Made by a program: the position numbers and the translations under genes. Shown piece after piece: positions 1 to 64,000 of a DNA stretch of 64,000 bases; positions within the stretch are counted from its first letter, which is position 1; the number at the start of each line of letters is the position of its first letter. Origin of the DNA: Spirochaetales bacterium Spiro_02. Its GTDB lineage: Bacteria; Spirochaetota; Spirochaetia; Sphaerochaetales; Sphaerochaetaceae. Where the stretch lies: positions 1 through 64,000 of the forward strand of contig LVBD01000004.1 of assembly GCA_001604275.1 (NCBI GenBank), read 5' to 3'. The notes under the pieces are model-generated. The model was given only the letters and a program-made list of their open reading frames with translations, searched no databases and was not told the origin of the DNA.

Positions 1-484
1 ACTCCCTCACCTCGGTGAGAATGCTGTCGGTAACCCTGCTGACAAGTTCTGCCGACACCTCCACCCCGTACATGTCCTGCAGGTGGGCCTGGATGTCCCT
101 GACGGTCATCCCGCTGGAATACAGGGCGATTATCTGTTCGTTGAAGATCGGAAGCCTCTTCTCATACTTGGGGACCAGCACCGGTGAGAACTCGCCGTTC
201 CTGTCACGGGGGATGCTGAGCTCGACCTCCTGGTCTTGGGTCATCACTTTCTTGGTGGAGTAGCCGTTGCGGTTATTGCCGCTGTTGTTCCCTGCACAAT
301 CGTTCTTCTGGTATCCGAGATGGTTATCCATCTCGGCTTGCAGCGCTTTATTGAGGATGCGGGAGGTCAACGCCTTGACCAGGCCATCCTCTCCAAACAA
401 CTCTTCCTGGGTGACCCCATTGAGGTCCAGCTGGTCGATGATGTTGTCAAGCGTGTCCTTCTCTTGTTTGTTTCTCTTGGCCAT
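1..484 (-). CDS. IS256-family transposase, N-terminal part (cut by window edge)
   Basis: The gene starts at the ATG at 484, behind the SD-like GAAAGGAG at 489-496, and stays open to the left edge, giving 161 residues. It begins MAKRNKQEKDTLDNI and contains the family-typical stretches NGYSTKKV (about residues 76-83), ELSIPRDRNGEF, LVPKYEKRLP and YSSGMTVRDI. These identify the N-terminal region of a Mutator/IS256 transposase. The DDE catalytic residues would lie in the missing part, so whether the copy is active cannot be judged here. It would catalyse transposition of its own element. The gene reads in the same direction as the interrupted permease next to it. Confidence 0.9.
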   Translation of the reverse strand, partial: MAKRNKQEKDTLDNIIDQLDLNGVTQEELFGEDGLVKALTSRILNKALQAEMDNHLGYQKNDCAGNNSGNNRNGYSTKKVMTQDQEVELSIPRDRNGEFSPVLVPKYEKRLPIFNEQIIALYSSGMTVRDIQAHLQDMYGVEVSAELVSRVTDSILTEVRE

Positions 485-518
485 TTGCTGCTCCTTTCAA
501 TAGCATAGCAGATTTCCA

Positions 519-541
519 TTTACACAAACTATGTTACACCC
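519..541 (-). repeat. terminal inverted repeat of the IS256-family element
   Basis: On the minus strand this reads GGGTGTAAC, ATAG, TTTGTGTAAA, the form usual for IS256-family ends, and sits 35 bases upstream of the transposase start. Its partner is not in the window. The outer edge is uncertain by one or two bases. Confidence 0.7.
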
Positions 542-930
542 TCAAGCATGGACACGAGGACTCCCGACAAAGCCCAAGGGAGGAACAATACTGCCCGGAA
601 GATTCCACATCCTCGGAATTTCTTTTTGAGGATCAGCGCTGTCAAAAGACCGAAGACCAGCTGTAGCAGAACCTCGGTAATGACCCATTTCCCTGAATTC
701 ACCAGCGCTTCCCAGAAAACAGGATCGGCGGTAAATAACTTGACAAAGTTTGACATACCGATAAAACCATCGAGTTTCGGTCTGCTTAATAGGCGGTTCT
801 GGAAACTGAGATAGAAGACATTCCCAAGTGGATAAACTAGCAACCACAAGAATAGAAACACGGTAGGCGCAATCAACAAGTATGGAAGCGCTTTTTTGTT
901 TACAAGGATTCGGTTTGTTTGATTTTTCAT
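542..930 (-). pseudogene. ABC sugar transporter permease (MalF/UgpA type), truncated by the insertion sequence
   Basis: From the ATG at 930 the protein reads MKNQTNRILVNKKALPYLLI, with a first membrane segment (about residues 13-36), the NFVKLF motif typical of MalF-type permeases, and further helices up to FLPWALSGVLVSML. It then runs into the IS end, and translation stops four codons later (E-G-V-T-stop). Only about 130 of the usual 290 or so residues remain, and the EAA loop that contacts the ATPase is lost. The rest may lie beyond the insertion to the left. The fragment is richer in A+T than its neighbours and no binding-protein gene precedes it, which may indicate acquired DNA. The SD is weak. 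Confidence 0.75.
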
Positions 931-1018
931 AGCTCGTTCTATTGTCTGGCAATTTTTCTGAGTCGTAAATTTCACTTTCTTTAGAAAAGTTTTTATTACG
1001 CAAGGAATGGATTGTGAC

Positions 1019-3385
1019 TCAGCTCTTTTTCTGTACCGTCGTGATGCAGTGGTCCACCCGGACCGTGTATGAAATGCCGTGCTGCGACACCTTCCAGGTT
1101 CCGGATCGAGGGCAATCTTCGCATGACAGCCCCAGCGAATCGTGGCGGAAGCAGCTGCGGCTGATGAACAGCGGAGGTACGAACGTCGCTTCGACCACCA
1201 CAGGAACGAACGGCCATCCGGCAAGATCCGGCAGAGCATGCCGCTCCATCCAGTAGTAACCGCCTTCCAGCGATGGAAGCAGTTCCAGCAGACGACATGC
1301 GGCCTGGCTGTTCGCGAGATAGATGTAGACGTCGCAGAAGCATCGGACCTGGGGATGGCGTCGTGCCCATCGGATCTGGGCGATGTTGTTTAGGCCGAAG
1401 AGCGTGTCGGTCGATAGGCGGCGACAGGACAGTTCGTCGACCAGCATATCGAGCGATTCAAAATATGTGGGCTCATCGAACATGACAGGGGAGAGCGGGA
1501 TATAGAACGTTTCTTCATGTTGCGGCAGAAGACCAACGACGTCTTTCGCTGTTTTGACGGTTTTATGCGACAGGCTTCTGGCCACTCTTTCGATATCAAG
1601 CCATGGCAGGGGATCTTGCGTTGGCGGCAGAATCGCAGTACGGGGAGGAAGTATTGTTTCCGTCCGTTTCATTACCGATGGAAACGACGCAAGCGTTCTT
1701 TCGATGGTCCTGGAAGGGGAGGCCAGCGGTTCTTCGAACCACCTGCGGAGGGTCTCGTCCAGGGATGCGTACCAGTTCCGCCGGATTTCCTTGAGGTGCG
1801 ACAGCGGAAGAAATATCATCTGTTCTTCTTCTCCCGTACGATTTTCGACGGAAATGTCGTCGGTAGCGAACAGGCTTGTATCGGAAGCGGAGAAGATCGT
1901 ACGTAGATTATCCCGAAGCGGCTGCGGCTTTCTGGCGACCGATACGGAGATCGGGTACGTTCGTTCGATCCTCGTCGTCGGCAAATAGTCGCAATTCCAT
2001 ATGGAGCGCAGTATCATCGAAGCATTGGTCAGCGTAATGGAAAGGGGAACGGTCCGTTTGCGGCGCGGCAGGTTTTCGTCGTGTATCAACGCCATTGTCT
2101 GGTCATGTGATGAAATTGCATAGAGCATATCTCCCTTGCCGATTGCTTCGATGGACCGTGCGGCGTCGCTGGGCAACGGAATAGCGATCTGGCGACCGGC
2201 TGGTACGTCGGTCAATGAACGGCCGGTACGGTCGAATATGGACGAAACGCTGAATTTCACCGCTTCGGTCGGAGCGGTCTGTCCCGGAATCAGGAACATC
2301 AACCCGTCGCGGACAGCCAGCGGTCGGATCGTGCGGACCTGCAGGTAGGTCCTGCCTCCCGTTCGGAGAACGGCGGTCGTTTCGGCCGCCGGAACCCCCA
2401 TGTGTCCAGGATAGACGATGCTTCCCAATGAGCCTGTTCCTCGTGGGGCCGGTTTCCCCGGAGCTTCCTGCCCGTCCCGTCCGTAGCTTCCCAGCCATCC
2501 TCCGGTAGCTTTTCTCCCGAAGGTCGTAGACAGCTCATCGCGGAGTCGATCTATTTCCTCTTGGTCGGCTACGCCGTCGAGAAGCGCTCGATAGTAACGT
2601 GTGGCGGCGGCGACATACGAGGGACTTTTCATACGCCCTTCGACTTTCGCCGAATCGATGCCCATCCGATCCAGCTCCCGGACGATGGCTCCTGCATCCA
2701 GATCGCTCATGGAAAAGAACCAGCCGTCGCGAAGCTTTCTGTCCGCAGGTCGGGGCGAGGTCTTGGACAGCGGTGTCGGTTCCAGCGTGAACCATGTCCT
2801 GCATATCTGGGCGCATGCACCGCGATTCGCGCTACGATCGCACAGCAGTTCGCTGGCCATGCATATGCCGGAAAATCCATAGCAGAGCGCTCCATGGATG
2901 AACACTTTCAGCTCGATGTCGGGACATGCCTTGCGGATGGCCCGTATCTCTTCGAGCGTCAGTTCGCGGGAAAGCACGACTCGTGAAAATCCGGCGTCCC
3001 GCATTTCCCGCACTCCTTCGGCCGTGTGGACGGCAAGCTGTGTCGACCCATGAAGAGGAATGGATGGGAAGCGGTTGCCGATGATGCGGGCTATGCCAAG
3101 ATCCTGGACGATCAGCCCTTCGGTGCCGATGAACGCGACCTGCCTGATCGTGGAAAGCACTTGCGCCAGTTCCGAATCTTCGACGATCGTGTTGACCGTG
3201 ACATAGATTTTCTTTCCTTGGTCATCGGCGATCCTGCGTAGCGACGCGAGCTCGTCGAAACTGAAGTTCATTGCGCTTTTTCTGGCGGAGAACTGTTTCA
3301 TTCCCAGATATACTGCGTCGGCGCCTTCCTTGAACGCCTGCAAAGCCGCCTGCATCGATCCTGCGGGTAATGCGAGTTCCATCAT
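1019..3385 (-). CDS. peptidase U32 family protein (YhbU/RlhA-like)
   Basis: This 788-residue protein has the U32 core in its N-terminal part: LALPAGSMQAALQAFKEGADAVYLG (about 4-28), HGSTQLAVH, KVFIHGALCYGFSGIC and SANRGACAQICR (about 185-196), with the clustered cysteines of the family. A long C-terminal extension ends in another cysteine group (SCFRHDSLGLSCEDC). Members such as E. coli RlhA and TrhP act in RNA hydroxylation rather than proteolysis, and these large two-part forms are mostly uncharacterised. The start codon overlaps the stop of the upstream symporter gene by one base (TGATG), which implies translational coupling. The exact substrate cannot be told from sequence. Confidence 0.85.
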   Translation of the reverse strand: MMELALPAGSMQAALQAFKEGADAVYLGMKQFSARKSAMNFSFDELASLRRIADDQGKKIYVTVNTIVEDSELAQVLSTIRQVAFIGTEGLIVQDLGIARIIGNRFPSIPLHGSTQLAVHTAEGVREMRDAGFSRVVLSRELTLEEIRAIRKACPDIELKVFIHGALCYGFSGICMASELLCDRSANRGACAQICRTWFTLEPTPLSKTSPRPADRKLRDGWFFSMSDLDAGAIVRELDRMGIDSAKVEGRMKSPSYVAAATRYYRALLDGVADQEEIDRLRDELSTTFGRKATGGWLGSYGRDGQEAPGKPAPRGTGSLGSIVYPGHMGVPAAETTAVLRTGGRTYLQVRTIRPLAVRDGLMFLIPGQTAPTEAVKFSVSSIFDRTGRSLTDVPAGRQIAIPLPSDAARSIEAIGKGDMLYAISSHDQTMALIHDENLPRRKRTVPLSITLTNASMILRSIWNCDYLPTTRIERTYPISVSVARKPQPLRDNLRTIFSASDTSLFATDDISVENRTGEEEQMIFLPLSHLKEIRRNWYASLDETLRRWFEEPLASPSRTIERTLASFPSVMKRTETILPPRTAILPPTQDPLPWLDIERVARSLSHKTVKTAKDVVGLLPQHEETFYIPLSPVMFDEPTYFESLDMLVDELSCRRLSTDTLFGLNNIAQIRWARRHPQVRCFCDVYIYLANSQAACRLLELLPSLEGGYYWMERHALPDLAGWPFVPVVVEATFVPPLFISRSCFRHDSLGLSCEDCPRSGTWKVSQHGISYTVRVDHCITTVQKKS

Positions 3386-4794
3386 CAGTCTTTCAAGCCA
3401 TCCCTGCCATGTAGTTGCGCGACAATTTCTTCATGCCGTTTCTCGGTCAACGGATAGAAGAATATCGGGATGATGCCGAGTATGCAACCGAAGAACGGAA
3501 TGAACGCCGTCATTGCATGGATTCCCATCAACACTTGTCCGGACTGCGGTACGTTCGGTATGTAGCCTAAGGCTGCCAGCGACGAGGCGATCATCACGGA
3601 CACGATCGCCGCGGTCAATTTCGCGAGGAACGTCTGGGACGAGAATATGACGCCTTCGGAACGTTTGCCCGTCTTCAGTTCCGCATATTCGATCGAGTCG
3701 GCGATCATCGCTGTCTGGAGTACCTGCGGACTGGCCATGCCGATCGAACTGATGCAGTTCCATGCGAGCAGGACGTAGAAGTTGTCCCATCCGCTGAAAA
3801 AAAATCCGAGCGAGCCCAAGGCGTAGAGAAGGTTCGCTCCAATACAGGTCGCTTTCTTGCCGAACTTGCGGGAAAAATACGGGACCAGCGAGATGCCCAG
3901 CAGAATGAACGGGATGTTCAGGCCCGCGAACAGTGTATAGAGCATTTCGCTGCCGAGATTATATTTTGCATAATAGATCAGCATCGACAACTTCGCGGTC
4001 TGTGCGATGCCGGTAAACAGTCCGCTGATGATGACCAGTAGCAGCGGCTTGTTGCGGGTGAATGTATGGACGATGTCCTTGAACGAGGCTTTTTCCTGCT
4101 TGGAAGGCTTTACTCGCTCCCGAACGAAGAAGAAAGTAATTGCGAAGCAGATGACAGTCAACACGCTATAGACAAGGGCTGTGAATTGGTAGCCGCGAAC
4201 TTGCGCGATCTGCGGCCCGCCGCCTGCGAACAGATTCTGGAAAGCGAAGATCAGCGGTTGCGTACCGACAGTTGCGAGCGCGACAGCGACCGTGGCGATG
4301 AACCGGGGATAAACGATGATTTTGTTCCGTTCGTTCGTGTCGGCGGAGAGGGTGCTTGAGAGGGCCCAGTACGGAATATCGCTTGCAGTGTAGATCATGC
4401 TGAATGGGATGTATGTAAGATATGCCCATGCCAGTTTCCCCGCATAGGACAGCTGGGGCGCGGAGAAGGTAGCGACGGCGAACGGGACGAACAGGATCGG
4501 GGTAAAGATCAGATATGGCCGGAACTTGCCCCAGCGAGAGTTCGTGCGGTCGGCGATGATCCCCATCATCGGATCGTTGACCGCATCCCAGATCCTTGCA
4601 ATGAGCAGCATCGTTCCCGCCGCGGCGGGGAGCAGTCCGAAGATGTCGGTGTAGAAGTAGAGGAGAAAGTTCGCCATGAAGCTGTAGATCATGTTCTGGC
4701 CGAAGCAACCGAAGCCGTAGGCCAGCTTCTCGCCCCTGCCGACGACCCCCGATAGCTTCCCATGCATCATCGTTTCGGACGAAATATGCGCCAT
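3385..4794 (-). CDS. GPH-family sugar:cation symporter (MelB-like)
   Basis: A 469-residue membrane protein with about 12 hydrophobic segments. It carries the family motifs YFYTDIFGL near the N-terminus and RIWDAVNDPMMGIIADRTNSRWGKFRPYLI, in which the acidic residues and the R-x-x-x-G-x-x-R loop are typical of glycoside-pentoside-hexuronide symporters. It would import a glycoside or uronide with Na+ or H+. I chose the ATG at 4794 because GGAGG lies 6 bases upstream (4801-4805); a longer frame to 4890 lacks this. The gene is coupled to the U32 gene and divergent from the cyclic-nucleotide-binding gene. The substrate is not determined. Confidence 0.85.
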   Translation of the reverse strand: MAHISSETMMHGKLSGVVGRGEKLAYGFGCFGQNMIYSFMANFLLYFYTDIFGLLPAAAGTMLLIARIWDAVNDPMMGIIADRTNSRWGKFRPYLIFTPILFVPFAVATFSAPQLSYAGKLAWAYLTYIPFSMIYTASDIPYWALSSTLSADTNERNKIIVYPRFIATVAVALATVGTQPLIFAFQNLFAGGGPQIAQVRGYQFTALVYSVLTVICFAITFFFVRERVKPSKQEKASFKDIVHTFTRNKPLLLVIISGLFTGIAQTAKLSMLIYYAKYNLGSEMLYTLFAGLNIPFILLGISLVPYFSRKFGKKATCIGANLLYALGSLGFFFSGWDNFYVLLAWNCISSIGMASPQVLQTAMIADSIEYAELKTGKRSEGVIFSSQTFLAKLTAAIVSVMIASSLAALGYIPNVPQSGQVLMGIHAMTAFIPFFGCILGIIPIFFYPLTEKRHEEIVAQLHGRDGLKD

Positions 4795-4851
4795 GTCGTG
4801 CCTCCGAATGTGATCATCATAGCATGGAATTGTAGGAACCGGATTGTTTTC

Positions 4852-4881
4852 TTGCCCTTGCCGACACTCTCGGAGTATAAT
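4852..4881 (+). promoter_or_regulatory. sigma-70-type promoter for the cyclic-nucleotide-binding gene
   Basis: TTGCCC at 4852-4857 and a perfect TATAAT at 4876-4881 are separated by 18 bases. This would give a leader of about 165 bases before the ATG at 5052. Confidence 0.5.
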
Positions 4882-5051
4882 CGGATGCAATCGGAATACA
4901 GGGCCAGGGATGGTATGGCACGTCCCTGCTCGTATGCGATGGAATTCTTTCGACTACCGCTGGTCCGAAGCGTTGGAAACGGGTCAGGCAACCCATTCGC
5001 GGAACCGATGCGGCATACCGAGGGGGAGTTCCATGCATGAAGGAGGCCTCA

Positions 5052-5579
5052 ATGCAAGACGATATTCTGAAAGTCGCCGAGGGAACCGTGATATATGAAC
5101 AGGGAACCGAGTGCGATTCCATGTTCCTGCTACGGGAAGGCAAGGTCGGGCTCTATCTCGATTTTGGAACTCCGAAGCAGTTCGCCCTGATCGAGATGAC
5201 CGGGCCGAGTTCCAGTCTGGGGGAGATGGGGCTGCTGGAAGGCGAGCCTCGCAATGCGACGGCTGTTGCATTGACCGACTGTACGTTGGTGGAGATTCAT
5301 ACCGACGATTTCGGTGAATTCATCGCGGCGCATCCGGACGAGACGGAGACCATCATCAAGGATCTGAGTCATCGGTTCAAGACGGTGATGGACGAGCTGA
5401 AGACCGCCCAAGGGACGATCTATGATTTCATCGATGAGCTAGGGGACCGTCCTCCGAAGAAGTTGAGCTTGAAGGAACGGATCAAGCGCTATACCGATCT
5501 GTTCCTTGAGATACCGCCGGATGTCCCCCCGGATCTGTACATGAGCTGCTATACGAGGTTCCACGGCAGCATGCTCTAG
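5052..5579 (+). CDS. stand-alone cyclic-nucleotide-binding domain protein
   Basis: 175 residues. The N-terminal 120 or so form a cNMP-binding fold of the CRP type: VIYEQGTECDSMFLLREGKVGLY, then SSSLGEMGLLEGEPRNATAVALTDCTLVEI, where G-E-M-G-L-L and R-N-A-T-A correspond to the phosphate-binding cassette (usually RxA/T-A). The C-terminal part is helical (DLSHRFKTVMDELKTAQGTIYDFIDEL) but contains no winged-helix DNA-binding domain, so it is not a complete CRP/FNR regulator. It may be a sensor subunit or scaffold. The ATG at 5052 is preferred because AAGGAGG lies 5 bases before it. The gene is alone, followed by a 315-base gap. Confidence 0.8.
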   Translation: MQDDILKVAEGTVIYEQGTECDSMFLLREGKVGLYLDFGTPKQFALIEMTGPSSSLGEMGLLEGEPRNATAVALTDCTLVEIHTDDFGEFIAAHPDETETIIKDLSHRFKTVMDELKTAQGTIYDFIDELGDRPPKKLSLKERIKRYTDLFLEIPPDVPPDLYMSCYTRFHGSML

Positions 5580-5676
5580 CATCGTCCTCAGGCCGGAATC
5601 CTTGACCTTCGTTCGATCCCAACCGACGGTTGTGCTCGGTTGCGGAAGTGTATGCAAGAAAAAAAGGTGCAAGGTG

Positions 5677-5725
5677 GGTGAAAATTCACCATCGGCTTGA
5701 TAAAAGGATAAAAAAACGATACTTT
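5677..5725 (+). promoter_or_regulatory. inverted repeat and promoter upstream of pckG, within a 315-base gap
   Basis: In the gap 5580-5894, GGTGAA and TTCACC flank two A residues at 5677-5690. A promoter follows: TTGATA at 5697-5702, 17 bases, TACTTT at 5720-5725. The repeat would be centred near -48, a position typical for an activator. The remainder of the gap shows nothing I recognise. The protein that binds is unknown. Confidence 0.45.
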
Positions 5726-5894
5726 TCTATCGAGAACATGACATGATGTCCGTGTTTTGACGGACCTGCTGTGTGTCGATATGTATTCGTGGGAAGGAAG
5801 ATCGGACAGCCTTGATGTTGTGACCGAGATTGCGCTTGAGCCTAGCTTGGAAAGGACGCTGTCCGGACGACGTGACCACGAGAAGGAGAAGTCC

Positions 5895-7724
5895 ATGAAT
5901 CTTAATGAACTCAAGCATGCGGGGCTGAAGAAGTGGGTTGAGGAAATTGCTGCTCTTACCACTCCTGATGCCATCGTAATTGCCGACGGGAGCTCCGCCC
6001 AGTACGACGCCCTCATCGAGGAGACGGTCGAAAGCGGGCTTTCCACTCGGTTGAATCCTGAAAAAAAGCCTGGTTGCGTGCTGTTCCGCTCGGATCCTTC
6101 CGATGTCGCCCGTGTCGAGAAGCGCACCTACATTGCTTCCGTGAAAAAGGAAGATGCCGGCCCGACCAACAACTGGATCGATCCCACCGAACTGAAAGCC
6201 ACGATGACCGACCTCTACCGCGGTTGCATGAAAGGCCGCACCATGTATGTCATTCCGTTCTCCATGGGACCGCTCGGTTCTCCGATTTCCAAAATCGGAG
6301 TGGAAATCACCGATAGCGCTTACGTCGTCTGCAACATGATGATCATGACTCGTGTCGGCACCAAGGTTCTCGACCTGCTGGGTACCGACGGGTACTATGT
6401 CCCCTGTCTGCACAGCGTCGGCAAGCCGCTTGCCGAAGGCGAATCTGATCATGGCATCTGGCCTTGCGCTCCGATGGAGCACAAATACATTTCCCAATTC
6501 CCGGAGACCCGTGAGATATGGTCGTACGGCTCCGGGTACGGCGGTAACGCGTTGCTCGGCAAGAAGTGTCTGGCGTTGCGCATCGCCACAGTGTTGGCCC
6601 GTGACGAAGGCTGGCTCGCCGAGCATATGCTGATCTTGAAGATCACCAACCCGAAGGGCGAGTCCAAGTACATCACCGCCGCGTTCCCGTCCGCTTGCGG
6701 CAAGACCAACCTGGCCATGCTGATCCCTACCATTCCCGGTTGGGAAGTGCATACCGTCGGCGACGACATCGCATGGATGAAGTTCGGCAAGGACGGATAT
6801 CTGTATGCGATCAACCCGGAAGCCGGCTTCTTCGGTGTCGCCCCCGGAACGTCCAAGGATTCCAACCCGAATGCTTTGATCGCCGCTTCCAAGAACACCA
6901 TCTTCACCAATGTCGCTTTGACCGAGGACAAGGATGTGTGGTGGGAAGGCATCGGCTACGATGCTCCGGGCAAGCTGATCGACTGGCACGGGAACGAATG
7001 GGTCCAGGACAAGGGCAATAAGGAACAGCCCCCTGCCGCTCACCCGAATTCACGGTTCACCGCACCTGCCAAGCAGGCTCCTTCCATCGCTCCCGAATGG
7101 GAAGATCCGAAGGGCGTTCCCGTCAGTGCGATCCTGTTCGGCGGTCGCCGACCCAGCACCATTCCTTTGGTACACATGAGCCGCGACTGGAACCATGGAG
7201 TGTTCCTCGGTTCGATCGTCGGTTCCGAAGTCACCGCCGCTGCGCTTGACGTCAAGGCCGGAACGATCCGCCGCGACCCGTTCGCCATGCTGCCGTTCTG
7301 CGGTTACAACATGGGCGACTACTTCCAGCACTGGATCAACATCGGCAAGAACGCCCCGGTTCCCGAGCATCTTCCCAAGATCTTCTACGTGAACTGGTTC
7401 CGCAAGACCTCCGACGGCAAGTGGCTCTGGCCCGGCTACGGCGAGAACAGCCGCGTGCTGAAGTGGGTCTTCGAATGCTGTGCCGGTACCGCCAAGACTG
7501 TCGATACGCCGATTGGCATCATGCCGACTGTCGATGCGATCGATCGTCCGGAGGGTGTGACCGAAGAGGACATGAAGCAGTTGCTGGCTGTGGATGTCGA
7601 CGGATGGCTCAAGGAAGTTGCGGATATCCGCACCAACCACTATCCGAAGTTCGGTGACAAGCTGCCGAAGGAACTCGCCGCGATGCTTGATGTCCTTGAA
7701 TCGAAGCTCAAGGCTGCCAAGTAA
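5895..7724 (+). CDS. pckG: phosphoenolpyruvate carboxykinase (GTP)
   Basis: 609 residues, the normal length for GTP-dependent PEPCK, which interconverts oxaloacetate and PEP with GTP/GDP in the cytosol. The P-loop [14 protein letters not shown] lies at about residues 262-275, with the reactive cysteine of the GTP family. GDDIAWMKF (kinase-2, metal binding), [16 protein letters not shown] and the guanine-site region [15 protein letters not shown] follow. The ATG at 5895 has AAGGAGAA 6 bases upstream, so the longer frame from 5757 is not used. Fermentative organisms often run the enzyme towards oxaloacetate and succinate. The gene is monocistronic, with its own promoter and a terminator-like repeat after it. 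Confidence 0.97.
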
Positions 7725-7750
7725 GCTAGTCATTCATTTTGTTCATCCGG

Positions 7751-7806
7751 GGCCGTTTCCCTGTCCATCGAATAACAGCGATGAGGCGGAGAAACGGCCT
7801 CTTTCT
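7751..7806 (+). terminator. possible terminator of pckG
   Basis: GGCCGTTTC (7751-7759) and GAAACGGCC (7791-7799) can pair perfectly and are followed by TCTTTCT. The loop of 31 bases is long for an intrinsic terminator, which lowers confidence. Confidence 0.45.
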
Positions 7807-7938
7807 ATCTAGCGGCCATTGCTGTATGATTGCTCGACCATTGCTGCGCAAGCAATCTGCAAAGGTGTCGGAACCGATCGGAAAATTGTGGGTTCCCCCC
7901 TATGCTTTGCACGGTGTTGCAAGTATATTTACATCGGC

Positions 7939-8745
7939 ATGAACAGAAAACTCGATGCAACAACAAAAAAACTTGTTTGGACGATTATCATCTATTGCGT
8001 GCTGCTGACGATAGTCACGATCGCTATCTGGCCGTTTGTCCGGAAACTTTCCGATCCCGTCGATCGCGCCCAGTTCCAGGATTGGGTCTCTTCGCTCGGA
8101 CCTTTGGGATGGCTGGTCCTGCTAGGTATCCAGATTTTGCAGATCGTCATCGCATTCATTCCAGGCGGCCCGGTCGAAATCATCACTGGGGCGTTGTACG
8201 GCGTGTTCGTAGGGTTGATCATTTCTTTGATCGGCTGTTTGATCGCATCCGCATTTGTCTTCTCTTTGACAAGGAAGTTCGGCACGCCGTTGCTGTATCG
8301 GCTGTTCAATAAAGAAAAACTCGATAGCTTTACCTTCTTGCGAGACAGCAAACGGATAGAGTCTGTGACATTCATCCTGTTCCTGATCCCCGGTACACCC
8401 AAGGACATGCTGACGTATGTAGCGGGAATCAGCAGCATCCGCATGTCGAGTTTTCTGATCATCTCGATGCTTGCCCGGATACCTGCCATGGTGCTCTCCC
8501 TCATGGTCGGATCTTCTGTAAGCGATGGAAACTGGCATGTCGCGATCGTTCTGTTCATATTGACGGCGGTCATCGGTTTGCTTGGGATCAAATACAAGGA
8601 CCCCATCGTCGCTCGGCTTCATGCCACCAACGAAAGGCGAAAGGAGCACATTGGGAATAGTGCCCCGCATACAGCGTCTGAAAATCCTTCGGGCGGCGAA
8701 GTGAACGGTGTATCCTGCGAAGATGGTCCGACAAAAGATGATTAG
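7939..8745 (+). CDS. TVP38/TMEM64-family (DedA-like) membrane protein
   Basis: 268 residues with about six hydrophobic segments. The family core is visible: IPGGPVEIITGALYGVFVGLIISLIGCLIASAFVFSLTRKFG at about 75-115, and later LFLIPGTPKDMLTYVAGIS, which corresponds to the paired G/P re-entrant motifs of VTT-domain proteins. Such proteins are linked to lipid scrambling or envelope maintenance, but no specific role follows here. The C-terminal 35 or so residues are polar. The start at 7939 has no clear SD; it is chosen because the hydrophobic N-terminus begins there. The stop overlaps the convergent amidohydrolase stop by 3-4 bases. Confidence 0.8.
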   Translation: MNRKLDATTKKLVWTIIIYCVLLTIVTIAIWPFVRKLSDPVDRAQFQDWVSSLGPLGWLVLLGIQILQIVIAFIPGGPVEIITGALYGVFVGLIISLIGCLIASAFVFSLTRKFGTPLLYRLFNKEKLDSFTFLRDSKRIESVTFILFLIPGTPKDMLTYVAGISSIRMSSFLIISMLARIPAMVLSLMVGSSVSDGNWHVAIVLFILTAVIGLLGIKYKDPIVARLHATNERRKEHIGNSAPHTASENPSGGEVNGVSCEDGPTKDD

Positions 8746-9647
8746 CTCTTGAAATACAACGAAAGGGCATTGTCATGGAATACCTTCTCGGCTTCTGAGG
8801 ATGTAAATTCCGGCAGGAGATAGTCCACGAGGTATCCGAACGTTTCATGGCAGAGCGTACTGGGAGCGTCGCTTCCCCACATCAGACGTTCGAAACCGAC
8901 CCTGTCTTTTGCAATCTTCGTAAATTCTCTGGCGGTGGGAAACGGATATGATTCTGGTCTGACCTTCCAATGCAAGGCGGACAGATCGAAATGAATGGTT
9001 TCCCGCTTCATGACCTCCAGCCCGTGTTCCAGTTCCACTCTGTGGTTTCTTCTTGGCGACATCAAATGGCAGACGACGATTTGGGTGGTCGGAAATTGCT
9101 CTGCGATACGGGCGATCGCCTCCGGTTGGTTGCTGCCGTCCCCCGGACTACCCAGATCAAAGACGAGTATGCCGCCCATTGCCGCGATTCTCTCGTAGAA
9201 CGGCATGAGCCAGTCGGCGTCAAGCGGAAAATCGGGATGATTGCCCATAATTCCGCAACCCGTGGACATCTCGAATTTGAAGATGGTGAACCGCAGATCT
9301 TCGAGCAGGTGGTCCAGTATCTTCCCCGCGTTCCTGCAGAATGGATCGAATGTCGCCGCGACCGCGAACCGGTCGGGATACTTTCGATGCGTTTCATGCA
9401 GATAGTCGTTCTGAAAGCCGAGGAATCCGCCCTGCAACAGCACAGCTTTCTCCACAGCGTTTTCATCCATCAGCCGAAGCAGGGCTTCCGCAGTGAACGC
9501 CGTGTCCCCGTATCCTGGAGGAATCAAGTCAATCACATCGCCCGTAGCCCAACGGGCCCTGCCGTTTCCGATCGCCCGAAGCTCGCCGTCCGCCCCGAAT
9601 CCGGACAACTGGTCGAAGACATGCGCATGCGCATCGATAAGATTCAT
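8742..9647 (-). CDS. amidohydrolase-2 family metal-dependent hydrolase
   Basis: 301 residues. The metal-binding HxH sits at the start (LIDAHAHVFD). Later metal or catalytic positions are seen in VVCHLMSPRRNH and the conserved Asp in LMWGSDAPST near the C-terminus. This matches PF04909 TIM-barrel hydrolases and decarboxylases, which include sugar lactonases such as L-fuconolactonase and 2-pyrone-4,6-dicarboxylate lactonase. The SD GGAGGA is 6 bases upstream of the ATG. The gene is divergent from the binding-protein gene at 9.8 kb and shares its upstream region, so a role in the same sugar locus is possible but not shown. Confidence 0.8.
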   Translation of the reverse strand: MNLIDAHAHVFDQLSGFGADGELRAIGNGRARWATGDVIDLIPPGYGDTAFTAEALLRLMDENAVEKAVLLQGGFLGFQNDYLHETHRKYPDRFAVAATFDPFCRNAGKILDHLLEDLRFTIFKFEMSTGCGIMGNHPDFPLDADWLMPFYERIAAMGGILVFDLGSPGDGSNQPEAIARIAEQFPTTQIVVCHLMSPRRNHRVELEHGLEVMKRETIHFDLSALHWKVRPESYPFPTAREFTKIAKDRVGFERLMWGSDAPSTLCHETFGYLVDYLLPEFTSSEAEKVFHDNALSLYFKS

Positions 9648-9700
9648 ATGTCATCCTCCACATATGCTGTACGGTAGGCGCAAGCTGGTATATTGTCAAC

Positions 9701-9716
9701 GGTGAGAATTTTCACC
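9701..9716. promoter_or_regulatory. inverted repeat between divergent amidohydrolase and binding-protein genes
   Basis: GGTGA, six bases, TCACC. The GTGA-N6-TCAC core has the spacing of CRP-type sites. It lies directly before a TTGACA on the minus strand (9694-9699) and 5 bases before the 26-bp direct-repeat element. No matching regulator is identified. Confidence 0.35.
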
Positions 9717-9720
9717 CATG

Positions 9721-9746
9721 GTCAAAAAAAGATACAGTTTGTCAAA
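9721..9746 (+). promoter_or_regulatory. 26-bp direct-repeat element, copy 1 (probable response-regulator site)
   Basis: GTCAAA occurs twice with a 20-base period, with AAAGATAC between at fixed distance. The same arrangement occurs at 15318-15343 in front of the GH4 gene, with 21 of 26 bases identical. The element ends 74 bases before the binding-protein ATG. Two half-sites two helical turns apart suit an AraC-type dimer such as the response regulator at 14553-15305. Confidence 0.6.
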
Positions 9747-9820
9747 ACAATCGTGCTGTGCAACGCCAGGATCTGCGGTGAGACTGATACTACACTGAAC
9801 AAAACAAATGGAGGTTTTGT

Positions 9821-11098
9821 ATGAAAAAAAGATGTTTATTGACTGCTTCCATCCTTGTGCTCTCCATAGGGTTGGTGTTCGCCGCAGGGGCGAAAGAGTC
9901 TGCCAAAGCATCCGGCGATATCACGCTTCGCATGTCATGGTGGGGGGGTGATTCCCGACATACTCCGACATTGGAGGCGCTGAAGCTGTACAACCAGAGG
10001 AATCCGAATGTCAAGATCGAAGGCGAGTATTCCGGCTGGGACGGGTATTATCAGAAGATCGTGACACAGATCGCCGGCGGAACCGCGGCGGACATTATCC
10101 AGATCGACCAGCCGTGGCTGAATGAGTTGTGCTCGAAAGGCGATGTGTTCGCTACGATCGATCCGACCGTCATCGACATCTCCCAATTCGATCAGTCATT
10201 CCTTGACAACTATTGCACCTACGAGGGGCAGCTGAAAGGACTCCCCACTGGAACCAACGTGAACACGTTCCTAGTCGATGTGAAGTTGCTGAAGGAAAGC
10301 GGAATTGATCCCGATACCGTCTGGACGTGGGAGAACATCGTCAGCGAAGGCAGGAAGGTCCACCAGAAAGATTCCTCAAAGTATTTCAGCTCGGCCACTC
10401 CTGATATCATCCGATTTTGGTTTGAGGTGTATATGGCCCAACTAGCCGGCGGCGTGGTAGACGAGAATAAGCAGGTCCTGTTCACCGAGGAGCAGGGGAC
10501 GCAGGCGTTTACCTATTTCAAGAGCTGGTTCGACGAAGGTATCGTTGCGCCGTTTGCGCAGACTTCACTGTTCTACCAGAAATTCCAGGAAAATCCCGAT
10601 TGGATCAACGGTAAGATGGCCACCGCATGGGATTGGGTCAGTTCGATGGACAAGGATATCGGGAGTAAGCAGAACATCGAGACGCGCAAGTTCCCGGTCA
10701 TGGATGGGGCGAAGAATACCGGAGTGCTGATGCGACCTTCCCAGATTTTCGTCGTGAACAACAATTCTGCGAACAAAGCGGAAGCAATGAAAGTCGTAGA
10801 CTTCCTGTTCAACGATGCGGAAAGCGCATCGATACTTGGAATCTGCAGAGGAATTCCCGCTACCAGCGGAGCTCGTGAAGTGCTTGCAGCCCAGGGTGCG
10901 ATCACCGCGATGGCGGAGAAAGCGACCAACGAAGGAATTTCTCAGGCGGGACTGCCTCAGAGCGTCTGGCAGATGAATTCCGAGGTCATGCAGACGATGC
11001 AGGACGTCATCGATGAGTTCGGCTACGGGCGACTTACTCCGCAGCAGGCTTCCCGGAAGATGATCCAGAGTCTGCAGAGTACGCTGGCAAGTCTCTAG
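9821..11098 (+). CDS. extracellular sugar-binding protein of an ABC importer (family 1, MalE/UgpB type)
   Basis: 425 residues with a signal peptide (MKKRCLLTASILVLSIGLVFAAG) cut near AAGAKE. There is no lipobox cysteine after the hydrophobic stretch, so a free periplasmic form is likely. The mature part has the family-1 pattern: ITLRMSWWGGDSRHTP at the start, GGTAADIIQIDQPWLNELC, and aromatic residues later for sugar stacking. It binds an oligosaccharide or glycoside and delivers it to the two permeases that follow. The SD GGAGG precedes the ATG. No ATPase gene is in this operon, so a shared MsmK-type ATPase elsewhere is probable. Confidence 0.9.
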   Translation: MKKRCLLTASILVLSIGLVFAAGAKESAKASGDITLRMSWWGGDSRHTPTLEALKLYNQRNPNVKIEGEYSGWDGYYQKIVTQIAGGTAADIIQIDQPWLNELCSKGDVFATIDPTVIDISQFDQSFLDNYCTYEGQLKGLPTGTNVNTFLVDVKLLKESGIDPDTVWTWENIVSEGRKVHQKDSSKYFSSATPDIIRFWFEVYMAQLAGGVVDENKQVLFTEEQGTQAFTYFKSWFDEGIVAPFAQTSLFYQKFQENPDWINGKMATAWDWVSSMDKDIGSKQNIETRKFPVMDGAKNTGVLMRPSQIFVVNNNSANKAEAMKVVDFLFNDAESASILGICRGIPATSGAREVLAAQGAITAMAEKATNEGISQAGLPQSVWQMNSEVMQTMQDVIDEFGYGRLTPQQASRKMIQSLQSTLASL

Positions 11099-11115
11099 AC
11101 AATTCCTATTCTCCC

Positions 11116-11146
11116 GGCCATTCACGGAAGTCCTCCGTGGATGGCC
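11116..11146 (+). other. intercistronic hairpin after the binding-protein gene
   Basis: GGCCATTCACGGA (11116-11128) pairs with TCCGTGGATGGCC (11134-11146) around a 5-base loop, with one G-T pair. No T-run follows, so it looks like a transcript-stabilising or partial-stop structure that keeps binding-protein mRNA in excess over permease mRNA. Confidence 0.6.
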
Positions 11147-11165
11147 ATATCGAAAAGGTGCGTGC

Positions 11166-12044
11166 ATGAAAAGAAAGATGAAGCGATTCGAAGGGTATCT
11201 CTATATCCTGCCATGGCTCGTGGGGTTTCTCGCCCTTCAATTCGTACCGCTGGTCAATTCCCTGTGGTATTCGTTCACTGATTTCCAGCTGTTGGGCGAT
11301 GCGAAGTTCGTCGGATTCCAGAATTACAGAAAACTCTTTTCCGATCCGTTGTTCCGGCAGTCGTTGATGGTGACGTTCCAATACGTGCTGATCGCGGTTC
11401 CCGGAAAAATCATATTCGCTTTGATCGTCGCATTGATTTTGAATCAGCGTCTCACAGGAATCAACCTGTTCCGCACGCTCTATTATGTTCCTTCGATTTT
11501 AGGCGGAAGCGTCGCGATTTCCGTTTTGTGGAAATACCTGTTCATGAACCAGGGAGTGGTCAACAACCTTCTCGCCGTAGTCGGTCTTCCCGGGCAGGAT
11601 TGGCTGGGGAATCCGAATCTCGCGCTCGGAACGGTAAGCCTTGTCACTATCTGGCAGTTCGGCTCCTCCATGCTGCTGTTCCTGGCCGGGCTCAAGCAGA
11701 TACCGGAATGTCTCTATGAAGCGGCGGAGATCGACGGAGCTGGAAAACTGCGGGTATTCTTCACCATCACGATGCCCGAGTTATCTCCGATAGTACTGTT
11801 CAATCTTGTCATGCAGATGATCAACGCGTTCCAGGACTTTACGCCGGCGTACGTCATTACACAGGGGGGGCCGTTGAAAAGCACGTACCTCTACGGTCTG
11901 ATGCTGTATGACCAAGGATTCAAGTTCTTCAAGATGGGATATGCCTCCGCGCTGTCGTGGATCTTGTTCGTCATCATCCTGTTCTTCACGAGCCTGACAT
12001 TCAAATCCTCCCAGTCCTGGGTGCACTATGGAGACGACGTATGA
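11166..12044 (+). CDS. ABC sugar transporter permease (MalF/UgpA type)
   Basis: 292 residues with six predicted membrane helices, beginning LYILPWLVGFLALQFVPLV. The EAA loop that docks with the ATPase is clear: EAAEIDGAGKLRVFFTITMPELSP at about 185-208. FVGFQNYRKLF is the usual MalF-type motif before helix 2. It pairs with the following permease, whose start codon overlaps this stop (ATGA, 12041-12044). Together with the upstream binding protein it would import an oligosaccharide. Confidence 0.92.
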   Translation: MKRKMKRFEGYLYILPWLVGFLALQFVPLVNSLWYSFTDFQLLGDAKFVGFQNYRKLFSDPLFRQSLMVTFQYVLIAVPGKIIFALIVALILNQRLTGINLFRTLYYVPSILGGSVAISVLWKYLFMNQGVVNNLLAVVGLPGQDWLGNPNLALGTVSLVTIWQFGSSMLLFLAGLKQIPECLYEAAEIDGAGKLRVFFTITMPELSPIVLFNLVMQMINAFQDFTPAYVITQGGPLKSTYLYGLMLYDQGFKFFKMGYASALSWILFVIILFFTSLTFKSSQSWVHYGDDV

Positions 12045-12883
12045 GAAAACGAAGCAAACCGGCGCTGATCCTATCCTATATCCTGCTGATCATCCTTGCG
12101 TATGTCATGATCTATCCATTGCTATGGATGATCGGCGCCGCGTTCAAGAGCAACGAGGAGATCTTCGGTACGGTGGGCATCCTGCCCAAGCATCCGGTGT
12201 TCGGGGCATTCTCCGCAGGATGGAAAGGAACCGGACAGTATGGTTTCTCCCGCTATATGATCAATACGTTCGCCATGGTCCTTCCAACCGTCGCTTTCAC
12301 TGTGATTTCCAGCACGCTCGTCGGGTACGGGTTCGCTCGGTTCCAGTTCCCGTTCAAGAAAGCGTTGTTCGCCCTGATGCTTTCCACCTTGATGCTGCCG
12401 GCGACGGTGATCATCATTCCTAGATATATCTTTTTCAAGCATCTGGGATGGCTGGATTCATACCTGCCGTTCATAGTCCCGGCGCTCCTGGGGTGCTTTC
12501 CGTTCTTCAATTTCATGATGGTGCAGTTCTTTCGGGGCCTTCCGTTGGAACTTGACGAATCTGCGAAACTGGATGGGTGCGGAAGTTTCAGAATACTTGT
12601 TTCGATCCTGCTTCCGCTGTGCAAGTCCGCGATCTTTTCCGTAATCGTGTTCCAGTTCGTCTGGATATGGAACGACTTCCTCAATGCGCTGATCTATATC
12701 AGCTCCGTGGCAAAATATCCCGTCGCGCTTGGCCTGAGGATGACCATGGACATTTCCACCGAGTTCGACTGGAACCAGATATTGGCGATGTCCCTTGTGT
12801 CGATCCTTCCACCGGTGGTTCTGTTCTTCGCGGCACAGAAGTATTTCGTCGAAGGCATCGCTACGACAGGCATGAAGAATTAG
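12041..12883 (+). CDS. ABC sugar transporter permease (MalG/UgpE type)
   Basis: 280 residues with about six helices. MIYPLLWMIGAAFKSNEEIF at the N-terminus and the EAA loop LDESAKLDGCGSFRILVSILLPL at about 170-195 mark it as the MalG-type partner. It starts at 12041 by a 4-base ATGA overlap with the previous gene; the longer frame from 11957 lies inside that gene. The C-terminus AAQKYFVEGIATTGMKN is the standard ending of this family (YFVEGIATTGVKG-like). It is convergent with the histidine kinase, with only 8 bases between stops and no obvious terminator. Confidence 0.92.
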   Translation: MRKRSKPALILSYILLIILAYVMIYPLLWMIGAAFKSNEEIFGTVGILPKHPVFGAFSAGWKGTGQYGFSRYMINTFAMVLPTVAFTVISSTLVGYGFARFQFPFKKALFALMLSTLMLPATVIIIPRYIFFKHLGWLDSYLPFIVPALLGCFPFFNFMMVQFFRGLPLELDESAKLDGCGSFRILVSILLPLCKSAIFSVIVFQFVWIWNDFLNALIYISSVAKYPVALGLRMTMDISTEFDWNQILAMSLVSILPPVVLFFAAQKYFVEGIATTGMKN

Positions 12884-12891
12884 GTTCGGAC

Positions 12892-14556
12892 TCACACGCG
12901 CGGTATCGTGATGATGACCGATACGCCGCGTATTCCGTCGCTTCGTACGGTTACGGAAGATTGCCCGCGGGTGAACAGCTGTAATCGTTTCCTGATGTTC
13001 CTGATTCCAAGAGCCCTGCTGCTTTGCAAAGCATCGATGGAAACATCATTCAATTCGGCAAGCGTTTCTTCTCCGATCGGTGCTCCATTGTCCGTGATCC
13101 CGATGGATATCCGCTCTCCGGTGATCCGGACCGAGAGCTCGATTTCCAGCACTTCGTTCTCCACGAAGCCATGGTTGAAGCAGTTCTCCAGTACGGGCTG
13201 GAGAATCATGCTCGGAACGCGGGCAGAAAGACACGTTTCCTCGATATGTCTGGAGAAGACGAACCTGTCACGGAACCTGAAGCGTTGGAGATCGATATAG
13301 TTCTGTACTTCCTCTATCTCCTCATCCAGTCCGACCCCCTCCAGATTGTCCACGTGTAGGGAATATTTGAGCAGTTTGGAAAGATCCTGGATCATTGTGC
13401 TCACGTCGTTCTGTCCGGAGGTAAGCTTGATCGCTTTCCAATTGATTGTATCGAGCGTATTGAAAAGAAAATGTGGATTGATCTGCATCTGGAGCGCGCG
13501 ATATTCGATCGCTTCCTTCTGTATCCGCAAGTAGTCCTGTTCCAGAAAACTTTTCAGCACATAGTCGTTGAGGTACACGAAGAGGTTCCGGTTCTTTCGT
13601 GGCTCCTTGATGTCGGTCGCAGCTCCCGCCTTCTGGAGTTGGTTGATCACGGTGCCGAGAAACGCCCGTTCCTTCTTGTTCGCTTGGAACGTGATCGCCA
13701 GTCCCAGTAGGATCGCGACGACCGACAGAGCGAACGTATATCGCATGATTGTCGTCGACAGGGCATAGAGCATCGGCCGGTAGATGCCGAGACTGTAGGT
13801 CCACCCGTATTTCATTGAGCGAGCTGTGAAATATTCCATTTCACTTTCCAGAAACGGCTGCCTGTCCGAAGGCGTCGAGAACAATACCGCGCCATTCTGG
13901 TTCATGACCGTCAGCCGCTCGCTTTCTTCCGGAAAGAACGACGCATAGGTGTTGCTCAGCGACGACTCCTTGAGGTCGAGGACGATGACTCCGATCTGGT
14001 TTCCCATTACGTTCGTGACAGGCCTGCTGATGCGGATGACCTTCGTCTCCGGAGAACGCTTGACGGTCAGCGGTTCCGATTCCGCCCGAGACGAGTGCTC
14101 GATGGTGAAATAATCGGTGAACCATTCCGGGGTGTTCGTATTCGATAGGGTGATGAAGCCTTCGTTGCCCATGACAAGATCGTTGTCGTTCTGGATATAT
14201 ACATAGATGCCTTCGATATACGGTCTGGTGTTCGCAGGCGCAGAAATGAACGATCTGATCAGCCGGATTTCCCGATAGTTCTCATATCCCATCAAATTAT
14301 CGTTGAGGACCTGCTGTAGCTTCGAGGTAATCTCCGGGTTCGTGCTGAACATGAGGTTCAGAGCGTCTATTTCGTCAAGGATGCTATCGAAATAGACAAC
14401 CGCTTGGTTCAGCGTCTGGCTTGTCTGTCTGATATTGCTCTGCCGAACGAAGTTCCTGGTCAGGAGCGTCGCACCGGAACCAAGCAGCACCACGACGATC
14501 AGCAACGGAAGACTATGGGTGATGAATATCTGTACAAGACGGTTTCTTTCCCTCAT
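12892..14556 (-). CDS. YesM-type sensor histidine kinase
   Basis: 554 residues. One membrane helix (about 9-30) is followed by an extracytoplasmic sensor region of some 240 residues (dCache-like), a second helix (about 275-298), then the cytoplasmic kinase core. The phosphorylated histidine lies in LQMQINPHFLFNTLDTINW (His about 361). The N-box is LENCFNHGF and the G-boxes are GITDNGAPIG and ALGIRNIRKRL. The ATG at 14556 overlaps the stop of the response-regulator gene (ATGA). The kinase presumably senses a sugar or sugar-bound binding protein outside the membrane and phosphorylates the partner regulator. Confidence 0.93.
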   Translation of the reverse strand: MRERNRLVQIFITHSLPLLIVVVLLGSGATLLTRNFVRQSNIRQTSQTLNQAVVYFDSILDEIDALNLMFSTNPEITSKLQQVLNDNLMGYENYREIRLIRSFISAPANTRPYIEGIYVYIQNDNDLVMGNEGFITLSNTNTPEWFTDYFTIEHSSRAESEPLTVKRSPETKVIRISRPVTNVMGNQIGVIVLDLKESSLSNTYASFFPEESERLTVMNQNGAVLFSTPSDRQPFLESEMEYFTARSMKYGWTYSLGIYRPMLYALSTTIMRYTFALSVVAILLGLAITFQANKKERAFLGTVINQLQKAGAATDIKEPRKNRNLFVYLNDYVLKSFLEQDYLRIQKEAIEYRALQMQINPHFLFNTLDTINWKAIKLTSGQNDVSTMIQDLSKLLKYSLHVDNLEGVGLDEEIEEVQNYIDLQRFRFRDRFVFSRHIEETCLSARVPSMILQPVLENCFNHGFVENEVLEIELSVRITGERISIGITDNGAPIGEETLAELNDVSIDALQSSRALGIRNIRKRLQLFTRGQSSVTVRSDGIRGVSVIITIPRV

Positions 14557-15305
14557 TTCAGATGTTCCTGTCTGTATTGCTGTGGCGAGACGCCGTAGTG
14601 CTTTCTGAATATCCTGCAGAAGTTCTGGGCGTCCTGGTAGCCGAGCGCGGCGGCGATTTCGTTGTTTCTGTACCCGACTTTTCCAACAAGCATCTCCGCG
14701 GCGAGCGTCATTTTCTTTCGTACCAGATAGTCCTGGAAATTTTCTCCGATCTTTTCCTTGAATAGCCGGGAAAGGTACGAACTGTGGATATCCAGTTCTT
14801 CGGCGATGGAGTTGAGCGTGCATGAACTGGTCTTCTTTTCGATGATCTCCATGGCTTTGTTGACCAGCGGATTGTCGCAGAAGGCCTGCCGAGGGATGTT
14901 CGCTCCGGTATTCGCATCCAGCGTTCGCCTGATGTTGATGAACACTTTCTCGATATCTTCGAACGATGATGGTTTTACGAGATAGTCCTGTACGCCGAAC
15001 TGGATCGCTTGCTTCGCGTACTCAAAGTCGCTGTATGCGCTCATGACGCAGAACAGCGGAACGTGTTCCATGTTCTTCAATTTCCTGATCAGATCGAATC
15101 CGGAAAAGAACGGTAGCCGGATGTCGGTCAGTACGACATCGACCCGGCGTGACCTGCAATACTGTAGCGCGGTACGGCAGTCTCCGAACGCTCCTGCTAC
15201 CCGAAAACCCAGAGACTCCCACGGAAAGTATTCGGAAAGGCCTTCCAGGAGCTCCGTTTCATCGTCAATAATGATCAAATCATACATGGAAGAAGTATCC
15301 GGCAT
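14553..15305 (-). CDS. YesN-type response regulator, AraC DNA-binding domain
   Basis: 250 residues. The receiver domain (about 7-125) has the acidic pair IIDDE, the phosphorylated Asp in VVLTDIRLP (about 61), Ser/Thr switch VMSAYSDFEYAKQA and Lys about 111 in DYLVKPSS. A short linker leads to the AraC-type double helix-turn-helix (about 150-250) ending YQDAQNFCRIFRKHYGVSPQQYR. It is cotranscribed with the kinase and divergent from the GH4 gene. The 26-bp direct-repeat elements in front of the GH4 and binding-protein genes are its most likely targets. The exact start is uncertain: a second ATG at 15287 is possible. Confidence 0.92.
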   Translation of the reverse strand: MPDTSSMYDLIIIDDETELLEGLSEYFPWESLGFRVAGAFGDCRTALQYCRSRRVDVVLTDIRLPFFSGFDLIRKLKNMEHVPLFCVMSAYSDFEYAKQAIQFGVQDYLVKPSSFEDIEKVFINIRRTLDANTGANIPRQAFCDNPLVNKAMEIIEKKTSSCTLNSIAEELDIHSSYLSRLFKEKIGENFQDYLVRKKMTLAAEMLVGKVGYRNNEIAAALGYQDAQNFCRIFRKHYGVSPQQYRQEHLK

Positions 15306-15317
15306 CTTTGATGAAAT

Positions 15318-15343
15318 GTCAAAGAAAGATACTCGATGTCAAA
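15318..15343 (+). promoter_or_regulatory. 26-bp direct-repeat element, copy 2 (probable response-regulator site)
   Basis: GTCAAA at 15318 and again at 15338, with AAAGATAC between, exactly as at 9721-9746. It ends 64 bases before the GH4 ATG and 10 bases, one helical turn, closer to it than copy 1 is to its gene. It lies in the divergent region with the response-regulator gene, so it could also serve autoregulation. Confidence 0.6.
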
Positions 15344-15407
15344 CGATTCCCACTGGTTCTCGATCCGGTTGTCGGAGATAATGGAAGCATGGCGCAAGGA
15401 GGGCTGC

Positions 15408-16751
15408 ATGAAAGCAACGAGAATCTGTATCATCGGCGGAGGAAGCCGACTTTGGGCGATCCAATTTTTCAAAGATCTGTCCTACAATACGATGACGCAT
15501 GGAACGCTTGTCCTGTACGATATCGATAAAGCCGCCGCCAGACGGAATGTGGACGTGGCGGACCGTGTGTTCGCCGTGAACGAGAGCGCGGGACGGTTCA
15601 TCGTCAGTGCCGAAGACGACCTAGGAAAGGCGCTGGAAGGGTGCGACTTGGTGATCATCTCCATAGAACCGGGACGGACGGACTGCCGTTACGGTGATCT
15701 GGTTCTGCCGGAGGAATACGGAATCCTGGAATCCGTCGGAGATACGACTGGACCAGGCGGCATGATGCGGGCCCGACGCGCGATTCCATTGTTCGTCGAT
15801 TTCGCGCAAGCGATCGCTACCTATTGTCCCGACGCATGGGTCATCAACTACACCAATCCCATGACGCTGTGTACTGCGGCTCTGTTCGAGGGATTCCCGA
15901 AAATCAAGGCGCTGGGATGTTGCCATGAGGTATTCCATACCGAGGATTTCCTTGCGGAATTGGTGGGGAAGTGGTTCGACGTACCCAAGCCTGACCGGCG
16001 GGACATCCATGTCGACATTACCGGAGTGAACCATTTCACGTTCGTCACGAAAGCCTTTTGGGATGGTCACGACTTGATGCCGAGACTGCGGGAACTGGCC
16101 GATGACCCGGCGACATACTCCGATCGCACGGATGTCGCCAAGCGACGGCTGGGCGAAGAAAAGTGGTTCGATTGCGATCACCTTGTGGCGCTTTCCTTGC
16201 TTCGGGATTTCGGGGCGCTCGGTGCTGCGGGAGACCGTCATCTCGCCGAATTCGTTCCATGGTACTTGGCCTCGGATGAACAACTGTGGAGGTTCGGAGT
16301 GGTCCGCACTCCGTACGAATGGCGTATCCGACAGGCGAAGGAGAAGCACGACAAGGTGTTTGCCGACGAAGAACTGAAGGCGACGCTCTCCGATGAGGAA
16401 GGGGTGGACATCATGCGCTCCCTCATGGGCGACAGAACGCTATTCACCAATATCAATCGTCCGAACGAAGGGCAGATATCCTTCCTTCCCAAAGGCAGGA
16501 TCGTGGAGAGCAACGGTTTCATCAGCCGCGATTCGATACGTCCTGTGGTTTCATCCGATCCTCCGTTGGGGATCATGAACCTGATCAGACGTGTCAGCGA
16601 TGTACAGAAGATGACGCTGGATGCCGTGGTTTCGGGGGATGATGATGCCCTGTTCGCCGCATTCCTTTCCGACCCGCTCATGAATCTTTCCCATGACAAG
16701 GCGAGTGAACTGTTCGAAAAAATGCTGGACGCTTCGAAGCTCGTCTACTGA
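15408..16751 (+). CDS. glycoside hydrolase family 4 (NAD+ and metal dependent)
   Basis: 447 residues. The N-terminal Rossmann motif is ICIIGGGSRLWAIQFFKDL (about 5-23). The metal and catalytic region shows INYTNPM, GCCHEVFH (about 168-175, Cys and His metal ligands) and ITGVNHFTF. GH4 enzymes open glycosidic bonds by oxidation-elimination and act on alpha-glucosides, alpha-galactosides, 6-phosphoglycosides or uronides. The C-H-E-V tetrad separates substrate classes, but I do not assign one. No phosphate import system is present, so a non-phosphorylated substrate is more likely. The SD AAGGAGG fixes the start at 15408. It probably acts on the sugar imported by the 9.8-12.9 kb transporter. Confidence 0.9.
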   Translation: MKATRICIIGGGSRLWAIQFFKDLSYNTMTHGTLVLYDIDKAAARRNVDVADRVFAVNESAGRFIVSAEDDLGKALEGCDLVIISIEPGRTDCRYGDLVLPEEYGILESVGDTTGPGGMMRARRAIPLFVDFAQAIATYCPDAWVINYTNPMTLCTAALFEGFPKIKALGCCHEVFHTEDFLAELVGKWFDVPKPDRRDIHVDITGVNHFTFVTKAFWDGHDLMPRLRELADDPATYSDRTDVAKRRLGEEKWFDCDHLVALSLLRDFGALGAAGDRHLAEFVPWYLASDEQLWRFGVVRTPYEWRIRQAKEKHDKVFADEELKATLSDEEGVDIMRSLMGDRTLFTNINRPNEGQISFLPKGRIVESNGFISRDSIRPVVSSDPPLGIMNLIRRVSDVQKMTLDAVVSGDDDALFAAFLSDPLMNLSHDKASELFEKMLDASKLVY

Positions 16752-16798
16752 TCTTGAGCCAGGCTGTCGGAATACGATGTGCGCCGCATGAAATGCGA

Positions 16799-16829
16799 GG
16801 CCGTCCGTACGTTGGTCGTATGGGCGGCC
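16799..16829 (+). terminator. stem-loop after the GH4 gene
   Basis: GGCCGTCCGTACG (16799-16811) pairs with CGTATGGGCGGCC (16817-16829) over 13 positions, two of them G-T pairs, with a 5-base loop. The tail AATCTATATT is only weakly T-rich. Confidence 0.5.
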
Positions 16830-16875
16830 AATCTATATTCTGTCGATGATTTGAATCATTTTTTATCGATATCTA

Positions 16876-16920
16876 TTGACGGATTTCATGGATTGGAATA
16901 TTGTTGCTAATGGCAATTAG
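16876..16920 (+). promoter_or_regulatory. promoter and palindromic operator of the MarR gene
   Basis: TTGACG (16876-16881), 17 bases, TATTGT (16899-16904). CTAAT and ATTAG flank GGCA at 16907-16920, overlapping the expected start of transcription. This is where an autoregulating MarR repressor would bind. Confidence 0.5.
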
Positions 16921-16976
16921 TGTTATTGACAAATAATGTGGATAGCAAAAAACCTTTTGCCGATAGGAACCATATC

Positions 16977-17369
16977 ATGATCGACCTTTGTGCAATTCGA
17001 AAACTGCAGATCGCTCTCAGAGAGTTCGAACAGGAGCTCAAGAACCGGACCGGGTTGTCTCTGAACGAGGCTATGGCGTTGTGTGCGATCAAGAATGGGG
17101 CGACAGAACCAAAAGCTTTGGCAAGCCGGATGGAGCTTTCCCCTTCACGGATGACAAGGGTGCTCGACGGACTCGAGGCACGGAAATTCATAACTCGAGG
17201 TTCGATGCCCGGCGATCGTCGCGGGGTGCGCGTCAGCATGACCCGAAGCGGCGCGGACATCGTCGCCGCATATTGCTGTTGCGATATGGAGTTGCCTCCG
17301 CTGCTGCTGTCGATGCTTGATTCCCATGTGCCCGATGGGCCGGGAAACGATGGAACGAATGCATTCTGA
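16977..17369 (+). CDS. MarR-family transcriptional regulator
   Basis: 130 residues with a winged helix-turn-helix: LSLNEAMALCAIKNGATEPKALASRMELSPSRMTRVLDGLEARKFITRGSMPGDRRGVRVSMTRSG. The D-R-R wing motif is typical of MarR. The ATG at 16977 follows AGGAA by 9 bases; a GTG at 16920 is possible but lies within the operator. A CCC cysteine run near residue 97 is unusual and could be a thiol or persulfide switch, which would fit the sulfur-transfer protein encoded 39 bases downstream. It very likely controls itself and that gene. Confidence 0.8.
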   Translation: MIDLCAIRKLQIALREFEQELKNRTGLSLNEAMALCAIKNGATEPKALASRMELSPSRMTRVLDGLEARKFITRGSMPGDRRGVRVSMTRSGADIVAAYCCCDMELPPLLLSMLDSHVPDGPGNDGTNAF

Positions 17370-17408
17370 AATTTGATACGAAATGATGAATACGCAAGGA
17401 GTGGTTGG

Positions 17409-19919
17409 ATGAAAAAGAAGTATGTCATTGTCGGAGGAGTGGCTGGAGGAGCCGGTACCGCCGCCAGACTCAGAAGGTTGGATGAACAAGCGGATATCGT
17501 GATGTTCGAACGAGGGGAGTACATCAGCTACGCCAACTGCGGGCTTCCGTATTATGCGGGAAATGTGATCACGGAGCGTTCCCGGCTGTTCATCATGACT
17601 CCGGAACGCTTTCGGCAGTCCTTGGACATCGACGCACGGGTCAGAACCGAAGTCCTGTCGATCGACAGGAAAGAAAAGACCGTCCATGTCCGCAATCTCG
17701 CCGACGACACCGAATACGATGAACGCTACGATACGCTGGTGCTCAGTCCTGGAGCGAATCCCATCCGACCTCGGATTCCCGGAATCGACAATCCCGCGAT
17801 CCTGTCGCTTCGTTCCGTATCGGATATCGATGCCATCAAGGATCGTCTTGACAAGCCGGCCGTACGACGCGCCGTAGTCGTAGGCGGCGGTTTCATCGGG
17901 CTTGAGATGGCGGAGAACATGAAGGAACGCGGCATGGACGTGAGCGTCGTCGAAGCCCAGCCTCAGGTGATGGGTATCATTGACTACGATCTGGCCGCCG
18001 AGGTTCAGCAACACATGCGCTCCAAGGGTGTCCATCTGTATGTCAAGGACGGGGTGCAGGAGTTCGAGCCCCATGGAGAGACGGTTACGGTCTGTCTCGC
18101 TTCCGGAAGGAAGATCGATACCGATATCGTGATCCTTTCCATCGGGGTTCGGCCTGATACGAAGCTGGCCAAGGATGCCGGTCTGGAGCTTACCCCTACC
18201 GGCGCCATTATCGTAGACGAGTATTTTGCGACCAACGATCCCTCCATCCGTGCGGTAGGGGATGCCATCGCATTCAAGAGTCCTCTTTCCGGCGCCGTGG
18301 TGACGGTTCCTCTGGCGGGACCGGCGAACAAGCAGGCCAGATTGTGCGCGGAGAACATCGTAAAAGGATCGGTGCGGGCGTACGAAGGGACGATCGGAAC
18401 AAGCGTGGCCAAGGTGTTCGACATGACCGTGGCGTCGACCGGACTGACCGGCAAGCAGCTGGAGAGCGCCAAGTTGCCCTACCGTGAGGCTGTGACCCAT
18501 GCGAGCAACCATGCCGGCTACTATCCCGGCTCCACGCAGTTGACCCTCAAGCTGCTCTACGATCCTGAGACCGGAAAGGTCTGGGGCGCCCAGGCGGTCG
18601 GCTACGACGGTGTCGATAAGCGTATCGACGTAGTTTCGGCGTTCATCGGCAAGGGCGGTACTGTCAAGGATCTCGGTGCGTTCGAGCAGGCGTATGCGCC
18701 GCCGTTCTCCAGCGCCAAGGATCCAGTGAACATGGTGGGATTCATCGGGGAGAACGTCATGGAAGGCTTGACCGATACGATCACCGTACCGCAGGCGATG
18801 TCCATGAAAGAGGCCGGCGCGTTCATGCTCGACGTCCGTTCTCCTGAGGAATTCGAGCTGGGTCATATCGAAGGCGCCGTGAACATCCCCCATACGGAGT
18901 TGCGCGGCCGACTTGCGCAAGTGCCCAAGGACCGTACCGTGGTGATCAACTGTGCGATCGGTCTGCGCGGGTATCTCGCCGAGCGCGTCCTGCGGCAGAA
19001 CGGATGGACCGATGTCCATAACCTGACCGGAGGGTACAAGAGCTGGGAGGCCGTCCAGAACGAACAATACTTGCTCGAGCATCCCGAAGCGCTGCGGGTC
19101 GTATCCCGTGAAGGATCTACCGAGCATCTGCACGAGGACGGTAGTTTCCGTTCGTCCCGCGAAGCGAAGTCGTTCTCCGTCGATGCCTGTGGTTTGCAGT
19201 GTCCTGGCCCGATCATCAGGTTGAAGAAGGAAATGGACGCCCTCGAACCGGGCGACCGGCTGACCATGACGGCCAGCGATCCCGGTTTCGCCACCGATGT
19301 CCGCTCATGGTGCGACCTGACCGGCAATACGCTGGTTTCTCTTGCCACGAACAACGGCGTCATTGAAGCGGTGATCGGCAAAGGCGATCCGATCGTCTGT
19401 CCGGCTCCCGCCCCGGGCTCCCGCGAACAGTCCCCTGTCTGTGATCCTGACAACGGGGCCACGCTGATCGTTTTCTCCAATGATCTCGATCGCGCGCTGG
19501 CGGCGTTCGTCCTTGCCAACGGAGCTGCGGCGACCGGCAAGCATGTCACGATGTTCTTCACCTTCTGGGGGCTGTCTGTCGTGCGCAAGGCGCATGCTCC
19601 GAAAGTCAGGAAAGATTTCATGGGTAGGATGTTTTCCGGCATGCTTCCCAAGGGAATGGACGATCTGTCGCTTTCTTCGATGAACATGGCCGGCATCGGG
19701 GCCAAGATGATGAAAGGTCGCATGCGCAAGAAGAATGTCGACCAATTGCGCCAGATGTTCGATTCCGCGAAGGCGGCCGGCGTCAAGATGATCGCCTGCC
19801 AGATGTCGATGGACATCATGGGGATCACCAAGGATGAGCTGCTCGACGGAATCGAGGTCGGCGGCGTGGCGACTTACATGGGAGAGGCCTCCTACAGCAA
19901 AGTGAACCTGTTCGTCTGA
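17409..19919 (+). CDS. CoA-disulfide-reductase-type FAD oxidoreductase fused to rhodanese, TusA and DsrE domains
   Basis: 836 residues, four domains. 1-450: FAD/NAD(P)H disulfide reductase, with FAD motif VGGVAGGAGTAARLRR, single active Cys about 44 in YANCGLPYY and NAD motif VVVGGGFIGLEMAEN (about 155). About 460-560: rhodanese, with catalytic Cys in VINCAIGLRG (about 514). About 588-665: TusA, with the CPxP site in ACGLQCPGPIIRLKKEMD. About 683-836: DsrE/DsrF-like region ending GEASYSKVNLFV. Each active-site cysteine is present, so the chain could pass persulfide sulfur between domains or reduce CoA or glutathione persulfides. The SD AAGGAGT is 7 bases before ATG 17409. It forms an operon with the MarR gene. 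Confidence 0.9.
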   Translation: MKKKYVIVGGVAGGAGTAARLRRLDEQADIVMFERGEYISYANCGLPYYAGNVITERSRLFIMTPERFRQSLDIDARVRTEVLSIDRKEKTVHVRNLADDTEYDERYDTLVLSPGANPIRPRIPGIDNPAILSLRSVSDIDAIKDRLDKPAVRRAVVVGGGFIGLEMAENMKERGMDVSVVEAQPQVMGIIDYDLAAEVQQHMRSKGVHLYVKDGVQEFEPHGETVTVCLASGRKIDTDIVILSIGVRPDTKLAKDAGLELTPTGAIIVDEYFATNDPSIRAVGDAIAFKSPLSGAVVTVPLAGPANKQARLCAENIVKGSVRAYEGTIGTSVAKVFDMTVASTGLTGKQLESAKLPYREAVTHASNHAGYYPGSTQLTLKLLYDPETGKVWGAQAVGYDGVDKRIDVVSAFIGKGGTVKDLGAFEQAYAPPFSSAKDPVNMVGFIGENVMEGLTDTITVPQAMSMKEAGAFMLDVRSPEEFELGHIEGAVNIPHTELRGRLAQVPKDRTVVINCAIGLRGYLAERVLRQNGWTDVHNLTGGYKSWEAVQNEQYLLEHPEALRVVSREGSTEHLHEDGSFRSSREAKSFSVDACGLQCPGPIIRLKKEMDALEPGDRLTMTASDPGFATDVRSWCDLTGNTLVSLATNNGVIEAVIGKGDPIVCPAPAPGSREQSPVCDPDNGATLIVFSNDLDRALAAFVLANGAAATGKHVTMFFTFWGLSVVRKAHAPKVRKDFMGRMFSGMLPKGMDDLSLSSMNMAGIGAKMMKGRMRKKNVDQLRQMFDSAKAAGVKMIACQMSMDIMGITKDELLDGIEVGGVATYMGEASYSKVNLFV

Positions 19920-19954
19920 TTTTCAGGCTTCCAAAAGGTTTCGTTATACAAAAC

Positions 19955-19985
19955 AACGGCTGCTGCGAAATTCGCAGCAACCGTT
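19955..19985 (-). terminator. terminator between convergent genes, mainly for fucI
   Basis: AACGG-C-TGCTGCGAA (19955-19969) pairs with TTCGCAGCA-A-CCGTT (19971-19985) with one mismatch. Read on the minus strand the stem is followed by GTTTTGT, 27 bases after the fucI stop. On the plus strand the tail is poor. Confidence 0.7.
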
Positions 19986-20012
19986 TCCTGTATGGCGGGA
20001 ACCGGTCTGGAA

Positions 20013-21839
20013 TCAGTACTTGCCGTACAGCGGCCCATAGGCGGCGCAGGCCCGGTAGTCGGAACCCTCCTTGTCCATGCCGAAGGCGTTCCACGTGCTC
20101 GGGCGGAAGATGTCTCCGTCGGGCACGTTGTGCATGCAAACGGGAATCCTCAGCATCGAACAGAGTGTGATCAGATCGGCCCCGATATGGCCATAGCTGA
20201 TCGCTCCGTGGTTCGCGCCCCAGTTCGCCATAACGGAATACACGTCCTTGAACGGACCATCCTTTCCATCGGTACGGGGAACGAACCAGGTCGTCGGCCA
20301 TGTCGGGTCTGTCCGTTTGTTCAGTACGGCGAATACTTCCTCGGGAACTGCTACCGTCCAGCCTTCCGCCAGCTGAAGCACCGGACCGAGCCCCTTGACG
20401 ATATTGACGCGGCTCATCGTCACCGGCATGGCTCCCTCGCTGAGGAACGTGGAGCTGAAGCCGCCGCCACGGAAGTAGCCGCCATTGGCTACGCTGAACT
20501 CGGTGTTCTTCAGTACGTTCTTGACATCCTCTTCGGTAATATCCCAGAAGTGCTTCATCTCCGGTTTGCCGTCGGCGCCGCGCATCGCACCGGTGGCGTC
20601 CAGCGTAGTGGCTCCGCTGTTGATCAGGTGGATGAACCCGTCCTTGGCAAGCCCGGTCGGTTTCCATCCTGTGACCCGTTCCACCGCCTCGGGACTCCAG
20701 TAGGTGCGGACGTCGCTGAAGATCTGGGCGCGATTGGTCAGCAGTTTACCGAAAAGCATCGCGGTTCCGTTGAGATGGTCGTTTTCCGTCGCACAGACGA
20801 ATGGCTCGCGGATTCCGTTCCAGTCGAACGACGTGCAGAGCATCGTCTCCATGAAATCGCCGTTCGGCCAGTGGTCGGTCCATTGCCGCTGTCCCTGGAA
20901 TCCGCTGTATAGCGCGTTGTGTCCGTGGGCTTCCTCTCCGAATCCCATCTCCTTGAGCTTGGGATTGCCGATCATCAGGTCCCGACCGATCATGACCATC
21001 TTGATGCAGTATTCCCAGTCCTTCCTCCGCTGTTCCTCGGAACGCTGGAGCTCGGGCGGGTTGACATTGTCCGGCGCTTCCTTGCAGTTCTCCTTGACCC
21101 ATTTTGAGGCGCGTTCGAACTCTTCCTTGTCATAGATGCCTTCGTCGATGCGCCGCTCGATTTCGCACATGTCGATGGCTTCCGTCCTCATGCCCAGGTA
21201 CGCCTGCAGGAAATCCTGATCGACGATCGACCCGGCGATTCCCATGGCGCACCCGCCGATGGACAGATAGCTCTTGCCGCGCATGGTGGCGACGGCGAGG
21301 GCTGCACGGGCGAAACGAAGAATTTTTTCCGAGACGTCGGCGGGGATGCTGGTATCGCTGCTGTCCTGGACATCATGTCCGTAGATGCCGAACGCGGGAA
21401 GCCCTTTCTGCGCATGGGCGGCGAGGACCGCTGCAAGATAGACGGCTCCCGGACGTTCGGTGCCGTTGAACCCCCATACGGCCTTCACGGTGAATGGATC
21501 ATCGTCGAACGTTTCGGTTCCATAGCACCAGCACGGAGTGACCGTCAATGTGATGGCTACCCCTTCCTTGGCGAATTTTGCGGCGCATGCGGCCGATTCC
21601 GCCACGCCTCCGATCGTCGTATCCGCGATGACGCATTCCAGCGGCTGTCCGTCGCCGTGCCGGATATTCTCGCTGATCAGCTTCGCAGCGGCTTTCGCCA
21701 TGTTCATCGTCTGCACTTCCAGCGATTCCCGCACTCCGCGCTGCCTTCCGTCGATCGCGGGGCGAATCCCGAGTTTCGGAAGATCCCCGGCATATCTTTT
21801 TCCCTGTCCGTTCGTAGCGTTATGAGAAACTATTGCCAT
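20013..21839 (-). CDS. fucI: L-fucose isomerase
   Basis: 608 residues, close to the usual 590-595. FucI converts L-fucose to L-fuculose (also D-arabinose to D-ribulose) with Mn2+. Recognisable stretches are [20 protein letters not shown] at the N-terminus, [62 protein letters not shown] and AYGPLYGKY at the end. GGAGGT 6 bases before the ATG at 21839 sets the start. It is divergent from fucU. No fuculokinase or fuculose-phosphate aldolase gene is nearby; rhaB and the class II aldolase in the adjacent island may substitute. A LacI-type operator lies at its promoter. Confidence 0.97.
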
Positions 21840-21876
21840 GTCGTACCTCCTGTGGTATATATGGAAAGAGTATTGA

Positions 21877-21927
21877 TGTAATCGTTTACATTCGAACTTA
21901 GTATACACCGAAATGACAGATTTGCAA
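21877..21927 (-). promoter_or_regulatory. fucI promoter with LacI-type operator
   Basis: On the minus strand: TTGCAA (21922-21927), 16 bases, TATACT (21900-21905), then TGTAAACGATTACA (21890-21877). The last is a 14-base palindrome with one mismatch, covering roughly +3 to +16. A perfect version of it occurs at 43350-43363. Confidence 0.65.
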
Positions 21928-22012
21928 CTGATTTCTGGATGCGGAAAATCTCTCGCGGCATACGGAAACGATGTTGGAATGACTGTCCGGAACCCACGGT
22001 AGGAGAAAAAGA

Positions 22013-22438
22013 ATGCTCAAGAACATACCGCCGATCATCAGCCCGGAACTCCTGAAAATCCTCATGGAGATGGGGCATGGCGATGAATTGGTCATCGGGG
22101 ACGGGAACTTCCCCGCGGCGTCCATGAATAGCCGGGTTGTCCGGCTCGACGGTCATGGCGTGCCGGAAGTCCTGAGCGCCGTCCTCAAACTGTTTCCGCT
22201 CGACAGCTATGCCGGCAATGCGTTCCTTATGGAAAAAGTGTCCGGCGACACCGTCGATACCCCCATCTGGGCGCTCTATGAGCGTCTGGCGAAGGACGGC
22301 GATCCGAACTTCAAAGGCTTCGGGTTCATCGACCGGTATGGCTTCTATGAACGGACACGCACCGCCTACGCTGTAATAGCAACGAGCGAGACCGCATTGT
22401 ACGCCAATATCCTGTTGAAGAAGGGCGTGATCGTCTGA
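22013..22438 (+). CDS. fucU: L-fucose mutarotase (FucU/RbsD family)
   Basis: 141 residues, the family length. It interconverts the anomers of L-fucose to feed FucI. Conserved parts are [27 protein letters not shown] (the His of GHGDE and the Asp are the catalytic-site residues of the family), [21 protein letters not shown] and a C-terminal [25 protein letters not shown]. The SD AGGAG lies before the ATG. It is divergent from fucI across a 173-base region that contains the LacI-type operator, so both are probably induced together. Confidence 0.93.
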
Positions 22439-22694
22439 AAAGGGGGAAGTGGACCGCCCGGGAGTCGGACCCGGGTCCGGAAACGGACGCAAGATTTGAA
22501 TCTACAGCCGGTTTCGTCGCAATGGGCTTTTCGTCCCGGCTCGTCGCCCGTCCCGTCGATGCCATGTGCGGCCCGCGAATCAGCTTTGGCCCTCAGCGGA
22601 GCGCCGATAGCCACATGCATGGAGAAAACAAACGTACAGGCGGAAAGGATACAGTCCGACATCGTTTTTTCATCGGCGTACGCCTTTCCCCCTC

Positions 22695-23579
22695 TTATCG
22701 ATACCAGCTCGCCCGGTCTTCCTTGTATTCTCGGGGACTCATGTTCATCACCTTGCGGAACTGCCGGGAGAAATAGTTCGGATCGGAGAATCCCGTGGCG
22801 TCGGAAATGGCGGCCATCGACAGTGGAGTGGTTCGGATCAGCTTGCACGCCTGCTCGATCCGCTTATGCGTATGGAACTCGATCGGAGACAGACCGATGC
22901 ATTTCTTGAAGTACCGGTTGAGCGTGCTGGCGCTCATGTTGGCTACTTCCATCAGCTCCTTGGTCGTGACCGGCCGGTCGGTATGGGCCTCGATATAACT
23001 GAACACGTCGGCGAGGCGGAGAATCATCTGGTTGTCGCCGCGCGGAGTTTCCTCGTAGATGCGGAACAGCAGGACGAGAAACTCCATCAGGTAGGCGAAC
23101 GCAAGGCTCTTCGAACCGTTGTATGTCTCGATGGAATCGGATTCCGCTAGCATTCCGTCCACCAACGGAAGGAGTTCGGAAATCTGCGCCGGTGTCAATT
23201 GGAGCATCGAAGTGAACTTCGCCTCCTTGCGATACATCGGTTCGATCGTGAACAACGCCTGGTAGCCGGGCATGTCGGTCAAATCGAAGAACCGGTCCTT
23301 GAAAAGCCTACGACCGAACAGGATGTTGTACAGGACCAGATCCTGTACATCTTTGTATCCGTGTGCCATCCCTGGGACGATGATGAACAGGTTTCCCGGC
23401 CTGAGCGGCATCTCGTTCTCCTTGGTGAAATGGGTCCCCCTTCCGGAAATGATGAACACCAGTTCGTAGAAATCATGACTATGCAACGGGTATGGTAGCT
23501 CCGGATCCCGCTTGATCACCTTCATCTGGAAGGTCGGATCATAGAAGTAGTCGTTGGCGAACAGTTTGAGCCGTATCAT
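22695..23579 (-). CDS. AraC-family regulator (cupin + double HTH), probable rhamnose regulator
   Basis: 294 residues. The N-terminal sugar-binding cupin begins PYPLHSHDFYELVFIISGRGTHF (about 29-51), and the C-terminal AraC domain (about 190-290) contains VTTKELMEVANMSASTLNRYFKKCIGLSPIEFHTHKRI and ISDATGFSDPNYFSRQFRKVMNMSPREYKE. Its layout is that of E. coli RhaS/RhaR. It is divergent from rhaA, 106 bases apart, which supports activation of the rhamnose genes. Direct evidence for the ligand is lacking. The 256 bases between fucU and this gene contain a small GAAA-loop hairpin (22475-22488) and otherwise nothing recognised. Confidence 0.85.
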   Translation of the reverse strand: MIRLKLFANDYFYDPTFQMKVIKRDPELPYPLHSHDFYELVFIISGRGTHFTKENEMPLRPGNLFIIVPGMAHGYKDVQDLVLYNILFGRRLFKDRFFDLTDMPGYQALFTIEPMYRKEAKFTSMLQLTPAQISELLPLVDGMLAESDSIETYNGSKSLAFAYLMEFLVLLFRIYEETPRGDNQMILRLADVFSYIEAHTDRPVTTKELMEVANMSASTLNRYFKKCIGLSPIEFHTHKRIEQACKLIRTTPLSMAAISDATGFSDPNYFSRQFRKVMNMSPREYKEDRASWYR

Positions 23580-23685
23580 GATAAAATCGTGCTAGAAATT
23601 AGAAATTTTGTCAAGGCGGAAAACGGAAAACCGCCGCACAATACTCTATATCGGCGGACAGATGCTCCACCGGGGGAGGAATGCG

Positions 23686-24936
23686 GTGACACAGTACGAA
23701 CGAGCGAGGAGCGAGTATGCGGATCTTGGCGTGGATGTGGAGTCCGTGCTCGACGCGCTTGCCGAAATCCCCGTTTCAATCCATTGCTGGCAGGGGGACG
23801 ACGTAGGAGGGTTCGAACGGCCTGATTCCGTTCTTGCCGGCGGCGGCATCCAGGCTACGGGCAATTTTCCCGGAAAGGCTCGGAACGTGGAGGAATTGCG
23901 GGCGGATCTGGACAAGGTCTTCTCGCTTGTTCCGGGAACCCATCGGCTGAACCTGCATGCCAGCTATGGTGAATTCGGCGATGCGTTCGTCGACAGGGAT
24001 CAGATCGAGGAAAAACATTACCAAGGGTGGGTCGATTGGGCCAAGGAGCGTGGAATCGGACTCGACTTCAACGGAACGTTCTTCAGTCATCCATATGCCG
24101 ACGACGGGTTTACCCTCGCCAGTAAAGATCCGAAGATCCGTGCATTCTGGATCGAACACGCCAAGCGTTGCCGCAGGATCGCCGCATGGATCGGCAAGGA
24201 ACTCGGTTCTCCGTGCATCCTCGATACGTGGATTCCTGACGGAGCGAAAGACTATACGGTGGACAAGATGGGGTATCGGAGGATTCTCAAGCGATCACTC
24301 GACGAGATTTTTTCGATCGAATACCCGAAAGAATATATGCGCGACGCACTGGAGACCAAGCTGTTCGGTATCGGTAGCGAAGCGTTCGTGGTGGGCTCCC
24401 ACGAATTCTACATGAACTATGCGGCGAGGAACGGGCAGATGCTCTGTATCGACATGGGGCATTTCCATGTAGGCGAGGATATCTCCGACAAGCTTTCGGC
24501 GATTCTTCTATTTGATGACGAAATCCTGCTACATGTCAGTAGGCCGATGCGATGGGACAGCGACCATGTCGTGCTATTCAACGATACCGTCCGTGCTGTA
24601 GCCGAGGAACTGGTGCGCAGCGGCAAGCTGTCATCGGCGCACATCGGTCTGGATTATTTCGATGCGTCGATCAATCGTGTCGGAGCCTGGGTCACCGGAA
24701 TCAGATCGATGCGCAAGGCGTTGCTGTATGCGATGCTCGAGCCGCTGGACAAGCTCCGGACGCTGGAGGAACAAGGCAACGGCTATGCGAAGATGGCGTT
24801 GCTCGAGACTATGCCCGTCATGCCGTTCGGCGCGGTATGGGAGGAATTCTGCCGGCGCGAAGACGTGCCTGTCGAACAGGAAGTCGTCGACATCGTTCTC
24901 GACTATGAAGCGGATGTGCAAGGATTGAGAGTATGA
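23686..24936 (+). CDS. rhaA: L-rhamnose isomerase
   Basis: Converts L-rhamnose to L-rhamnulose, metal dependent, TIM barrel. The GTG at 23686 is chosen because GGGGGAGGA ends 6 bases before it and the resulting protein (416 residues) matches the usual 419; the frame also runs upstream to 23608. Conserved regions are ARSEYADLGVDVE, HCWQGDDVGGFE (catalytic-site His and Asp region), HASYGEF, GLDFNGTFFSHPYADDGFTLAS, IWIGKELGSPCILDTWIPDG-like stretch, CIDMGHFHVGEDISDK and HVSRPMRWDSDHVV. Its stop overlaps the aldolase start by 4 bases. GGCGG and CCGCC repeats flank 11 bases at 23615-23635 upstream. Confidence 0.96.
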   Translation: MTQYERARSEYADLGVDVESVLDALAEIPVSIHCWQGDDVGGFERPDSVLAGGGIQATGNFPGKARNVEELRADLDKVFSLVPGTHRLNLHASYGEFGDAFVDRDQIEEKHYQGWVDWAKERGIGLDFNGTFFSHPYADDGFTLASKDPKIRAFWIEHAKRCRRIAAWIGKELGSPCILDTWIPDGAKDYTVDKMGYRRILKRSLDEIFSIEYPKEYMRDALETKLFGIGSEAFVVGSHEFYMNYAARNGQMLCIDMGHFHVGEDISDKLSAILLFDDEILLHVSRPMRWDSDHVVLFNDTVRAVAEELVRSGKLSSAHIGLDYFDASINRVGAWVTGIRSMRKALLYAMLEPLDKLRTLEEQGNGYAKMALLETMPVMPFGAVWEEFCRREDVPVEQEVVDIVLDYEADVQGLRV

Positions 24937-26057
24937 CAGCAAGATCGACCGGAAAGCTTGACGATCTGGTTTCCCTGTCCCGTTCCTACGGACACGATCC
25001 GCAGTACGTACTGCTCGGCGGTGGCAATACATCCATGAAGGACGGCGACGTCATGTACGTGAAGGCTTCGGGCCATGCGTTGGGGACGATTGCGGAAGAT
25101 GGTTTCGTCCGCATGTCGCTCCCCTGCCTTTCCGACATCTGGACGAAGGTCTATCCGCAGGATGATTCGGCCAGGGAGGACGCCGTGCTCCAGGATCTGA
25201 TGGACTGCAGGCTACCCGGCGAAACGGCGAGGCCGAGCGTCGAAGCGTTGCTGCATGCCGTGATTCCGTACGGATATGTCGTGCACCTCCATCCTGCGAT
25301 GGTCAACGGCCTGACTTGCGGGCAGAGCGGCGAAGACGCCGCACGCATCCTTTTTCCGCAGGCTCTGTGGATTCCGCTTGTCAAGCCCGGTTATATCCTT
25401 GCCGATGTCGTCAGACGCGCTATGGCCGCATATCGGGCATCACATGACGATACCCCCCATGTGATCTTCCTACAGAACCATGGCATCTTCGTAGGGGCCG
25501 ACAGTCCGCAAGGAATCCGCGAGATATACGACGCTGTCATGAAGACGTTGTCCGACCAGGTAGTCAGGAGGCCGAACTTCACCACCGTGACGGTCGATGC
25601 TGACGAAATCGCCAAGATCTTCGCGGGATTGCGGATGTTCGCCGGCGAGGACGCCGATATCCGGATGATGATGAATGTCGAGCTGGAGACGAAGCTGCAG
25701 AACCTGGAATCGTTCTATCCGATCAGTTCCGCGTTCACTCCGGACCACATCGTCTACAGCGGTTTCAAACCGCTATGGATCGACGAGTCCGTATTCGACG
25801 CTGCGGATACCGCGGCGGAGATCGCCCGGCGCTGCGAGGAATTTTCCGAACGGGAAGGCGTCGGGCCGAAGGTCGTGTGCGTCCAGGGACGGGGCGTGTT
25901 CGCTTTCGGCGAGAAGGCTTCGCTGCTGTTCCTTGATACGGTCAAGGTGGCGGTGTTTTCCGAAACTTTCGGCGGCGTCCGCTTCATGGACGACGACATG
26001 ATCGATTTTATCAGGAACTGGGAGGTGGAGCAGTACCGTTCTTCGGTCCTGAAATAA
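24933..26057 (+). CDS. class II aldolase/adducin family, rhamnulose-1-phosphate aldolase type (RhaE-like, without SDR domain)
   Basis: 374 residues. The class II aldolase fold is shown by LLGGGNTSMKDGDVMYVKASGHALG, the metal-binding HLHPAMVNGLTCG (about 112-124) and FLQNHGIFVGAD. The second half (HIVYSGFKPLWID, PKVVCVQGRGVFAFG, FGGVRFMDDDMIDFIRNWEVEQYRS) matches the part that joins aldolase to dehydrogenase in the bifunctional RhaE/RhaEW proteins (COG3347). Here the protein ends exactly where the SDR domain would begin. That domain occurs as a separate gene at 39.1 kb. It would cleave L-rhamnulose 1-phosphate to DHAP and L-lactaldehyde. It overlaps rhaA by ATGA. Confidence 0.88.
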   Translation: MTARSTGKLDDLVSLSRSYGHDPQYVLLGGGNTSMKDGDVMYVKASGHALGTIAEDGFVRMSLPCLSDIWTKVYPQDDSAREDAVLQDLMDCRLPGETARPSVEALLHAVIPYGYVVHLHPAMVNGLTCGQSGEDAARILFPQALWIPLVKPGYILADVVRRAMAAYRASHDDTPHVIFLQNHGIFVGADSPQGIREIYDAVMKTLSDQVVRRPNFTTVTVDADEIAKIFAGLRMFAGEDADIRMMMNVELETKLQNLESFYPISSAFTPDHIVYSGFKPLWIDESVFDAADTAAEIARRCEEFSEREGVGPKVVCVQGRGVFAFGEKASLLFLDTVKVAVFSETFGGVRFMDDDMIDFIRNWEVEQYRSSVLK

Positions 26058-26180
26058 GGGTGGCTGTCCGACCGCTCCTGGAGGCTGGAGACGTCGGAAC
26101 GAATACAGGGGGTTTTCCGGGAGATTCCGGAAATCGATACACGTTCGGATTCGTCCGAAACACAACAAAAGGAGTTTTCT

Positions 26181-27194
26181 ATGAAAAAGACAGTTCTGAT
26201 CCTCATGGTGGCGATTCTGTCCATGGGAATGCTGTTCGCTCAGGGTGCCAGCGAAGCTGCGGCGAAGGACCAGTATGAAATCATCATCCTCGTCAAGAGC
26301 ATGGGCAACGGATTCTTCGACGCATGTTTCAAAGGAAGTGAAGAAGCCGCCGCCGAGCTCGGCAACATCAAGACGACCTATATGGGACCGACCCAGGCGA
26401 CCGCCGAGGGTCAGATCGAGATCATCGAAACGTTGATCGCCCAGAAGGTCGATGGCATCGCCATCTCCGCCAACGACGCCGACGCGCTGATCCCCGTGAC
26501 CAAAAAGGCCATGGCGGCAGGCATCAAGGTCATCTCCTTCGACTCCGGCATCAATCCGGGCGGACGTATCGTCGATCTGTTGCCGTCGGGCGCCGAATTG
26601 ATCGGCCGTCAGCAGATCCAGCTCGCCGCCGAACTGACCGGCTACGCCGGCGACGTGGCGGTCCTCTCCGCTTCGGCCCAGGCGACGAACCAGAACCTCT
26701 GGATCAACTGGATGAAGGAAGAGATCAAGGATTCGAAGTATTCCAAGATGAAGCTCGTGGAAGTCGTCTATGGCGACGATGCTCCGGACAAGAGCTACCG
26801 CGAAGCGACCGCTTTGATGAAGAAGTATCCCAACCTGAGGTGCATCATCTGCCCGACGACCGTCGGTCTGCTCGCAACCGCCCAGGCTGTGAAGGATGCC
26901 GGCAAGAGCGGCGTGGTGGAAGTCACCGGTCTCGGCCTGCCTTCCGAAATGAAGGGTTACATCCTCGACGGAACATGCCGCCAGATGGCTCTGTGGAACC
27001 CGATCGATCTCGGCTATACCTCGACGTACCTTCTCGAGGCGCTGATCACCGGCAAGACCGACGGCAAAGTCGGCTCTGTGATCCCCGTCGGACGGATGGA
27101 CAGCGTCAAGGTCGAATCCGACGGCCTCATCTACATGAGTACTCCGTATGTATTCAACAAGGACAACATCGAGCAGTACGCAGCGATTTTCTAA
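26181..27194 (+). CDS. rhamnose ABC importer, substrate-binding protein (RhaS type)
   Basis: 337 residues, with signal peptide MKKTVLILMVAILSMGMLFAQG and no lipobox cysteine. The mature protein is of the ribose/galactose-binding (periplasmic binding protein class B) type: IIILVKSMGNGFFDACFKGSEEAAAELG, TAEGQIEIIETLIAQKVDGIAISANDADAL, ISFDSG, ATNQNLWINWMKEEIKD, LRCIICPTTVGLLATAQAV and LWNPIDLGYTSTYLLEAL. This resembles the rhizobial RhaS rhamnose-binding protein closely. The position directly after rhaA and the aldolase supports rhamnose as ligand. The SD AAAGGAG precedes the ATG. Confidence 0.9.
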   Translation: MKKTVLILMVAILSMGMLFAQGASEAAAKDQYEIIILVKSMGNGFFDACFKGSEEAAAELGNIKTTYMGPTQATAEGQIEIIETLIAQKVDGIAISANDADALIPVTKKAMAAGIKVISFDSGINPGGRIVDLLPSGAELIGRQQIQLAAELTGYAGDVAVLSASAQATNQNLWINWMKEEIKDSKYSKMKLVEVVYGDDAPDKSYREATALMKKYPNLRCIICPTTVGLLATAQAVKDAGKSGVVEVTGLGLPSEMKGYILDGTCRQMALWNPIDLGYTSTYLLEALITGKTDGKVGSVIPVGRMDSVKVESDGLIYMSTPYVFNKDNIEQYAAIF

Positions 27195-27215
27195 GCCTCT
27201 CCTTTGTTCTCCGAC

Positions 27216-27240
27216 AAGGTCCGGCCGTCGGCCGGGCCTT
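27216..27240 (+). other. intercistronic hairpin after the rhamnose-binding-protein gene
   Basis: AAGGTCCGGCC (27216-27226) pairs with GGCCGGGCCTT (27230-27240) around a 3-base loop, with one T-G pair. It is followed by GGCCTTGCTTTTCG, a short T-rich stretch, so partial termination or 3' protection of the binding-protein message is plausible. Confidence 0.65.
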
Positions 27241-27473
27241 GGCCTTGCTTTTCGAAGGTATGTTCGTACGCCGGAAACACGGTAGCGTACAAGCGGAGGG
27301 CGGGATCTTCCGATTCTGGTCCGCCAGCGGATTGGAAGCGGTCGGGAGGTCGTGGCAAGAAACATGAATGTAACGTGGACGACTTGTCAGCTTGAATTCG
27401 TTCGCGGATAGCTTTGCGGAGGAAAACCGGCGCCGACTCATCTGCCGGTGATGTCGCAAGGAAGGAGAAGGAT

Positions 27474-28982
27474 GTGCAGGAGCCCGTACTGACGATCAAT
27501 GATCTGACGAAATACTTTCCCGGCATCAAAGCCTTGGACGAAGTGCGCATGACGGTTCGTCCGGGGGAAGTTCATGCGCTGATAGGAGAGAACGGCGCCG
27601 GTAAGTCGACACTGGTGAAGATCCTCACCGGAGTATACGCTTCCACCGGAGGAACCATCGCCTTGGAAGGGCGTGAGATTTCCTTCCGCAATGCGATCGA
27701 CGCCCAACAGGCCGGAATCGTGGCGATCCATCAGGAAGCCTCGATGTTCCCGGAACTGAGCGTGACCGAAAACATCTACATGGGCCATCATCTGCGCAAC
27801 CCGAGGACGAAGAAACTTGACTGGAAACAGATGCGGGAGAACACCCGCGGTCTTCTGGATCAGATGCAGCTGGATATCGACCCCGATACGCTAGTGAAGA
27901 ATCTCGGGGTGGCCCAGCGGCATATGGTCGAGATTTCCAAGGCGCTGTCGCTCAATGCGAAGGTAGTGATCATGGACGAACCTACCAGCGCCCTGACCTC
28001 GCGGGAAGTGGAGGAACTGTTCCGGATCGTGAACAATCTCAAGGCAGAGGGAAAGGCGATCATCTTCATTTCCCATAAGTTCGAGGAGATTTTTGAAATC
28101 TGCGATTATTTCACTGTCCTTCGCGACGGCAAGTATGTCGGCGAAGGGTATGTCAGGGATACGACGGAAGAAAAGATCATCAACATGATGATCGGACGGG
28201 ACATCGACCAGATGTTCCCGAAAAAGGATACGCACATCGGCGGCGCGCTGCTGGAAGTCGAGGGGCTTTCCCAGCTTGGTGCCTTCCAGAACGTGTCGTT
28301 CACCCTCCATGAAGGGGAGATCCTCGGATTCTTCGGCTTGGTCGGAGCGGGGAGGACGGAAGTAGTCCGCACCGTATTCGGCATCGATCCATCGAGCGGC
28401 GGTTCCATGAAGCTATATGGCGGACCGTATGCGCCGCGCTGCCCCCATGATGCGATGAAGCGGGGGATCGCTCTGGTTCCCGAAGACCGTCAGAAGCAGG
28501 GCCTTGTCCTGGCTATGTCGCTGACCAAGAACATCTCGCTTCCCAAGATCAAGCACTTGAGTCGGCACGGATTCATCACGCAAAGGAAGCGGGAGGAGGA
28601 ATACACCCGTACCTACGGCGAGCAGATGGAGATCAAAGCCGCGGGCTACCATGTCGATGCTGAGACGCTGTCCGGCGGCAACCAACAGAAAGTGGTCCTC
28701 GCCAAGTGGATCGGCACCCAGCCGAAGATTCTGATTCTTGACGAACCGACGAAAGGCATCGATGTCGCAACCAAGGCCGCCGTACATGAATTCGTATCCG
28801 AGATGGCCGCACGGGGCGTCGGAATCATCCTCATTTCTTCGGAACTGCCGGAAATCATCGGAATGTCCGACCGAGTGGTCGTAATGCACGAAGGAGATGT
28901 CACCGCGACGCTCGATCGCGCGGATGCGACGGCAGAGAACATCATGCGCGCCGCGATCGGCGATATCAAGGAGGCCAAGTGA
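27474..28982 (+). CDS. rhamnose ABC importer, ATPase (two ABC domains, RhaT type)
   Basis: 502 residues with two ABC cassettes, as in RbsA/MglA. The first has Walker A GENGAGKST, a signature region in LGVAQRHMVEISKAL and Walker B VVIMDEPTS. The second has the degenerate Walker A GLVGAGRTE, the signature TLSGGNQQKVVLAKW and ILILDEPTKGID. The GTG at 27474 is chosen because GGAAGGAGAAGG lies just upstream; the frame runs back to 27414 without an SD. Its stop overlaps the next ATG by one base (TGATG). It powers the two permeases that follow. Confidence 0.92.
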   Translation: MQEPVLTINDLTKYFPGIKALDEVRMTVRPGEVHALIGENGAGKSTLVKILTGVYASTGGTIALEGREISFRNAIDAQQAGIVAIHQEASMFPELSVTENIYMGHHLRNPRTKKLDWKQMRENTRGLLDQMQLDIDPDTLVKNLGVAQRHMVEISKALSLNAKVVIMDEPTSALTSREVEELFRIVNNLKAEGKAIIFISHKFEEIFEICDYFTVLRDGKYVGEGYVRDTTEEKIINMMIGRDIDQMFPKKDTHIGGALLEVEGLSQLGAFQNVSFTLHEGEILGFFGLVGAGRTEVVRTVFGIDPSSGGSMKLYGGPYAPRCPHDAMKRGIALVPEDRQKQGLVLAMSLTKNISLPKIKHLSRHGFITQRKREEEYTRTYGEQMEIKAAGYHVDAETLSGGNQQKVVLAKWIGTQPKILILDEPTKGIDVATKAAVHEFVSEMAARGVGIILISSELPEIIGMSDRVVVMHEGDVTATLDRADATAENIMRAAIGDIKEAK

Positions 28983-29992
28983 TGTCGACAGGACAGAACC
29001 TTGATTGGAAGCAGTCTGTCAAGAAACTTTTCGCCCGCAGGGAGGCGAGCCTGGTGCTGCTGCTGATCCTGATGCTGATTCCGATCACCATCCGTTCTCC
29101 GCAGTTCATCTCTCCGGGAAACGTCAATACGATCCTCAACGACATGGCGATTCTGGTAATCGTCGCCATCGGGGAATTCTTCGTCATCCTTTCCAACGGC
29201 ATCGACCTGTCCGTCGGATCCGTCATCGCTTTCACCGGCATGGCCTGCGGCATGATCAACGAATCGTACCCTGCGTTCCCCGCTCCGCTGCTTCTGATCG
29301 TCGGGCTTGCCATCGGTGCGTTGATGGGGGCTCTCAACGGGGTGCTCGTCGCCTATGGCAAGATTCCTCCGATCATCACCACGCTAGGGACGATGAGCAT
29401 CTATCGCGGCATGACGTTCCTGCTCAGCAAGGGAACGTGGGTCACGGCTCATGAAATGACCGCCTCGTACATCGGGCTGCCTCGTGTTTCCTTCCTAGGC
29501 GTTTCCGTGCTGCTGTGGATCGCGCTGCTGGTGATCGTCGCCACCAACTATTTTTCCAAATACACCCGTACCGGTCGTGAGATCTATGCGATCGGGGGGA
29601 ATCCGACAGCGGCGAAATTCGTCGGTGTCAACGAAGCTCGGGTCCGCTTGGTGGTGTTCATCGCTTCCGGATTGCTTTGCGGCTTGGCGGGGGCGCTGTG
29701 GACCGCGCGATATGCGTCGGCGGTAAACGAAATGGCCACGGGATTCGAGATGCAGGCTGTAGCCGCCTGCGTACTGGGCGGCGTGAGCTTCTCCGGTGGC
29801 GCCGGCGCGATTTTCGGCGTAGCGCTCGGCACGCTGTTCCTCGGCGTGGTGAACAACGCACTGCCAGTCATCTATCTTTCGACATTCTGGCAGTTGTTCG
29901 CACAGGGGCTGATCGTGCTGGTGGCCCTTTCGATCAATACGATCGTCGATCATCGGAAGATGAAAAAACTGCTTGAACAGAGGAGGGGATGA
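28982..29992 (+). CDS. rhamnose ABC importer, permease 1 (RhaP type)
   Basis: 336 residues with 8-10 hydrophobic segments of the RbsC type: NTILNDMAILVIVAIGEFFVILSNGIDLSVGSVIAFTGM (about 45-83, with the family G-I-D-L-S-V-G motif), GKIPPIITTLGTMSIYRG and GREIYAIGGNPTAAKFVGVNEARVR. The ATG at 28982 has AAGGAGG 7 bases upstream. A GTG three bases earlier is less likely. Confidence 0.92.
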   Translation: MSTGQNLDWKQSVKKLFARREASLVLLLILMLIPITIRSPQFISPGNVNTILNDMAILVIVAIGEFFVILSNGIDLSVGSVIAFTGMACGMINESYPAFPAPLLLIVGLAIGALMGALNGVLVAYGKIPPIITTLGTMSIYRGMTFLLSKGTWVTAHEMTASYIGLPRVSFLGVSVLLWIALLVIVATNYFSKYTRTGREIYAIGGNPTAAKFVGVNEARVRLVVFIASGLLCGLAGALWTARYASAVNEMATGFEMQAVAACVLGGVSFSGGAGAIFGVALGTLFLGVVNNALPVIYLSTFWQLFAQGLIVLVALSINTIVDHRKMKKLLEQRRG

Positions 29993-29994
29993 GC

Positions 29995-31062
29995 ATGGCG
30001 AATTCAAACGACCTCGTCTCGAAAGGCAGGCTGCTGGATGAATCTGGCTGGAAGAACCGGCTGATCGATATCTTTACCAAATGGGAGGTGCTGCTCGGCA
30101 TTCTCTTCGTGGCGATGTTCGTCTATTTCTCGTTTGCGACGAGATATTTCTTCGATTACTTCAATCTGATGAACGCGACGTTCCAGTTCTCGGAGAAGGC
30201 GATCATGGCTCTGCCGATGATTTTCATCATCATGTGCGGTGATATCGATATTTCAGTCGCCTCGATCGTCGCCTTGTGCGCGTTCGTCATCGGTGTGGCG
30301 GCGGAGGCCGGAGTGGGGATCCCCGGCCTGATCCTGCTCGGATTGCTTGTCGGTACCGCCGCAGGTCTGCTCAACGGGTTGCTGATCACCGGGTTGAACA
30401 TGCCCGCGATCGCCGTCACTCTTGCCACCCAGTCGATCTACCGCGGCATCGCCCAGGGAATCCTGGAAGAACATGCCTGTACCACGTACCCCGAAGGATT
30501 CGGGTTCTTCGGCCAGGAATTCATCCCCGGCACGGTGATTCCGTTCGAACTGGTGCTCTATCTCGTCTTCGCCGTTCTTTTCGCTTTCATCCTGCACAAG
30601 ACGACCTACGGGCGCAGACTCTATGCGATCGGCAACAGTCCCGAGGCGGCGCGATTCTGCGGCATAGATGTCAAGCGGACCCGAGTGATCAACTATACGT
30701 TGATGGGGCTGTTCAGCGGTATCGCCAGCGTTCTGCTGGCAAGTCGCATCCTCAGCGTCCGGTCCAATATAGCAACGGGTTGGGACATGGAAGTCATCAC
30801 GCTGGTCGTGCTCGGCGGCGTGGCGATCACCGGAGGCCGCGGCATGGTCTACGGTGTCATGATCGCATCGTTCTTGATCGGCTATTTGAAATTCGGCATG
30901 GGGTTGCTCAAGCTCTCAGGCACCATGATGACGATCGTTATCGGCACGCTGCTGATCTTCGCCGTTCTGTTGCCGCGGTTGCTCGATATCTACAAGGCGA
31001 ACCGGAAGCTGCGGTTGCAGCAATTGCGTTCGGAACAGGGTGGCAGCCATGGACAGGCGTGA
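29995..31062 (+). CDS. rhamnose ABC importer, permease 2 (RhaQ type)
   Basis: 355 residues. The membrane core contains SEKAIMALPMIFIIMCGDIDISVASIVALCAF (the G-D-I-D-I-S-V motif), GLNMPAIAVTLATQSIYRGIAQGILEE, YGRRLYAIGNSPEAARFCGIDVKRTR and VVLGGVAITGGRGMVYGV. Two different permeases, rather than one used twice, are typical of the rhamnose and Lsr systems and support the assignment. ATG 29995 is favoured, since AGGAGG lies 8 bases upstream; ATG 29989 overlaps the previous stop but is too close to that SD. Confidence 0.9.
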   Translation: MANSNDLVSKGRLLDESGWKNRLIDIFTKWEVLLGILFVAMFVYFSFATRYFFDYFNLMNATFQFSEKAIMALPMIFIIMCGDIDISVASIVALCAFVIGVAAEAGVGIPGLILLGLLVGTAAGLLNGLLITGLNMPAIAVTLATQSIYRGIAQGILEEHACTTYPEGFGFFGQEFIPGTVIPFELVLYLVFAVLFAFILHKTTYGRRLYAIGNSPEAARFCGIDVKRTRVINYTLMGLFSGIASVLLASRILSVRSNIATGWDMEVITLVVLGGVAITGGRGMVYGVMIASFLIGYLKFGMGLLKLSGTMMTIVIGTLLIFAVLLPRLLDIYKANRKLRLQQLRSEQGGSHGQA

Positions 31063-31366
31063 GGCGTTCGTGATGAAACTCAAACCAGGATGTGAAGCTG
31101 AATACGAGCGGCGGCATGCGGCGATCTGGCCGGAGCTGAAGCAGTTGCTTTCCGACAGCGGCGTCTACGACTATTCGATCTTCCTCGACCGGAGGACGCT
31201 GAATCTCTTCGCTTTCCAGCGGACGAGAGGGGAGGGCGGTTCCCAGGATCTGGGCGGCACTGAGATCGTTCGGCGTTGGTGGGCGTATATGGCCGACATC
31301 ATGGAGACCAATCCTGACAATTCCCCGGTATCGATTCCGCTGGAGGAAGTCTTCCACATGGACTGA
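31049..31366 (+). CDS. rhaM: L-rhamnose mutarotase
   Basis: 105 residues, the length of RhaM/RhaU (104), a small ferredoxin-like-fold enzyme that equilibrates rhamnose anomers. Family features are FVMKLKPGCEAEYERRHAAIWPEL (catalytic-region His in RRHAAIWPE), YDYSIFLDRRTLNLFAF and a C-terminal RRWWAYMADIMETNPDNSPVSIPLEEVFHMD. The gene overlaps the end of the second permease gene by 14 bases. It closes the rhaA-to-rhaM transcription unit; a DeoR gene follows after 274 bases. Confidence 0.95.
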   Translation: MDRREAFVMKLKPGCEAEYERRHAAIWPELKQLLSDSGVYDYSIFLDRRTLNLFAFQRTRGEGGSQDLGGTEIVRRWWAYMADIMETNPDNSPVSIPLEEVFHMD

Positions 31367-31403
31367 AGATGCCCCGATTGTGGGAATTTTTGGATAATTC
31401 ATT

Positions 31404-31419
31404 GTATTATAAGTAATAC
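31404..31419. promoter_or_regulatory. inverted repeat after rhaM
   Basis: GTATTA and TAATAC flank TAAG. It is AT-rich, 38 bases after the rhaM stop, and has the symmetry of an operator rather than a terminator. Its function is unknown. Confidence 0.3.
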
Positions 31420-31429
31420 CATGTGCTCA

Positions 31430-31471
31430 TTGCTTTGACATTGCTGCATCGTTGCTTTGACATTGCTGCAT
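31430..31471 (+). repeat. tandem duplication, 22-base period, upstream of the DeoR gene
   Basis: A 20-base sequence starting TTGCTTTGACATTGC occurs at 31430-31449 and again, identical, at 31452-31471. Each copy carries a TTGACA. Shorter TTGC/CAATGC pieces continue to about 31500. Confidence 0.8.
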
Positions 31472-31600
31472 GCTTGGTCGGTGATTGCTCGGACAATGCT
31501 CAGAACCAAACATCCAGCCCATTCTGTTCAAAGGAATGGCACTGATTTTTCTCCAGCTATGCATTTTTATCTTGCAAATGAAACAGTTTCGTAATATTAT

Positions 31601-31633
31601 TGAAAGTACTTTGAAAGTATTATGAAAATAGAA
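31601..31633 (+). promoter_or_regulatory. three 11-base direct repeats, probable DeoR operator
   Basis: TGAAAGTACTT, TGAAAGTATTA and TGAAAATAGAA follow each other without gap and end 8 bases before the DeoR ATG. Direct repeats spaced by one helical turn are common DeoR-family targets, so autoregulation is likely. Confidence 0.5.
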
Positions 31634-31640
31634 GGTGAGC

Positions 31641-32396
31641 ATGGTCGGAGTTACACAGCGCGAAGAACGTATTCTCGAGCTCCTGAGAAGCGGCGAACCG
31701 TATTCGGTGGTCCGGCTGAGCGAAGAACTCGGGGTATCGAGCGTCACGATTCGCAATGACCTGAAGAATCTCGATGCCAAAGGGCTGGTCGTCCGTACTC
31801 GTGGCACAGCTATCGCCGCCGACTGTCCGCAGATGGCTCAGAGACAGTCCAGTCGCATGGCGGAGAAGGAAATGATTGCCCGGACCGCCGCTTCGTTTGT
31901 CAAGGATAACGACACGGTAATGATCACCAACGGCTCCACCTGTTCCTTGATCGCCCGATACCTGTTCGGGCGCAAGGATGTGAAGGTGGTGACCAATTCC
32001 ACGCTGTTGCTACCCTACGCCAGGGCGAATACCGGCTTGACGGTAACGCTCATTGGCGGCGAGTTCCGTCCGCAGGCCGAAGCGATCGTCGGGCCGGCGG
32101 CAGTGGCGCAGATCGAGGACTATCATGTACCGGTTACATTTTTCGGAACCGATGGAATTACGATCGAGCATGGGTTGACGACGGCGTTGATCGAGAATGC
32201 GGATGTGGTGCGGCGCATGTGCGCCCAGGCGACGAAACGCATACTGGTCGTCGATTCGTCGAAGTTCGGGCGCAGGGGGTTTGTCCGCATCATGCCGATC
32301 ACCGATATCGATACAATCATTACCGACGCGGGGGTTCCCCCGGAAGCGGTGGAGAAACTTCAGGACCTCGGAGTAGAGGTCATCGTGGCGAAATAG
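31641..32396 (+). CDS. DeoR-family transcriptional regulator
   Basis: 251 residues from ATG 31641 (AAGGTG five bases upstream; GTG 31635 is an alternative). The N-terminal HTH is TQREERILELLRSGEPYSVVRLSEELGVSSVTIRNDLKNLDAKGLVVRTRG. The C-terminal sugar-phosphate-sensing domain has DTVMITNGSTCSLIARYL, VVTNSTLLL, LIGGEFRPQAEAIVGPAA and ILVVDSSKFGRRGF, the usual DeoRC phosphate-isomerase-like fold. It would sense a phosphorylated sugar intermediate. It is 62 bases before the E2 gene and may head or control the E2-E3-E1-PHP-SDR-ADH-rhaB series. Confidence 0.92.
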   Translation: MVGVTQREERILELLRSGEPYSVVRLSEELGVSSVTIRNDLKNLDAKGLVVRTRGTAIAADCPQMAQRQSSRMAEKEMIARTAASFVKDNDTVMITNGSTCSLIARYLFGRKDVKVVTNSTLLLPYARANTGLTVTLIGGEFRPQAEAIVGPAAVAQIEDYHVPVTFFGTDGITIEHGLTTALIENADVVRRMCAQATKRILVVDSSKFGRRGFVRIMPITDIDTIITDAGVPPEAVEKLQDLGVEVIVAK

Positions 32397-32458
32397 CTCC
32401 GACATTCGCCGAAACGGCGTACCGTACGGAGCGATCGAGAGCCAAGGAGAAACGATAG

Positions 32459-33814
32459 ATGGCAAGTCAGGTGGTAATGCCCAAGCAGGGGAATTCAGTC
32501 GAATCCTGTATTATCGTAGAATGGAAGAAGCGTGTCGGCGATACCGTGTCGGTCGGCGATATCTTGTGTACGGCGGAAACGGATAAATCGACCATCGACG
32601 TCGAATCGACGGCCGATGGAACCGTTCTCGCCCTGCTGTATGAAGAAGGGGCGGATGTTCCCGTCATGCTGCCGATCGCTGTGATCGGGCAGGCGGGCGA
32701 ACAGATCGACGTCGCATCGTCTCCGTCCATCGATGTCCCGCCTGAGGCTTCCTCCGCACCAGATCCCAAAGAACCTGTCGTGCAGCCGCAGCAGGAGATT
32801 CCCGCCGGAGCTCCGGCGGTCGGTTCGTCTCCCCGCGCTCGTGCGACGGCCGGCTCCTTGGGTATCCCTCTTTCTGCGCTGACGGCTACCGGCCCGAAAG
32901 GCCGGATCATTGAACGAGATGTCGTCGCCGCCGCAGGCCAGCCGTTGAGCCCTGCCGCGAAAGCCGCCGCATTGGCCGATGGAACCATGCCTCCTGCCAG
33001 CGGGACCGGCATCGGCGGCCGCGTGCTCGTTTCCGATCTGAACGGCTCTCCCGCCGTTTCGATGGGATCCGTGACGTCGGATTCCATTCCCACAGGTTCC
33101 GAACCGGACATTCCCGCCACGGTGACCGAAATCCCAGTCCGAGGCATCCGCAAGGTCACAGCCCGCCGTATGATGGAGTCGATCCACGGCACCTGCCAGC
33201 TATCGTTGCACGGATGGGCGGATGCCACAGCGCTCAAGCGGATGCGGGCGGGATTCAAGGCGAGCGACCCGTCTCTCGGCCTGTCGAAGATCACGATCAC
33301 CGATCTGGTTCTGTTCGCGGTTTCCCGAACATTGGTCGATTTTCCGGAATTCAACGCCCATTTTCTCGGTGACAAGATCCTCCGGTTCTCCCAAGTGCAC
33401 CTGGGCATGGCCACGGACACCCCGCGAGGGCTGCTGGTTCCTGTGATCCGGAACGCCGCCGTCCGTTCGCTATCCGATATTTCCGCCACAGCCAAGAACC
33501 TGGCCGCGGCCTGTATGGACGGTTCCATCGCTCCGGATGATCTGACAGGAGGAACTTTCACGGTGAGCAACGTCGGGTCATTCGGCATCGAGGCGTTCAC
33601 CCCGGTTCTCAATATCCCGGAAGTAGCCATACTCGGTGTCGGAAGCATCGCCCTGAAACCGGTCGAAGACAAAGACGGCTCGGTGTCGTTCGTCCCTCAT
33701 ATCGGACTATCCTTGACCATCGACCATCAGGCGGTGGATGGAGCTCCGGGGGCGAGATTCCTGCAGACGTTGGCTTCGAACATCGCATCGATCGACCTGC
33801 TGTTGGCGAAATGA
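32459..33814 (+). CDS. dihydrolipoyl acyltransferase (E2 of a 2-oxoacid/acetoin-type dehydrogenase complex)
   Basis: 451 residues. The lipoyl domain (1-80) has the lipoylated Lys about 43 in AETDKSTIDVES. After a Pro/Ala linker come a peripheral-subunit-binding domain (about 124-156, ending LTATGPKGRIIERDV) and a second, weaker one (about 163-194, ending GTGIGGRVLVSDL). The acyltransferase domain (about 220-451) keeps TFTVSNVGSFGIEAFTPVLN and the catalytic HxxxDG in TIDHQAVDGAPGARFL. It transfers an acyl group from lipoate to CoA. The SD AAGGAG precedes the ATG. The acyl group is unknown. The presence of two E3/E1-binding domains is unusual. Confidence 0.93.
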   Translation: MASQVVMPKQGNSVESCIIVEWKKRVGDTVSVGDILCTAETDKSTIDVESTADGTVLALLYEEGADVPVMLPIAVIGQAGEQIDVASSPSIDVPPEASSAPDPKEPVVQPQQEIPAGAPAVGSSPRARATAGSLGIPLSALTATGPKGRIIERDVVAAAGQPLSPAAKAAALADGTMPPASGTGIGGRVLVSDLNGSPAVSMGSVTSDSIPTGSEPDIPATVTEIPVRGIRKVTARRMMESIHGTCQLSLHGWADATALKRMRAGFKASDPSLGLSKITITDLVLFAVSRTLVDFPEFNAHFLGDKILRFSQVHLGMATDTPRGLLVPVIRNAAVRSLSDISATAKNLAAACMDGSIAPDDLTGGTFTVSNVGSFGIEAFTPVLNIPEVAILGVGSIALKPVEDKDGSVSFVPHIGLSLTIDHQAVDGAPGARFLQTLASNIASIDLLLAK

Positions 33815-33848
33815 CGCAGGGCTTTCGTAGAATCCAGGAGGAACAGAC

Positions 33849-35201
33849 ATGGAAGCATATGACGTGATCATCGTCGGAGCCGGCCCCGGAGGCTATGTGG
33901 CCGCGGAACGAGCCGGAGCGTTGGGCAAGCGAGTCCTGCTCGTCGAAAAGGATCAGTTCGGGGGTGTCTGTACGAACCGCGGTTGCATCCCTACCAAAAG
34001 CCTGCTCAACTCTGCCAAGCAGTATCGGCATGCACTGGAGGGTGGCAAGTTCGGCGTCCATTGCTCCGACGTATCGTTCAGTCTTGCCGAAGCCATGGCA
34101 TGGAAGGGAGAGACGATCCAGACGCTCCGGAATGGAATCGAATTCCTGATGAAGGCCAACAAGGTCGATGTCGTGTTCGGGAATGCGACGTTCGTCGATT
34201 CCCACCATGTGCAGGTCGGCGAAACAGTCTATGAAAGCGCGTATCTTGTGCTAGCTACAGGCTCGTCGCCGTTCGTTCCCCCGATCCCCGGCCATGACCT
34301 TTCCCATGTACTGACCAGCGACGGCATCCTGGAACTGCAGCAGGCTCCGAAAACTCTGACTGTCATTGGCGGAGGTGTCATCGGCGTCGAGTTCGCCTCA
34401 TTCTTTTCGATGATCGGTACCCAGGTCACCGTCATAGAGATGATGCCTGAGATTTTGCCGATGATGGACGGCGAGTTCTCCAAACTGATGCGCCGCGAAC
34501 TGAAAGATGTGACGTTCCATCTCGGCTGCAAGGTCGGTGAGATCACCCCGGAGGCGGTCAAATACGTCGATGCCAAAGGCAATTCGCAGGAAATCGCGGC
34601 GGAAATGGTTCTGATGAGTGTCGGACGACGTCCGAACACCGCGGGCTTCGATCCGCTGAAGCTCGAAATCTCCCGACAAGGAGTCGTTGTCGACGAATTC
34701 CTCCGGACGAACGTCGCGAACGTCTATGCGATCGGCGATGTCAACGGGAAGTCCCAGCTGGCGCACAGCGCATCGCGGATGGCCGAAGTCGCGGTTTCCC
34801 ACATGTTCGGTTCCCGAAACCAGCGGATGCGCTACAACGCCATTCCTTGGGCGGTATACGGACAGCCGGAAGCCGCAGGATGCGGGCTGACCGAACAGGA
34901 AGCCTCGAAGCAGGGGATTCCCGTCAAGACCGCCACGACCCAGATGCGCGCCAACGGTCGCTTCCTTGCCGAGCAGGGAAAGCGCGGCTCCGGACTGGTG
35001 AAGGTTGTCGCGCACGCCGCCACCGGCGTAATTCTCGGCGTCCATCTGCTCGGACCGTACAGCAGCGAGATGATCTGGGGAGCCGCCGAGGCGATCGAAG
35101 CAGAACTCCGCGTCCAGGATGTCAAGGAAGTGGTTTTCCCCCATCCGAGCGTTTCGGAATTGATCAAGGATACCTGTTTCGCCATCGACCATGCCCTGTA
35201 G
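33849..35201 (+). CDS. dihydrolipoyl dehydrogenase (E3)
   Basis: 450 residues. The FAD motif IIVGAGPGGYVAAERAGALG (about 7-26), redox disulfide in GGVCTNRGCIPTKSLL (Cys about 41 and 46), NAD motif TVIGGGVIGVEFASFFSMIG, the second FAD motif NVYAIGDVNG and the C-terminal dimer region with HPSVSE (catalytic His-Glu region; His in FPHPSVSE) are all present. It reoxidises the dihydrolipoyl group of the E2 next to it with NAD+. It is part of the E2-E3-E1 set. The SD AGGAGG lies before the ATG. Confidence 0.94.
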   Translation: MEAYDVIIVGAGPGGYVAAERAGALGKRVLLVEKDQFGGVCTNRGCIPTKSLLNSAKQYRHALEGGKFGVHCSDVSFSLAEAMAWKGETIQTLRNGIEFLMKANKVDVVFGNATFVDSHHVQVGETVYESAYLVLATGSSPFVPPIPGHDLSHVLTSDGILELQQAPKTLTVIGGGVIGVEFASFFSMIGTQVTVIEMMPEILPMMDGEFSKLMRRELKDVTFHLGCKVGEITPEAVKYVDAKGNSQEIAAEMVLMSVGRRPNTAGFDPLKLEISRQGVVVDEFLRTNVANVYAIGDVNGKSQLAHSASRMAEVAVSHMFGSRNQRMRYNAIPWAVYGQPEAAGCGLTEQEASKQGIPVKTATTQMRANGRFLAEQGKRGSGLVKVVAHAATGVILGVHLLGPYSSEMIWGAAEAIEAELRVQDVKEVVFPHPSVSELIKDTCFAIDHAL

Positions 35202-35261
35202 CCGGCGGCCTGACCGACGAAGATGATTCGATAGATACGATACGTGAAGGAGAGATAATCT

Positions 35262-37718
35262 ATGTCCAGACAGATTGAGTTCGATCCGGTGACGCTCAGA
35301 AGCCCCCGAATGATCGATGTTCCGCAGATTCCCGTCAATCAGTATGTTCCCGATATCAAGAAAGAAGTGAAAGCCTACGGCAAGGAACGATTGGTCCGCG
35401 CCTATTACGACATGTTGCTGATTCGCGAGTTCGAGACGATGCTCGACATGATCAAGAAGGAAGGCGTCTACCAAGGCATCTCCTTCAACCACAAAGGACC
35501 GGCCCATCTGTCCGCCGGGCAGGAATCTGCGGCGGTCGGACAGTCGATGGTTCTCGGCCCCGACGACTTCATCTTCGGTTCCCATCGCAGCCATGGCGAA
35601 ATCCTCGCAAAATGTCTGTCGGCGATCTGGAAGATGGAGGATCCTTCGTTGGTGAAAGTGATGGAGGACTTCATGGGGGGCGAAACGTTCCGTGTCGTCG
35701 AGAAACACTTCCCCGGCAAGACTGTCAAGGATCTCGCCGAGAATTTCGTCATCTATGGAGCACTTGCGGAAATCTATGCGAAGCGAACCGGTTTTTCCCG
35801 TGGACTGGGAGGTTCCATGCATACGTTCTTCGCTCCATTCGGCAGCATGCCGAACAATGCGATTGTCGGAGGCTCCTGTACCATCGCCGTCGGATCGGCG
35901 CTCTACAAGAAAATCAACCGCAAAAGCGGCATCGTCATCGCCAATGTCGGTGACGGATCGCTGGCACGCGGGCCGGTATGGGAAGGGCTCGTCCTCTCTT
36001 CGATGGACCAGTACAAGACCCTGTGGGAAGAGAATCCCGGCTATCCGCCGTTCATGCTCAACTGTTTCGACAACTTCTATGCGATGGGAGGGCAGCCTGT
36101 CGGCGAGACCATGGGCTACGGCATGGCCGCCCGCGTCGGCGCAGGAGTGAATGCCGCGTCGATGCATACCGAACGGGTCGATGGGTTCAATCCGCTTGCC
36201 GTGGCCGAGGCTACCGCTCGAAAGAAGGAACTGTTGCTCAAGGGCGAAGGTCCCGCGTTCATGGATACGATCACCTACCGTTTCAGCGGCCACAGTCCGT
36301 CCGATGCCATGACGTACCGGACCAAGGAAGAACTGCAGCGATTCCGGGATCAGGATCCGATCGCCGCCTATGGCGACTATCTTGTCGCGAACAAGATCGC
36401 CAAAGCCTCCGATTTTGAAGAAATGCATGCGCAATTGCTCGAAAAGATGCGCAAGGTGCTGGAATTGACCGTCGACGATACCCTGAGTCCGATGGTAGAA
36501 GCGTCGTTCGTCGAATCGGTGATGTTTTCCAATGGAACTGTCGAGAAGTTTGATGATCGCCAGCCGGAACTGTTGCAGAGCCTCGATGAGAATCCTCGTG
36601 TCAAGCAGATCTCCCAGCGCAACCGCTATGCGTTCGATGCCGATGGAAAGCCGTATCCCGCCGCCCGCCAATACCAGTACCGCGACGCGGTTTTCGAGGC
36701 GATGGCCCACCGTTTCGCAATCGATCCGACAATGGTCGCCTATGGTGAGGACCACAGGGACTGGGGTGGTGCGTTCGCCTGCTATCGTGGTTTGACCGAA
36801 TTGCTTCCTCATCACCGGTTCTTCAATTCTCCGATCGCCGAGTCTGCCATCGTCGGTAGCGGCGTGGGGTATGCGATGTCCGGCGGACGTGCCGTCGTGG
36901 AACTGATGTACTGCGACTTTCTCGGTTGCGCCGGAGACGAAGTGTTCAATCAGATGCCCAAGTGGCAGGCGATGAGCGCCGGTGCGTTGCGGATGCCCCT
37001 GGTCCTCCGCGTGTCGGTGGGCAACAAATACGGTGCCCAGCACTCGCAGGAGTGGACTTCGATGGTCGCTGCGGTCCCTGGGCTGAAGGCAATGTATCCC
37101 GCCACCCCATACGATGTAAAGGGAATGCTCAACTATGCCCTGAGAGGCACCGACCCGGTGGTGTTCTTCGAAAGTCAGAAGCTATATGGTATCGGCGAGC
37201 AGTTCGAAACCGGCGGGGTGCCGGAAGGCTACTATGAGATTCCGGAAGGAGAGCCCGCGATCCGACGCGAGGGAAGCGACATGACGATCATCGCCCTTGG
37301 TCCTGCGCTGTATACCGCCGTTTCCGCCGCCGACAAGCTGGAGAAGGAATTCGGCCTGCACCCGGAGGTCATCGATCTTCGTTGGATCAACCCGCTCAAG
37401 TACGAGACGCTGGTCGAGTCGGTCCGGAAAACCGGACGATGCATACTCGTCACGGATTCTGCCGAACGCGGTTCATATCTCCATACCGTGGCATCCAATA
37501 TCGGGCGGCTTGCCTTCGACGCGCTCGACGCGCCTCCGGTGGTAGTCGGCTCCAAAAACTGGATCACGCCGCCGGCTGAGATGGAGGAGTACTATTTCGC
37601 CCACGCTGAGTCGGTGCTCGATGCGATCCATGAGCAGATTCTTCCGTTGCCCGGGTATGTCCCGAAGCATAACTACACCGACGGGGAGTTCTATAGAACT
37701 TCCCGCGCCGGGGTATGA
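35262..37718 (+). CDS. fused alpha-beta E1 component (TPP-dependent dehydrogenase), substrate unknown
   Basis: 818 residues in one chain. The alpha half (about 40-400) starts YYDMLLIREFETML and has KGPAHLSAGQESAAVGQSMVL, RSHGEILAK, GGSMHTF and the TPP-binding GDGSLARG (about 230) with NCFDNFYAMGG. The beta half begins near residue 475 (DAVFEAMAHRF, VAYGEDHRDWGGAF, FFNSPIAESAIVGSGVGYAMSG, VSVGNKYGAQHSQEW). About 45 extra residues lie between HGEILAK and the GGSMHTF motif, and the chain is longer than the usual fused E1 (about 660-700). It decarboxylates a 2-oxoacid or cleaves an acyloin/diketone and passes the acyl group to E2 lipoate. The sequence does not say which. Confidence 0.92.
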   Translation: MSRQIEFDPVTLRSPRMIDVPQIPVNQYVPDIKKEVKAYGKERLVRAYYDMLLIREFETMLDMIKKEGVYQGISFNHKGPAHLSAGQESAAVGQSMVLGPDDFIFGSHRSHGEILAKCLSAIWKMEDPSLVKVMEDFMGGETFRVVEKHFPGKTVKDLAENFVIYGALAEIYAKRTGFSRGLGGSMHTFFAPFGSMPNNAIVGGSCTIAVGSALYKKINRKSGIVIANVGDGSLARGPVWEGLVLSSMDQYKTLWEENPGYPPFMLNCFDNFYAMGGQPVGETMGYGMAARVGAGVNAASMHTERVDGFNPLAVAEATARKKELLLKGEGPAFMDTITYRFSGHSPSDAMTYRTKEELQRFRDQDPIAAYGDYLVANKIAKASDFEEMHAQLLEKMRKVLELTVDDTLSPMVEASFVESVMFSNGTVEKFDDRQPELLQSLDENPRVKQISQRNRYAFDADGKPYPAARQYQYRDAVFEAMAHRFAIDPTMVAYGEDHRDWGGAFACYRGLTELLPHHRFFNSPIAESAIVGSGVGYAMSGGRAVVELMYCDFLGCAGDEVFNQMPKWQAMSAGALRMPLVLRVSVGNKYGAQHSQEWTSMVAAVPGLKAMYPATPYDVKGMLNYALRGTDPVVFFESQKLYGIGEQFETGGVPEGYYEIPEGEPAIRREGSDMTIIALGPALYTAVSAADKLEKEFGLHPEVIDLRWINPLKYETLVESVRKTGRCILVTDSAERGSYLHTVASNIGRLAFDALDAPPVVVGSKNWITPPAEMEEYYFAHAESVLDAIHEQILPLPGYVPKHNYTDGEFYRTSRAGV

Positions 37719-37750
37719 CGTCTTCCCCGGGAAGGCGGCAAGGAGCGCAC

Positions 37751-39082
37751 ATGGTGGTGGAGAAACTCGAACAGCAGGTCAATGATCCCGATCGCGCCGT
37801 CCGTCTGGCGGCGGCGGCCGAGCTGGGGCGCCTGATCCGTGAAGGGGACCTGACGCGGACCGCGTTGGAGGAAGTGAACAATCATGTCCATACGACATGG
37901 TCGTTCAGCCCCTATGAACCGGCCGCGGCCGCCTGGCAAGCATGGAAAGCCGGGCTCGGTATCGTTGGGAGCATCGACCACGACAGCATCGGGGCCGCAA
38001 GGGAGCTGCGCGACGCTTGTGCGATGATCGGAATCGCCAGCACCGTAGGCTTCGAGCTACGGGTCAGTTTCCTCGACACCCCATTGGCCGACAGGAAGAT
38101 CAACAATCCCGACTCCGCGGGAATCGTCTACATGTGCGTCCATGGCGTGCCTCTCGCGCAGATCGACCGGGTGGCGCGGTTCCTCGCTCCGGTAAACATC
38201 GAACGTAATAAGCGAAATCTTGCCCAGGTCGAACGACTGCAGACGCTTGTCGGTAGGTATGGATATGATCTGGACTTCGAGCGCGATGTCGTTCCCCTTT
38301 CCCGGGCCGACGAAGGAGGAAGCATTACCGAACGACATATTCTCTATGCGATGGCGCTTCAGACGATCAGCATGAAAGGCAAGGGGGAGCCGTTGGTCGA
38401 TTTTCTGCGCAAGGAACTGCGCATCCCTCTTTCAACTGGCGTGGAAGGACTGTTGCTCGACGAGGGGAACCCCCACTATGCCTATGATCTGCTCGGTGTG
38501 TTCAAAAGTAACTTCCTGTCAAGGTTCTTCATCCAGCCCGGACGGGAGGAATGCCTGGACGCCAGGACCGTCGTTTCCTTCGGGAAGTCGATCGGGGCGA
38601 TTCCCGCCTATGCATACCTTGGAGATGTCGGACAGAGCGTCACCGGGGACAAGCGGGAGGAACACTTCGAGGATTCCTATCTCGATCAGTTGATGGACGT
38701 TCTTGTCGATCTCGGATATCCGGCAATCACTTATATGCCGCCGCGCAATACCGTAGCGCAGATGGAACGGCTCCAGCATCTTGCCCGCGAACGGGATCTG
38801 ATGGAGATCAGCGGTGTGGACATCAATTCCTCGCGTCAGAGCTTCAACTGTCCGGAACTGCTTTTGCCGTGTTGCCGGCATCTGGTCGATGCCGCATGGG
38901 CGCTGGTCGCCCATGAGAAGCTGTCCGATCGCGATCCGAAATTGGGTTTGTTCTGCGAGGACAATCCGCTGGCGGATCTTTCCTTGACAGAGCGTCTCGC
39001 CCGATATTCTGCGATGGGAAGAAAGATGGATCCGCGACATCCGGAGCGAATCATGGAACTATGGGAGGGAAGAAAAGCATGA
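37751..39082 (+). CDS. PHP-domain metal-dependent hydrolase, function unknown
   Basis: 443 residues. The PHP metal-binding motifs are NNHVHTTWSFSPY (HxH, about 53-65), GSIDHDSIGAA (the DHD motif, about 88-98) and VGFELRVSF (conserved Glu). The C-terminal half has no motif I recognise beyond EISGVDINSSRQSF and a cysteine pair LLPCCRHL. PHP proteins are phosphoesterases such as histidinol phosphatase or lactonase-like hydrolases, so a sugar-phosphate or cyclic ester may be the substrate. ATG 37751 is used (AGGAG five bases upstream); an earlier ATG at 37715 overlaps the E1 stop. The SDR gene begins within its stop (ATGA). Confidence 0.75.
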   Translation: MVVEKLEQQVNDPDRAVRLAAAAELGRLIREGDLTRTALEEVNNHVHTTWSFSPYEPAAAAWQAWKAGLGIVGSIDHDSIGAARELRDACAMIGIASTVGFELRVSFLDTPLADRKINNPDSAGIVYMCVHGVPLAQIDRVARFLAPVNIERNKRNLAQVERLQTLVGRYGYDLDFERDVVPLSRADEGGSITERHILYAMALQTISMKGKGEPLVDFLRKELRIPLSTGVEGLLLDEGNPHYAYDLLGVFKSNFLSRFFIQPGREECLDARTVVSFGKSIGAIPAYAYLGDVGQSVTGDKREEHFEDSYLDQLMDVLVDLGYPAITYMPPRNTVAQMERLQHLARERDLMEISGVDINSSRQSFNCPELLLPCCRHLVDAAWALVAHEKLSDRDPKLGLFCEDNPLADLSLTERLARYSAMGRKMDPRHPERIMELWEGRKA

Positions 39083-40248
39083 TGACGTCTTGTTGCGTTG
39101 ATCCGAGAACGGAAATTCCTGTTCTCCTGAGAGGCCTTACGTTCGACGGCGAAAAGGGCCTGTTCGTCCATACATTGGATACCGATTCCCCGACGAGGAC
39201 TGCATCCCTTGAACTGGAAGCTCCCTCCGGAGATCTTGCAACGACAGTGGAAGCATGGAAAACCGGAATGCATGCATATTATGAGGCAAAGAAAGCGTTT
39301 CCGGCTATTGTTTCTGTGGCTGGAACGTCGCTTGTGATGGGGCTTGGTTCATCCTACGACGAAGCTGTCTCCGCCAAAGGCGTGTCGGCGGATCCACTGT
39401 CGGAAGGATCGTCGGCCCGTGGGGACGTGGTTCGCGGCAAGATCGCGCTGGTCACCGGCGGAGCCCAGGGGTTCGGAGAAGGAATCGTGCGCGGCCTATG
39501 TTCCCTCGGCGCGTTCGTCTATATCGCAGACATGAATACGGCGGGTGCCGAAAAGCTCGCAGTTTCGCTCAACGAAGCGGCCGGCCGGACGGTTGCCGCC
39601 GGACTGTTCGTCAATGTGACCGACGAAGATTCCGTCAAGGCGATGATGGACGAAGTCGCCCTTCGTACAGGGGGACTGGATCTTTTCGTCAGCAATGCCG
39701 GCGTGCTTCGCGCGGGGAGCGTCAAGACGATGGAGCTAAAGGACTTCCAGTTCGTGACCAGCGTCGATTATACCGGATTCTTCCTCTGCTGCAAGCACGC
39801 TTCGGTGCAGCTGGCGTTGCAGAACCTGCCGTCGAAAGCCTATTTCACCGACTTGGTGGCGATCAGCAGCAAGTCGGGGCTTGAAGGATCGAACAAGAAC
39901 GGTGCATACGCCGGGGCTAAGTTCGGCGCAATCGGGCTGACGCAGAGCTATGCGCTGGAACTGGTGTCCGACAACATCAAGGTCAACGCCGTATGCCCCG
40001 GAAACTTTCTCGATGGACCTCTCTGGTCCGATCCCGAGAAAGGTCTGTTCGTCCAATATCTGGCGGCGGGCAAGGTGCCCGGGGCAAGAAGCGTCGCCGA
40101 TGTAAGGCGATTCTACGAAGCGAAAGTACCGATGAACCGCGGATGCCGTACCGAAGACGTGCTTCGGGCCATCTGCTATATCGTCGAACAGAAATACGAG
40201 ACCGGGCAGGCGGTTCCTGTCACCGGGGGACAAGTGATGTTGAACTAG
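39079..40248 (+). CDS. short-chain dehydrogenase with a 115-residue N-terminal extension (detached SDR half of RhaE/RhaEW-type proteins)
   Basis: 389 residues. The SDR domain (about 117-389) has the cofactor motif IALVTGGAQGFGEGI, NAG in VSNAGVLRAG, catalytic YxxxK in GAYAGAKFGAIG (about 277-281) and the ending TGQAVPVTGGQVMLN. GKIALVTGGAQGFGEGI and YIADMN are typical of the C-terminal half of bifunctional rhamnulose-phosphate aldolase/dehydrogenases. The extension contains FPAIVSVAGTSLVMGLGSSYDEA, which resembles the PKVVCVQGRGVFAFG segment of the separate aldolase at 24.9 kb, so it looks like a retained linker. By analogy it could oxidise L-lactaldehyde, or act like sorbitol-6-phosphate dehydrogenase. 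It starts by ATGA overlap with the PHP gene. Confidence 0.85.
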   Translation: MMTSCCVDPRTEIPVLLRGLTFDGEKGLFVHTLDTDSPTRTASLELEAPSGDLATTVEAWKTGMHAYYEAKKAFPAIVSVAGTSLVMGLGSSYDEAVSAKGVSADPLSEGSSARGDVVRGKIALVTGGAQGFGEGIVRGLCSLGAFVYIADMNTAGAEKLAVSLNEAAGRTVAAGLFVNVTDEDSVKAMMDEVALRTGGLDLFVSNAGVLRAGSVKTMELKDFQFVTSVDYTGFFLCCKHASVQLALQNLPSKAYFTDLVAISSKSGLEGSNKNGAYAGAKFGAIGLTQSYALELVSDNIKVNAVCPGNFLDGPLWSDPEKGLFVQYLAAGKVPGARSVADVRRFYEAKVPMNRGCRTEDVLRAICYIVEQKYETGQAVPVTGGQVMLN

Positions 40249-40304
40249 GTAAAAATGCCTGGTGCGACCCGCAATCATCCGATTATATATCGAAGGATCA
40301 TGAC

Positions 40305-41570
40305 ATGAAGACAAGAGCAGTGAGGTTATATGGGGTCAACGACCTGCGTATCGAAGAGTTTGAGCTTCCATCCATCAAGGACGATGAAATCCTCGCCAAG
40401 GTGGTGACCAACAGCGTATGCATGAGCGACCATAAGGCAGCGGAACAAGGCGCGGCCCACAAGCGTGTTCCAGACGACGTCGCGGACAACCCGATCATTC
40501 TCGGCCATGAGTTCTGCGGAGAGATCGTCGAAGTCGGTGCGAAATGGGCCGATCGCTTTTCCGCCGGCAATCTCTTTTCCATCCAGCCTGCTTTGAACTA
40601 CAAGGGCTCCCTAGCGGCGCCCGGGTATTCGTACCGGTATATCGGCGGGGACTCCACGTATATCGTCATTCCACGCGAGGTGATGGAGATGGACTGTCTT
40701 CTGCCGTATGACGGCGAGGCGTTCTTTCTCGGTTCGCTTGCAGAACCTGTCTCCTGCATCGTAGGGACCTATCACGCAATGTATCACACCAAGGCTGGGT
40801 CGTATGTCCACGACATGGGAATCGTGGAGGGAGGCGCTCTGGCCATCCTTGCCGGGGTGGGACCGATGGGACTCGGCGCGATCGACTACGGCATCCATTG
40901 CGACCGGCGACCCGGCCTTCTGGTCGTCACCGATATCGACGACGCCCGGCTCGCTCGAGCGGCTCAGCTCTATCCCGTGGAGGAGGCCGCCCGCAACGGG
41001 GTGAAGCTCGTCTATGTCAATACGAAGGACATGGCCGATCCCGTTGCTGAGCTGATGCGGCTGTCCGGCGGGAAAGGGTACGACGATGTCCTGGTGATGG
41101 CACCAGTCAGACAGTTGGTGGAGCAGGGGGATGCGATCCTCGCCAAGGACGGGTGTCTGAACTTCTTCGCCGGGCCGAACAGGACCGATTTCATCGCGGC
41201 GATGAATTTCTATAACGTCCACTACGCATCGCACCACATCGTGGGGACCAGCGGAGGCAATACCGCGGACATGGTCGAGTCCTTGCGGATGATGGAGACC
41301 GGATTGCTGAATCCATCCGCCATGGTGACCCATATCGGCGGCTTGTCGGCGGTTCCGCAGACAGTGATCGATCTTCCGGCTATTCCCGGCGGCAAGAAGC
41401 TGATGTATACCCATCTGGATCTGCCGCTGACCGCCATCGCCGATTTCGAAAAACTCGGCGAACAGGATCCTTTGTTCGCCGAATTGGCCCGCTTGGTGGC
41501 AAAGCACAACGGGCTGTGGTCCGCCGAGGCCGAGCGATACCTGCTTTCCCATGTCCCCAGTCGGGACTGA
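40305..41570 (+). CDS. zinc-type alcohol dehydrogenase, L-sorbose-1-phosphate-reductase-like
   Basis: 421 residues of the MDR superfamily. Catalytic zinc ligands are seen in NSVCMSDHKAA (Cys about 38) and ILGHEFCGEI (GHE). The structural-zinc cysteine lobe of many alcohol dehydrogenases is absent. NAD(P) binding lies around LAILAGVGPMGLGAIDYGI (about 180-198). Family resemblance is to SorE, which interconverts ketose and polyol phosphates. It lies between the SDR and rhamnulokinase genes in the same direction, so it probably acts on an intermediate of this pathway. AAGGA nine bases before ATG 40305 sets the start. Confidence 0.8.
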   Translation: MKTRAVRLYGVNDLRIEEFELPSIKDDEILAKVVTNSVCMSDHKAAEQGAAHKRVPDDVADNPIILGHEFCGEIVEVGAKWADRFSAGNLFSIQPALNYKGSLAAPGYSYRYIGGDSTYIVIPREVMEMDCLLPYDGEAFFLGSLAEPVSCIVGTYHAMYHTKAGSYVHDMGIVEGGALAILAGVGPMGLGAIDYGIHCDRRPGLLVVTDIDDARLARAAQLYPVEEAARNGVKLVYVNTKDMADPVAELMRLSGGKGYDDVLVMAPVRQLVEQGDAILAKDGCLNFFAGPNRTDFIAAMNFYNVHYASHHIVGTSGGNTADMVESLRMMETGLLNPSAMVTHIGGLSAVPQTVIDLPAIPGGKKLMYTHLDLPLTAIADFEKLGEQDPLFAELARLVAKHNGLWSAEAERYLLSHVPSRD

Positions 41571-41637
41571 CGCGAAGACGCCGGGCCGACAACGGTAGGA
41601 TCGAGCCTTGGCTTTTGGAACACAGGAGGAACTGCTG

Positions 41638-43083
41638 ATGGAAAGGAATGGAAGAAAGAAATACATCGCCGTCGATCTGGGGGCCTCCAATGGGCGCGTC
41701 ATCGTCGGGAATTTGGAAGAATTCGAGGTCGTCCATCGATTCGTCACCCGTAACGAAAGGATTCTGGGAGAGCTATACTGGGATATCATCGGAATCTATT
41801 CCGAGATTCTTCAAGGATTGAAGCGGGCGTTCTCGCTCTATGGAGACGACATCGTGTCCATAGGGATCGATACCTGGGGAGTCGACTACGGGCTGGTCGA
41901 CGGCCACGGTTCGCTTGTTTCTCCATCCTATCATTACCGGGATGGACGAACCGACGGTCTCATTGAGGAGCTTGCCGCACGGTTCGGCGGCAAGGCTGTG
42001 ATCTATGGACATACCGGCATCGCGTTCCAACCGTTCAACACACTCTATCAGCTGGCGGCGATGCAGCGGGATCGTCCAGAGGCTCTCGCCGCGACGAAGC
42101 GCTATCTATCGGTTCCCGACCTGCTTGCCTACTGGCTTACCGGAGTCATGAAGAACGAGCGATCCCACGCTTCCACCACGCAGCTCTATGATCCTGTGAC
42201 GAAGGACTGGTCGTGGAAAGTCATCGATACGATGGGATTCGACAGGACTCTGTTTGGCGAAATCGTCGACAGCGGCACTGTTCTGGGCGGTCTGACCGAA
42301 GCGCTTCGCCATGATCTTGGGGCTTCCGCGGCGGTGCAGGTAATCGCCACCGCCGCTCATGATACCGCCAGCGCAGTCGCCGCCGTGCCATCGTCGGCAG
42401 GGGAGACGCCGCTCTATATTTCGAGCGGAACCTGGTCGTTGCTCGGCGTGGAGCTGGATTCTCCGCTTCTATGTCAGGAGGCGATCGACTGCGGATTCAC
42501 CAACGAGGTGTCTGCCAGCGGATCCATCCGGTTCCTCAAGAACATCATGGGGATGTGGATCCAGCAGGAGTGCGTCAGATATTGGGAGTCTTGTGGCGAG
42601 AAGCTCAGCTGGAAGGAGTTGGATGAGCAGACGATGATTGCGGCGGACACGTACGACGGCTTGATCGATCCCGACGACGGGCGGTTCCTCAAGCCGAACA
42701 GTCATGAGTCGCTGATGACTGATCGTATCGTCGCTTGGTGCGTCGAAAACGGCGTCGCGCCTCCTTCGACCAAGGGCCAGTTCATGGTCGCGATCTATCG
42801 AGGCCTTGCCAACGCCTATGCCCAGGCGATAGCGCAGGTAAGCGATCTGACTGGCCGTTCGTTCAATACGTTGAATATCATCGGCGGCGGTAGCAAGAAC
42901 GAGATTCTCGATCAATGGGCGGCGGATGCCACCGGTCTTTCCGTAGTCGCCGGTCCTGTCGAAGCGACCGCGCTGGGCAACATCATGGTCCAGATGCTCG
43001 CCATGGGCGATATCGTTTCGATCCAGGAGGGACGGGATCTGCTTCGGACCGTCCAACAGGTGAAGATGTTCGCCCCGGCCTGA
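41638..43083 (+). CDS. rhaB: rhamnulokinase
   Basis: 481 residues, normal for RhaB (489), FGGY kinase family. Phosphate-binding IAVDLGASNGRVIVG (about 8-22), GIDTWGVDYGLVDG (about 78-91, catalytic Asp region), FNTLYQLAA, YLSVPDLLAYWLTG, YISSGTWSLLGVE and NIIGGGSKNEILDQWAADATG are characteristic. It phosphorylates L-rhamnulose at C1; FGGY rhamnulokinases can also accept related 6-deoxyketoses, which matters because no fuculokinase is present. AGGAGG nine bases before ATG 41638 sets the start. It is the last gene of the series that begins with the DeoR gene. Confidence 0.95.
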   Translation: MERNGRKKYIAVDLGASNGRVIVGNLEEFEVVHRFVTRNERILGELYWDIIGIYSEILQGLKRAFSLYGDDIVSIGIDTWGVDYGLVDGHGSLVSPSYHYRDGRTDGLIEELAARFGGKAVIYGHTGIAFQPFNTLYQLAAMQRDRPEALAATKRYLSVPDLLAYWLTGVMKNERSHASTTQLYDPVTKDWSWKVIDTMGFDRTLFGEIVDSGTVLGGLTEALRHDLGASAAVQVIATAAHDTASAVAAVPSSAGETPLYISSGTWSLLGVELDSPLLCQEAIDCGFTNEVSASGSIRFLKNIMGMWIQQECVRYWESCGEKLSWKELDEQTMIAADTYDGLIDPDDGRFLKPNSHESLMTDRIVAWCVENGVAPPSTKGQFMVAIYRGLANAYAQAIAQVSDLTGRSFNTLNIIGGGSKNEILDQWAADATGLSVVAGPVEATALGNIMVQMLAMGDIVSIQEGRDLLRTVQQVKMFAPA

Positions 43084-43349
43084 CTCGGACGTATGGCGAT
43101 GCGCCACGGATGGAGAGGGGAACCTCCGTGGCGTCGGACGCTTGCGCGACCTTGTCCCATCCCGCGAGATGTCAAGCGGCGGAAAAACCGTCTGCAAACA
43201 AGGGCCTCAATGCGTATCCGTTGTGCCAGCAGATATCATCCGAGTGATGAAACGATGGCATAGATTTCCGTGTTCTGGGAATTTTCTTGTGTTGCTCATG
43301 AGTGATAGGCTATTGTATGAATGACTTTCGGGGTTCTTTGATTTTTCCT

Positions 43350-43363
43350 TGTAAACGTTTACA
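43350..43363. promoter_or_regulatory. perfect LacI-type operator upstream of the second sugar importer, in a 420-base gap
   Basis: TGTAAACGTTTACA is a perfect 14-base palindrome of the LacI/GalR type. TTGACA follows at 43371-43376 without a good -10 at normal spacing. TTGTGT (43287-43292), 18 bases, TATTGT (43311-43316) is a possible promoter upstream. In the rest of the gap 43084-43503 I see nothing definite. A near-identical site lies at the fucI promoter (21877-21890). Confidence 0.75.
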
Positions 43364-43503
43364 TTTTTTGTTGACAAACTGGAAAACCGATGGGAAGATA
43401 CAATTGTCGGCGATGGTTCATACGTTTCGTCGGCGTAAAAGAACGAGGGAAAAGCCTGTCGGGGTGGCAAGACCCTGAACGTGCAAACAAAAGGAGAACA
43501 CGT

Positions 43504-44586
43504 ATGAAAAAGAGGATTTTGGTCATTTTGCTGATTCTCGCGGTAGTCGGCGGTACAGTATTCGCTCAGGGCGGCAAGGAATCTTCCGCTTCCGGCGCCA
43601 TCAAGATGGGTGCCTTGATCCGGAACCTGAACGAACAGTTCGTGAAAGACTATTCGGAGAACTTGAAGAAGCTCGCGGCTGCCAACGGCGTGGAGTTGAA
43701 TCTCCAGGATGCCCAGGGCAATGTGGCCACTCAGCTCGACCAGCTCAACACGTTGCTGACTCAGGGCTACAAGTATTTCGTCATTATTCCGCAGGATACC
43801 AGCGCGACCGAACAGATGGCCCAGCAGATCGCGGCTGTCGGCGGTGGAGCCGCTTTTTCCAACATCCAGCCTTCCGTAGAAGCGCTTAAGGTTGGCAAGG
43901 ACTTCTATCTGGCATCCTCCCCTGAGGCGGTCGCCGGACAATATCAGGCGCAGATCATCGATGAATATTTTACCAAATATCCCGACAAGGCGCCCGGAAA
44001 GGTTTTGAACATGCTGTATCTCCAGGGACAGCTCGGACATCCCGCGCAGGTCAACCGGGAAGCGGGCATGATCGACGAACTTGAGGCTCGCGGCTACACG
44101 GTAAACTTCATCGCCAAGGATACCGCCAACTGGACCCCTGACCAAGCGCAGGAAAAGATGGACACATGGCTCGCCGCGTTCCGTGGCAAGTTCAACATCG
44201 TCGTCGCCCAGAACGACGGCATGGCCCTCGGAGCGGTCGAGTCCTTGATCACGAACGGATTCACCAAGAACAACGCAGACGACGGCACGATCCTGACCGT
44301 TCCCGTACTCGGTATCGACGCCACTGCCGATGCTTTGAACTCGATGGACCAGAACAAGCTGTACGCCACAGTCCTGCAGGACTCCGTCGGACAGAGCTCG
44401 ACGGCGTTTGAGCTGATGCTCACCATGGCCAAGAACGGTACAGCCAACGGCAGTACCGCCTGGGGTCTGAAGCCTGCCACAAAGGTGATCGCCGAAGCCC
44501 CCGCCAATGATCCGTCCGTGATCGGTCAGTGCTACCTGGTTCCGTTCAAGCCCGTCACCAAGGCGAACTACAAGGAATTGATGTAG
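43504..44586 (+). CDS. ABC importer, galactose/ribose-type substrate-binding protein
   Basis: 360 residues, with signal peptide MKKRILVILLILAVVGGTVFAQG and no lipobox cysteine. The mature part is of periplasmic-binding-protein class B: IKMGALIRNLNEQFVKDYSENLKKLAAANGVEL, DQLNTLLTQGYKYFVIIPQDTSATEQMAQQI, VVAQNDGMALGAVESLITNG and VLGIDATADALNSMDQNKLYATVLQD, as in MglB. The likely ligand is a monosaccharide. L-fucose is a candidate because fucI shares the operator, but this is inference. AAAAGGAG before ATG 43504 sets the start. Confidence 0.9.
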   Translation: MKKRILVILLILAVVGGTVFAQGGKESSASGAIKMGALIRNLNEQFVKDYSENLKKLAAANGVELNLQDAQGNVATQLDQLNTLLTQGYKYFVIIPQDTSATEQMAQQIAAVGGGAAFSNIQPSVEALKVGKDFYLASSPEAVAGQYQAQIIDEYFTKYPDKAPGKVLNMLYLQGQLGHPAQVNREAGMIDELEARGYTVNFIAKDTANWTPDQAQEKMDTWLAAFRGKFNIVVAQNDGMALGAVESLITNGFTKNNADDGTILTVPVLGIDATADALNSMDQNKLYATVLQDSVGQSSTAFELMLTMAKNGTANGSTAWGLKPATKVIAEAPANDPSVIGQCYLVPFKPVTKANYKELM

Positions 44587-44611
44587 GACTTCCGTTCGTC
44601 ACATCGCCCGA

Positions 44612-44636
44612 CCGGAGGTTTGATCGGAATCTCCGG
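44612..44636 (+). other. intercistronic hairpin after the second class-B binding-protein gene
   Basis: CCGGAG (44612-44617) pairs with CTCCGG (44631-44636) around a 13-base loop, 26 bases after the stop codon and before the ATPase gene. There is no T-run. Confidence 0.4.
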
Positions 44637-44759
44637 CGGAACTTCCAAGTTGCCGGCTCGCCTGGATTCATGCAGCACGGGCCGGCGTATTTCATCATAT
44701 TGACTGGAAAAATAGGGCAAGATTCTCACCCTACCGATCTTCTTGAATAAGGACAATGT

Positions 44760-46259
44760 ATGGACAGCTATGCCCTTGAAATGCTGGATATTACCAAACG
44801 CTTCCCCGGTGTGCTTGCATTGGACAATGTCACGTTCCGTGTCAAGCCGGGAACCGTGCATGCGCTGATGGGTGAAAACGGTGCAGGGAAATCCACGCTG
44901 ATGAAATGTCTGTTCGGCATATATAAAGAAGATGCCGGAACGATACTGCTCCAAGGAAAAGAAACGCATTTCCATGGTTCCGCAGATGCGCTGGAAGCCG
45001 GCGTCTCGATGATTCACCAGGAGCTTTCCAATGTTCCTGAACGATCGGTCGCCGATAACATCTGGCTGGGGCGCGAACCGAAGAACAAGTTCGGATTGCT
45101 CGATCATAAGAAGATGCTCCAGGATACCGCGAACCTGCTTCGCCGGGTAGAGATGGATGTCGATCCCCGTCAGAGAATGGGGGGGCTTTCCATTTCGAAG
45201 CAGCAGGCGTGCGAGATCGCCAAGGCTGTCAGCTACGATGCGAAGGTAGTCGTCATGGACGAACCGACCAGTTCCTTGACGGACAACGAGGTCGAGCATC
45301 TGTTCAAGATCATCAGGAACCTCCGTTCCCAGAATGTCGCGGTAATCTATATCAGCCACAAGATGGAGGAGATCTTCCAGATCGCCGACATGGTGTCCGT
45401 CATGCGGGACGGGCAGATGGTCGGCACCTACGGAGTGGACGAACTGACCAATGATAAGTTGATTTCGCTGATGGTCGGTCGCGACAGCACCCAGCGTTTC
45501 CCTGAAGTCGAAAGCCGGATCGGCGATGTCTGTCTGAAAGTAGAGCATCTGTCAGCGATGAATCCCAGATCCTTCCAGGATGTCAGTTTCGAACTCCACA
45601 AAGGTGAAATCCTCGGTGTGGGAGGGTTGGTAGGCGCTCAGCGGACCGAACTGGTCGAGGCGATTTTCGGAATTCGCGGCATCGCCGTCGGCCGGATCGA
45701 AATCAATGGAAAGAATTTCTCGAAACTGACTCCCAAATTGGCCATCGACAACGGGCTTGGAATGATTACCGAAGACCGTCGGGGAAGCGGGATATTCCCG
45801 TTGCTGAACATCACGAACAATACGGCTATGGCTTCGTTGGGGGAATATCGGAATAAATTGAAGATGCTCCGGCACAAGGAGATCGAGGTGGAATGCCGCC
45901 GATACAACGAGGCGCTCCGGACCAAGACACCTACGATGGAGACGTTGATCCAGAACCTGTCGGGCGGTAATCAGCAGAAAGTGATTATCAGTAGATGGTT
46001 GATGACGGTTCCGGATATCCTGATCATGGACGAGCCGACTCGTGGCATCGATGTCGGCGCGAAACTGGAAATCTATACGATCATGGCGAACCTGGTCAAG
46101 GAAGGCAAGGCGATTCTCATGGTCAGTAGCGAAATGCCGGAATTGATCGGGATGAGTCATCGGGTGATGGTGCTGTGCGAAGGCAAGATGACCGGGATTC
46201 TGGATTCAGGCGATATCACGCAGGAGAATATCATGCGGCTCGCCACGCAATTCTCATAA
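44760..46259 (+). CDS. ABC importer, ATPase with two ABC domains (MglA/RbsA type)
   Basis: 499 residues. First cassette: GENGAGKST (Walker A), LSISKQQACEIAKAV, VVMDEPTSSLTDNEVEHLF. Second cassette: GLVGAQRTELVEAIFG (degenerate Walker A), NLSGGNQQKVIISRW (signature) and ILIMDEPTRGIDVGAKLEIY. It energises the single permease that follows. AAGGA precedes the ATG by 6 bases. Confidence 0.93.
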   Translation: MDSYALEMLDITKRFPGVLALDNVTFRVKPGTVHALMGENGAGKSTLMKCLFGIYKEDAGTILLQGKETHFHGSADALEAGVSMIHQELSNVPERSVADNIWLGREPKNKFGLLDHKKMLQDTANLLRRVEMDVDPRQRMGGLSISKQQACEIAKAVSYDAKVVVMDEPTSSLTDNEVEHLFKIIRNLRSQNVAVIYISHKMEEIFQIADMVSVMRDGQMVGTYGVDELTNDKLISLMVGRDSTQRFPEVESRIGDVCLKVEHLSAMNPRSFQDVSFELHKGEILGVGGLVGAQRTELVEAIFGIRGIAVGRIEINGKNFSKLTPKLAIDNGLGMITEDRRGSGIFPLLNITNNTAMASLGEYRNKLKMLRHKEIEVECRRYNEALRTKTPTMETLIQNLSGGNQQKVIISRWLMTVPDILIMDEPTRGIDVGAKLEIYTIMANLVKEGKAILMVSSEMPELIGMSHRVMVLCEGKMTGILDSGDITQENIMRLATQFS

Positions 46260-46280
46260 TCCAAAAGGAGAGATAGTGAT

Positions 46281-47297
46281 ATGGCTCGGAACAATACCGA
46301 AAAGAATGATGTGCTTTCCACATGGGCGTCCATGAGGAAGCTTGCTTCAAAATATACCACCTGGGTCACATTCGTTCTGTTGATCCTCCTGCTCTCGATC
46401 TTGACCAAGGGGGCCGCACTGCGCTGGCAATCGATCAGGAATCTGCTGATACAGGAATCGGTCCGTGCGTTCGCCGCATTGGGCGTAGGAATGATCATCA
46501 TCACCAAAGGCATCGACTTGTCGATCGGATATGTCGTTTGTCTTTGTTCCTCGATCGCCGCTTCGTTCGCACAGAATCCGAACTATTCTTCGGCGATCTA
46601 TTCCGGACATAGTTTTCCCTTGTTCGTGCCGATTCTCGCCGGTATCGTCGCAGGCGGGCTGTTCGGCTTGTTCAACGGTTGGCTGGTCGCATACGGCAAG
46701 CTACCCCCATTCATCGCTACGCTCGGTTCGATGTCGATCGCAAAAGGGCTTCAGCTGATTTATACGAAAGCTGCGGTAGTCGGTTCGTTGAATCAGAACT
46801 ACAAGAATATTTCGCAGGGAAGCGTCGGTCCGCTCCCGAACTTGATCATTTATGTGATCATCGCGGCGATCATTGTCTGGGTGCTACTCAACCACACTCG
46901 GCAGGGTACCAACTTCTATGCGATCGGCGGCAATCCGCAGGCGGCGCGTGTGTCCGGTATCAATGTCGAGCGCGACTTGATGCTCGTTTATACGTATGCA
47001 GGGTTGCTGTATGGCGTTGCCGGCGTGCTGCTTTCCAGCCGCCTCGGTCTGGCAAATTCGTTGACGGCAAATGGCATGGAGCTGGATGCGATCGCCGCGG
47101 TCACGGTGGGTGGGGTCTCCCAGTCGGGAGGTGTCGGTACCGTCGGCGGAATGATGATCGGTGTCTTTACTATGGGGTTGATCAACTACGGTATGACGTT
47201 CCTCGCGATCGACAGCTATTACCAGCAGTTGGTCAAAGGGTTCATCATCATCGTGGCTGTGTTCTTCGATATGAAGAAATACGCTCGTCGCGCCTAG
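46281..47297 (+). CDS. ABC importer, permease (MglC/RbsC type)
   Basis: 338 residues with 8-10 hydrophobic segments. FAALGVGMIIITKGIDLSIGYVVCLCSSIAASFAQ carries the G-I-D-L-S-I-G motif, then GKLPPFIATLGSMSIAKGL, GTNFYAIGGNPQAARVSGINVERD and IAAVTVGGVSQSGGVGTVGGMMIGV. One permease gene, so a homodimer is expected. The gene closes the binding protein-ATPase-permease operon; a possible terminator follows. Confidence 0.93.
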   Translation: MARNNTEKNDVLSTWASMRKLASKYTTWVTFVLLILLLSILTKGAALRWQSIRNLLIQESVRAFAALGVGMIIITKGIDLSIGYVVCLCSSIAASFAQNPNYSSAIYSGHSFPLFVPILAGIVAGGLFGLFNGWLVAYGKLPPFIATLGSMSIAKGLQLIYTKAAVVGSLNQNYKNISQGSVGPLPNLIIYVIIAAIIVWVLLNHTRQGTNFYAIGGNPQAARVSGINVERDLMLVYTYAGLLYGVAGVLLSSRLGLANSLTANGMELDAIAAVTVGGVSQSGGVGTVGGMMIGVFTMGLINYGMTFLAIDSYYQQLVKGFIIIVAVFFDMKKYARRA

Positions 47298-47362
47298 TGA
47301 TTTGATCCTGCCGGAATGGATCGGGTATTGTCCAATTCGGCTGAGGTGTCCGATATCGACTC

Positions 47363-47384
47363 AAAACGCTATCGCGAGTTTTTT
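47363..47384 (+). terminator. possible terminator of the second sugar importer operon
   Basis: AAAACGC and GCGAGTTTT can pair with a two-base bulge and a TATC loop, followed directly by a run of six T (47379-47384). The stem is weak. Confidence 0.4.
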
Positions 47385-47455
47385 CATGTTGCTTCCTTGC
47401 CCTCAGTCGGTGTAAGGTGTAACAAGAGTTTGTGAAGCATCAGGATGAGAGTGAG

Positions 47456-48598
47456 ATGGGAAAAGAGATTCGGATGGATGATGAATCGACGTCGGTCGGT
47501 AGACGGCATGTATCGCACGGGTCCGCTACGATCAAGGATGTCGCGGAACTCGCCAAAGTGTCGATCGCCACGGTCAGCCGGGTTCTGAACCATCTCGGCG
47601 TCGTGAATCCGGATACCGAACGGAAGGTGCTTTCCGCCATGAAGATGCTGAACTATCAGCGCAACGAAGTGGCGCGATCATTGAAGACCCGTACGACGAA
47701 ACTGATAGGGATCATCGCTCCGGAGCTTTCGAATACGTTTTTTTCGGAGATTGTCGAACAGCTTGAGCGTCAGCTCGGTCCGTTGGGCTATGCGATGTTG
47801 TTCTGTTCTTCGCAGAATTCGGTCGAGGAGGAGAAGCGGCGGCTTCGTCTGTTGCTTGAGCGAAACGTCGATGCGCTGGTCGTCATTCCAACCGGAGATA
47901 CTGGGGATCACTTCATCGGCAAGGCGTTCGAGACCACTCCTTTGGTGATGATCGACCGGCAGATTCCCGGTCTGGATGTTGATCTGGTTCTGACGGATAA
48001 CAAGAAAGGCGCCTACGAGGTCACGACATCTCTGATTCGGGAAGGGCACAAACGCATCGGTTTCCTTGGGGGAGATCTGCATGTCCATACGGCTACCGAG
48101 CGTCTTCACGGGTTTCTGAGCGCAATGCATGCCTATGGTTTGCCGGTGGAGAAGGAGTTCGTCATGATGGACGGCATGTCCCAGCAGACCGGCCACGGGG
48201 TCATGCGCAAAGTGCTTGAGCATGAGGATCGTCCGGATACGTTCTTCATCGTCAACGATATGGTCCATGTGGGCGCAAGTAGCTATTTGTATGAGTTTGC
48301 GGACGCCGAGACAAAGCGACGGATCGTGTTCGGTGCGTTCGACTATCTGCACTATGCACCGCTTTTGCGGTTCTGCCACTATGCGGTCGCCCAGCCGTTG
48401 GAGAAAATGGGCGAGGCTGCCGCCCAGTTGCTCATCAAGCGTCTTGGGGGCGATCGTTCCGACTTTCCGAAGAAAATCGTCATTCCTCCGACGATCAAGG
48501 TAATGACCGCCAACGGTGGTCTCCTGACCGATGATCGCCAGCAGGCCGCGGTCGAGGTCCTCGAGGACATTCCTCGTCTCGACTGTGTTTTCAGTTGA
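47456..48598 (+). CDS. LacI-family transcriptional regulator
   Basis: 380 residues from ATG 47456 (a GTG at 47432 would add 8). The HTH and hinge are TIKDVAELAKVSIATVSRVLNHLGVVNPDTERKVLSAMKMLNYQRNEVARSLKTRTTKLIG (about 24-83). The sugar-binding core follows with VDALVVIPTGDTGD, VMIDRQIPGLDVDLVLTDNKKGAYEVT, RIGFLGGDLHVHT and VAQPLEKMGEAAAQLL. The SIATVSR recognition helix is standard for sites with a central CG such as TGTAAACGTTTACA. It lies downstream of the 43.5-47.3 kb importer and is the best candidate to bind the operators there and at fucI. Confidence 0.92.
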   Translation: MGKEIRMDDESTSVGRRHVSHGSATIKDVAELAKVSIATVSRVLNHLGVVNPDTERKVLSAMKMLNYQRNEVARSLKTRTTKLIGIIAPELSNTFFSEIVEQLERQLGPLGYAMLFCSSQNSVEEEKRRLRLLLERNVDALVVIPTGDTGDHFIGKAFETTPLVMIDRQIPGLDVDLVLTDNKKGAYEVTTSLIREGHKRIGFLGGDLHVHTATERLHGFLSAMHAYGLPVEKEFVMMDGMSQQTGHGVMRKVLEHEDRPDTFFIVNDMVHVGASSYLYEFADAETKRRIVFGAFDYLHYAPLLRFCHYAVAQPLEKMGEAAAQLLIKRLGGDRSDFPKKIVIPPTIKVMTANGGLLTDDRQQAAVEVLEDIPRLDCVFS

Positions 48599-48610
48599 GC
48601 CGAGCGGGAA

Positions 48611-48740
48611 GGGTCATGGTAAGGGTCATGGTAGGGTCATTGCGCGGGGGTGCGCGTGATGTGCCGTGATGTGCCGTGATGTGCCGTGATGTGCCGTGAT
48701 GTGCCGTGATGTGCGCAAGAGGTGCGCAAGAGGTGCGCGT
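48611..48740 (+). repeat. cluster of short tandem repeats between convergent genes
   Basis: Three families adjoin: GGGTCATGGTA(A) in two full and one partial copy (48611-48640); GTGATGTGCC, 10 bases, five perfect copies from 48656 to 48705 plus a partial; and GTGCGCAAGAG, 11 bases, twice (48711-48732) followed by a partial. They lie just after the LacI stop, before the convergent dehydrogenase. The remaining bases up to 48884 show nothing recognised. Confidence 0.9.
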
Positions 48741-48884
48741 GACCGTGGTATTCCGTCATCCGTTTCCGTGGCATGCTCTATGCGCTTGGTGCTTGGTGGT
48801 GTCAGGGTTGGGGGACGCATGATTGCGGAGCCCCCGTTCCTGATATTCAGTCCCCGAAGCGAGAGGTGACACTGAGTTCTCTGG

Positions 48885-49970
48885 TCACGGTCGGTGATCC
48901 TTCTTGGACTTGAGTTCTTCATCGAAACAGACAGCCACTTTGCCACAAGCGCCGCTGGCCATGAGGGCATAGGCTTCGTCGGCTTTCTCCAGCGGAAAGC
49001 GGTGGGTGACCAGATCCTCGGGGTGGATGTTCCAACGTACCAGACGTTCGACCAGATCCTCCATCCGCCAGATACTCGTCACCCAGCTACCGTAAATCGT
49101 CTTCTGGTCATGGAGCATGTCGGGGCTCGGATTGAAATGGACCGTTCCTCCTTCGCCGACAAATGCGATTTTTCCCCACTGTCGTGTCGCGCGGATTGCT
49201 GTAGCGCGGCCGGAGTCGCTGGCTGAACAATCGATCGCCTTTTCCACGCCATGTCCGCCGGTTACTTCTCTGACCTGGCGTACATTTTCTTCGGACGGAG
49301 TGAACACATGATCGACAAGCCCCAGTTCCTTTGCCAACTCGATGCGGGCGGGCTGCATTTCGATGCCGATGAGCTTGTTGGCCCCCATCGCCCTGCACAG
49401 CATCAGCGCCGCAAGCCCGACCGGTCCGAGTCCAGTGACAAGAACAGCATCGTCGCCGGAGACTCCGATTTTCTCGATCGCTTCGTACACCGTACCGAAC
49501 CCGCAGGCGACCTGCGCCCCATCGGTATAGGTCAATTCGTCTGGTAGTGCGACCAGATCCTTCTCGTCGCAGAGCATGTATTCGGCCATGCCTCCGTCCC
49601 GTTGCCATCCGTAGGCGGCCCGAAGCGGACTTGAGCAGGAAATCATGAACCCTTGCCGGCAGTCGTGGCAGACGCCGCATCCGCTGATGTGATAGACGAT
49701 CACCCGGTCGTCTTTCTTGAATCGCCGTAGACCGGGGCCCTCTTCGATGATGATCCCGCATGGTTCATGACCGGCGATCACGCCTTGATATCCCTCCGGT
49801 CCCTTGCCGAGGTGTTCGCGGTAGATGCACCGGATATCGCTTCCGCAGATGGTCGTCGCTTTCGTTTTGACCAGCACCTGTCCATGTCCGGGGGTCGGAA
49901 TGGCATATTGCTTGAATGCGACGGTACTGTTTCCGGGAAGTGTCGCCCCCATCATCGTTCCTTTCATCAT
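48885..49970 (-). CDS. zinc-dependent medium-chain alcohol/polyol dehydrogenase
   Basis: 361 residues. Catalytic zinc: TTICGSDIRCIY (Cys) and IAGHEPCG (GHE). Structural zinc: CGVCHDCRQGFMISC (four cysteines). NAD(P) motif: VLVTGLGPVGLAALMLCRAMGA (about 175-196). This is the threonine/sorbitol/xylitol dehydrogenase branch. The ATG at 49970 is used (AGGAGGAG five bases upstream). The aldo-keto reductase gene ends 15 bases before, so the two are cotranscribed and could perform aldose to polyol to ketose conversion. Confidence 0.9.
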   Translation of the reverse strand: MMKGTMMGATLPGNSTVAFKQYAIPTPGHGQVLVKTKATTICGSDIRCIYREHLGKGPEGYQGVIAGHEPCGIIIEEGPGLRRFKKDDRVIVYHISGCGVCHDCRQGFMISCSSPLRAAYGWQRDGGMAEYMLCDEKDLVALPDELTYTDGAQVACGFGTVYEAIEKIGVSGDDAVLVTGLGPVGLAALMLCRAMGANKLIGIEMQPARIELAKELGLVDHVFTPSEENVRQVREVTGGHGVEKAIDCSASDSGRATAIRATRQWGKIAFVGEGGTVHFNPSPDMLHDQKTIYGSWVTSIWRMEDLVERLVRWNIHPEDLVTHRFPLEKADEAYALMASGACGKVAVCFDEELKSKKDHRP

Positions 49971-49985
49971 CAACTCCTCCTGTTT

Positions 49986-51017
49986 CTATTTTCGTACGTA
50001 TCGAGGCGGGCATGGAATCGTTCCATCCAGATCCCACAGATCCTCCCATCCTCCGGCTTCCTCCCAGAGAAACACCTGCCCCTTGATCAGTCGACAGTTT
50101 CTGTCGATTTTCCGCAACCGGAGATATTCGTCGTCGGTCAGAGGGTCTTCGCAGACGGCCGCCAGATTCGAGACGATGTTCCGTTCCTTCGTCGATAGCG
50201 GGATGGGGATATGTCCGTTGGCCGCCGCCCATTTGAGACAGACCGCCGCAGGATGGCACCCATGAGCCTGTGCGATTTCCATGACCACCGGGTCTTCCAT
50301 ATCGACGGTATCGGTCGGAACACGGTCACGTTCGGGTCGGTTGGGGGAGCCGAGAGGACAGTAGCCTATGACAACGATGTCCTGATCCTGCACATAACGG
50401 ACGAATTCCTGCTGTTGGAAGTGCGGATGGAGCTCCATTTCCTGGACTGCCGGCCGGATTCGGCAATCGCGGAGCAACAGGTCGAGTTTTGCTCGTGTTA
50501 TGTTGCTCGTGCCGATATGCCGGACGAGACCTGCATCGACCAGTTTCTCCAATTCCCGCCATGTTTCCATGAATTCTTCATGGATGTATGGGCGTGCGTT
50601 GGGACTGCGGGCATCGACATCGCATTTTGGCGGATGGTAATTGGGAAACGGCCAATGCACCAGATATAGATCGAGGTAGTCGAGCCCGAGGTCCTGCAAC
50701 GACTCTCGAAAAGCCGGGCCGACATCCACCTTCGCATGTTTGTCGTTCCACAGCTTGCCGGTGATCCAAAGGTCTTCACGGGCGATCGGGCCGAGTCCTT
50801 CGATCCTCCCTGCCATGGCGTCGCCCAGCACTGCGCCGATTTGACGTTCGTTCCCATACACTTGCGCGCAGTCGATATGCCGATATCCCGCCTTGAGGGC
50901 TAGGACGACCGCCTGAGCCATCTGGTCGTTGCTGATATGGTCGCTGCCGAACGTGCCGAATCCGATGGCGGGAATCTTGGCGCCGGTGGCAGGAACAGTC
51001 TTGAAAGGTACGTTCAT
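49986..51017 (-). CDS. aldo-keto reductase (xylose/aldose-reductase-like)
   Basis: 343 residues, a little longer than the usual 280-330. The catalytic tetrad is visible: Asp and Tyr in HIDCAQVYGNE, Lys in ITGKLWN, His in LVHWPFPNYHPP. IPAIGFGTFGSD at the N-terminus and IPIPLSTKERNIVSNLAA near the C-terminus (NADPH binding) are standard. ATG 51017 follows GGAGGAACGACG. It is first in a two-gene operon with the zinc dehydrogenase and divergent from the XylR-like regulator, so an aldose (pentose) is the likely substrate. Confidence 0.9.
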   Translation of the reverse strand: MNVPFKTVPATGAKIPAIGFGTFGSDHISNDQMAQAVVLALKAGYRHIDCAQVYGNERQIGAVLGDAMAGRIEGLGPIAREDLWITGKLWNDKHAKVDVGPAFRESLQDLGLDYLDLYLVHWPFPNYHPPKCDVDARSPNARPYIHEEFMETWRELEKLVDAGLVRHIGTSNITRAKLDLLLRDCRIRPAVQEMELHPHFQQQEFVRYVQDQDIVVIGYCPLGSPNRPERDRVPTDTVDMEDPVVMEIAQAHGCHPAAVCLKWAAANGHIPIPLSTKERNIVSNLAAVCEDPLTDDEYLRLRKIDRNCRLIKGQVFLWEEAGGWEDLWDLDGTIPCPPRYVRK

Positions 51018-51121
51018 CGTCGTTCCTCCATGGACTAACGGTAGCGTCCTGATGAAAAAACACAATGCTTGAAATGCGTGTATATACTGTTGTTTTGCGC
51101 AGAACATGATATGATTCCGAC

Positions 51122-52321
51122 ATGAAGGAACATCAGGATGGAAAGCGGATGCTGCATATCGGATTGCAGCTCCGTCTGCGGGATAGCTATGATATGGCGG
51201 TGGCTCGAGGCGTGATCCGTTTCGCACGGACGCGAACCGACTGGGAACTGAGGGGGACCGGACCTTGGTTTCTCCCGTTGGAAGGTAGCGGGACGCGGCA
51301 GTGCGACGCTTTGATCGCTCGCATCGAGGGAGACGAAGACGCCCGACAGCTCCGTATGCTTGAGGTCCCGATCGTCGATATCGCCGGCGCCTGTACGGAC
51401 CGGATCTTCGATACGGTTCGTAACGATGACTATGCGACAGGTGTCAGGGCTGGAGAGTATTTACGGAATCTAGGTTGCGATTCCTATGCGTGGTGTGGTG
51501 TGGAGAACGTGCATTGGGCGAGGGAGCGGCTGGTCGGATTCTGCGGGGCTATCGGTCGGTCTTCTGGGCGCATCCCTCGGTTCGAACGTTCGTTGAAGTG
51601 GTGGGAACGACTGTATGACGCTTCTGCGGAGCTGAGACGCTGGTTGCTTCAGCTTCCGCGACCGACGATCCTGTTCTGCGGCAGTGATCTGGTGGCCATG
51701 AAAGTTAATCTGGAGGCGGGCCGGCTGGGTATCGTCGTGCCCGATGAGCTTTCCATCCTCGGTGTCGACGATGAGGAACTGCTGTGCGAACTCGCAACGC
51801 CGTCGCTGTCCAGCGTCAAGCTCAATTGCGAACGGATCGGATACGAAGCGGCTCTCTTGCTCGATCGGCTGCTCCGGGAATCAAATGGAGAACGGAGCTC
51901 TTCCGTGAGCGTCCGCCGGATCGCTCCTGGTGACGTTGTTGAACGGGAAAGTACCGCGGCGATCCTCGACGCTGATTCTGTGGTGGCGCAAACGGTCAGG
52001 ATGATTCGGCGCGATGCCTGTACCGGCTTGAATGTCTCCGATCTGGTCAAGCGACTGCCCGTTTCCCGTCGCTCGCTCGAACAGCGGTTCCGTGCCTCCC
52101 GAGGGCGCACCGTACTGGAGGAACTTCATCAGGAACGGCTGAGGGCGGCCTGCAGGCTGCTTCGTACGACCGACTTGACCGTTGAGCGAATAGCGATGGA
52201 ATGCGGCTTCTCCTCATTGCAGCGGTTCTACATACAGTTCCGCGAAACATATTCGATGACACCGGGGCGATGGCGACGTTCCGGACAGGATTATCTGCCG
52301 CAAGATTCGGAGGATGCTTGA
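51122..52321 (+). CDS. XylR-type regulator (LacI-like sugar-binding domain + AraC DNA-binding domain)
   Basis: 399 residues. The N-terminal 280 or so resemble the periplasmic-binding fold of LacI proteins, without their HTH: LHIGLQLRLRDSYDMAVARGVIRFAR, TVRNDDYATGVRAGEYLRNLG, VPDELSILGVDDEELLCELATPSLSSVKLNCERIGYEAALLLDRLL. The C-terminal AraC domain has VSDLVKRLPVSRRSLEQRFRASRGRTVLEELHQERLRAAC and IAMECGFSSLQRFYIQFRETYSMTPGRWR. This order is that of E. coli XylR. It is divergent from the aldo-keto reductase/dehydrogenase operon with 104 bases between starts, and likely activates it. Confidence 0.92.
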   Translation: MKEHQDGKRMLHIGLQLRLRDSYDMAVARGVIRFARTRTDWELRGTGPWFLPLEGSGTRQCDALIARIEGDEDARQLRMLEVPIVDIAGACTDRIFDTVRNDDYATGVRAGEYLRNLGCDSYAWCGVENVHWARERLVGFCGAIGRSSGRIPRFERSLKWWERLYDASAELRRWLLQLPRPTILFCGSDLVAMKVNLEAGRLGIVVPDELSILGVDDEELLCELATPSLSSVKLNCERIGYEAALLLDRLLRESNGERSSSVSVRRIAPGDVVERESTAAILDADSVVAQTVRMIRRDACTGLNVSDLVKRLPVSRRSLEQRFRASRGRTVLEELHQERLRAACRLLRTTDLTVERIAMECGFSSLQRFYIQFRETYSMTPGRWRRSGQDYLPQDSEDA

Positions 52322-52420
52322 GGAAAAATCCCGGCTGTGGCAGAATGTCAGGGTATGGGAAGACGGGGGAGAGATCATCATCCGTCATCAAATAGAGAAG
52401 CATAAAAGAGGGAGTAGCAT

Positions 52421-53098
52421 ATGGAACTCATGCTCGATACGGCCAATATCAAGGATATCCAGAAATGTTTGGAAATCTATCCCGTCAGCGGAGTGACAAC
52501 TAATCCGTCGATTCTCAAGGCGGAGGGAAACGTGGATTTCTTCCAGCAGCTGAAAAAGATCCGGGCATTGATCGGCGAAGAACGGAGTCTTCATGTCCAG
52601 GTTGTCAGCGAGAACTGGAAGGACATCATCCAAGAGGCTGAAAAGATCCGTTCCGTGCTCGGCGAAGCGACATTCATCAAGATTCCTGTGACCGAAGACG
52701 GATTGCGAGCCATCAAGTCACTTGTCGAGGAGGGCGTGAACATTACCGCGACCGCCATCTATACGTCGTTGCAGGGAATCATGGCGATGCTTTCCGGCGC
52801 CAGATATATCGCGGTCTACTATAACCGGATGCTCAATATCGACATAGATGCTGCGAAAGTCATCAAGGAGCTGTCCGGCTTGCTATGGGCGAATCCCGGC
52901 AATTGTCAGATATTGGCCGCCAGTTTCAAGAATATCTCCGAAATCACCACCGCCTATGCGAATGGTGCAAGTTGCTGCACCGTTCCTTGCGATCTGCTGA
53001 AGACCGGATTGCAGATGCCTTCGATTACAAAAGCCGTGGCCGATTTCCGGATGAACTGGTCGGCTATCCACGGGGACAAGACGATTCTCGATCTCTAG
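52421..53098 (+). CDS. fructose-6-phosphate-aldolase/transaldolase-like protein
   Basis: 225 residues, the length of the small FSA-type transaldolase subfamily. It begins MELMLDTANIKDIQKC, has SGVTTNPSILKAEG, the Schiff-base Lys in TFIKIPVTEDGL (about 86), ITATAIYTSLQGIMAMLSGARYIAVYYNRM and GASCCTVPCDLL. It would make or cleave a C-C bond between a dihydroxyacetone unit and an aldehyde phosphate. GAGGG lies before the ATG. It is 100 bases after the XylR-like gene and may belong to the same pentose/polyol route. Confidence 0.9.
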   Translation: MELMLDTANIKDIQKCLEIYPVSGVTTNPSILKAEGNVDFFQQLKKIRALIGEERSLHVQVVSENWKDIIQEAEKIRSVLGEATFIKIPVTEDGLRAIKSLVEEGVNITATAIYTSLQGIMAMLSGARYIAVYYNRMLNIDIDAAKVIKELSGLLWANPGNCQILAASFKNISEITTAYANGASCCTVPCDLLKTGLQMPSITKAVADFRMNWSAIHGDKTILDL

Positions 53099-53205
53099 GC
53101 CATGGATATGTTGCTTGGTTTCTTTCTGGTGATTGTCGTAATAAGTGGGGATGTCTTTCGTTCTGCGATATCGTACTGGCTTCGATGGCCGCTCCGGAAG
53201 TGTCC

Positions 53206-53802
53206 TCAACGGAACAATCTATGCTTCGGTTTTTCCTGATATGCTTCCTGAGCGGCGGCTTGCGCATGCCGCTCTAGCTCCTGGGCGGAAATCGAGGCAG
53301 ATTCTCCGGCGGCACCATCCTCTTTTGTCGTTCCATCGAGAATTCGTTCGAACCGCGGGCGGTTGTAGCGTTGTATCATCGCGCAGGGAATGTTCATGAT
53401 CAACGAATAAAGAATCAGCCATTTCGCTATTTTGATAGGCGCTACGAGGATGATGGGGATGGCGAACAGAAGCGTCAGTTCATGGGTCAGTTCGGCTCGG
53501 ACCGATTCGAGGACAAATTGTTGCAGATATTCATCGTCGGTGCTCTTCAGATATTTCTTTCTGAACCGATACGGGGATGTGGCGCCGGCATCGGGAATGA
53601 GCTGCTTCCATGCCTTGATCCGGAACCACCGTTGATAGACTGCGCCATCCCGTTCCCAGTCCATGGGTTTCAGCCGGTTGCGCCAGCCGTTCAGTTGCTC
53701 ATAGGATAGCCTGTCCACGATGTACGATGCAAAAATCTGGCTCGCAATGGTTACTGCTATGACAGAGACATACGAAATGGGAAACGATATTCCTCCATCC
53801 AT
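53206..53802 (-). CDS. CrtO-like (glycosyl-diaponeurosporenoate acyltransferase family) membrane protein
   Basis: 198 residues. A hydrophobic N-terminus (about 8-28) is followed by ERDGAVYQRWFRIKAWKQLIPDAG, YRFRKKYLKSTDDEYLQQFVLESVRAELTHE, a hydrophobic pair of helices (about 112-150) and NIPCAMIQRYNRPR. This pattern matches the CrtO family, known from staphyloxanthin synthesis in Staphylococcus, where it acylates a glycosylated carotenoid. No carotenoid gene is present here, so the acceptor must be something else, perhaps a glycolipid. A polar Ala/Glu-rich tail of about 40 residues follows. It is divergent from the WYL gene. Confidence 0.75.
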   Translation of the reverse strand: MDGGISFPISYVSVIAVTIASQIFASYIVDRLSYEQLNGWRNRLKPMDWERDGAVYQRWFRIKAWKQLIPDAGATSPYRFRKKYLKSTDDEYLQQFVLESVRAELTHELTLLFAIPIILVAPIKIAKWLILYSLIMNIPCAMIQRYNRPRFERILDGTTKEDGAAGESASISAQELERHAQAAAQEAYQEKPKHRLFR

Positions 53803-53904
53803 CTCTCTACCCTCATTGACATTTTACTCAATTTTGTCAGAAAAAGAAAGAGGCAATGTATATCGATTCGTACAATATGGGTTCTTTTGTCAAAAAGATC
53901 GGAT

Positions 53905-53910
53905 TATAAT
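53905..53910 (+). promoter_or_regulatory. -10 box immediately before the WYL gene
   Basis: A perfect TATAAT ends 6 bases before the ATG at 53917. No SD is present, so the transcript may begin at or next to the start codon (leaderless). The -35 is unclear: TTGTCA is present but only 12 bases upstream. Confidence 0.4.
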
Positions 53911-53916
53911 GACGCT

Positions 53917-54885
53917 ATGAGTCAGACAGAACGTATTTTTTTCATTGATAGACAAATTCGTAGGCATGGATATGTCCGTTCCAGCGATATCGCGGACGAG
54001 TTCCAGGTCTGCGACCGGCAGGTCAAGCGGGATATCGAATATCTCCGTGACCGGCTTGGCGCTCCGCTTGAATATGACAGGACTCGGAGAGGGTATGTCT
54101 ATATCGGACGATTCGAAGAATTCCAGAACGCAGACGAACGAATGCTCGTGTTCAATGCCGTATTCCGCGGACTTGCCCGTACCCAGGGGCTGATGCCGAT
54201 GATGAGCGACATGGTCCAGAAGCATCTCGATCTGGGGATTTCCCGGGAATATCGTTCCTTGCTGGACAAGATCGTTTTCTCCGCACCGGTGATCGATCTA
54301 CCTGACTACAAGGTTTTCGGAGCATTTTGTACCGCCATGGAACGGAACCGTCGTCTGACGATGGAGTACCGCAACGCAAAGGGAGTTGTCTCGTGTCGCG
54401 AAATCGAACCGCTTCGTCTGGTCAGCTATTCCGGACGGTGGTATGTCGTCGCCTGGGATCTGTTGCACGACGGGCTGCGGAACTTCCACCTGTCGCGGGT
54501 CCTGTCGATTCGCTTGACCGATACGCCGATGGAGCGTCGTTGTTCGGATGATGCGCTGTCGCAGTATATCAACAGCGGGTTCGGCATCTTCATGGGTGGG
54601 GCTGCGACGGAAGTGACGATCAGAATCGTCGGAGAGGTAGTCCATACCGTCCGTACCCAGATATGGCATCAGGACCAGCGGATGTCTCCGATTTCGCTCA
54701 ACGCCGACGGAAAGCCGGAAATGACGATCAGCCTTCCGGTGACCAACCTAGCCGAGATCCTCGGAAAAGTTCTTTCGTTCGGTTCTTCCGCCGTTCCGGT
54801 CGCTCCTTCCGAATTCGTAGAGCAGTGGCGGAGTCAAGTGGCGGCGATGTCCCGCTTGGCGGTTCCCATCTCCGCCGATTCCTGA
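53917..54885 (+). CDS. WYL-domain transcriptional regulator (YafY type)
   Basis: 322 residues. An N-terminal HTH (RIFFIDRQIRRHGYVRSSDIADEFQVCDRQVKRDIEYLRDRLGAPLEYDRTRRGYVY) is followed by the WYL domain, with REIEPLRLVSYSGRWYVVAWDLLHDGLRNFHLSRVLSIRLTDTP at about 165-210 and a C-terminal WCX-like extension. WYL proteins sense nucleic acids or small ligands and often regulate defence or DNA repair. Here no defence genes are adjacent. The start at ATG 53917 lacks an SD. Confidence 0.88.
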   Translation: MSQTERIFFIDRQIRRHGYVRSSDIADEFQVCDRQVKRDIEYLRDRLGAPLEYDRTRRGYVYIGRFEEFQNADERMLVFNAVFRGLARTQGLMPMMSDMVQKHLDLGISREYRSLLDKIVFSAPVIDLPDYKVFGAFCTAMERNRRLTMEYRNAKGVVSCREIEPLRLVSYSGRWYVVAWDLLHDGLRNFHLSRVLSIRLTDTPMERRCSDDALSQYINSGFGIFMGGAATEVTIRIVGEVVHTVRTQIWHQDQRMSPISLNADGKPEMTISLPVTNLAEILGKVLSFGSSAVPVAPSEFVEQWRSQVAAMSRLAVPISADS

Positions 54886-55066
54886 TCTCATCCTGGCTTC
54901 GTTTCCTGTTCTCATTTCTCCGTTTCGCAGTGTTTCCTCATTGTCCGATTGTCCGTTCCGATGCAGAGATCTCCGCCATGCTCCGTTCAGGAGGATTGTC
55001 CGTCGGCGATTTCTAGAGGAAGGCGCGAAGCGTTCCACAGCATCGCACGCCGAATTTTTATTTACT

Positions 55067-55083
55067 ATGACATCATATGTCAT
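55067..55083. promoter_or_regulatory. perfect inverted repeat upstream of two small genes
   Basis: ATGACAT and ATGTCAT flank CAT. TACTAT just upstream (55063-55068) could be a -10. The site lies 66 bases before the ATG of the first small gene. In the gap 54886-55149 nothing else stands out. Confidence 0.45.
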
Positions 55084-55149
55084 GGTTGGTGTGCGATAGT
55101 GAAGTCGTACAAGGCATTCAAGGATGCCTGTGACAAGGAGGATGATGGT

Positions 55150-55401
55150 ATGGCTTCGATAGTAGCTATGGACGGAACGTGTCGGAAGGGATGGAATCTC
55201 TCCGAACCGCAGGAAGGGTTCATCGGCATGGATCTGTCCGAACCGCAGGTAGAGATGCACGACGAAATCCCTGCCTGGCTGGAAAAACTGACCTGTACCC
55301 CTTGGGGAATTGCCTCTCTTGTGGCGATGTCGATTCTTTTATCCCCGATTCTTGTGGTGTTCGGTGCGTTCTATGGGGCGTTCAAACCCTTTGGGCGTTG
55401 A
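55150..55401 (+). CDS. small single-pass membrane protein, unknown
   Basis: 83 residues. ATG 55150 has AAGGAGG eight bases upstream, a strong argument that it is real. The N-terminal half is polar and contains LSEPQ twice (LSEPQEGFIGMDLSEPQ). The C-terminal half has one hydrophobic helix (about 54-76, GIASLVAMSILLSPILVVFGAFYGAF) and a short FKPFGR end. I recognise no family. The frame can be extended upstream, but the added sequence looks non-coding. A second small gene follows after 86 bases. Confidence 0.6.
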   Translation: MASIVAMDGTCRKGWNLSEPQEGFIGMDLSEPQVEMHDEIPAWLEKLTCTPWGIASLVAMSILLSPILVVFGAFYGAFKPFGR

Positions 55402-55487
55402 ACGGCGAGGTATGGACACCTATCGGGGGCCATGCGACTGCATATCTGTCTGAGACAGGTCATTGTTATCCACAGGAGGAGGAACGT

Positions 55488-55754
55488 ATGGAAATGAAAG
55501 AGAAGAAAATCGTTCGACGACCGGGACGGAAGCTCGGGGCGGAACGACGTCGAGTGGCACGGGATATCCTCAGACGATTCTATCATACCGATGAGTTCTA
55601 TCTGCTTCCAACTGCAGTGAGGCTCGCCATATTGGAACTTTGTCCGGAACAGGACAATGAAAGGTCGATCAAAACAGCGTCGGATCAGAAACCCGTGGTG
55701 AAAGAACAGCATCATTGGATTTCTGATTTTTCAGCTGCATCGTCGTGGAGATGA
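55488..55754 (+). CDS. small basic protein, unknown
   Basis: 88 residues. ATG 55488 is preceded by the very strong SD AGGAGGAGG. The N-terminal half is basic and helical (KKIVRRPGRKLGAERRRVARDILRRF), followed by YHTDEFYLLPTAVRLAILEL and a polar tail. It could bind nucleic acid, but no family is recognised. It probably shares a transcript with the preceding small membrane protein. Confidence 0.6.
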   Translation: MEMKEKKIVRRPGRKLGAERRRVARDILRRFYHTDEFYLLPTAVRLAILELCPEQDNERSIKTASDQKPVVKEQHHWISDFSAASSWR

Positions 55755-55888
55755 TTGGTAGCCGCTGTTTTCGCACATGCTGGAAGCTCTGAACCCCGTT
55801 ATTTGCGATCCCACAGATAATCCATGAGACTGTATCTGTTGAAACGAATCTCTTGTCCCGCGCCCCCAGTTTCTGTTAGTCTTGGTCC

Positions 55889-56815
55889 ATGTACGACTAC
55901 ACGATCATTGACAGCGACACTGCGCTGGACTCCCTGCTCGCATCATGGCGGGAACAGGGTGTCGATGAAATCGCCATGGACTTCGAAGGGGAGTTCAACC
56001 TCCATATCTACGGAGAACATCTATGCCTGATCCAGATCTATGATCGGAACAATTTCTATCTGATCGACCCGTTCAAGATCTCCGAAGAGGCCTTGAAACG
56101 GTTGCTGGAGGCTCCCGACATCATCAAGCTGATGTTCGATTGCGCCAGCGATTCGGCGTTGGTGCGCAAGGAATTCGGCATCAAGCTCGCCGCCGTCTAT
56201 GACGTGCGCGTCCCCGCTCTCGCCTTGGGGTTCTCCGGGAACCTCACCGGCCTCATCGATCGATGCCTTGAGGATCGGAACGGCCGGAAGCGACAGGACG
56301 GAACCTCTTCAAAGAATGCGAAGAAAAAGAATCAGATGACCAACTGGCTGGTCCGCCCGTTGAAGGAGGATCAGATCCTCTATGCGCTGTCCGACGTCGA
56401 ATATCTGTTCGATGTCAAGGAACATCTCGAGGCGGAGATCAAAGGAACCAAACTGGAGAAAGTAGTGGCCTCGGCGATGAAAGTCGTAGCCCTTCCCAAA
56501 GGACCGGACAAGCCCGGCTGGACCAAAGTCTGCAACTGGAAGTTCCTCTCTCGTGAACAGCAGGTGTACCTCAAGCATTTCTTCATTGCCCGCGATACGC
56601 TGGCTCGTCAACGCAATGTCCCCGCCGTGAGAATCCTCGACAAGCGGATACTCGTCGACATGGCCCACCATGTACCGACGACGGAGGCGGAATTCAGAAG
56701 CAAAGCCGCGAATCGCGACAAACGGATCGAGGACAAGCTCGTCGATCTGCTCCTGCAAGCTCGACAGGACGCTCTTACGGAACTTTCCGGCATCGACAAG
56801 AAGACAGGCAGCTGA
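55889..56815 (+). CDS. RNase-D-like 3'-5' exonuclease (DEDDy)
   Basis: 308 residues. Exo I: IAMDFEGEFNLHIYGEHLCLIQI (Asp and Glu). Exo II: LMFDCASDSALVRKEFG (Asp). Exo III: LYALSDVEYLFDVKEHL (Tyr and Asp spaced as in DEDDy enzymes). The C-terminal 100 residues are in the place of an HRDC domain (FFIARDTLARQRNVPAVRILDKRILVDMAHHVPTTEAEF). It would trim RNA 3' ends such as those of tRNA precursors. It has no clear SD and is alone in its direction. An unusual D-F-E-G-E replaces the common D-T-E-F in motif I. Confidence 0.85.
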   Translation: MYDYTIIDSDTALDSLLASWREQGVDEIAMDFEGEFNLHIYGEHLCLIQIYDRNNFYLIDPFKISEEALKRLLEAPDIIKLMFDCASDSALVRKEFGIKLAAVYDVRVPALALGFSGNLTGLIDRCLEDRNGRKRQDGTSSKNAKKKNQMTNWLVRPLKEDQILYALSDVEYLFDVKEHLEAEIKGTKLEKVVASAMKVVALPKGPDKPGWTKVCNWKFLSREQQVYLKHFFIARDTLARQRNVPAVRILDKRILVDMAHHVPTTEAEFRSKAANRDKRIEDKLVDLLLQARQDALTELSGIDKKTGS

Positions 56816-56884
56816 ACGCCCTTCCGACGGAGCTGCTTCCAGGATCCTCCCAGTATGATCGGAGTCCGGTCTGATCTCTGATTC

Positions 56885-58234
56885 CTATCCGGCGGTTGCG
56901 CCGAGTTCCCTGCCGGCGCGTTTCATCGTCGTCAGATAAATCGGCACCAGAACGACGACCGCGCTGATCCATGCCATGGGAGATGCAAAGCAGATACCGC
57001 GATAGCCCCAAATCGCTCCAAGTAGGAATGAACCGACGATCCTTGCCGCAAGCTGTACCACGGAACTGACGAACGGTCCTGCGACGCTTCCCAGTCCTTG
57101 CGTTGCGGATCGAAAGGTTTGCAGACCTCCGAGCATAGCATAGAACGGGACGACGATACGGAAGAAATCCTTCGCATAGCCGACGATTTCCGTCGTCGGA
57201 TCGGAAATGAAGATCGTTACGATCTGGTCCTGTAGGACGAAGATGAAGCCGACGATCGCCAGATTGGCGACAACCGCCATGAGAAAGCATGCCCAGACTC
57301 CTCGTTTGACCCGGTCCAGTCGCTTTGCGCCGTAGTTCTGGGCGACATACCCGGAAATCGCCACGCCGATACCGTTGTTGACGAGAACGGCGATCTGGTT
57401 CACCTTGTTCGCTGCGGTATAGCCGGTGGCCGCCGTCGTACCGAGCAAGTTGACGGCCGCTTGCATCGCCATCTGGCCGATACTCATGATCGAAAGCTGA
57501 AATCCCATCGGGAACCCAAGCTTGAACAACGTCCAGTATCGATGACCATCCCATTTCCAGAACGAGGCCTCGACCCGCATCTCCGGGAAGTTGCGCAATG
57601 AATATGCATAGCAAAGGATCGTCGCGAAAAGCTGCGAAAGGATCGTGGCCCATGCCGCTCCCGCCACGCCCCATCCGAAGACGAGGATGAATACCAAATC
57701 GAGGATGATGTTGAGCAGGGAAGAAAAGACGAGGAAATACAATGGCGTCCTGCTGTCTCCCAAAGCCCTCAGCATATTTGCGATCATGTTGTAGAACATC
57801 GTAGCTCCGGTACCGAGAAAAATGACGAACAGGTAGTCATAGGCCTCTTGGAAAATATCCTGAGGAGTGTTCATCAATCGCAGTAACGAGGAACAGAATG
57901 CGCAGGTGGCTACCGTGATGCATAGGCTGAGGATAGCGGATAGCACGAAGGATGCGGCGATGTTGCGTTTGACCGTTTCCTGTTCATGGGCTCCGAAGGC
58001 TTGGCCGATGAGGATGCTGAAGCCGCTGGTGCACCCTTGGATGAAACAGAGGAAGAAGTAGCTGATGACTCCCGAAGTCCCTACCGCGGCTAGGGCCTGT
58101 GCGCCGAGCGTTTGTCCGACAATGACGGAATCCGCCAGTGTATAGAACAACTGGAAGATATTCCCGCCGACTACCGGCAAGGAGTACGCCAGTAGGACTT
58201 TCCATGGCGTTCCGGTGGTCAGATCCTGTTTCAC
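56885..58234 (-). CDS. MATE-family efflux transporter
   Basis: 449 residues with 12 hydrophobic segments. LLAYSLPVVGGNIFQLFYTLADSVIVGQTLGAQALAAVGTSGVISYFF is the conserved N-terminal lobe of the NorM/DinF superfamily, with a repeat of the pattern in the C-terminal lobe (GTTAATGYTAANKVNQIAV). It exports a cationic compound in exchange for H+ or Na+. It starts with GTG overlapping the stop of the ketopantoate-reductase-like gene (GTGA). Confidence 0.92.
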   Translation of the reverse strand: MKQDLTTGTPWKVLLAYSLPVVGGNIFQLFYTLADSVIVGQTLGAQALAAVGTSGVISYFFLCFIQGCTSGFSILIGQAFGAHEQETVKRNIAASFVLSAILSLCITVATCAFCSSLLRLMNTPQDIFQEAYDYLFVIFLGTGATMFYNMIANMLRALGDSRTPLYFLVFSSLLNIILDLVFILVFGWGVAGAAWATILSQLFATILCYAYSLRNFPEMRVEASFWKWDGHRYWTLFKLGFPMGFQLSIMSIGQMAMQAAVNLLGTTAATGYTAANKVNQIAVLVNNGIGVAISGYVAQNYGAKRLDRVKRGVWACFLMAVVANLAIVGFIFVLQDQIVTIFISDPTTEIVGYAKDFFRIVVPFYAMLGGLQTFRSATQGLGSVAGPFVSSVVQLAARIVGSFLLGAIWGYRGICFASPMAWISAVVVLVPIYLTTMKRAGRELGATAG

Positions 58235-59166
58235 TTGCCCTGACGGCGTCTGATCTGCACCGTTTCGCTTGCTTCCGTCAGATTGCCCAGAAAGTCATTG
58301 ATCGGAGTAGGGATGCCGTGTTTCCGTCCTAATCTTGATACCGTACCGCAGAACCAGTTGTTCTCCGTCTGTCTGCCCGCTTCCATATCCTGGAGCATCG
58401 AGGTCTTTCCCTCCGCACCCAGTGGCGCCAGCGTCGCATAGATTCTGTCGATGTCTTCCTGTGTGAAATGGACCTGCTCTGCGGAAGCCACCTTGACCAC
58501 CTCGTCGAACACCATCGCCACGCAGACCTTGAACGAAGGAATCGTGTTGCAGTCCCCGTATGTCGCCCTGCAGACCGCCGACAGCGTGTTGTATCCAGTA
58601 TTGAGCATGAACTTCCACCACATTTCATGATGAATATCCTGAGAAATCTTGCATGCGATCCCTGCCTGCTCGAACAGAGCTTCCAGCATCTCAATGCGAG
58701 GAGTTCTCGTATTGTCTTTCTCGCCGAATATGATGATGCCGTCCTCGACGAATGTGATTCTGTTTCCTTCATGGACCGAGTTGAGTCGGGTGACGAACCC
58801 CCATAGCACATGTTCCTCGCCATAGACTTCGGCTATCCGATATTCGCTTTCGATGCCGTTGAGCAGAGACAGGATCATCGTATTCGGCCCTACATGGCGG
58901 GAGATGGAGACGATCGCTTCCTCGAGTTGCATATTTTTCGTCGCCATGATGATCAGGTCCGCGGGTTCGACTTGCTCTTGCGGCGTAACGATGGGAAACC
59001 ACACGTGCGTGTCGTTGAGGTAGAATCCTGCTTTGTCGTATCGTTCCTTACGCGTTCGATCGGCGATCAGACGGACGCTTCCCGCTCCCAGCGCCTCCTG
59101 GATGCGGAATGCATATAGTGCGCCTACGGCTCCCGCGCCGATGACTGAAATGTGTTGGATGCTCAT
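58231..59166 (-). CDS. ketopantoate reductase family (PanE/ApbA-like)
   Basis: 311 residues. The NADPH motif VIGAGAVGALYAFRIQ is at the N-terminus, followed by LIIMATKNMQLEEAI (catalytic-type Lys), LSLLNGIESE (Asn) and, in the C-terminal helical domain, MWWKFMLNTGYNTLSAV and SMLQDMEAGRQTENNWFCGTVSRLGRKHGIPTPIND, typical of the family. It may make pantoate for CoA synthesis, but many paralogues reduce other 2-oxoacids, and panB or panC are not adjacent. It sits in an operon M20 peptidase, this gene, MATE. Confidence 0.85.
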   Translation of the reverse strand: MSIQHISVIGAGAVGALYAFRIQEALGAGSVRLIADRTRKERYDKAGFYLNDTHVWFPIVTPQEQVEPADLIIMATKNMQLEEAIVSISRHVGPNTMILSLLNGIESEYRIAEVYGEEHVLWGFVTRLNSVHEGNRITFVEDGIIIFGEKDNTRTPRIEMLEALFEQAGIACKISQDIHHEMWWKFMLNTGYNTLSAVCRATYGDCNTIPSFKVCVAMVFDEVVKVASAEQVHFTQEDIDRIYATLAPLGAEGKTSMLQDMEAGRQTENNWFCGTVSRLGRKHGIPTPINDFLGNLTEASETVQIRRRQGK

Positions 59167-59182
59167 GGATATTCCCTCTTTC

Positions 59183-60325
59183 TCAATTGGATTTCGGATG
59201 ATGATTGCTGCGCGGCCCGGCTGTGGCGAGATCGAGCGTCAAGGCCGCCAGACGTTTCAATTGTTCCAGATCCAGGGACTCGTCGACGCTGTGGGCGTTC
59301 CTGTATCCTGCGCTCAGCACCGCGACCGGAATGCCTGCGCGATTGAAGACATTTGCATCGCTCCCTCCTGTCGTCGGTTTCGTTACGAACGGGATCCCCA
59401 GTTTTTCGCATGCCGTCCGCACGGCCTGGATCGGCGGTTCCGTCTCCGCTAGTGCATAGTGGAAGTAAAGTCGTTCGATCGTCGCTTCGCACGTTCCTCC
59501 GAATTCTGTCGCCGCTTCGAGACAACATTGCCGCAAATGCTCCGCTTGTGCTTCCACTTTTTCTTCGAGCAGGCTTCGTGTCTCCATGACGACTGTTGCG
59601 GTGTCACAGACGATATTGGTGCTTGTTCCTCCATGGATCGATCCGACATTGGCGGTCGTTTCTTCATCGATACGTAATAATTTCATGCGATCTACTGCTC
59701 TACAGGCCATCGAAATGGCGCTGATGCCTCGTTCTGGCACAAAGCCAGCATGAGCAGCCCTGCCATGGAAAGTCGCAGTCACGACATATTTGCTCGGCGC
59801 TCTGACAATGACTGTCCCCACGGGGCCGCTTGCATCCAGCGTATAGCCATAGGCTACCTCCCGCAGTTTCGTGAGTGATGCGTGGCGAGCTCCCCAAAGC
59901 CCGGTTTCTTCACTGACCGTGAATAGGACCAACAGAGGCGGATGGGACATGCTGGTGGCGATGATCGTCCGCAAGGCCGACAATACCGCGGCGATCCCTG
60001 CTTTGTCATCCGCCCCAAGGGCGGAGGTACCGTCCGTTCGGAGCCTCGTTTCCGCTACTACAGGGCGCACTTGTACCGCTGACGGGACTGTATCCATATG
60101 GCAGTTGAACATGATCATGGGTTCCGCTGTCCTACCGGCTGTTCCCGCCAGTTTTGCATAGATATTTCCGATGTCATCACGTTCGAGTGCGAATCCAAGG
60201 GTGCGAAGGTTTTCCTCCAGAAACTCGGCGATGACGGCTTCCTTGCCTGACGGCGAATCGATCGCAAGGAGGTCAAAAAGCATCGCGACCGATGCATTCC
60301 CCGCTGTTTCATGTGTCTGATCCAT
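59183..60325 (-). CDS. M20 family metallopeptidase (PepT-like)
   Basis: 380 residues. Zinc ligands and catalytic residues are in MFNCHMDTVPS (HxD), GADDKAGIAAVL (bridging Asp), TVSEETGLWGA (Glu-Glu) and the late His in YRNAHSVDESLDLEQL. The lid domain has KYVVTATFHGRAAHAGFVPERGISAI. The best match by motif is tripeptidase-T-like aminopeptidases. It would release amino acids from short peptides in the cytosol. It is first in an operon with the reductase-like and MATE genes and divergent from the YghZ-like gene. Confidence 0.9.
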   Translation of the reverse strand: MDQTHETAGNASVAMLFDLLAIDSPSGKEAVIAEFLEENLRTLGFALERDDIGNIYAKLAGTAGRTAEPMIMFNCHMDTVPSAVQVRPVVAETRLRTDGTSALGADDKAGIAAVLSALRTIIATSMSHPPLLVLFTVSEETGLWGARHASLTKLREVAYGYTLDASGPVGTVIVRAPSKYVVTATFHGRAAHAGFVPERGISAISMACRAVDRMKLLRIDEETTANVGSIHGGTSTNIVCDTATVVMETRSLLEEKVEAQAEHLRQCCLEAATEFGGTCEATIERLYFHYALAETEPPIQAVRTACEKLGIPFVTKPTTGGSDANVFNRAGIPVAVLSAGYRNAHSVDESLDLEQLKRLAALTLDLATAGPRSNHHPKSN

Positions 60326-60415
60326 GGCAAGAGCATATCACAAATCAGTCATTGCTTGCCATACATGCTTCGCTGTACAATGAGATATGATGACGTTCCG
60401 CAAGGAGGTGCGACG

Positions 60416-61432
60416 ATGGATGGAGGTACGATGGTCTACCAGGCGCATGTAGGTCGATATGAGCATATGCGCTATCGCAACTGCGGAGGGAGCGGATTAA
60501 AGCTCCCCGAACTTTCTCTGGGGCTGTGGCACAACTTCGGCGATGGCGCCGATCCTGCCGTGGCTCGGAATATCCTCTGTACGGCGTTCGATCGGGGGAT
60601 CACACATTTCGATCTCGCCAATAACTATGGTCCGGCACCCGGTGCCGCCGAGATTCGGTTCGGAGGCATTCTCGCCAACGAGTTCAAGCCGTATCGCGAT
60701 GAATTGGTCATTTCCACAAAGGCGGGATATACGATGTGGCCCGGTCCGTACGGAGACTGGGGATCCCGGAAATATTTGATGGCAAGTTGCGACCAGAGCT
60801 TGAAGCGGATGGGATTGGACTATGTGGATATTTTCTATCATCATCGCCCCGATCCCAATACTCCGCTTGAAGAGACGATGCAGGCGCTTGCCGATATCGT
60901 CCGACAGGGTAAGGCGTTGTACGTGGGAATTTCCAATTATCATCCCAAGGATGCTGTGGAGGCGGCGTTGCTGCTTCGGAATATGGGATGTCCGTGCGTG
61001 CTGGATCAGGTGCGCTATTCGTTGCTTGACCGTTGGGTCGAACACGAACGGTTGCTCGATGCGATTGCCTTCGAGGGCGTGGGATGCATTTGCTTTTCTC
61101 CGCTCGCCCAGGGGTTGTTGACCGACCGATATCTCGATGGTACGATTCCGTCTGGCTCTCGGGCTTCTCGCAATCAGTTCCTCAAGGCGGAGAAGATCAC
61201 GCTGGAGATGGTTTCCAAGCTCAATGCGTTGAACGATATCGCCAAGGAACGGGGGGAAACGCTGTCAGAAATGGCGATCAACTGGCTGTTGAAGGACAAG
61301 CGGGTCTCCAGCGTCCTGATCGGAGCGAGTTCAGTGTCCCAACTGGAGACGAATCTCAAGGCGATCGAGTCAGAGAATCCCTTCACCGAGGACCAGCTCC
61401 AACGGATCGATCTCCTTGTCGGTGTAGGGTGA
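60416..61432 (+). CDS. L-glyceraldehyde-3-phosphate reductase type aldo-keto reductase (YghZ/Gpr)
   Basis: 338 residues. Family-typical stretches are MRYRNCGGSGLKLPELSLGLWHNFGD, THFDLANNYGPAPGAAEIRFG (Asp and Tyr of the tetrad), VISTKAGYTMWPGPYGDWGSRKYL (Lys), DIFYHHRPDPNTPLEETM (His) and INWLLKDKRVSSVLIGASSVSQLETN. YghZ detoxifies L-glyceraldehyde 3-phosphate and methylglyoxal, useful where DHAP and aldehydes form. AAGGAGG seven bases before ATG 60416 sets the start; earlier in-frame ATGs have none. The C-terminus is about 8 residues shorter than in E. coli, and the stop codon lies in the first unit of an 11-base repeat. Confidence 0.92.
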   Translation: MDGGTMVYQAHVGRYEHMRYRNCGGSGLKLPELSLGLWHNFGDGADPAVARNILCTAFDRGITHFDLANNYGPAPGAAEIRFGGILANEFKPYRDELVISTKAGYTMWPGPYGDWGSRKYLMASCDQSLKRMGLDYVDIFYHHRPDPNTPLEETMQALADIVRQGKALYVGISNYHPKDAVEAALLLRNMGCPCVLDQVRYSLLDRWVEHERLLDAIAFEGVGCICFSPLAQGLLTDRYLDGTIPSGSRASRNQFLKAEKITLEMVSKLNALNDIAKERGETLSEMAINWLLKDKRVSSVLIGASSVSQLETNLKAIESENPFTEDQLQRIDLLVGVG

Positions 61433-61500
61433 TTGTAGGGTGATTGTAGGGTGATTGTAGGGTGATTGTAGGGTGATTGTAGGGTGATTGTAGGGTGATT
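61424..61500 (+). repeat. 11-base tandem repeat, seven perfect copies
   Basis: The unit GTAGGGTGATT occurs seven times without change (77 bases). The first copy supplies the last codons and TGA stop of the aldo-keto reductase, so the array seems to have grown from the gene end. It lies between convergent genes. Confidence 0.95.
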
Positions 61501-61755
61501 GTAGTAGGTACGTCACCGGTGGAAATCGCATGATCTTAACCGGTGGCTACTCGTCCTGACGCACTGTCCGCGATATCCTGCAGCGACCCCATTGTGCCTC
61601 TGGAGGCGCCTACTGCACACTTATGCCACCGAGCACCTATACCACCATGACCCATTCGTGCCCCTGGACCCTGGACGCTCCCCCCGAGTGATGAGCCGCC
61701 CCTTGGACGATCCCTCTCGCCCAACAACAATCCTGCAATAACCCTGCACTAACCC
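61501..61755. other. non-coding stretch between convergent genes
   Basis: Together with the repeat this gap is 323 bases. Beyond the array I see no gene, no clear terminator and no promoter. There are short C-rich stretches and CCCTGCACTAACCCTCA near the end. Confidence 0.6.
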
Positions 61756-64000
61756 TCATTTTTTGTAAGAGGTGTGCTCCATCGGCAATTTCGTGCGGAA
61801 CGTACCGTCGAAGCGATAATAAGCGTTCTGGCATGCCGGAGCAGTCGGGATCGTGCACAGTTCTCCGACTCCCTTCGCCCCATACGCCTGCTTGCCCGGT
61901 CTGGGACCCTGGACCAGCAGAACATCGATCGGCGGACAGTCCGTGGAACGAAGCAACCCGAGCGTACCATATTTCACCTTCGGATAGCCATCCACCGTAG
62001 GAAAATCCTCGGTCAAGGCATACCCGAGCCCCATGACGACGCCTCCCTCTATCTGCCCTTGGACAGCCTGGATGTTGACTACCGTCCCGACATCGCAAGC
62101 CGCTACCACTTTCTCGACTTTACCCGCCTCGTCAAGAATGATGACCTGGGCCGAATAACTATAGGCGAGATGACTGACCGGATTCGGTTTCGTGGAATTG
62201 ATCGGATCGGTTTCGACGAGGAACTCGCCGAAGAACTCTTGACCCTCAAGCGATTCAAGAGCGCCACCGGCTTCGTCAAGCGCAACCCTCATATCCGTGG
62301 CCGCCCGACGGACCGCCTCGCCGGTGAACGCAGTCTGCCTGCTGGCAGTACTGGTCCCTGCATCGGGCGTCCGTGCGGTATCCGGTCGTTCCACGACGAT
62401 CTGAGATGCGGGAATACCGCATGTCTGGCCGACCATCTGGACACACATCGTCGCTACCCCCTGGCCCATGCATGCGGCGGAGGTCCTGACATGGACGACC
62501 CCCTGTTCTATGGAAAGGATGCAACGTCCTGCATCAGGACACCCGACACCGACGCCGCTGTTCTTCAGGGCGCATGCGATGCCCGCCCGCGGAGACGAAT
62601 AGTAGGCATCCTTGACAGCTTCAAGACACTCGATGATTCCCGTGTCTGGGCCCGAAATCTGACCGTTCGGCAGAACTTCTCCCGGCTTGATCGCGTTCAG
62701 ACGACGGAACTGCCATGGATCGAGACCTACCTGCTCCGCAAGGAGATTGAGGCAGCATTCCAAACCGAAGCAACTCTGCGTTACGCCGAACCCGCGGAAC
62801 GCCCCCGCAGGTACGTTGTTCGTATATACCGCCTTGCCCAGGATATCGATATTCTGGTAATCGTACGGACCCGCGGCATGGGTGCAAGCCCGCTGGAGGA
62901 CCGGACCTCCGAGGGACGCATAGGCTCCGGTATCTGCGATCAGCGTCGCCTTCATGCCGGTCAGCCGTCCTTCGGCATCGCAGCCGACGGTGAAATCCAT
63001 CTCCATCGGATGCCGCTTGGGGTGTACCATCAAGCTCTCCTGACGTGACAGCCTGACCTTGACAGGGAGCTTCGTAACCCATGCCACCAGCGCCGCATGA
63101 TGCTGGACGCTCATGTCCTCCTTGCCTCCGAAACCACCGCCGACGAGCTTGCTCATGCAACGCACCTTCTCAAGCGGGAGCTTGAGCATTCTGGCGATCT
63201 CGTGCTGTTCATCATAGATCGATTGACTTGCGGTAAAGAGCTTGACCCCGTCGGAACCATCGGGCATCGCGATTGAACATTCCGGTTCCATGAACGCATG
63301 CTCGGTGAACGGCGTGCTGAAATGGCGAGTGACGACATGGGCGCTTTGCGCGAGCGCATGATCAGCATCTCCCCGGACGATGTGTTCCTGGCTCATGACG
63401 TTGCCGTTTTCGTGAAGTAGCGGAGCCCCCGGCGCAAGCGCCTGGGCAGGGGAAGTCACCGGAGATAGGACTTCGTATTCCACATCGATCAAGGAACAGA
63501 CCTCGTCCAGCATTTCCTTGGTCCGGGTCGCTACCACGGCAAGGGCATCTCCCACATAACGGGTGATCGAACCGACAGGAATCATCACATCCCAGTCATG
63601 GACCATGTGACCGAGCTTGTTCTCAGGAACATCCGCCGCGGTCAGGACCGCCACGCAGTCGGGATGCGCTTTCGCCTTGGACGTATCCAATGCGACGATC
63701 CTGGCTCTGGGATAGGCTGTGCGAAACGCTTTTGCATAAATCATCCCCGGAAGGACGATATCATCGACGAATTCGCCGGTTCCCAGCACTTTCTCCGCGA
63801 CATCGATCCGCTTGAACCGCCTGGACAAGTGAGGCTCATCCTCCAGCGTAGGGACGGGAAGATTCTTGCGAAAGTATCTGGCGGCCATCAGAATCGCTTC
63901 TTCGATCTTGACATAGCCGGTACAACGGCAGATGTTGCCCCTCAGTGCTTTCTTGACCTCTTCCGGGGTAGGATCGGGATTGACATCGAGCAACGCCTTC
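61756..64000 (-). CDS. molybdenum hydroxylase (xanthine dehydrogenase/aldehyde oxidoreductase) with fused 2Fe-2S domain, N-terminus beyond window
   Basis: The 748 residues visible continue past the right edge. They begin in the second 2Fe-2S domain: [24 protein letters not shown], with the C-x-C of the cluster. The molybdopterin domain follows: the a/b hammerhead part near [37 protein letters not shown] and [39 protein letters not shown], and the catalytic Glu region [13 protein letters not shown] near the C-terminus. FeS plus Mo parts in one chain, without the FAD subunit between, match the Desulfovibrio Mop-type aldehyde oxidoreductase and some purine hydroxylases. The substrate cannot be chosen from this part. 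Confidence 0.9.

Follow-up and report, generated by a model that had tools for sequence, protein, structure and literature searches.

What is the role of an aldo-keto reductase (AKR) and a zinc-dependent dehydrogenase that are encoded together opposite an XylR-type regulator? The pair lies within a 64-kb stretch of DNA (the window) from a 2.6-Mb spirochaete genome whose closest named relatives are Sphaerochaeta-type genomes, and an earlier note had read it as a fungal-style route for xylose. All four genes (dehydrogenase, reductase, regulator and FSA-type aldolase) were found where that note had placed them, each with a Pfam match above its cut-off (Table 1), and the arrangement it described was confirmed. 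Specifically, the dehydrogenase and reductase form a two-gene operon on the minus strand, separated by 15 bases and each preceded by an RBS-like site, with the XylR-type gene starting 103 bases upstream of the reductase on the opposite strand and the FSA-type aldolase gene next to it. Past the dehydrogenase, in convergent orientation, lie a LacI-type regulator, an Mgl-like ABC transporter and a rhamnulokinase-like kinase; the transporter is not sugar-specific as evidence. The window also carries fucI, rhaA, an aldolase gene and a rhamnose-type (RhaS-type) ABC transporter; it is an island for deoxyhexoses rather than pentoses. The cluster is not a chance grouping, because its linkage is kept in Sphaerochaeta-type loci: the dehydrogenase, reductase and XylR genes occur together in 8/8, the FSA gene also in seven, the Mgl binding protein in four and RhaB in two. 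Sphaerochaeta halotolerans (L020) is among the carriers of the cluster.

Table 1. Coordinates in the window of the reductase/dehydrogenase locus and of other sugar genes.
Feature	Position	Strand	Evidence
fucI	20013-21908		over family cut-off, same 64-kb window
rhaA	23608-24936		over PRK01076 cut-off, same 64-kb window
Rhamnulokinase-like FGGY kinase, candidate ketose kinase	41608..43083	+	TIGR02627 427 bits, below cut-off 528
Mgl-like sugar ABC transporter (binding protein, ATPase, permease); adjoins the pair in several Sphaerochaeta-type loci	43390..47297	+	
LacI-family regulator, kept beside the pair in Sphaerochaeta-type loci	47432..48598	+	family match, neighbour comparison
Zinc-dependent medium-chain dehydrogenase, predicted NAD-dependent alditol dehydrogenase	48885..49970	-	Pfam ADH_N/ADH_zinc_N; zinc ligands
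Aldo-keto reductase, predicted NADH-dependent aldose reductase	49986..51018	-	Pfam Aldo_ket_red; catalytic tetrad
Candidate XylR operator, CGCA-N17-CGCA direct repeat, 21-bp period	51074..51100	-	alignment of spirochaete loci
XylR-type regulator (LacI-type sensor + AraC-type HTH)	51122..52321	+	Pfam; structure match 4fe7
FSA-type (TalC/PRK12656) fructose-6-phosphate-aldolase-like enzyme	52421..53098	+	Pfam TAL_FSA; NCBIfam; motifs

The two enzymes provide an opportunity to predict both chemistry and cofactor use. The reductase reading frame extends to an upstream GTG (51227), with the ATG at 51018, which has an AGGAGG-like site, being the likelier start. Its best solved-structure matches are plant AKR4 aldose reductases, and the catalytic tetrad D50/Y55/K89/H122 is invariant in 63/63 rows of the alignment with relatives. 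An L-fucose 1-dehydrogenase identity is not favoured, the nearest models and structures being DkgA/AKR4-type reductases. K262 of human aldose reductase, which we take to be the lysine position of NADPH-dependent aldose reductases, corresponds to Lys in the aligned plant enzyme; at the equivalent position, 62 of the AKR rows have Phe, Met, Gln, Leu or Thr, one has a gap and none has Lys, and the R268 equivalent is Arg in only 2 of the 63. The dehydrogenase (probable start, the ATG at 49970) is of the two-zinc polyol type that an XR/XDH-type pathway requires, and best matches the solved structures of threonine and sorbitol dehydrogenases. Its zinc ligands (catalytic Cys, His-Glu and four structural Cys) are invariant in 40/40 readable rows, and an Asp or Glu, presumably marking the NAD type, closes the second Rossmann strand in 41/41. 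The NCBIfam names IolM and Tdh were rejected at 153.9 versus a cut-off of 450 bits and 149.2 versus 458 bits, respectively; with scores so far under the cut-offs, no family name was adopted. Given a reductase without the NADPH-type lysine and a dehydrogenase with the acidic NAD-type residue, we predict NADH for the former and NAD for the latter, such that NADH consumed would be NADH returned and the pair would be redox-neutral.

The FSA-type enzyme scores 289.6 bits against a cut-off of 214 for PRK12656 ('fructose-6-phosphate aldolase'), and keeps the Q59, K85 and T109 motifs, where K85 is presumably the Schiff-base lysine, as well as the YNR segment. It therefore resembles known FSA/TalC enzymes in score and motifs, and differs in context, namely an XylR-type regulator and a polyol-type pair. 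The regulator combines Peripla_BP_3 with an AraC HTH, the domain fusion of E. coli XylR, which is also its best solved match (4fe7, E 9e-40, 374 residues, approximately the whole length); no second full-length copy of this regulator type was found in the genome. AraC-family regulators often bind two-turn direct repeats, and alignment of the AKR/XylR gaps of 10 spirochaete loci revealed the direct repeat CGCA-N17-CGCA. This candidate operator has one match in the reductase/XylR gap of 10/10 spirochaete loci, a count reached partly by construction insofar as the pattern was drawn from those same sequences; in L017, L018 and L083 the upstream half fell outside the aligned stretch, and was later located at the right spacing. 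Used as a regular expression, the pattern has four further matches in the 64-kb window, none at the AKR promoter and one inside the XylR gene, with about 1.2 matches in all expected from single-base shuffling. A stricter form gave one perfect match in the window (51072-51100), with two-mismatch matches elsewhere at chance level.

To evaluate the likely substrate, we compared the surroundings of both genes across bacterial genomes. Dehydrogenase orthologues are rare, occurring in 6/296 Spirochaetota (this genome counted), 3/395 Bacteroidota and 17/387 Verrucomicrobiota genomes, where the latter two counts take in genomes used as search centres; the AKR was found at 44 loci in one scan of named genomes. 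Neighbourhoods were read around 22 newly found dehydrogenase orthologues, and the comparison covers 40 dehydrogenase loci: 8 of Sphaerochaeta type and 32 others, 28 of which also carry the AKR. Named loci with both genes belong to Spirochaetota, Verrucomicrobiota, Acidobacteriota, Actinomycetota, Bacteroidota and Bacillota, and the relatives from which a substrate would be carried over are 51-81% identical in the dehydrogenase and 53-69% in the reductase. The dehydrogenase has fucose genes no more than 9.5 kb away in 17/32 distant relatives versus 0/20 control regions (drawn from 12 of the same genomes, 295 kb in total, several shortened by contig ends), and in 13/28 after removal of four reference-donor loci (Fisher p 2e-4); the other 15 of the 32 have none within that distance. 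The genes concerned are GH29 (seven loci), GH95 (three), FucI (three), FucP (six) and FucU (nine); a subset of these labels was checked against Pfam or NCBIfam, and the matches are weak for FucU in L026 (40%), GH95 in L030 (37%) and GH29 in L092 (25%). The fullest case is L098, where GH95, FucI, GH29, FucU, FucP (over its curated cut-off), dehydrogenase and reductase all lie on one strand. At L093, further genes encode another AKR, a protein resembling fuconolactonase, a Zn-oxidoreductase and an epimerase of the UxaE type, a set that we take to resemble the oxidative L-galactose route. In L081 and L082, GH31, GH2, GH36 or GH42 genes near the pair suggest that the feed there may be xyloglucan or galactan, making xylose and D-galactose possible. 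Because 0/8 Sphaerochaeta-type loci have a fucose gene within 9.5 kb, a fucose-type substrate for the present pair is carried over from these relatives.

The reductase also occurs without this dehydrogenase. Among 21 such loci, from which a distant AKR branch (L056-L060) was kept apart, GatZ, GatY or PfkB is present in 16, a different Zn-dehydrogenase in 12, FucU in 10, and an FGGY kinase in 9 by first label, with an XylB-like kinase in 4 more. Such gene sets are those expected of a path running from aldose through alditol and ketose phosphate to an aldolase step. In the AKR tree, loci with and without this dehydrogenase interleave, with 11 label changes of which at least three are forced by well-supported branches; together with these gene sets, the interleaving indicates that the same reductase works with two dehydrogenases. 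The presence of GatZ, GatY and PfkB beside the AKR fits a path in which galactitol would be converted to D-tagatose and its phosphates, and such tagatose-type loci support a galacto-configured aldose. For a galacto route, then, the association with fucose or galactose/tagatose genes was found (17/32 and 16/21 loci versus 0/20 controls, with 0/8 for the Sphaerochaeta type), and the absence of isomerases from pair-carrying genomes was not borne out. FucI is present in 13/18 queried dehydrogenase-carrying genomes, several of them draft assemblies, and was not found in five (L026, L027, L030, L031 and L038); RhaA (PF06134) is likewise present in 13/18, with weak matches in G009 and G011 that overlap a RhaI match. 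At L038, whose genome also encodes a RhaI-like isomerase, the pair comes after RhaEW-type aldolase/dehydrogenase and RhaB genes, which together would take L-fucose all the way to lactate and DHAP with no FucI step. The idea that the pair simply replaces FucI or RhaA is weakened by these counts, all the more since both isomerases are present in the genome of the window too. A plain bypass of FucI would be redundant where FucI is encoded in the same genome, or even the same gene run (L098); the pair would then either (i) serve a sugar on which FucI is poor (e.g. L-galactose), (ii) pull a poor equilibrium, or (iii) yield a product other than L-fuculose.

The best-supported reading, to which we give about an even chance, is that the pair carries out an oxidoreductive conversion of a galacto-configured aldose, with substrate and product both predicted. 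L-fucose and L-galactose are the likeliest candidates, and D-galactose is possible. The underlying polyol logic (aldose to alditol to ketose), which the earlier note had advanced, is itself likely, and is supported by the complete-tetrad AKR, the two-zinc dehydrogenase, their tight linkage and the FGGY/GatZ/GatY/FucU context; the xylose substrate attached to it is not. Under the galacto-configured route, the AKR would reduce the open-chain aldose to the alditol with NADH, and the zinc dehydrogenase would oxidise this to a ketose with NAD+ at a presumed position. The XylR-type protein would sense a sugar and probably activate the reductase promoter via the direct-repeat operator, an FGGY kinase (RhaB-like here) would phosphorylate the ketose, and an aldolase, perhaps the FSA-type enzyme, would cleave the ketose phosphate. 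A broader proposal, which we hold only tentatively, is a widespread, NADH-balanced bacterial route for L-galactose and L-fucose. In it, ring opening by a mutarotase would be followed by alditol formation by the AKR, and the product would depend on which of two interchangeable dehydrogenases acts next, either a galactitol-type enzyme that feeds D-tagatose phosphate metabolism or the enzyme described here. As galactitol is achiral, such a route could bring an L-sugar into D-sugar metabolism, which is impossible for an isomerase. With L-fucose under this proposal, oxidation at C5 would give 1-deoxy-D-tagatose; its 6-phosphate is conceivable as a substrate of an FSA-type aldolase, which would release hydroxyacetone.

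The pair might instead act on another aldose, such as L-rhamnose, D-arabinose, L-arabinose or some other sugar of plants or algae, in which case the link to fucose genes would reflect a tendency of the family and no rule for Spirochaetes. This is unlikely in our estimation: the window's gene set (rhaA, aldolase, RhaS-type ABC transporter, RhaB) makes it a rhamnose island, and RhaB lies near the pair in L017, L024, L026 and L038, the last also carrying an L-rhamnose mutarotase, yet rhamnose is already served by RhaA here and by the RhaI-like isomerase of L038. Linkage with the RhaEW-type genes in L038, and with L-fucose genes in general, could point to lactaldehyde handling after fucose or rhamnose breakdown, in which the AKR would form 1,2-propanediol from L-lactaldehyde and the dehydrogenase would act on propanediol or hydroxyacetone; routes via FucI and RhaA, both encoded in the window, end in lactaldehyde according to PMC3870299. 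We judge this decidedly unlikely, however, given that the same AKR family, interleaved in the tree, occurs in GatZ/GatY/PfkB clusters that are expected to yield no lactaldehyde, and that FucU mutarotase beside the AKR suggests a cyclic sugar substrate.

The fungal-style xylose route, with the AKR as xylose reductase, the dehydrogenase as xylitol dehydrogenase and the regulator sensing D-xylose, is very improbable: it draws on the near full-length likeness of the regulator to E. coli XylR and on a GH31 enzyme, possibly an alpha-xylosidase, near the pair in 2/32 relatives (L081 and L082), but xylA (667.7 bits versus a cut-off of 533.25) and the adjoining xylB sit on another contig, C45, together with genes for a sugar ABC system, a LacI-family protein and a GH3 enzyme. 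None of the 32 distant relatives has a xylA homologue close to the dehydrogenase; the neighbours seen instead are of fucose type or, at AKR loci without this dehydrogenase, of tagatose type. The earlier note had named control of xylA/xylB elsewhere by the same regulator as a point that would count against its reading. The XylR-type gene is not adjacent to xylAB, and the 20-kb xylAB stretch has no match to the candidate operator, a pattern derived from AKR/XylR gaps; xylAB thus looks differently regulated. Since xylA and xylB let the organism use the isomerase route, the pair is not needed for xylose and does not take the place of xylose isomerase. Xylose was accordingly rejected as the leading substrate, and is unlikely to be the substrate of the pair.

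Several known systems resemble the proposed galacto-configured route in part. The fungal xylose route typically uses an NADPH/NAD pair. Its xylose reductase and xylitol dehydrogenase belong to the same superfamilies (AKR and zinc MDR) and likewise lead from aldose through alditol to ketose, whereas here xylA/xylB are in the genome, NADH/NAD is predicted, and the neighbours in relatives are galacto-type. E. coli XylR (4fe7) shares its LacI-type sensor and AraC-type HTH with the present regulator, which adjoins the AKR/dehydrogenase operon and not xylAB. In relation to the FucI-FucK-FucA pathway, FucP, FucU, fucosidases and FucI also occur in the relatives' loci, with the reductase/dehydrogenase pair as an addition that, to our knowledge, is not part of the textbook L-fucose pathway. 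The fungal oxidoreductive D-galactose route likewise reduces the aldose to galactitol and then oxidises this to a ketose, in contrast to which the genes here form a bacterial operon, and relatives carry FucU, FucP and fucosidases. In the accessible parts of these papers, no mention of aldo-keto reductases or spirochaetes was found in PMC3870299 (rhamnose pathways), nor of aldose or reductase in PMC2873477 (xylose regulons), and PMC9594981 concerns sulfoquinovose. The literature covered, which was partly accessible and lay mostly outside subscription journals, yielded no account of bacteria using an AKR/zinc-dehydrogenase route on fucose or galactose.

If the galacto-configured reading is correct, bacteria in at least six phyla would use a polyol detour, thought to be fungal, for fucose- or galactose-type sugars derived from the glycans of plants, algae and hosts. 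Two enzymes for which curated family models offer no name would also gain a function, and XylR-type regulation outside xylose use would have a worked example. Finally, the predicted redox-balanced pair would be useful for producing fucitol, galactitol or tagatose.

The gene for a RhaB-like (rhamnulokinase-like) FGGY kinase is adjoined in the window by the end of a gene run for a 2-oxoacid dehydrogenase complex, encoding its E2 and E3 components and an E1 in which alpha and beta are fused, together with an SDR, a second long zinc dehydrogenase, and a 455-aa protein that had no match in Pfam. L017, a locus in another genome, retains four of these genes beside the cluster of the zinc dehydrogenase and aldo-keto reductase (AKR) pair, with identities of 67-82%: those for RhaB, the second zinc dehydrogenase, the SDR, and the 455-aa protein. 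Between the convergent LacI and pair dehydrogenase genes of the window, a 10-bp unit is repeated in tandem (6.4 copies), with 12- and 11-bp arrays flanking it, and the FSA gene is adjoined by a gene for a protein of the CrtO-type glycosyl-4,4'-diaponeurosporenoate acyltransferase family. The window also encodes an 848-aa fusion of pyridine nucleotide-disulphide oxidoreductase, rhodanese, TusA, and DsrE-like domains.

Divergent fucI and rhaA are separated in the window by 1.7 kb, an interval that contains an AraC-type gene. Judged from coordinates, the two genes are near each other and divergent in six of the seven Sphaerochaeta-type genomes queried; this neighbourhood is a mixed fucose/rhamnose locus.

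Positions of features in the window and in locus L026
Feature	Sequence	Position
848-aa fusion protein	window	17373-19919
fucI	window	20013-21908
rhaA	window	23608-24936
2-oxoacid dehydrogenase gene run	window	32459-41570
10-bp tandem array	window	48650-48714
CrtO-type family protein	window	53206-53802
PfkB-GatZ/KbaZ-like fusion	L026	1259-3580

In an Acidimicrobiaceae genome (locus L026), a PfkB kinase is fused to a GatZ/KbaZ-like domain, within a cluster that also has both kinds of zinc dehydrogenase, RhaB, and AKR. The AKR loci of Citrobacter and Atlantibacter (L046, L047, L048, and L055) combine this enzyme with an ABC transporter, FucU, GatZ, GatY, a zinc dehydrogenase, and an FGGY kinase. 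This gene set is an enterobacterial version of the proposed aldose-alditol-ketose route, and could prove easier to study.
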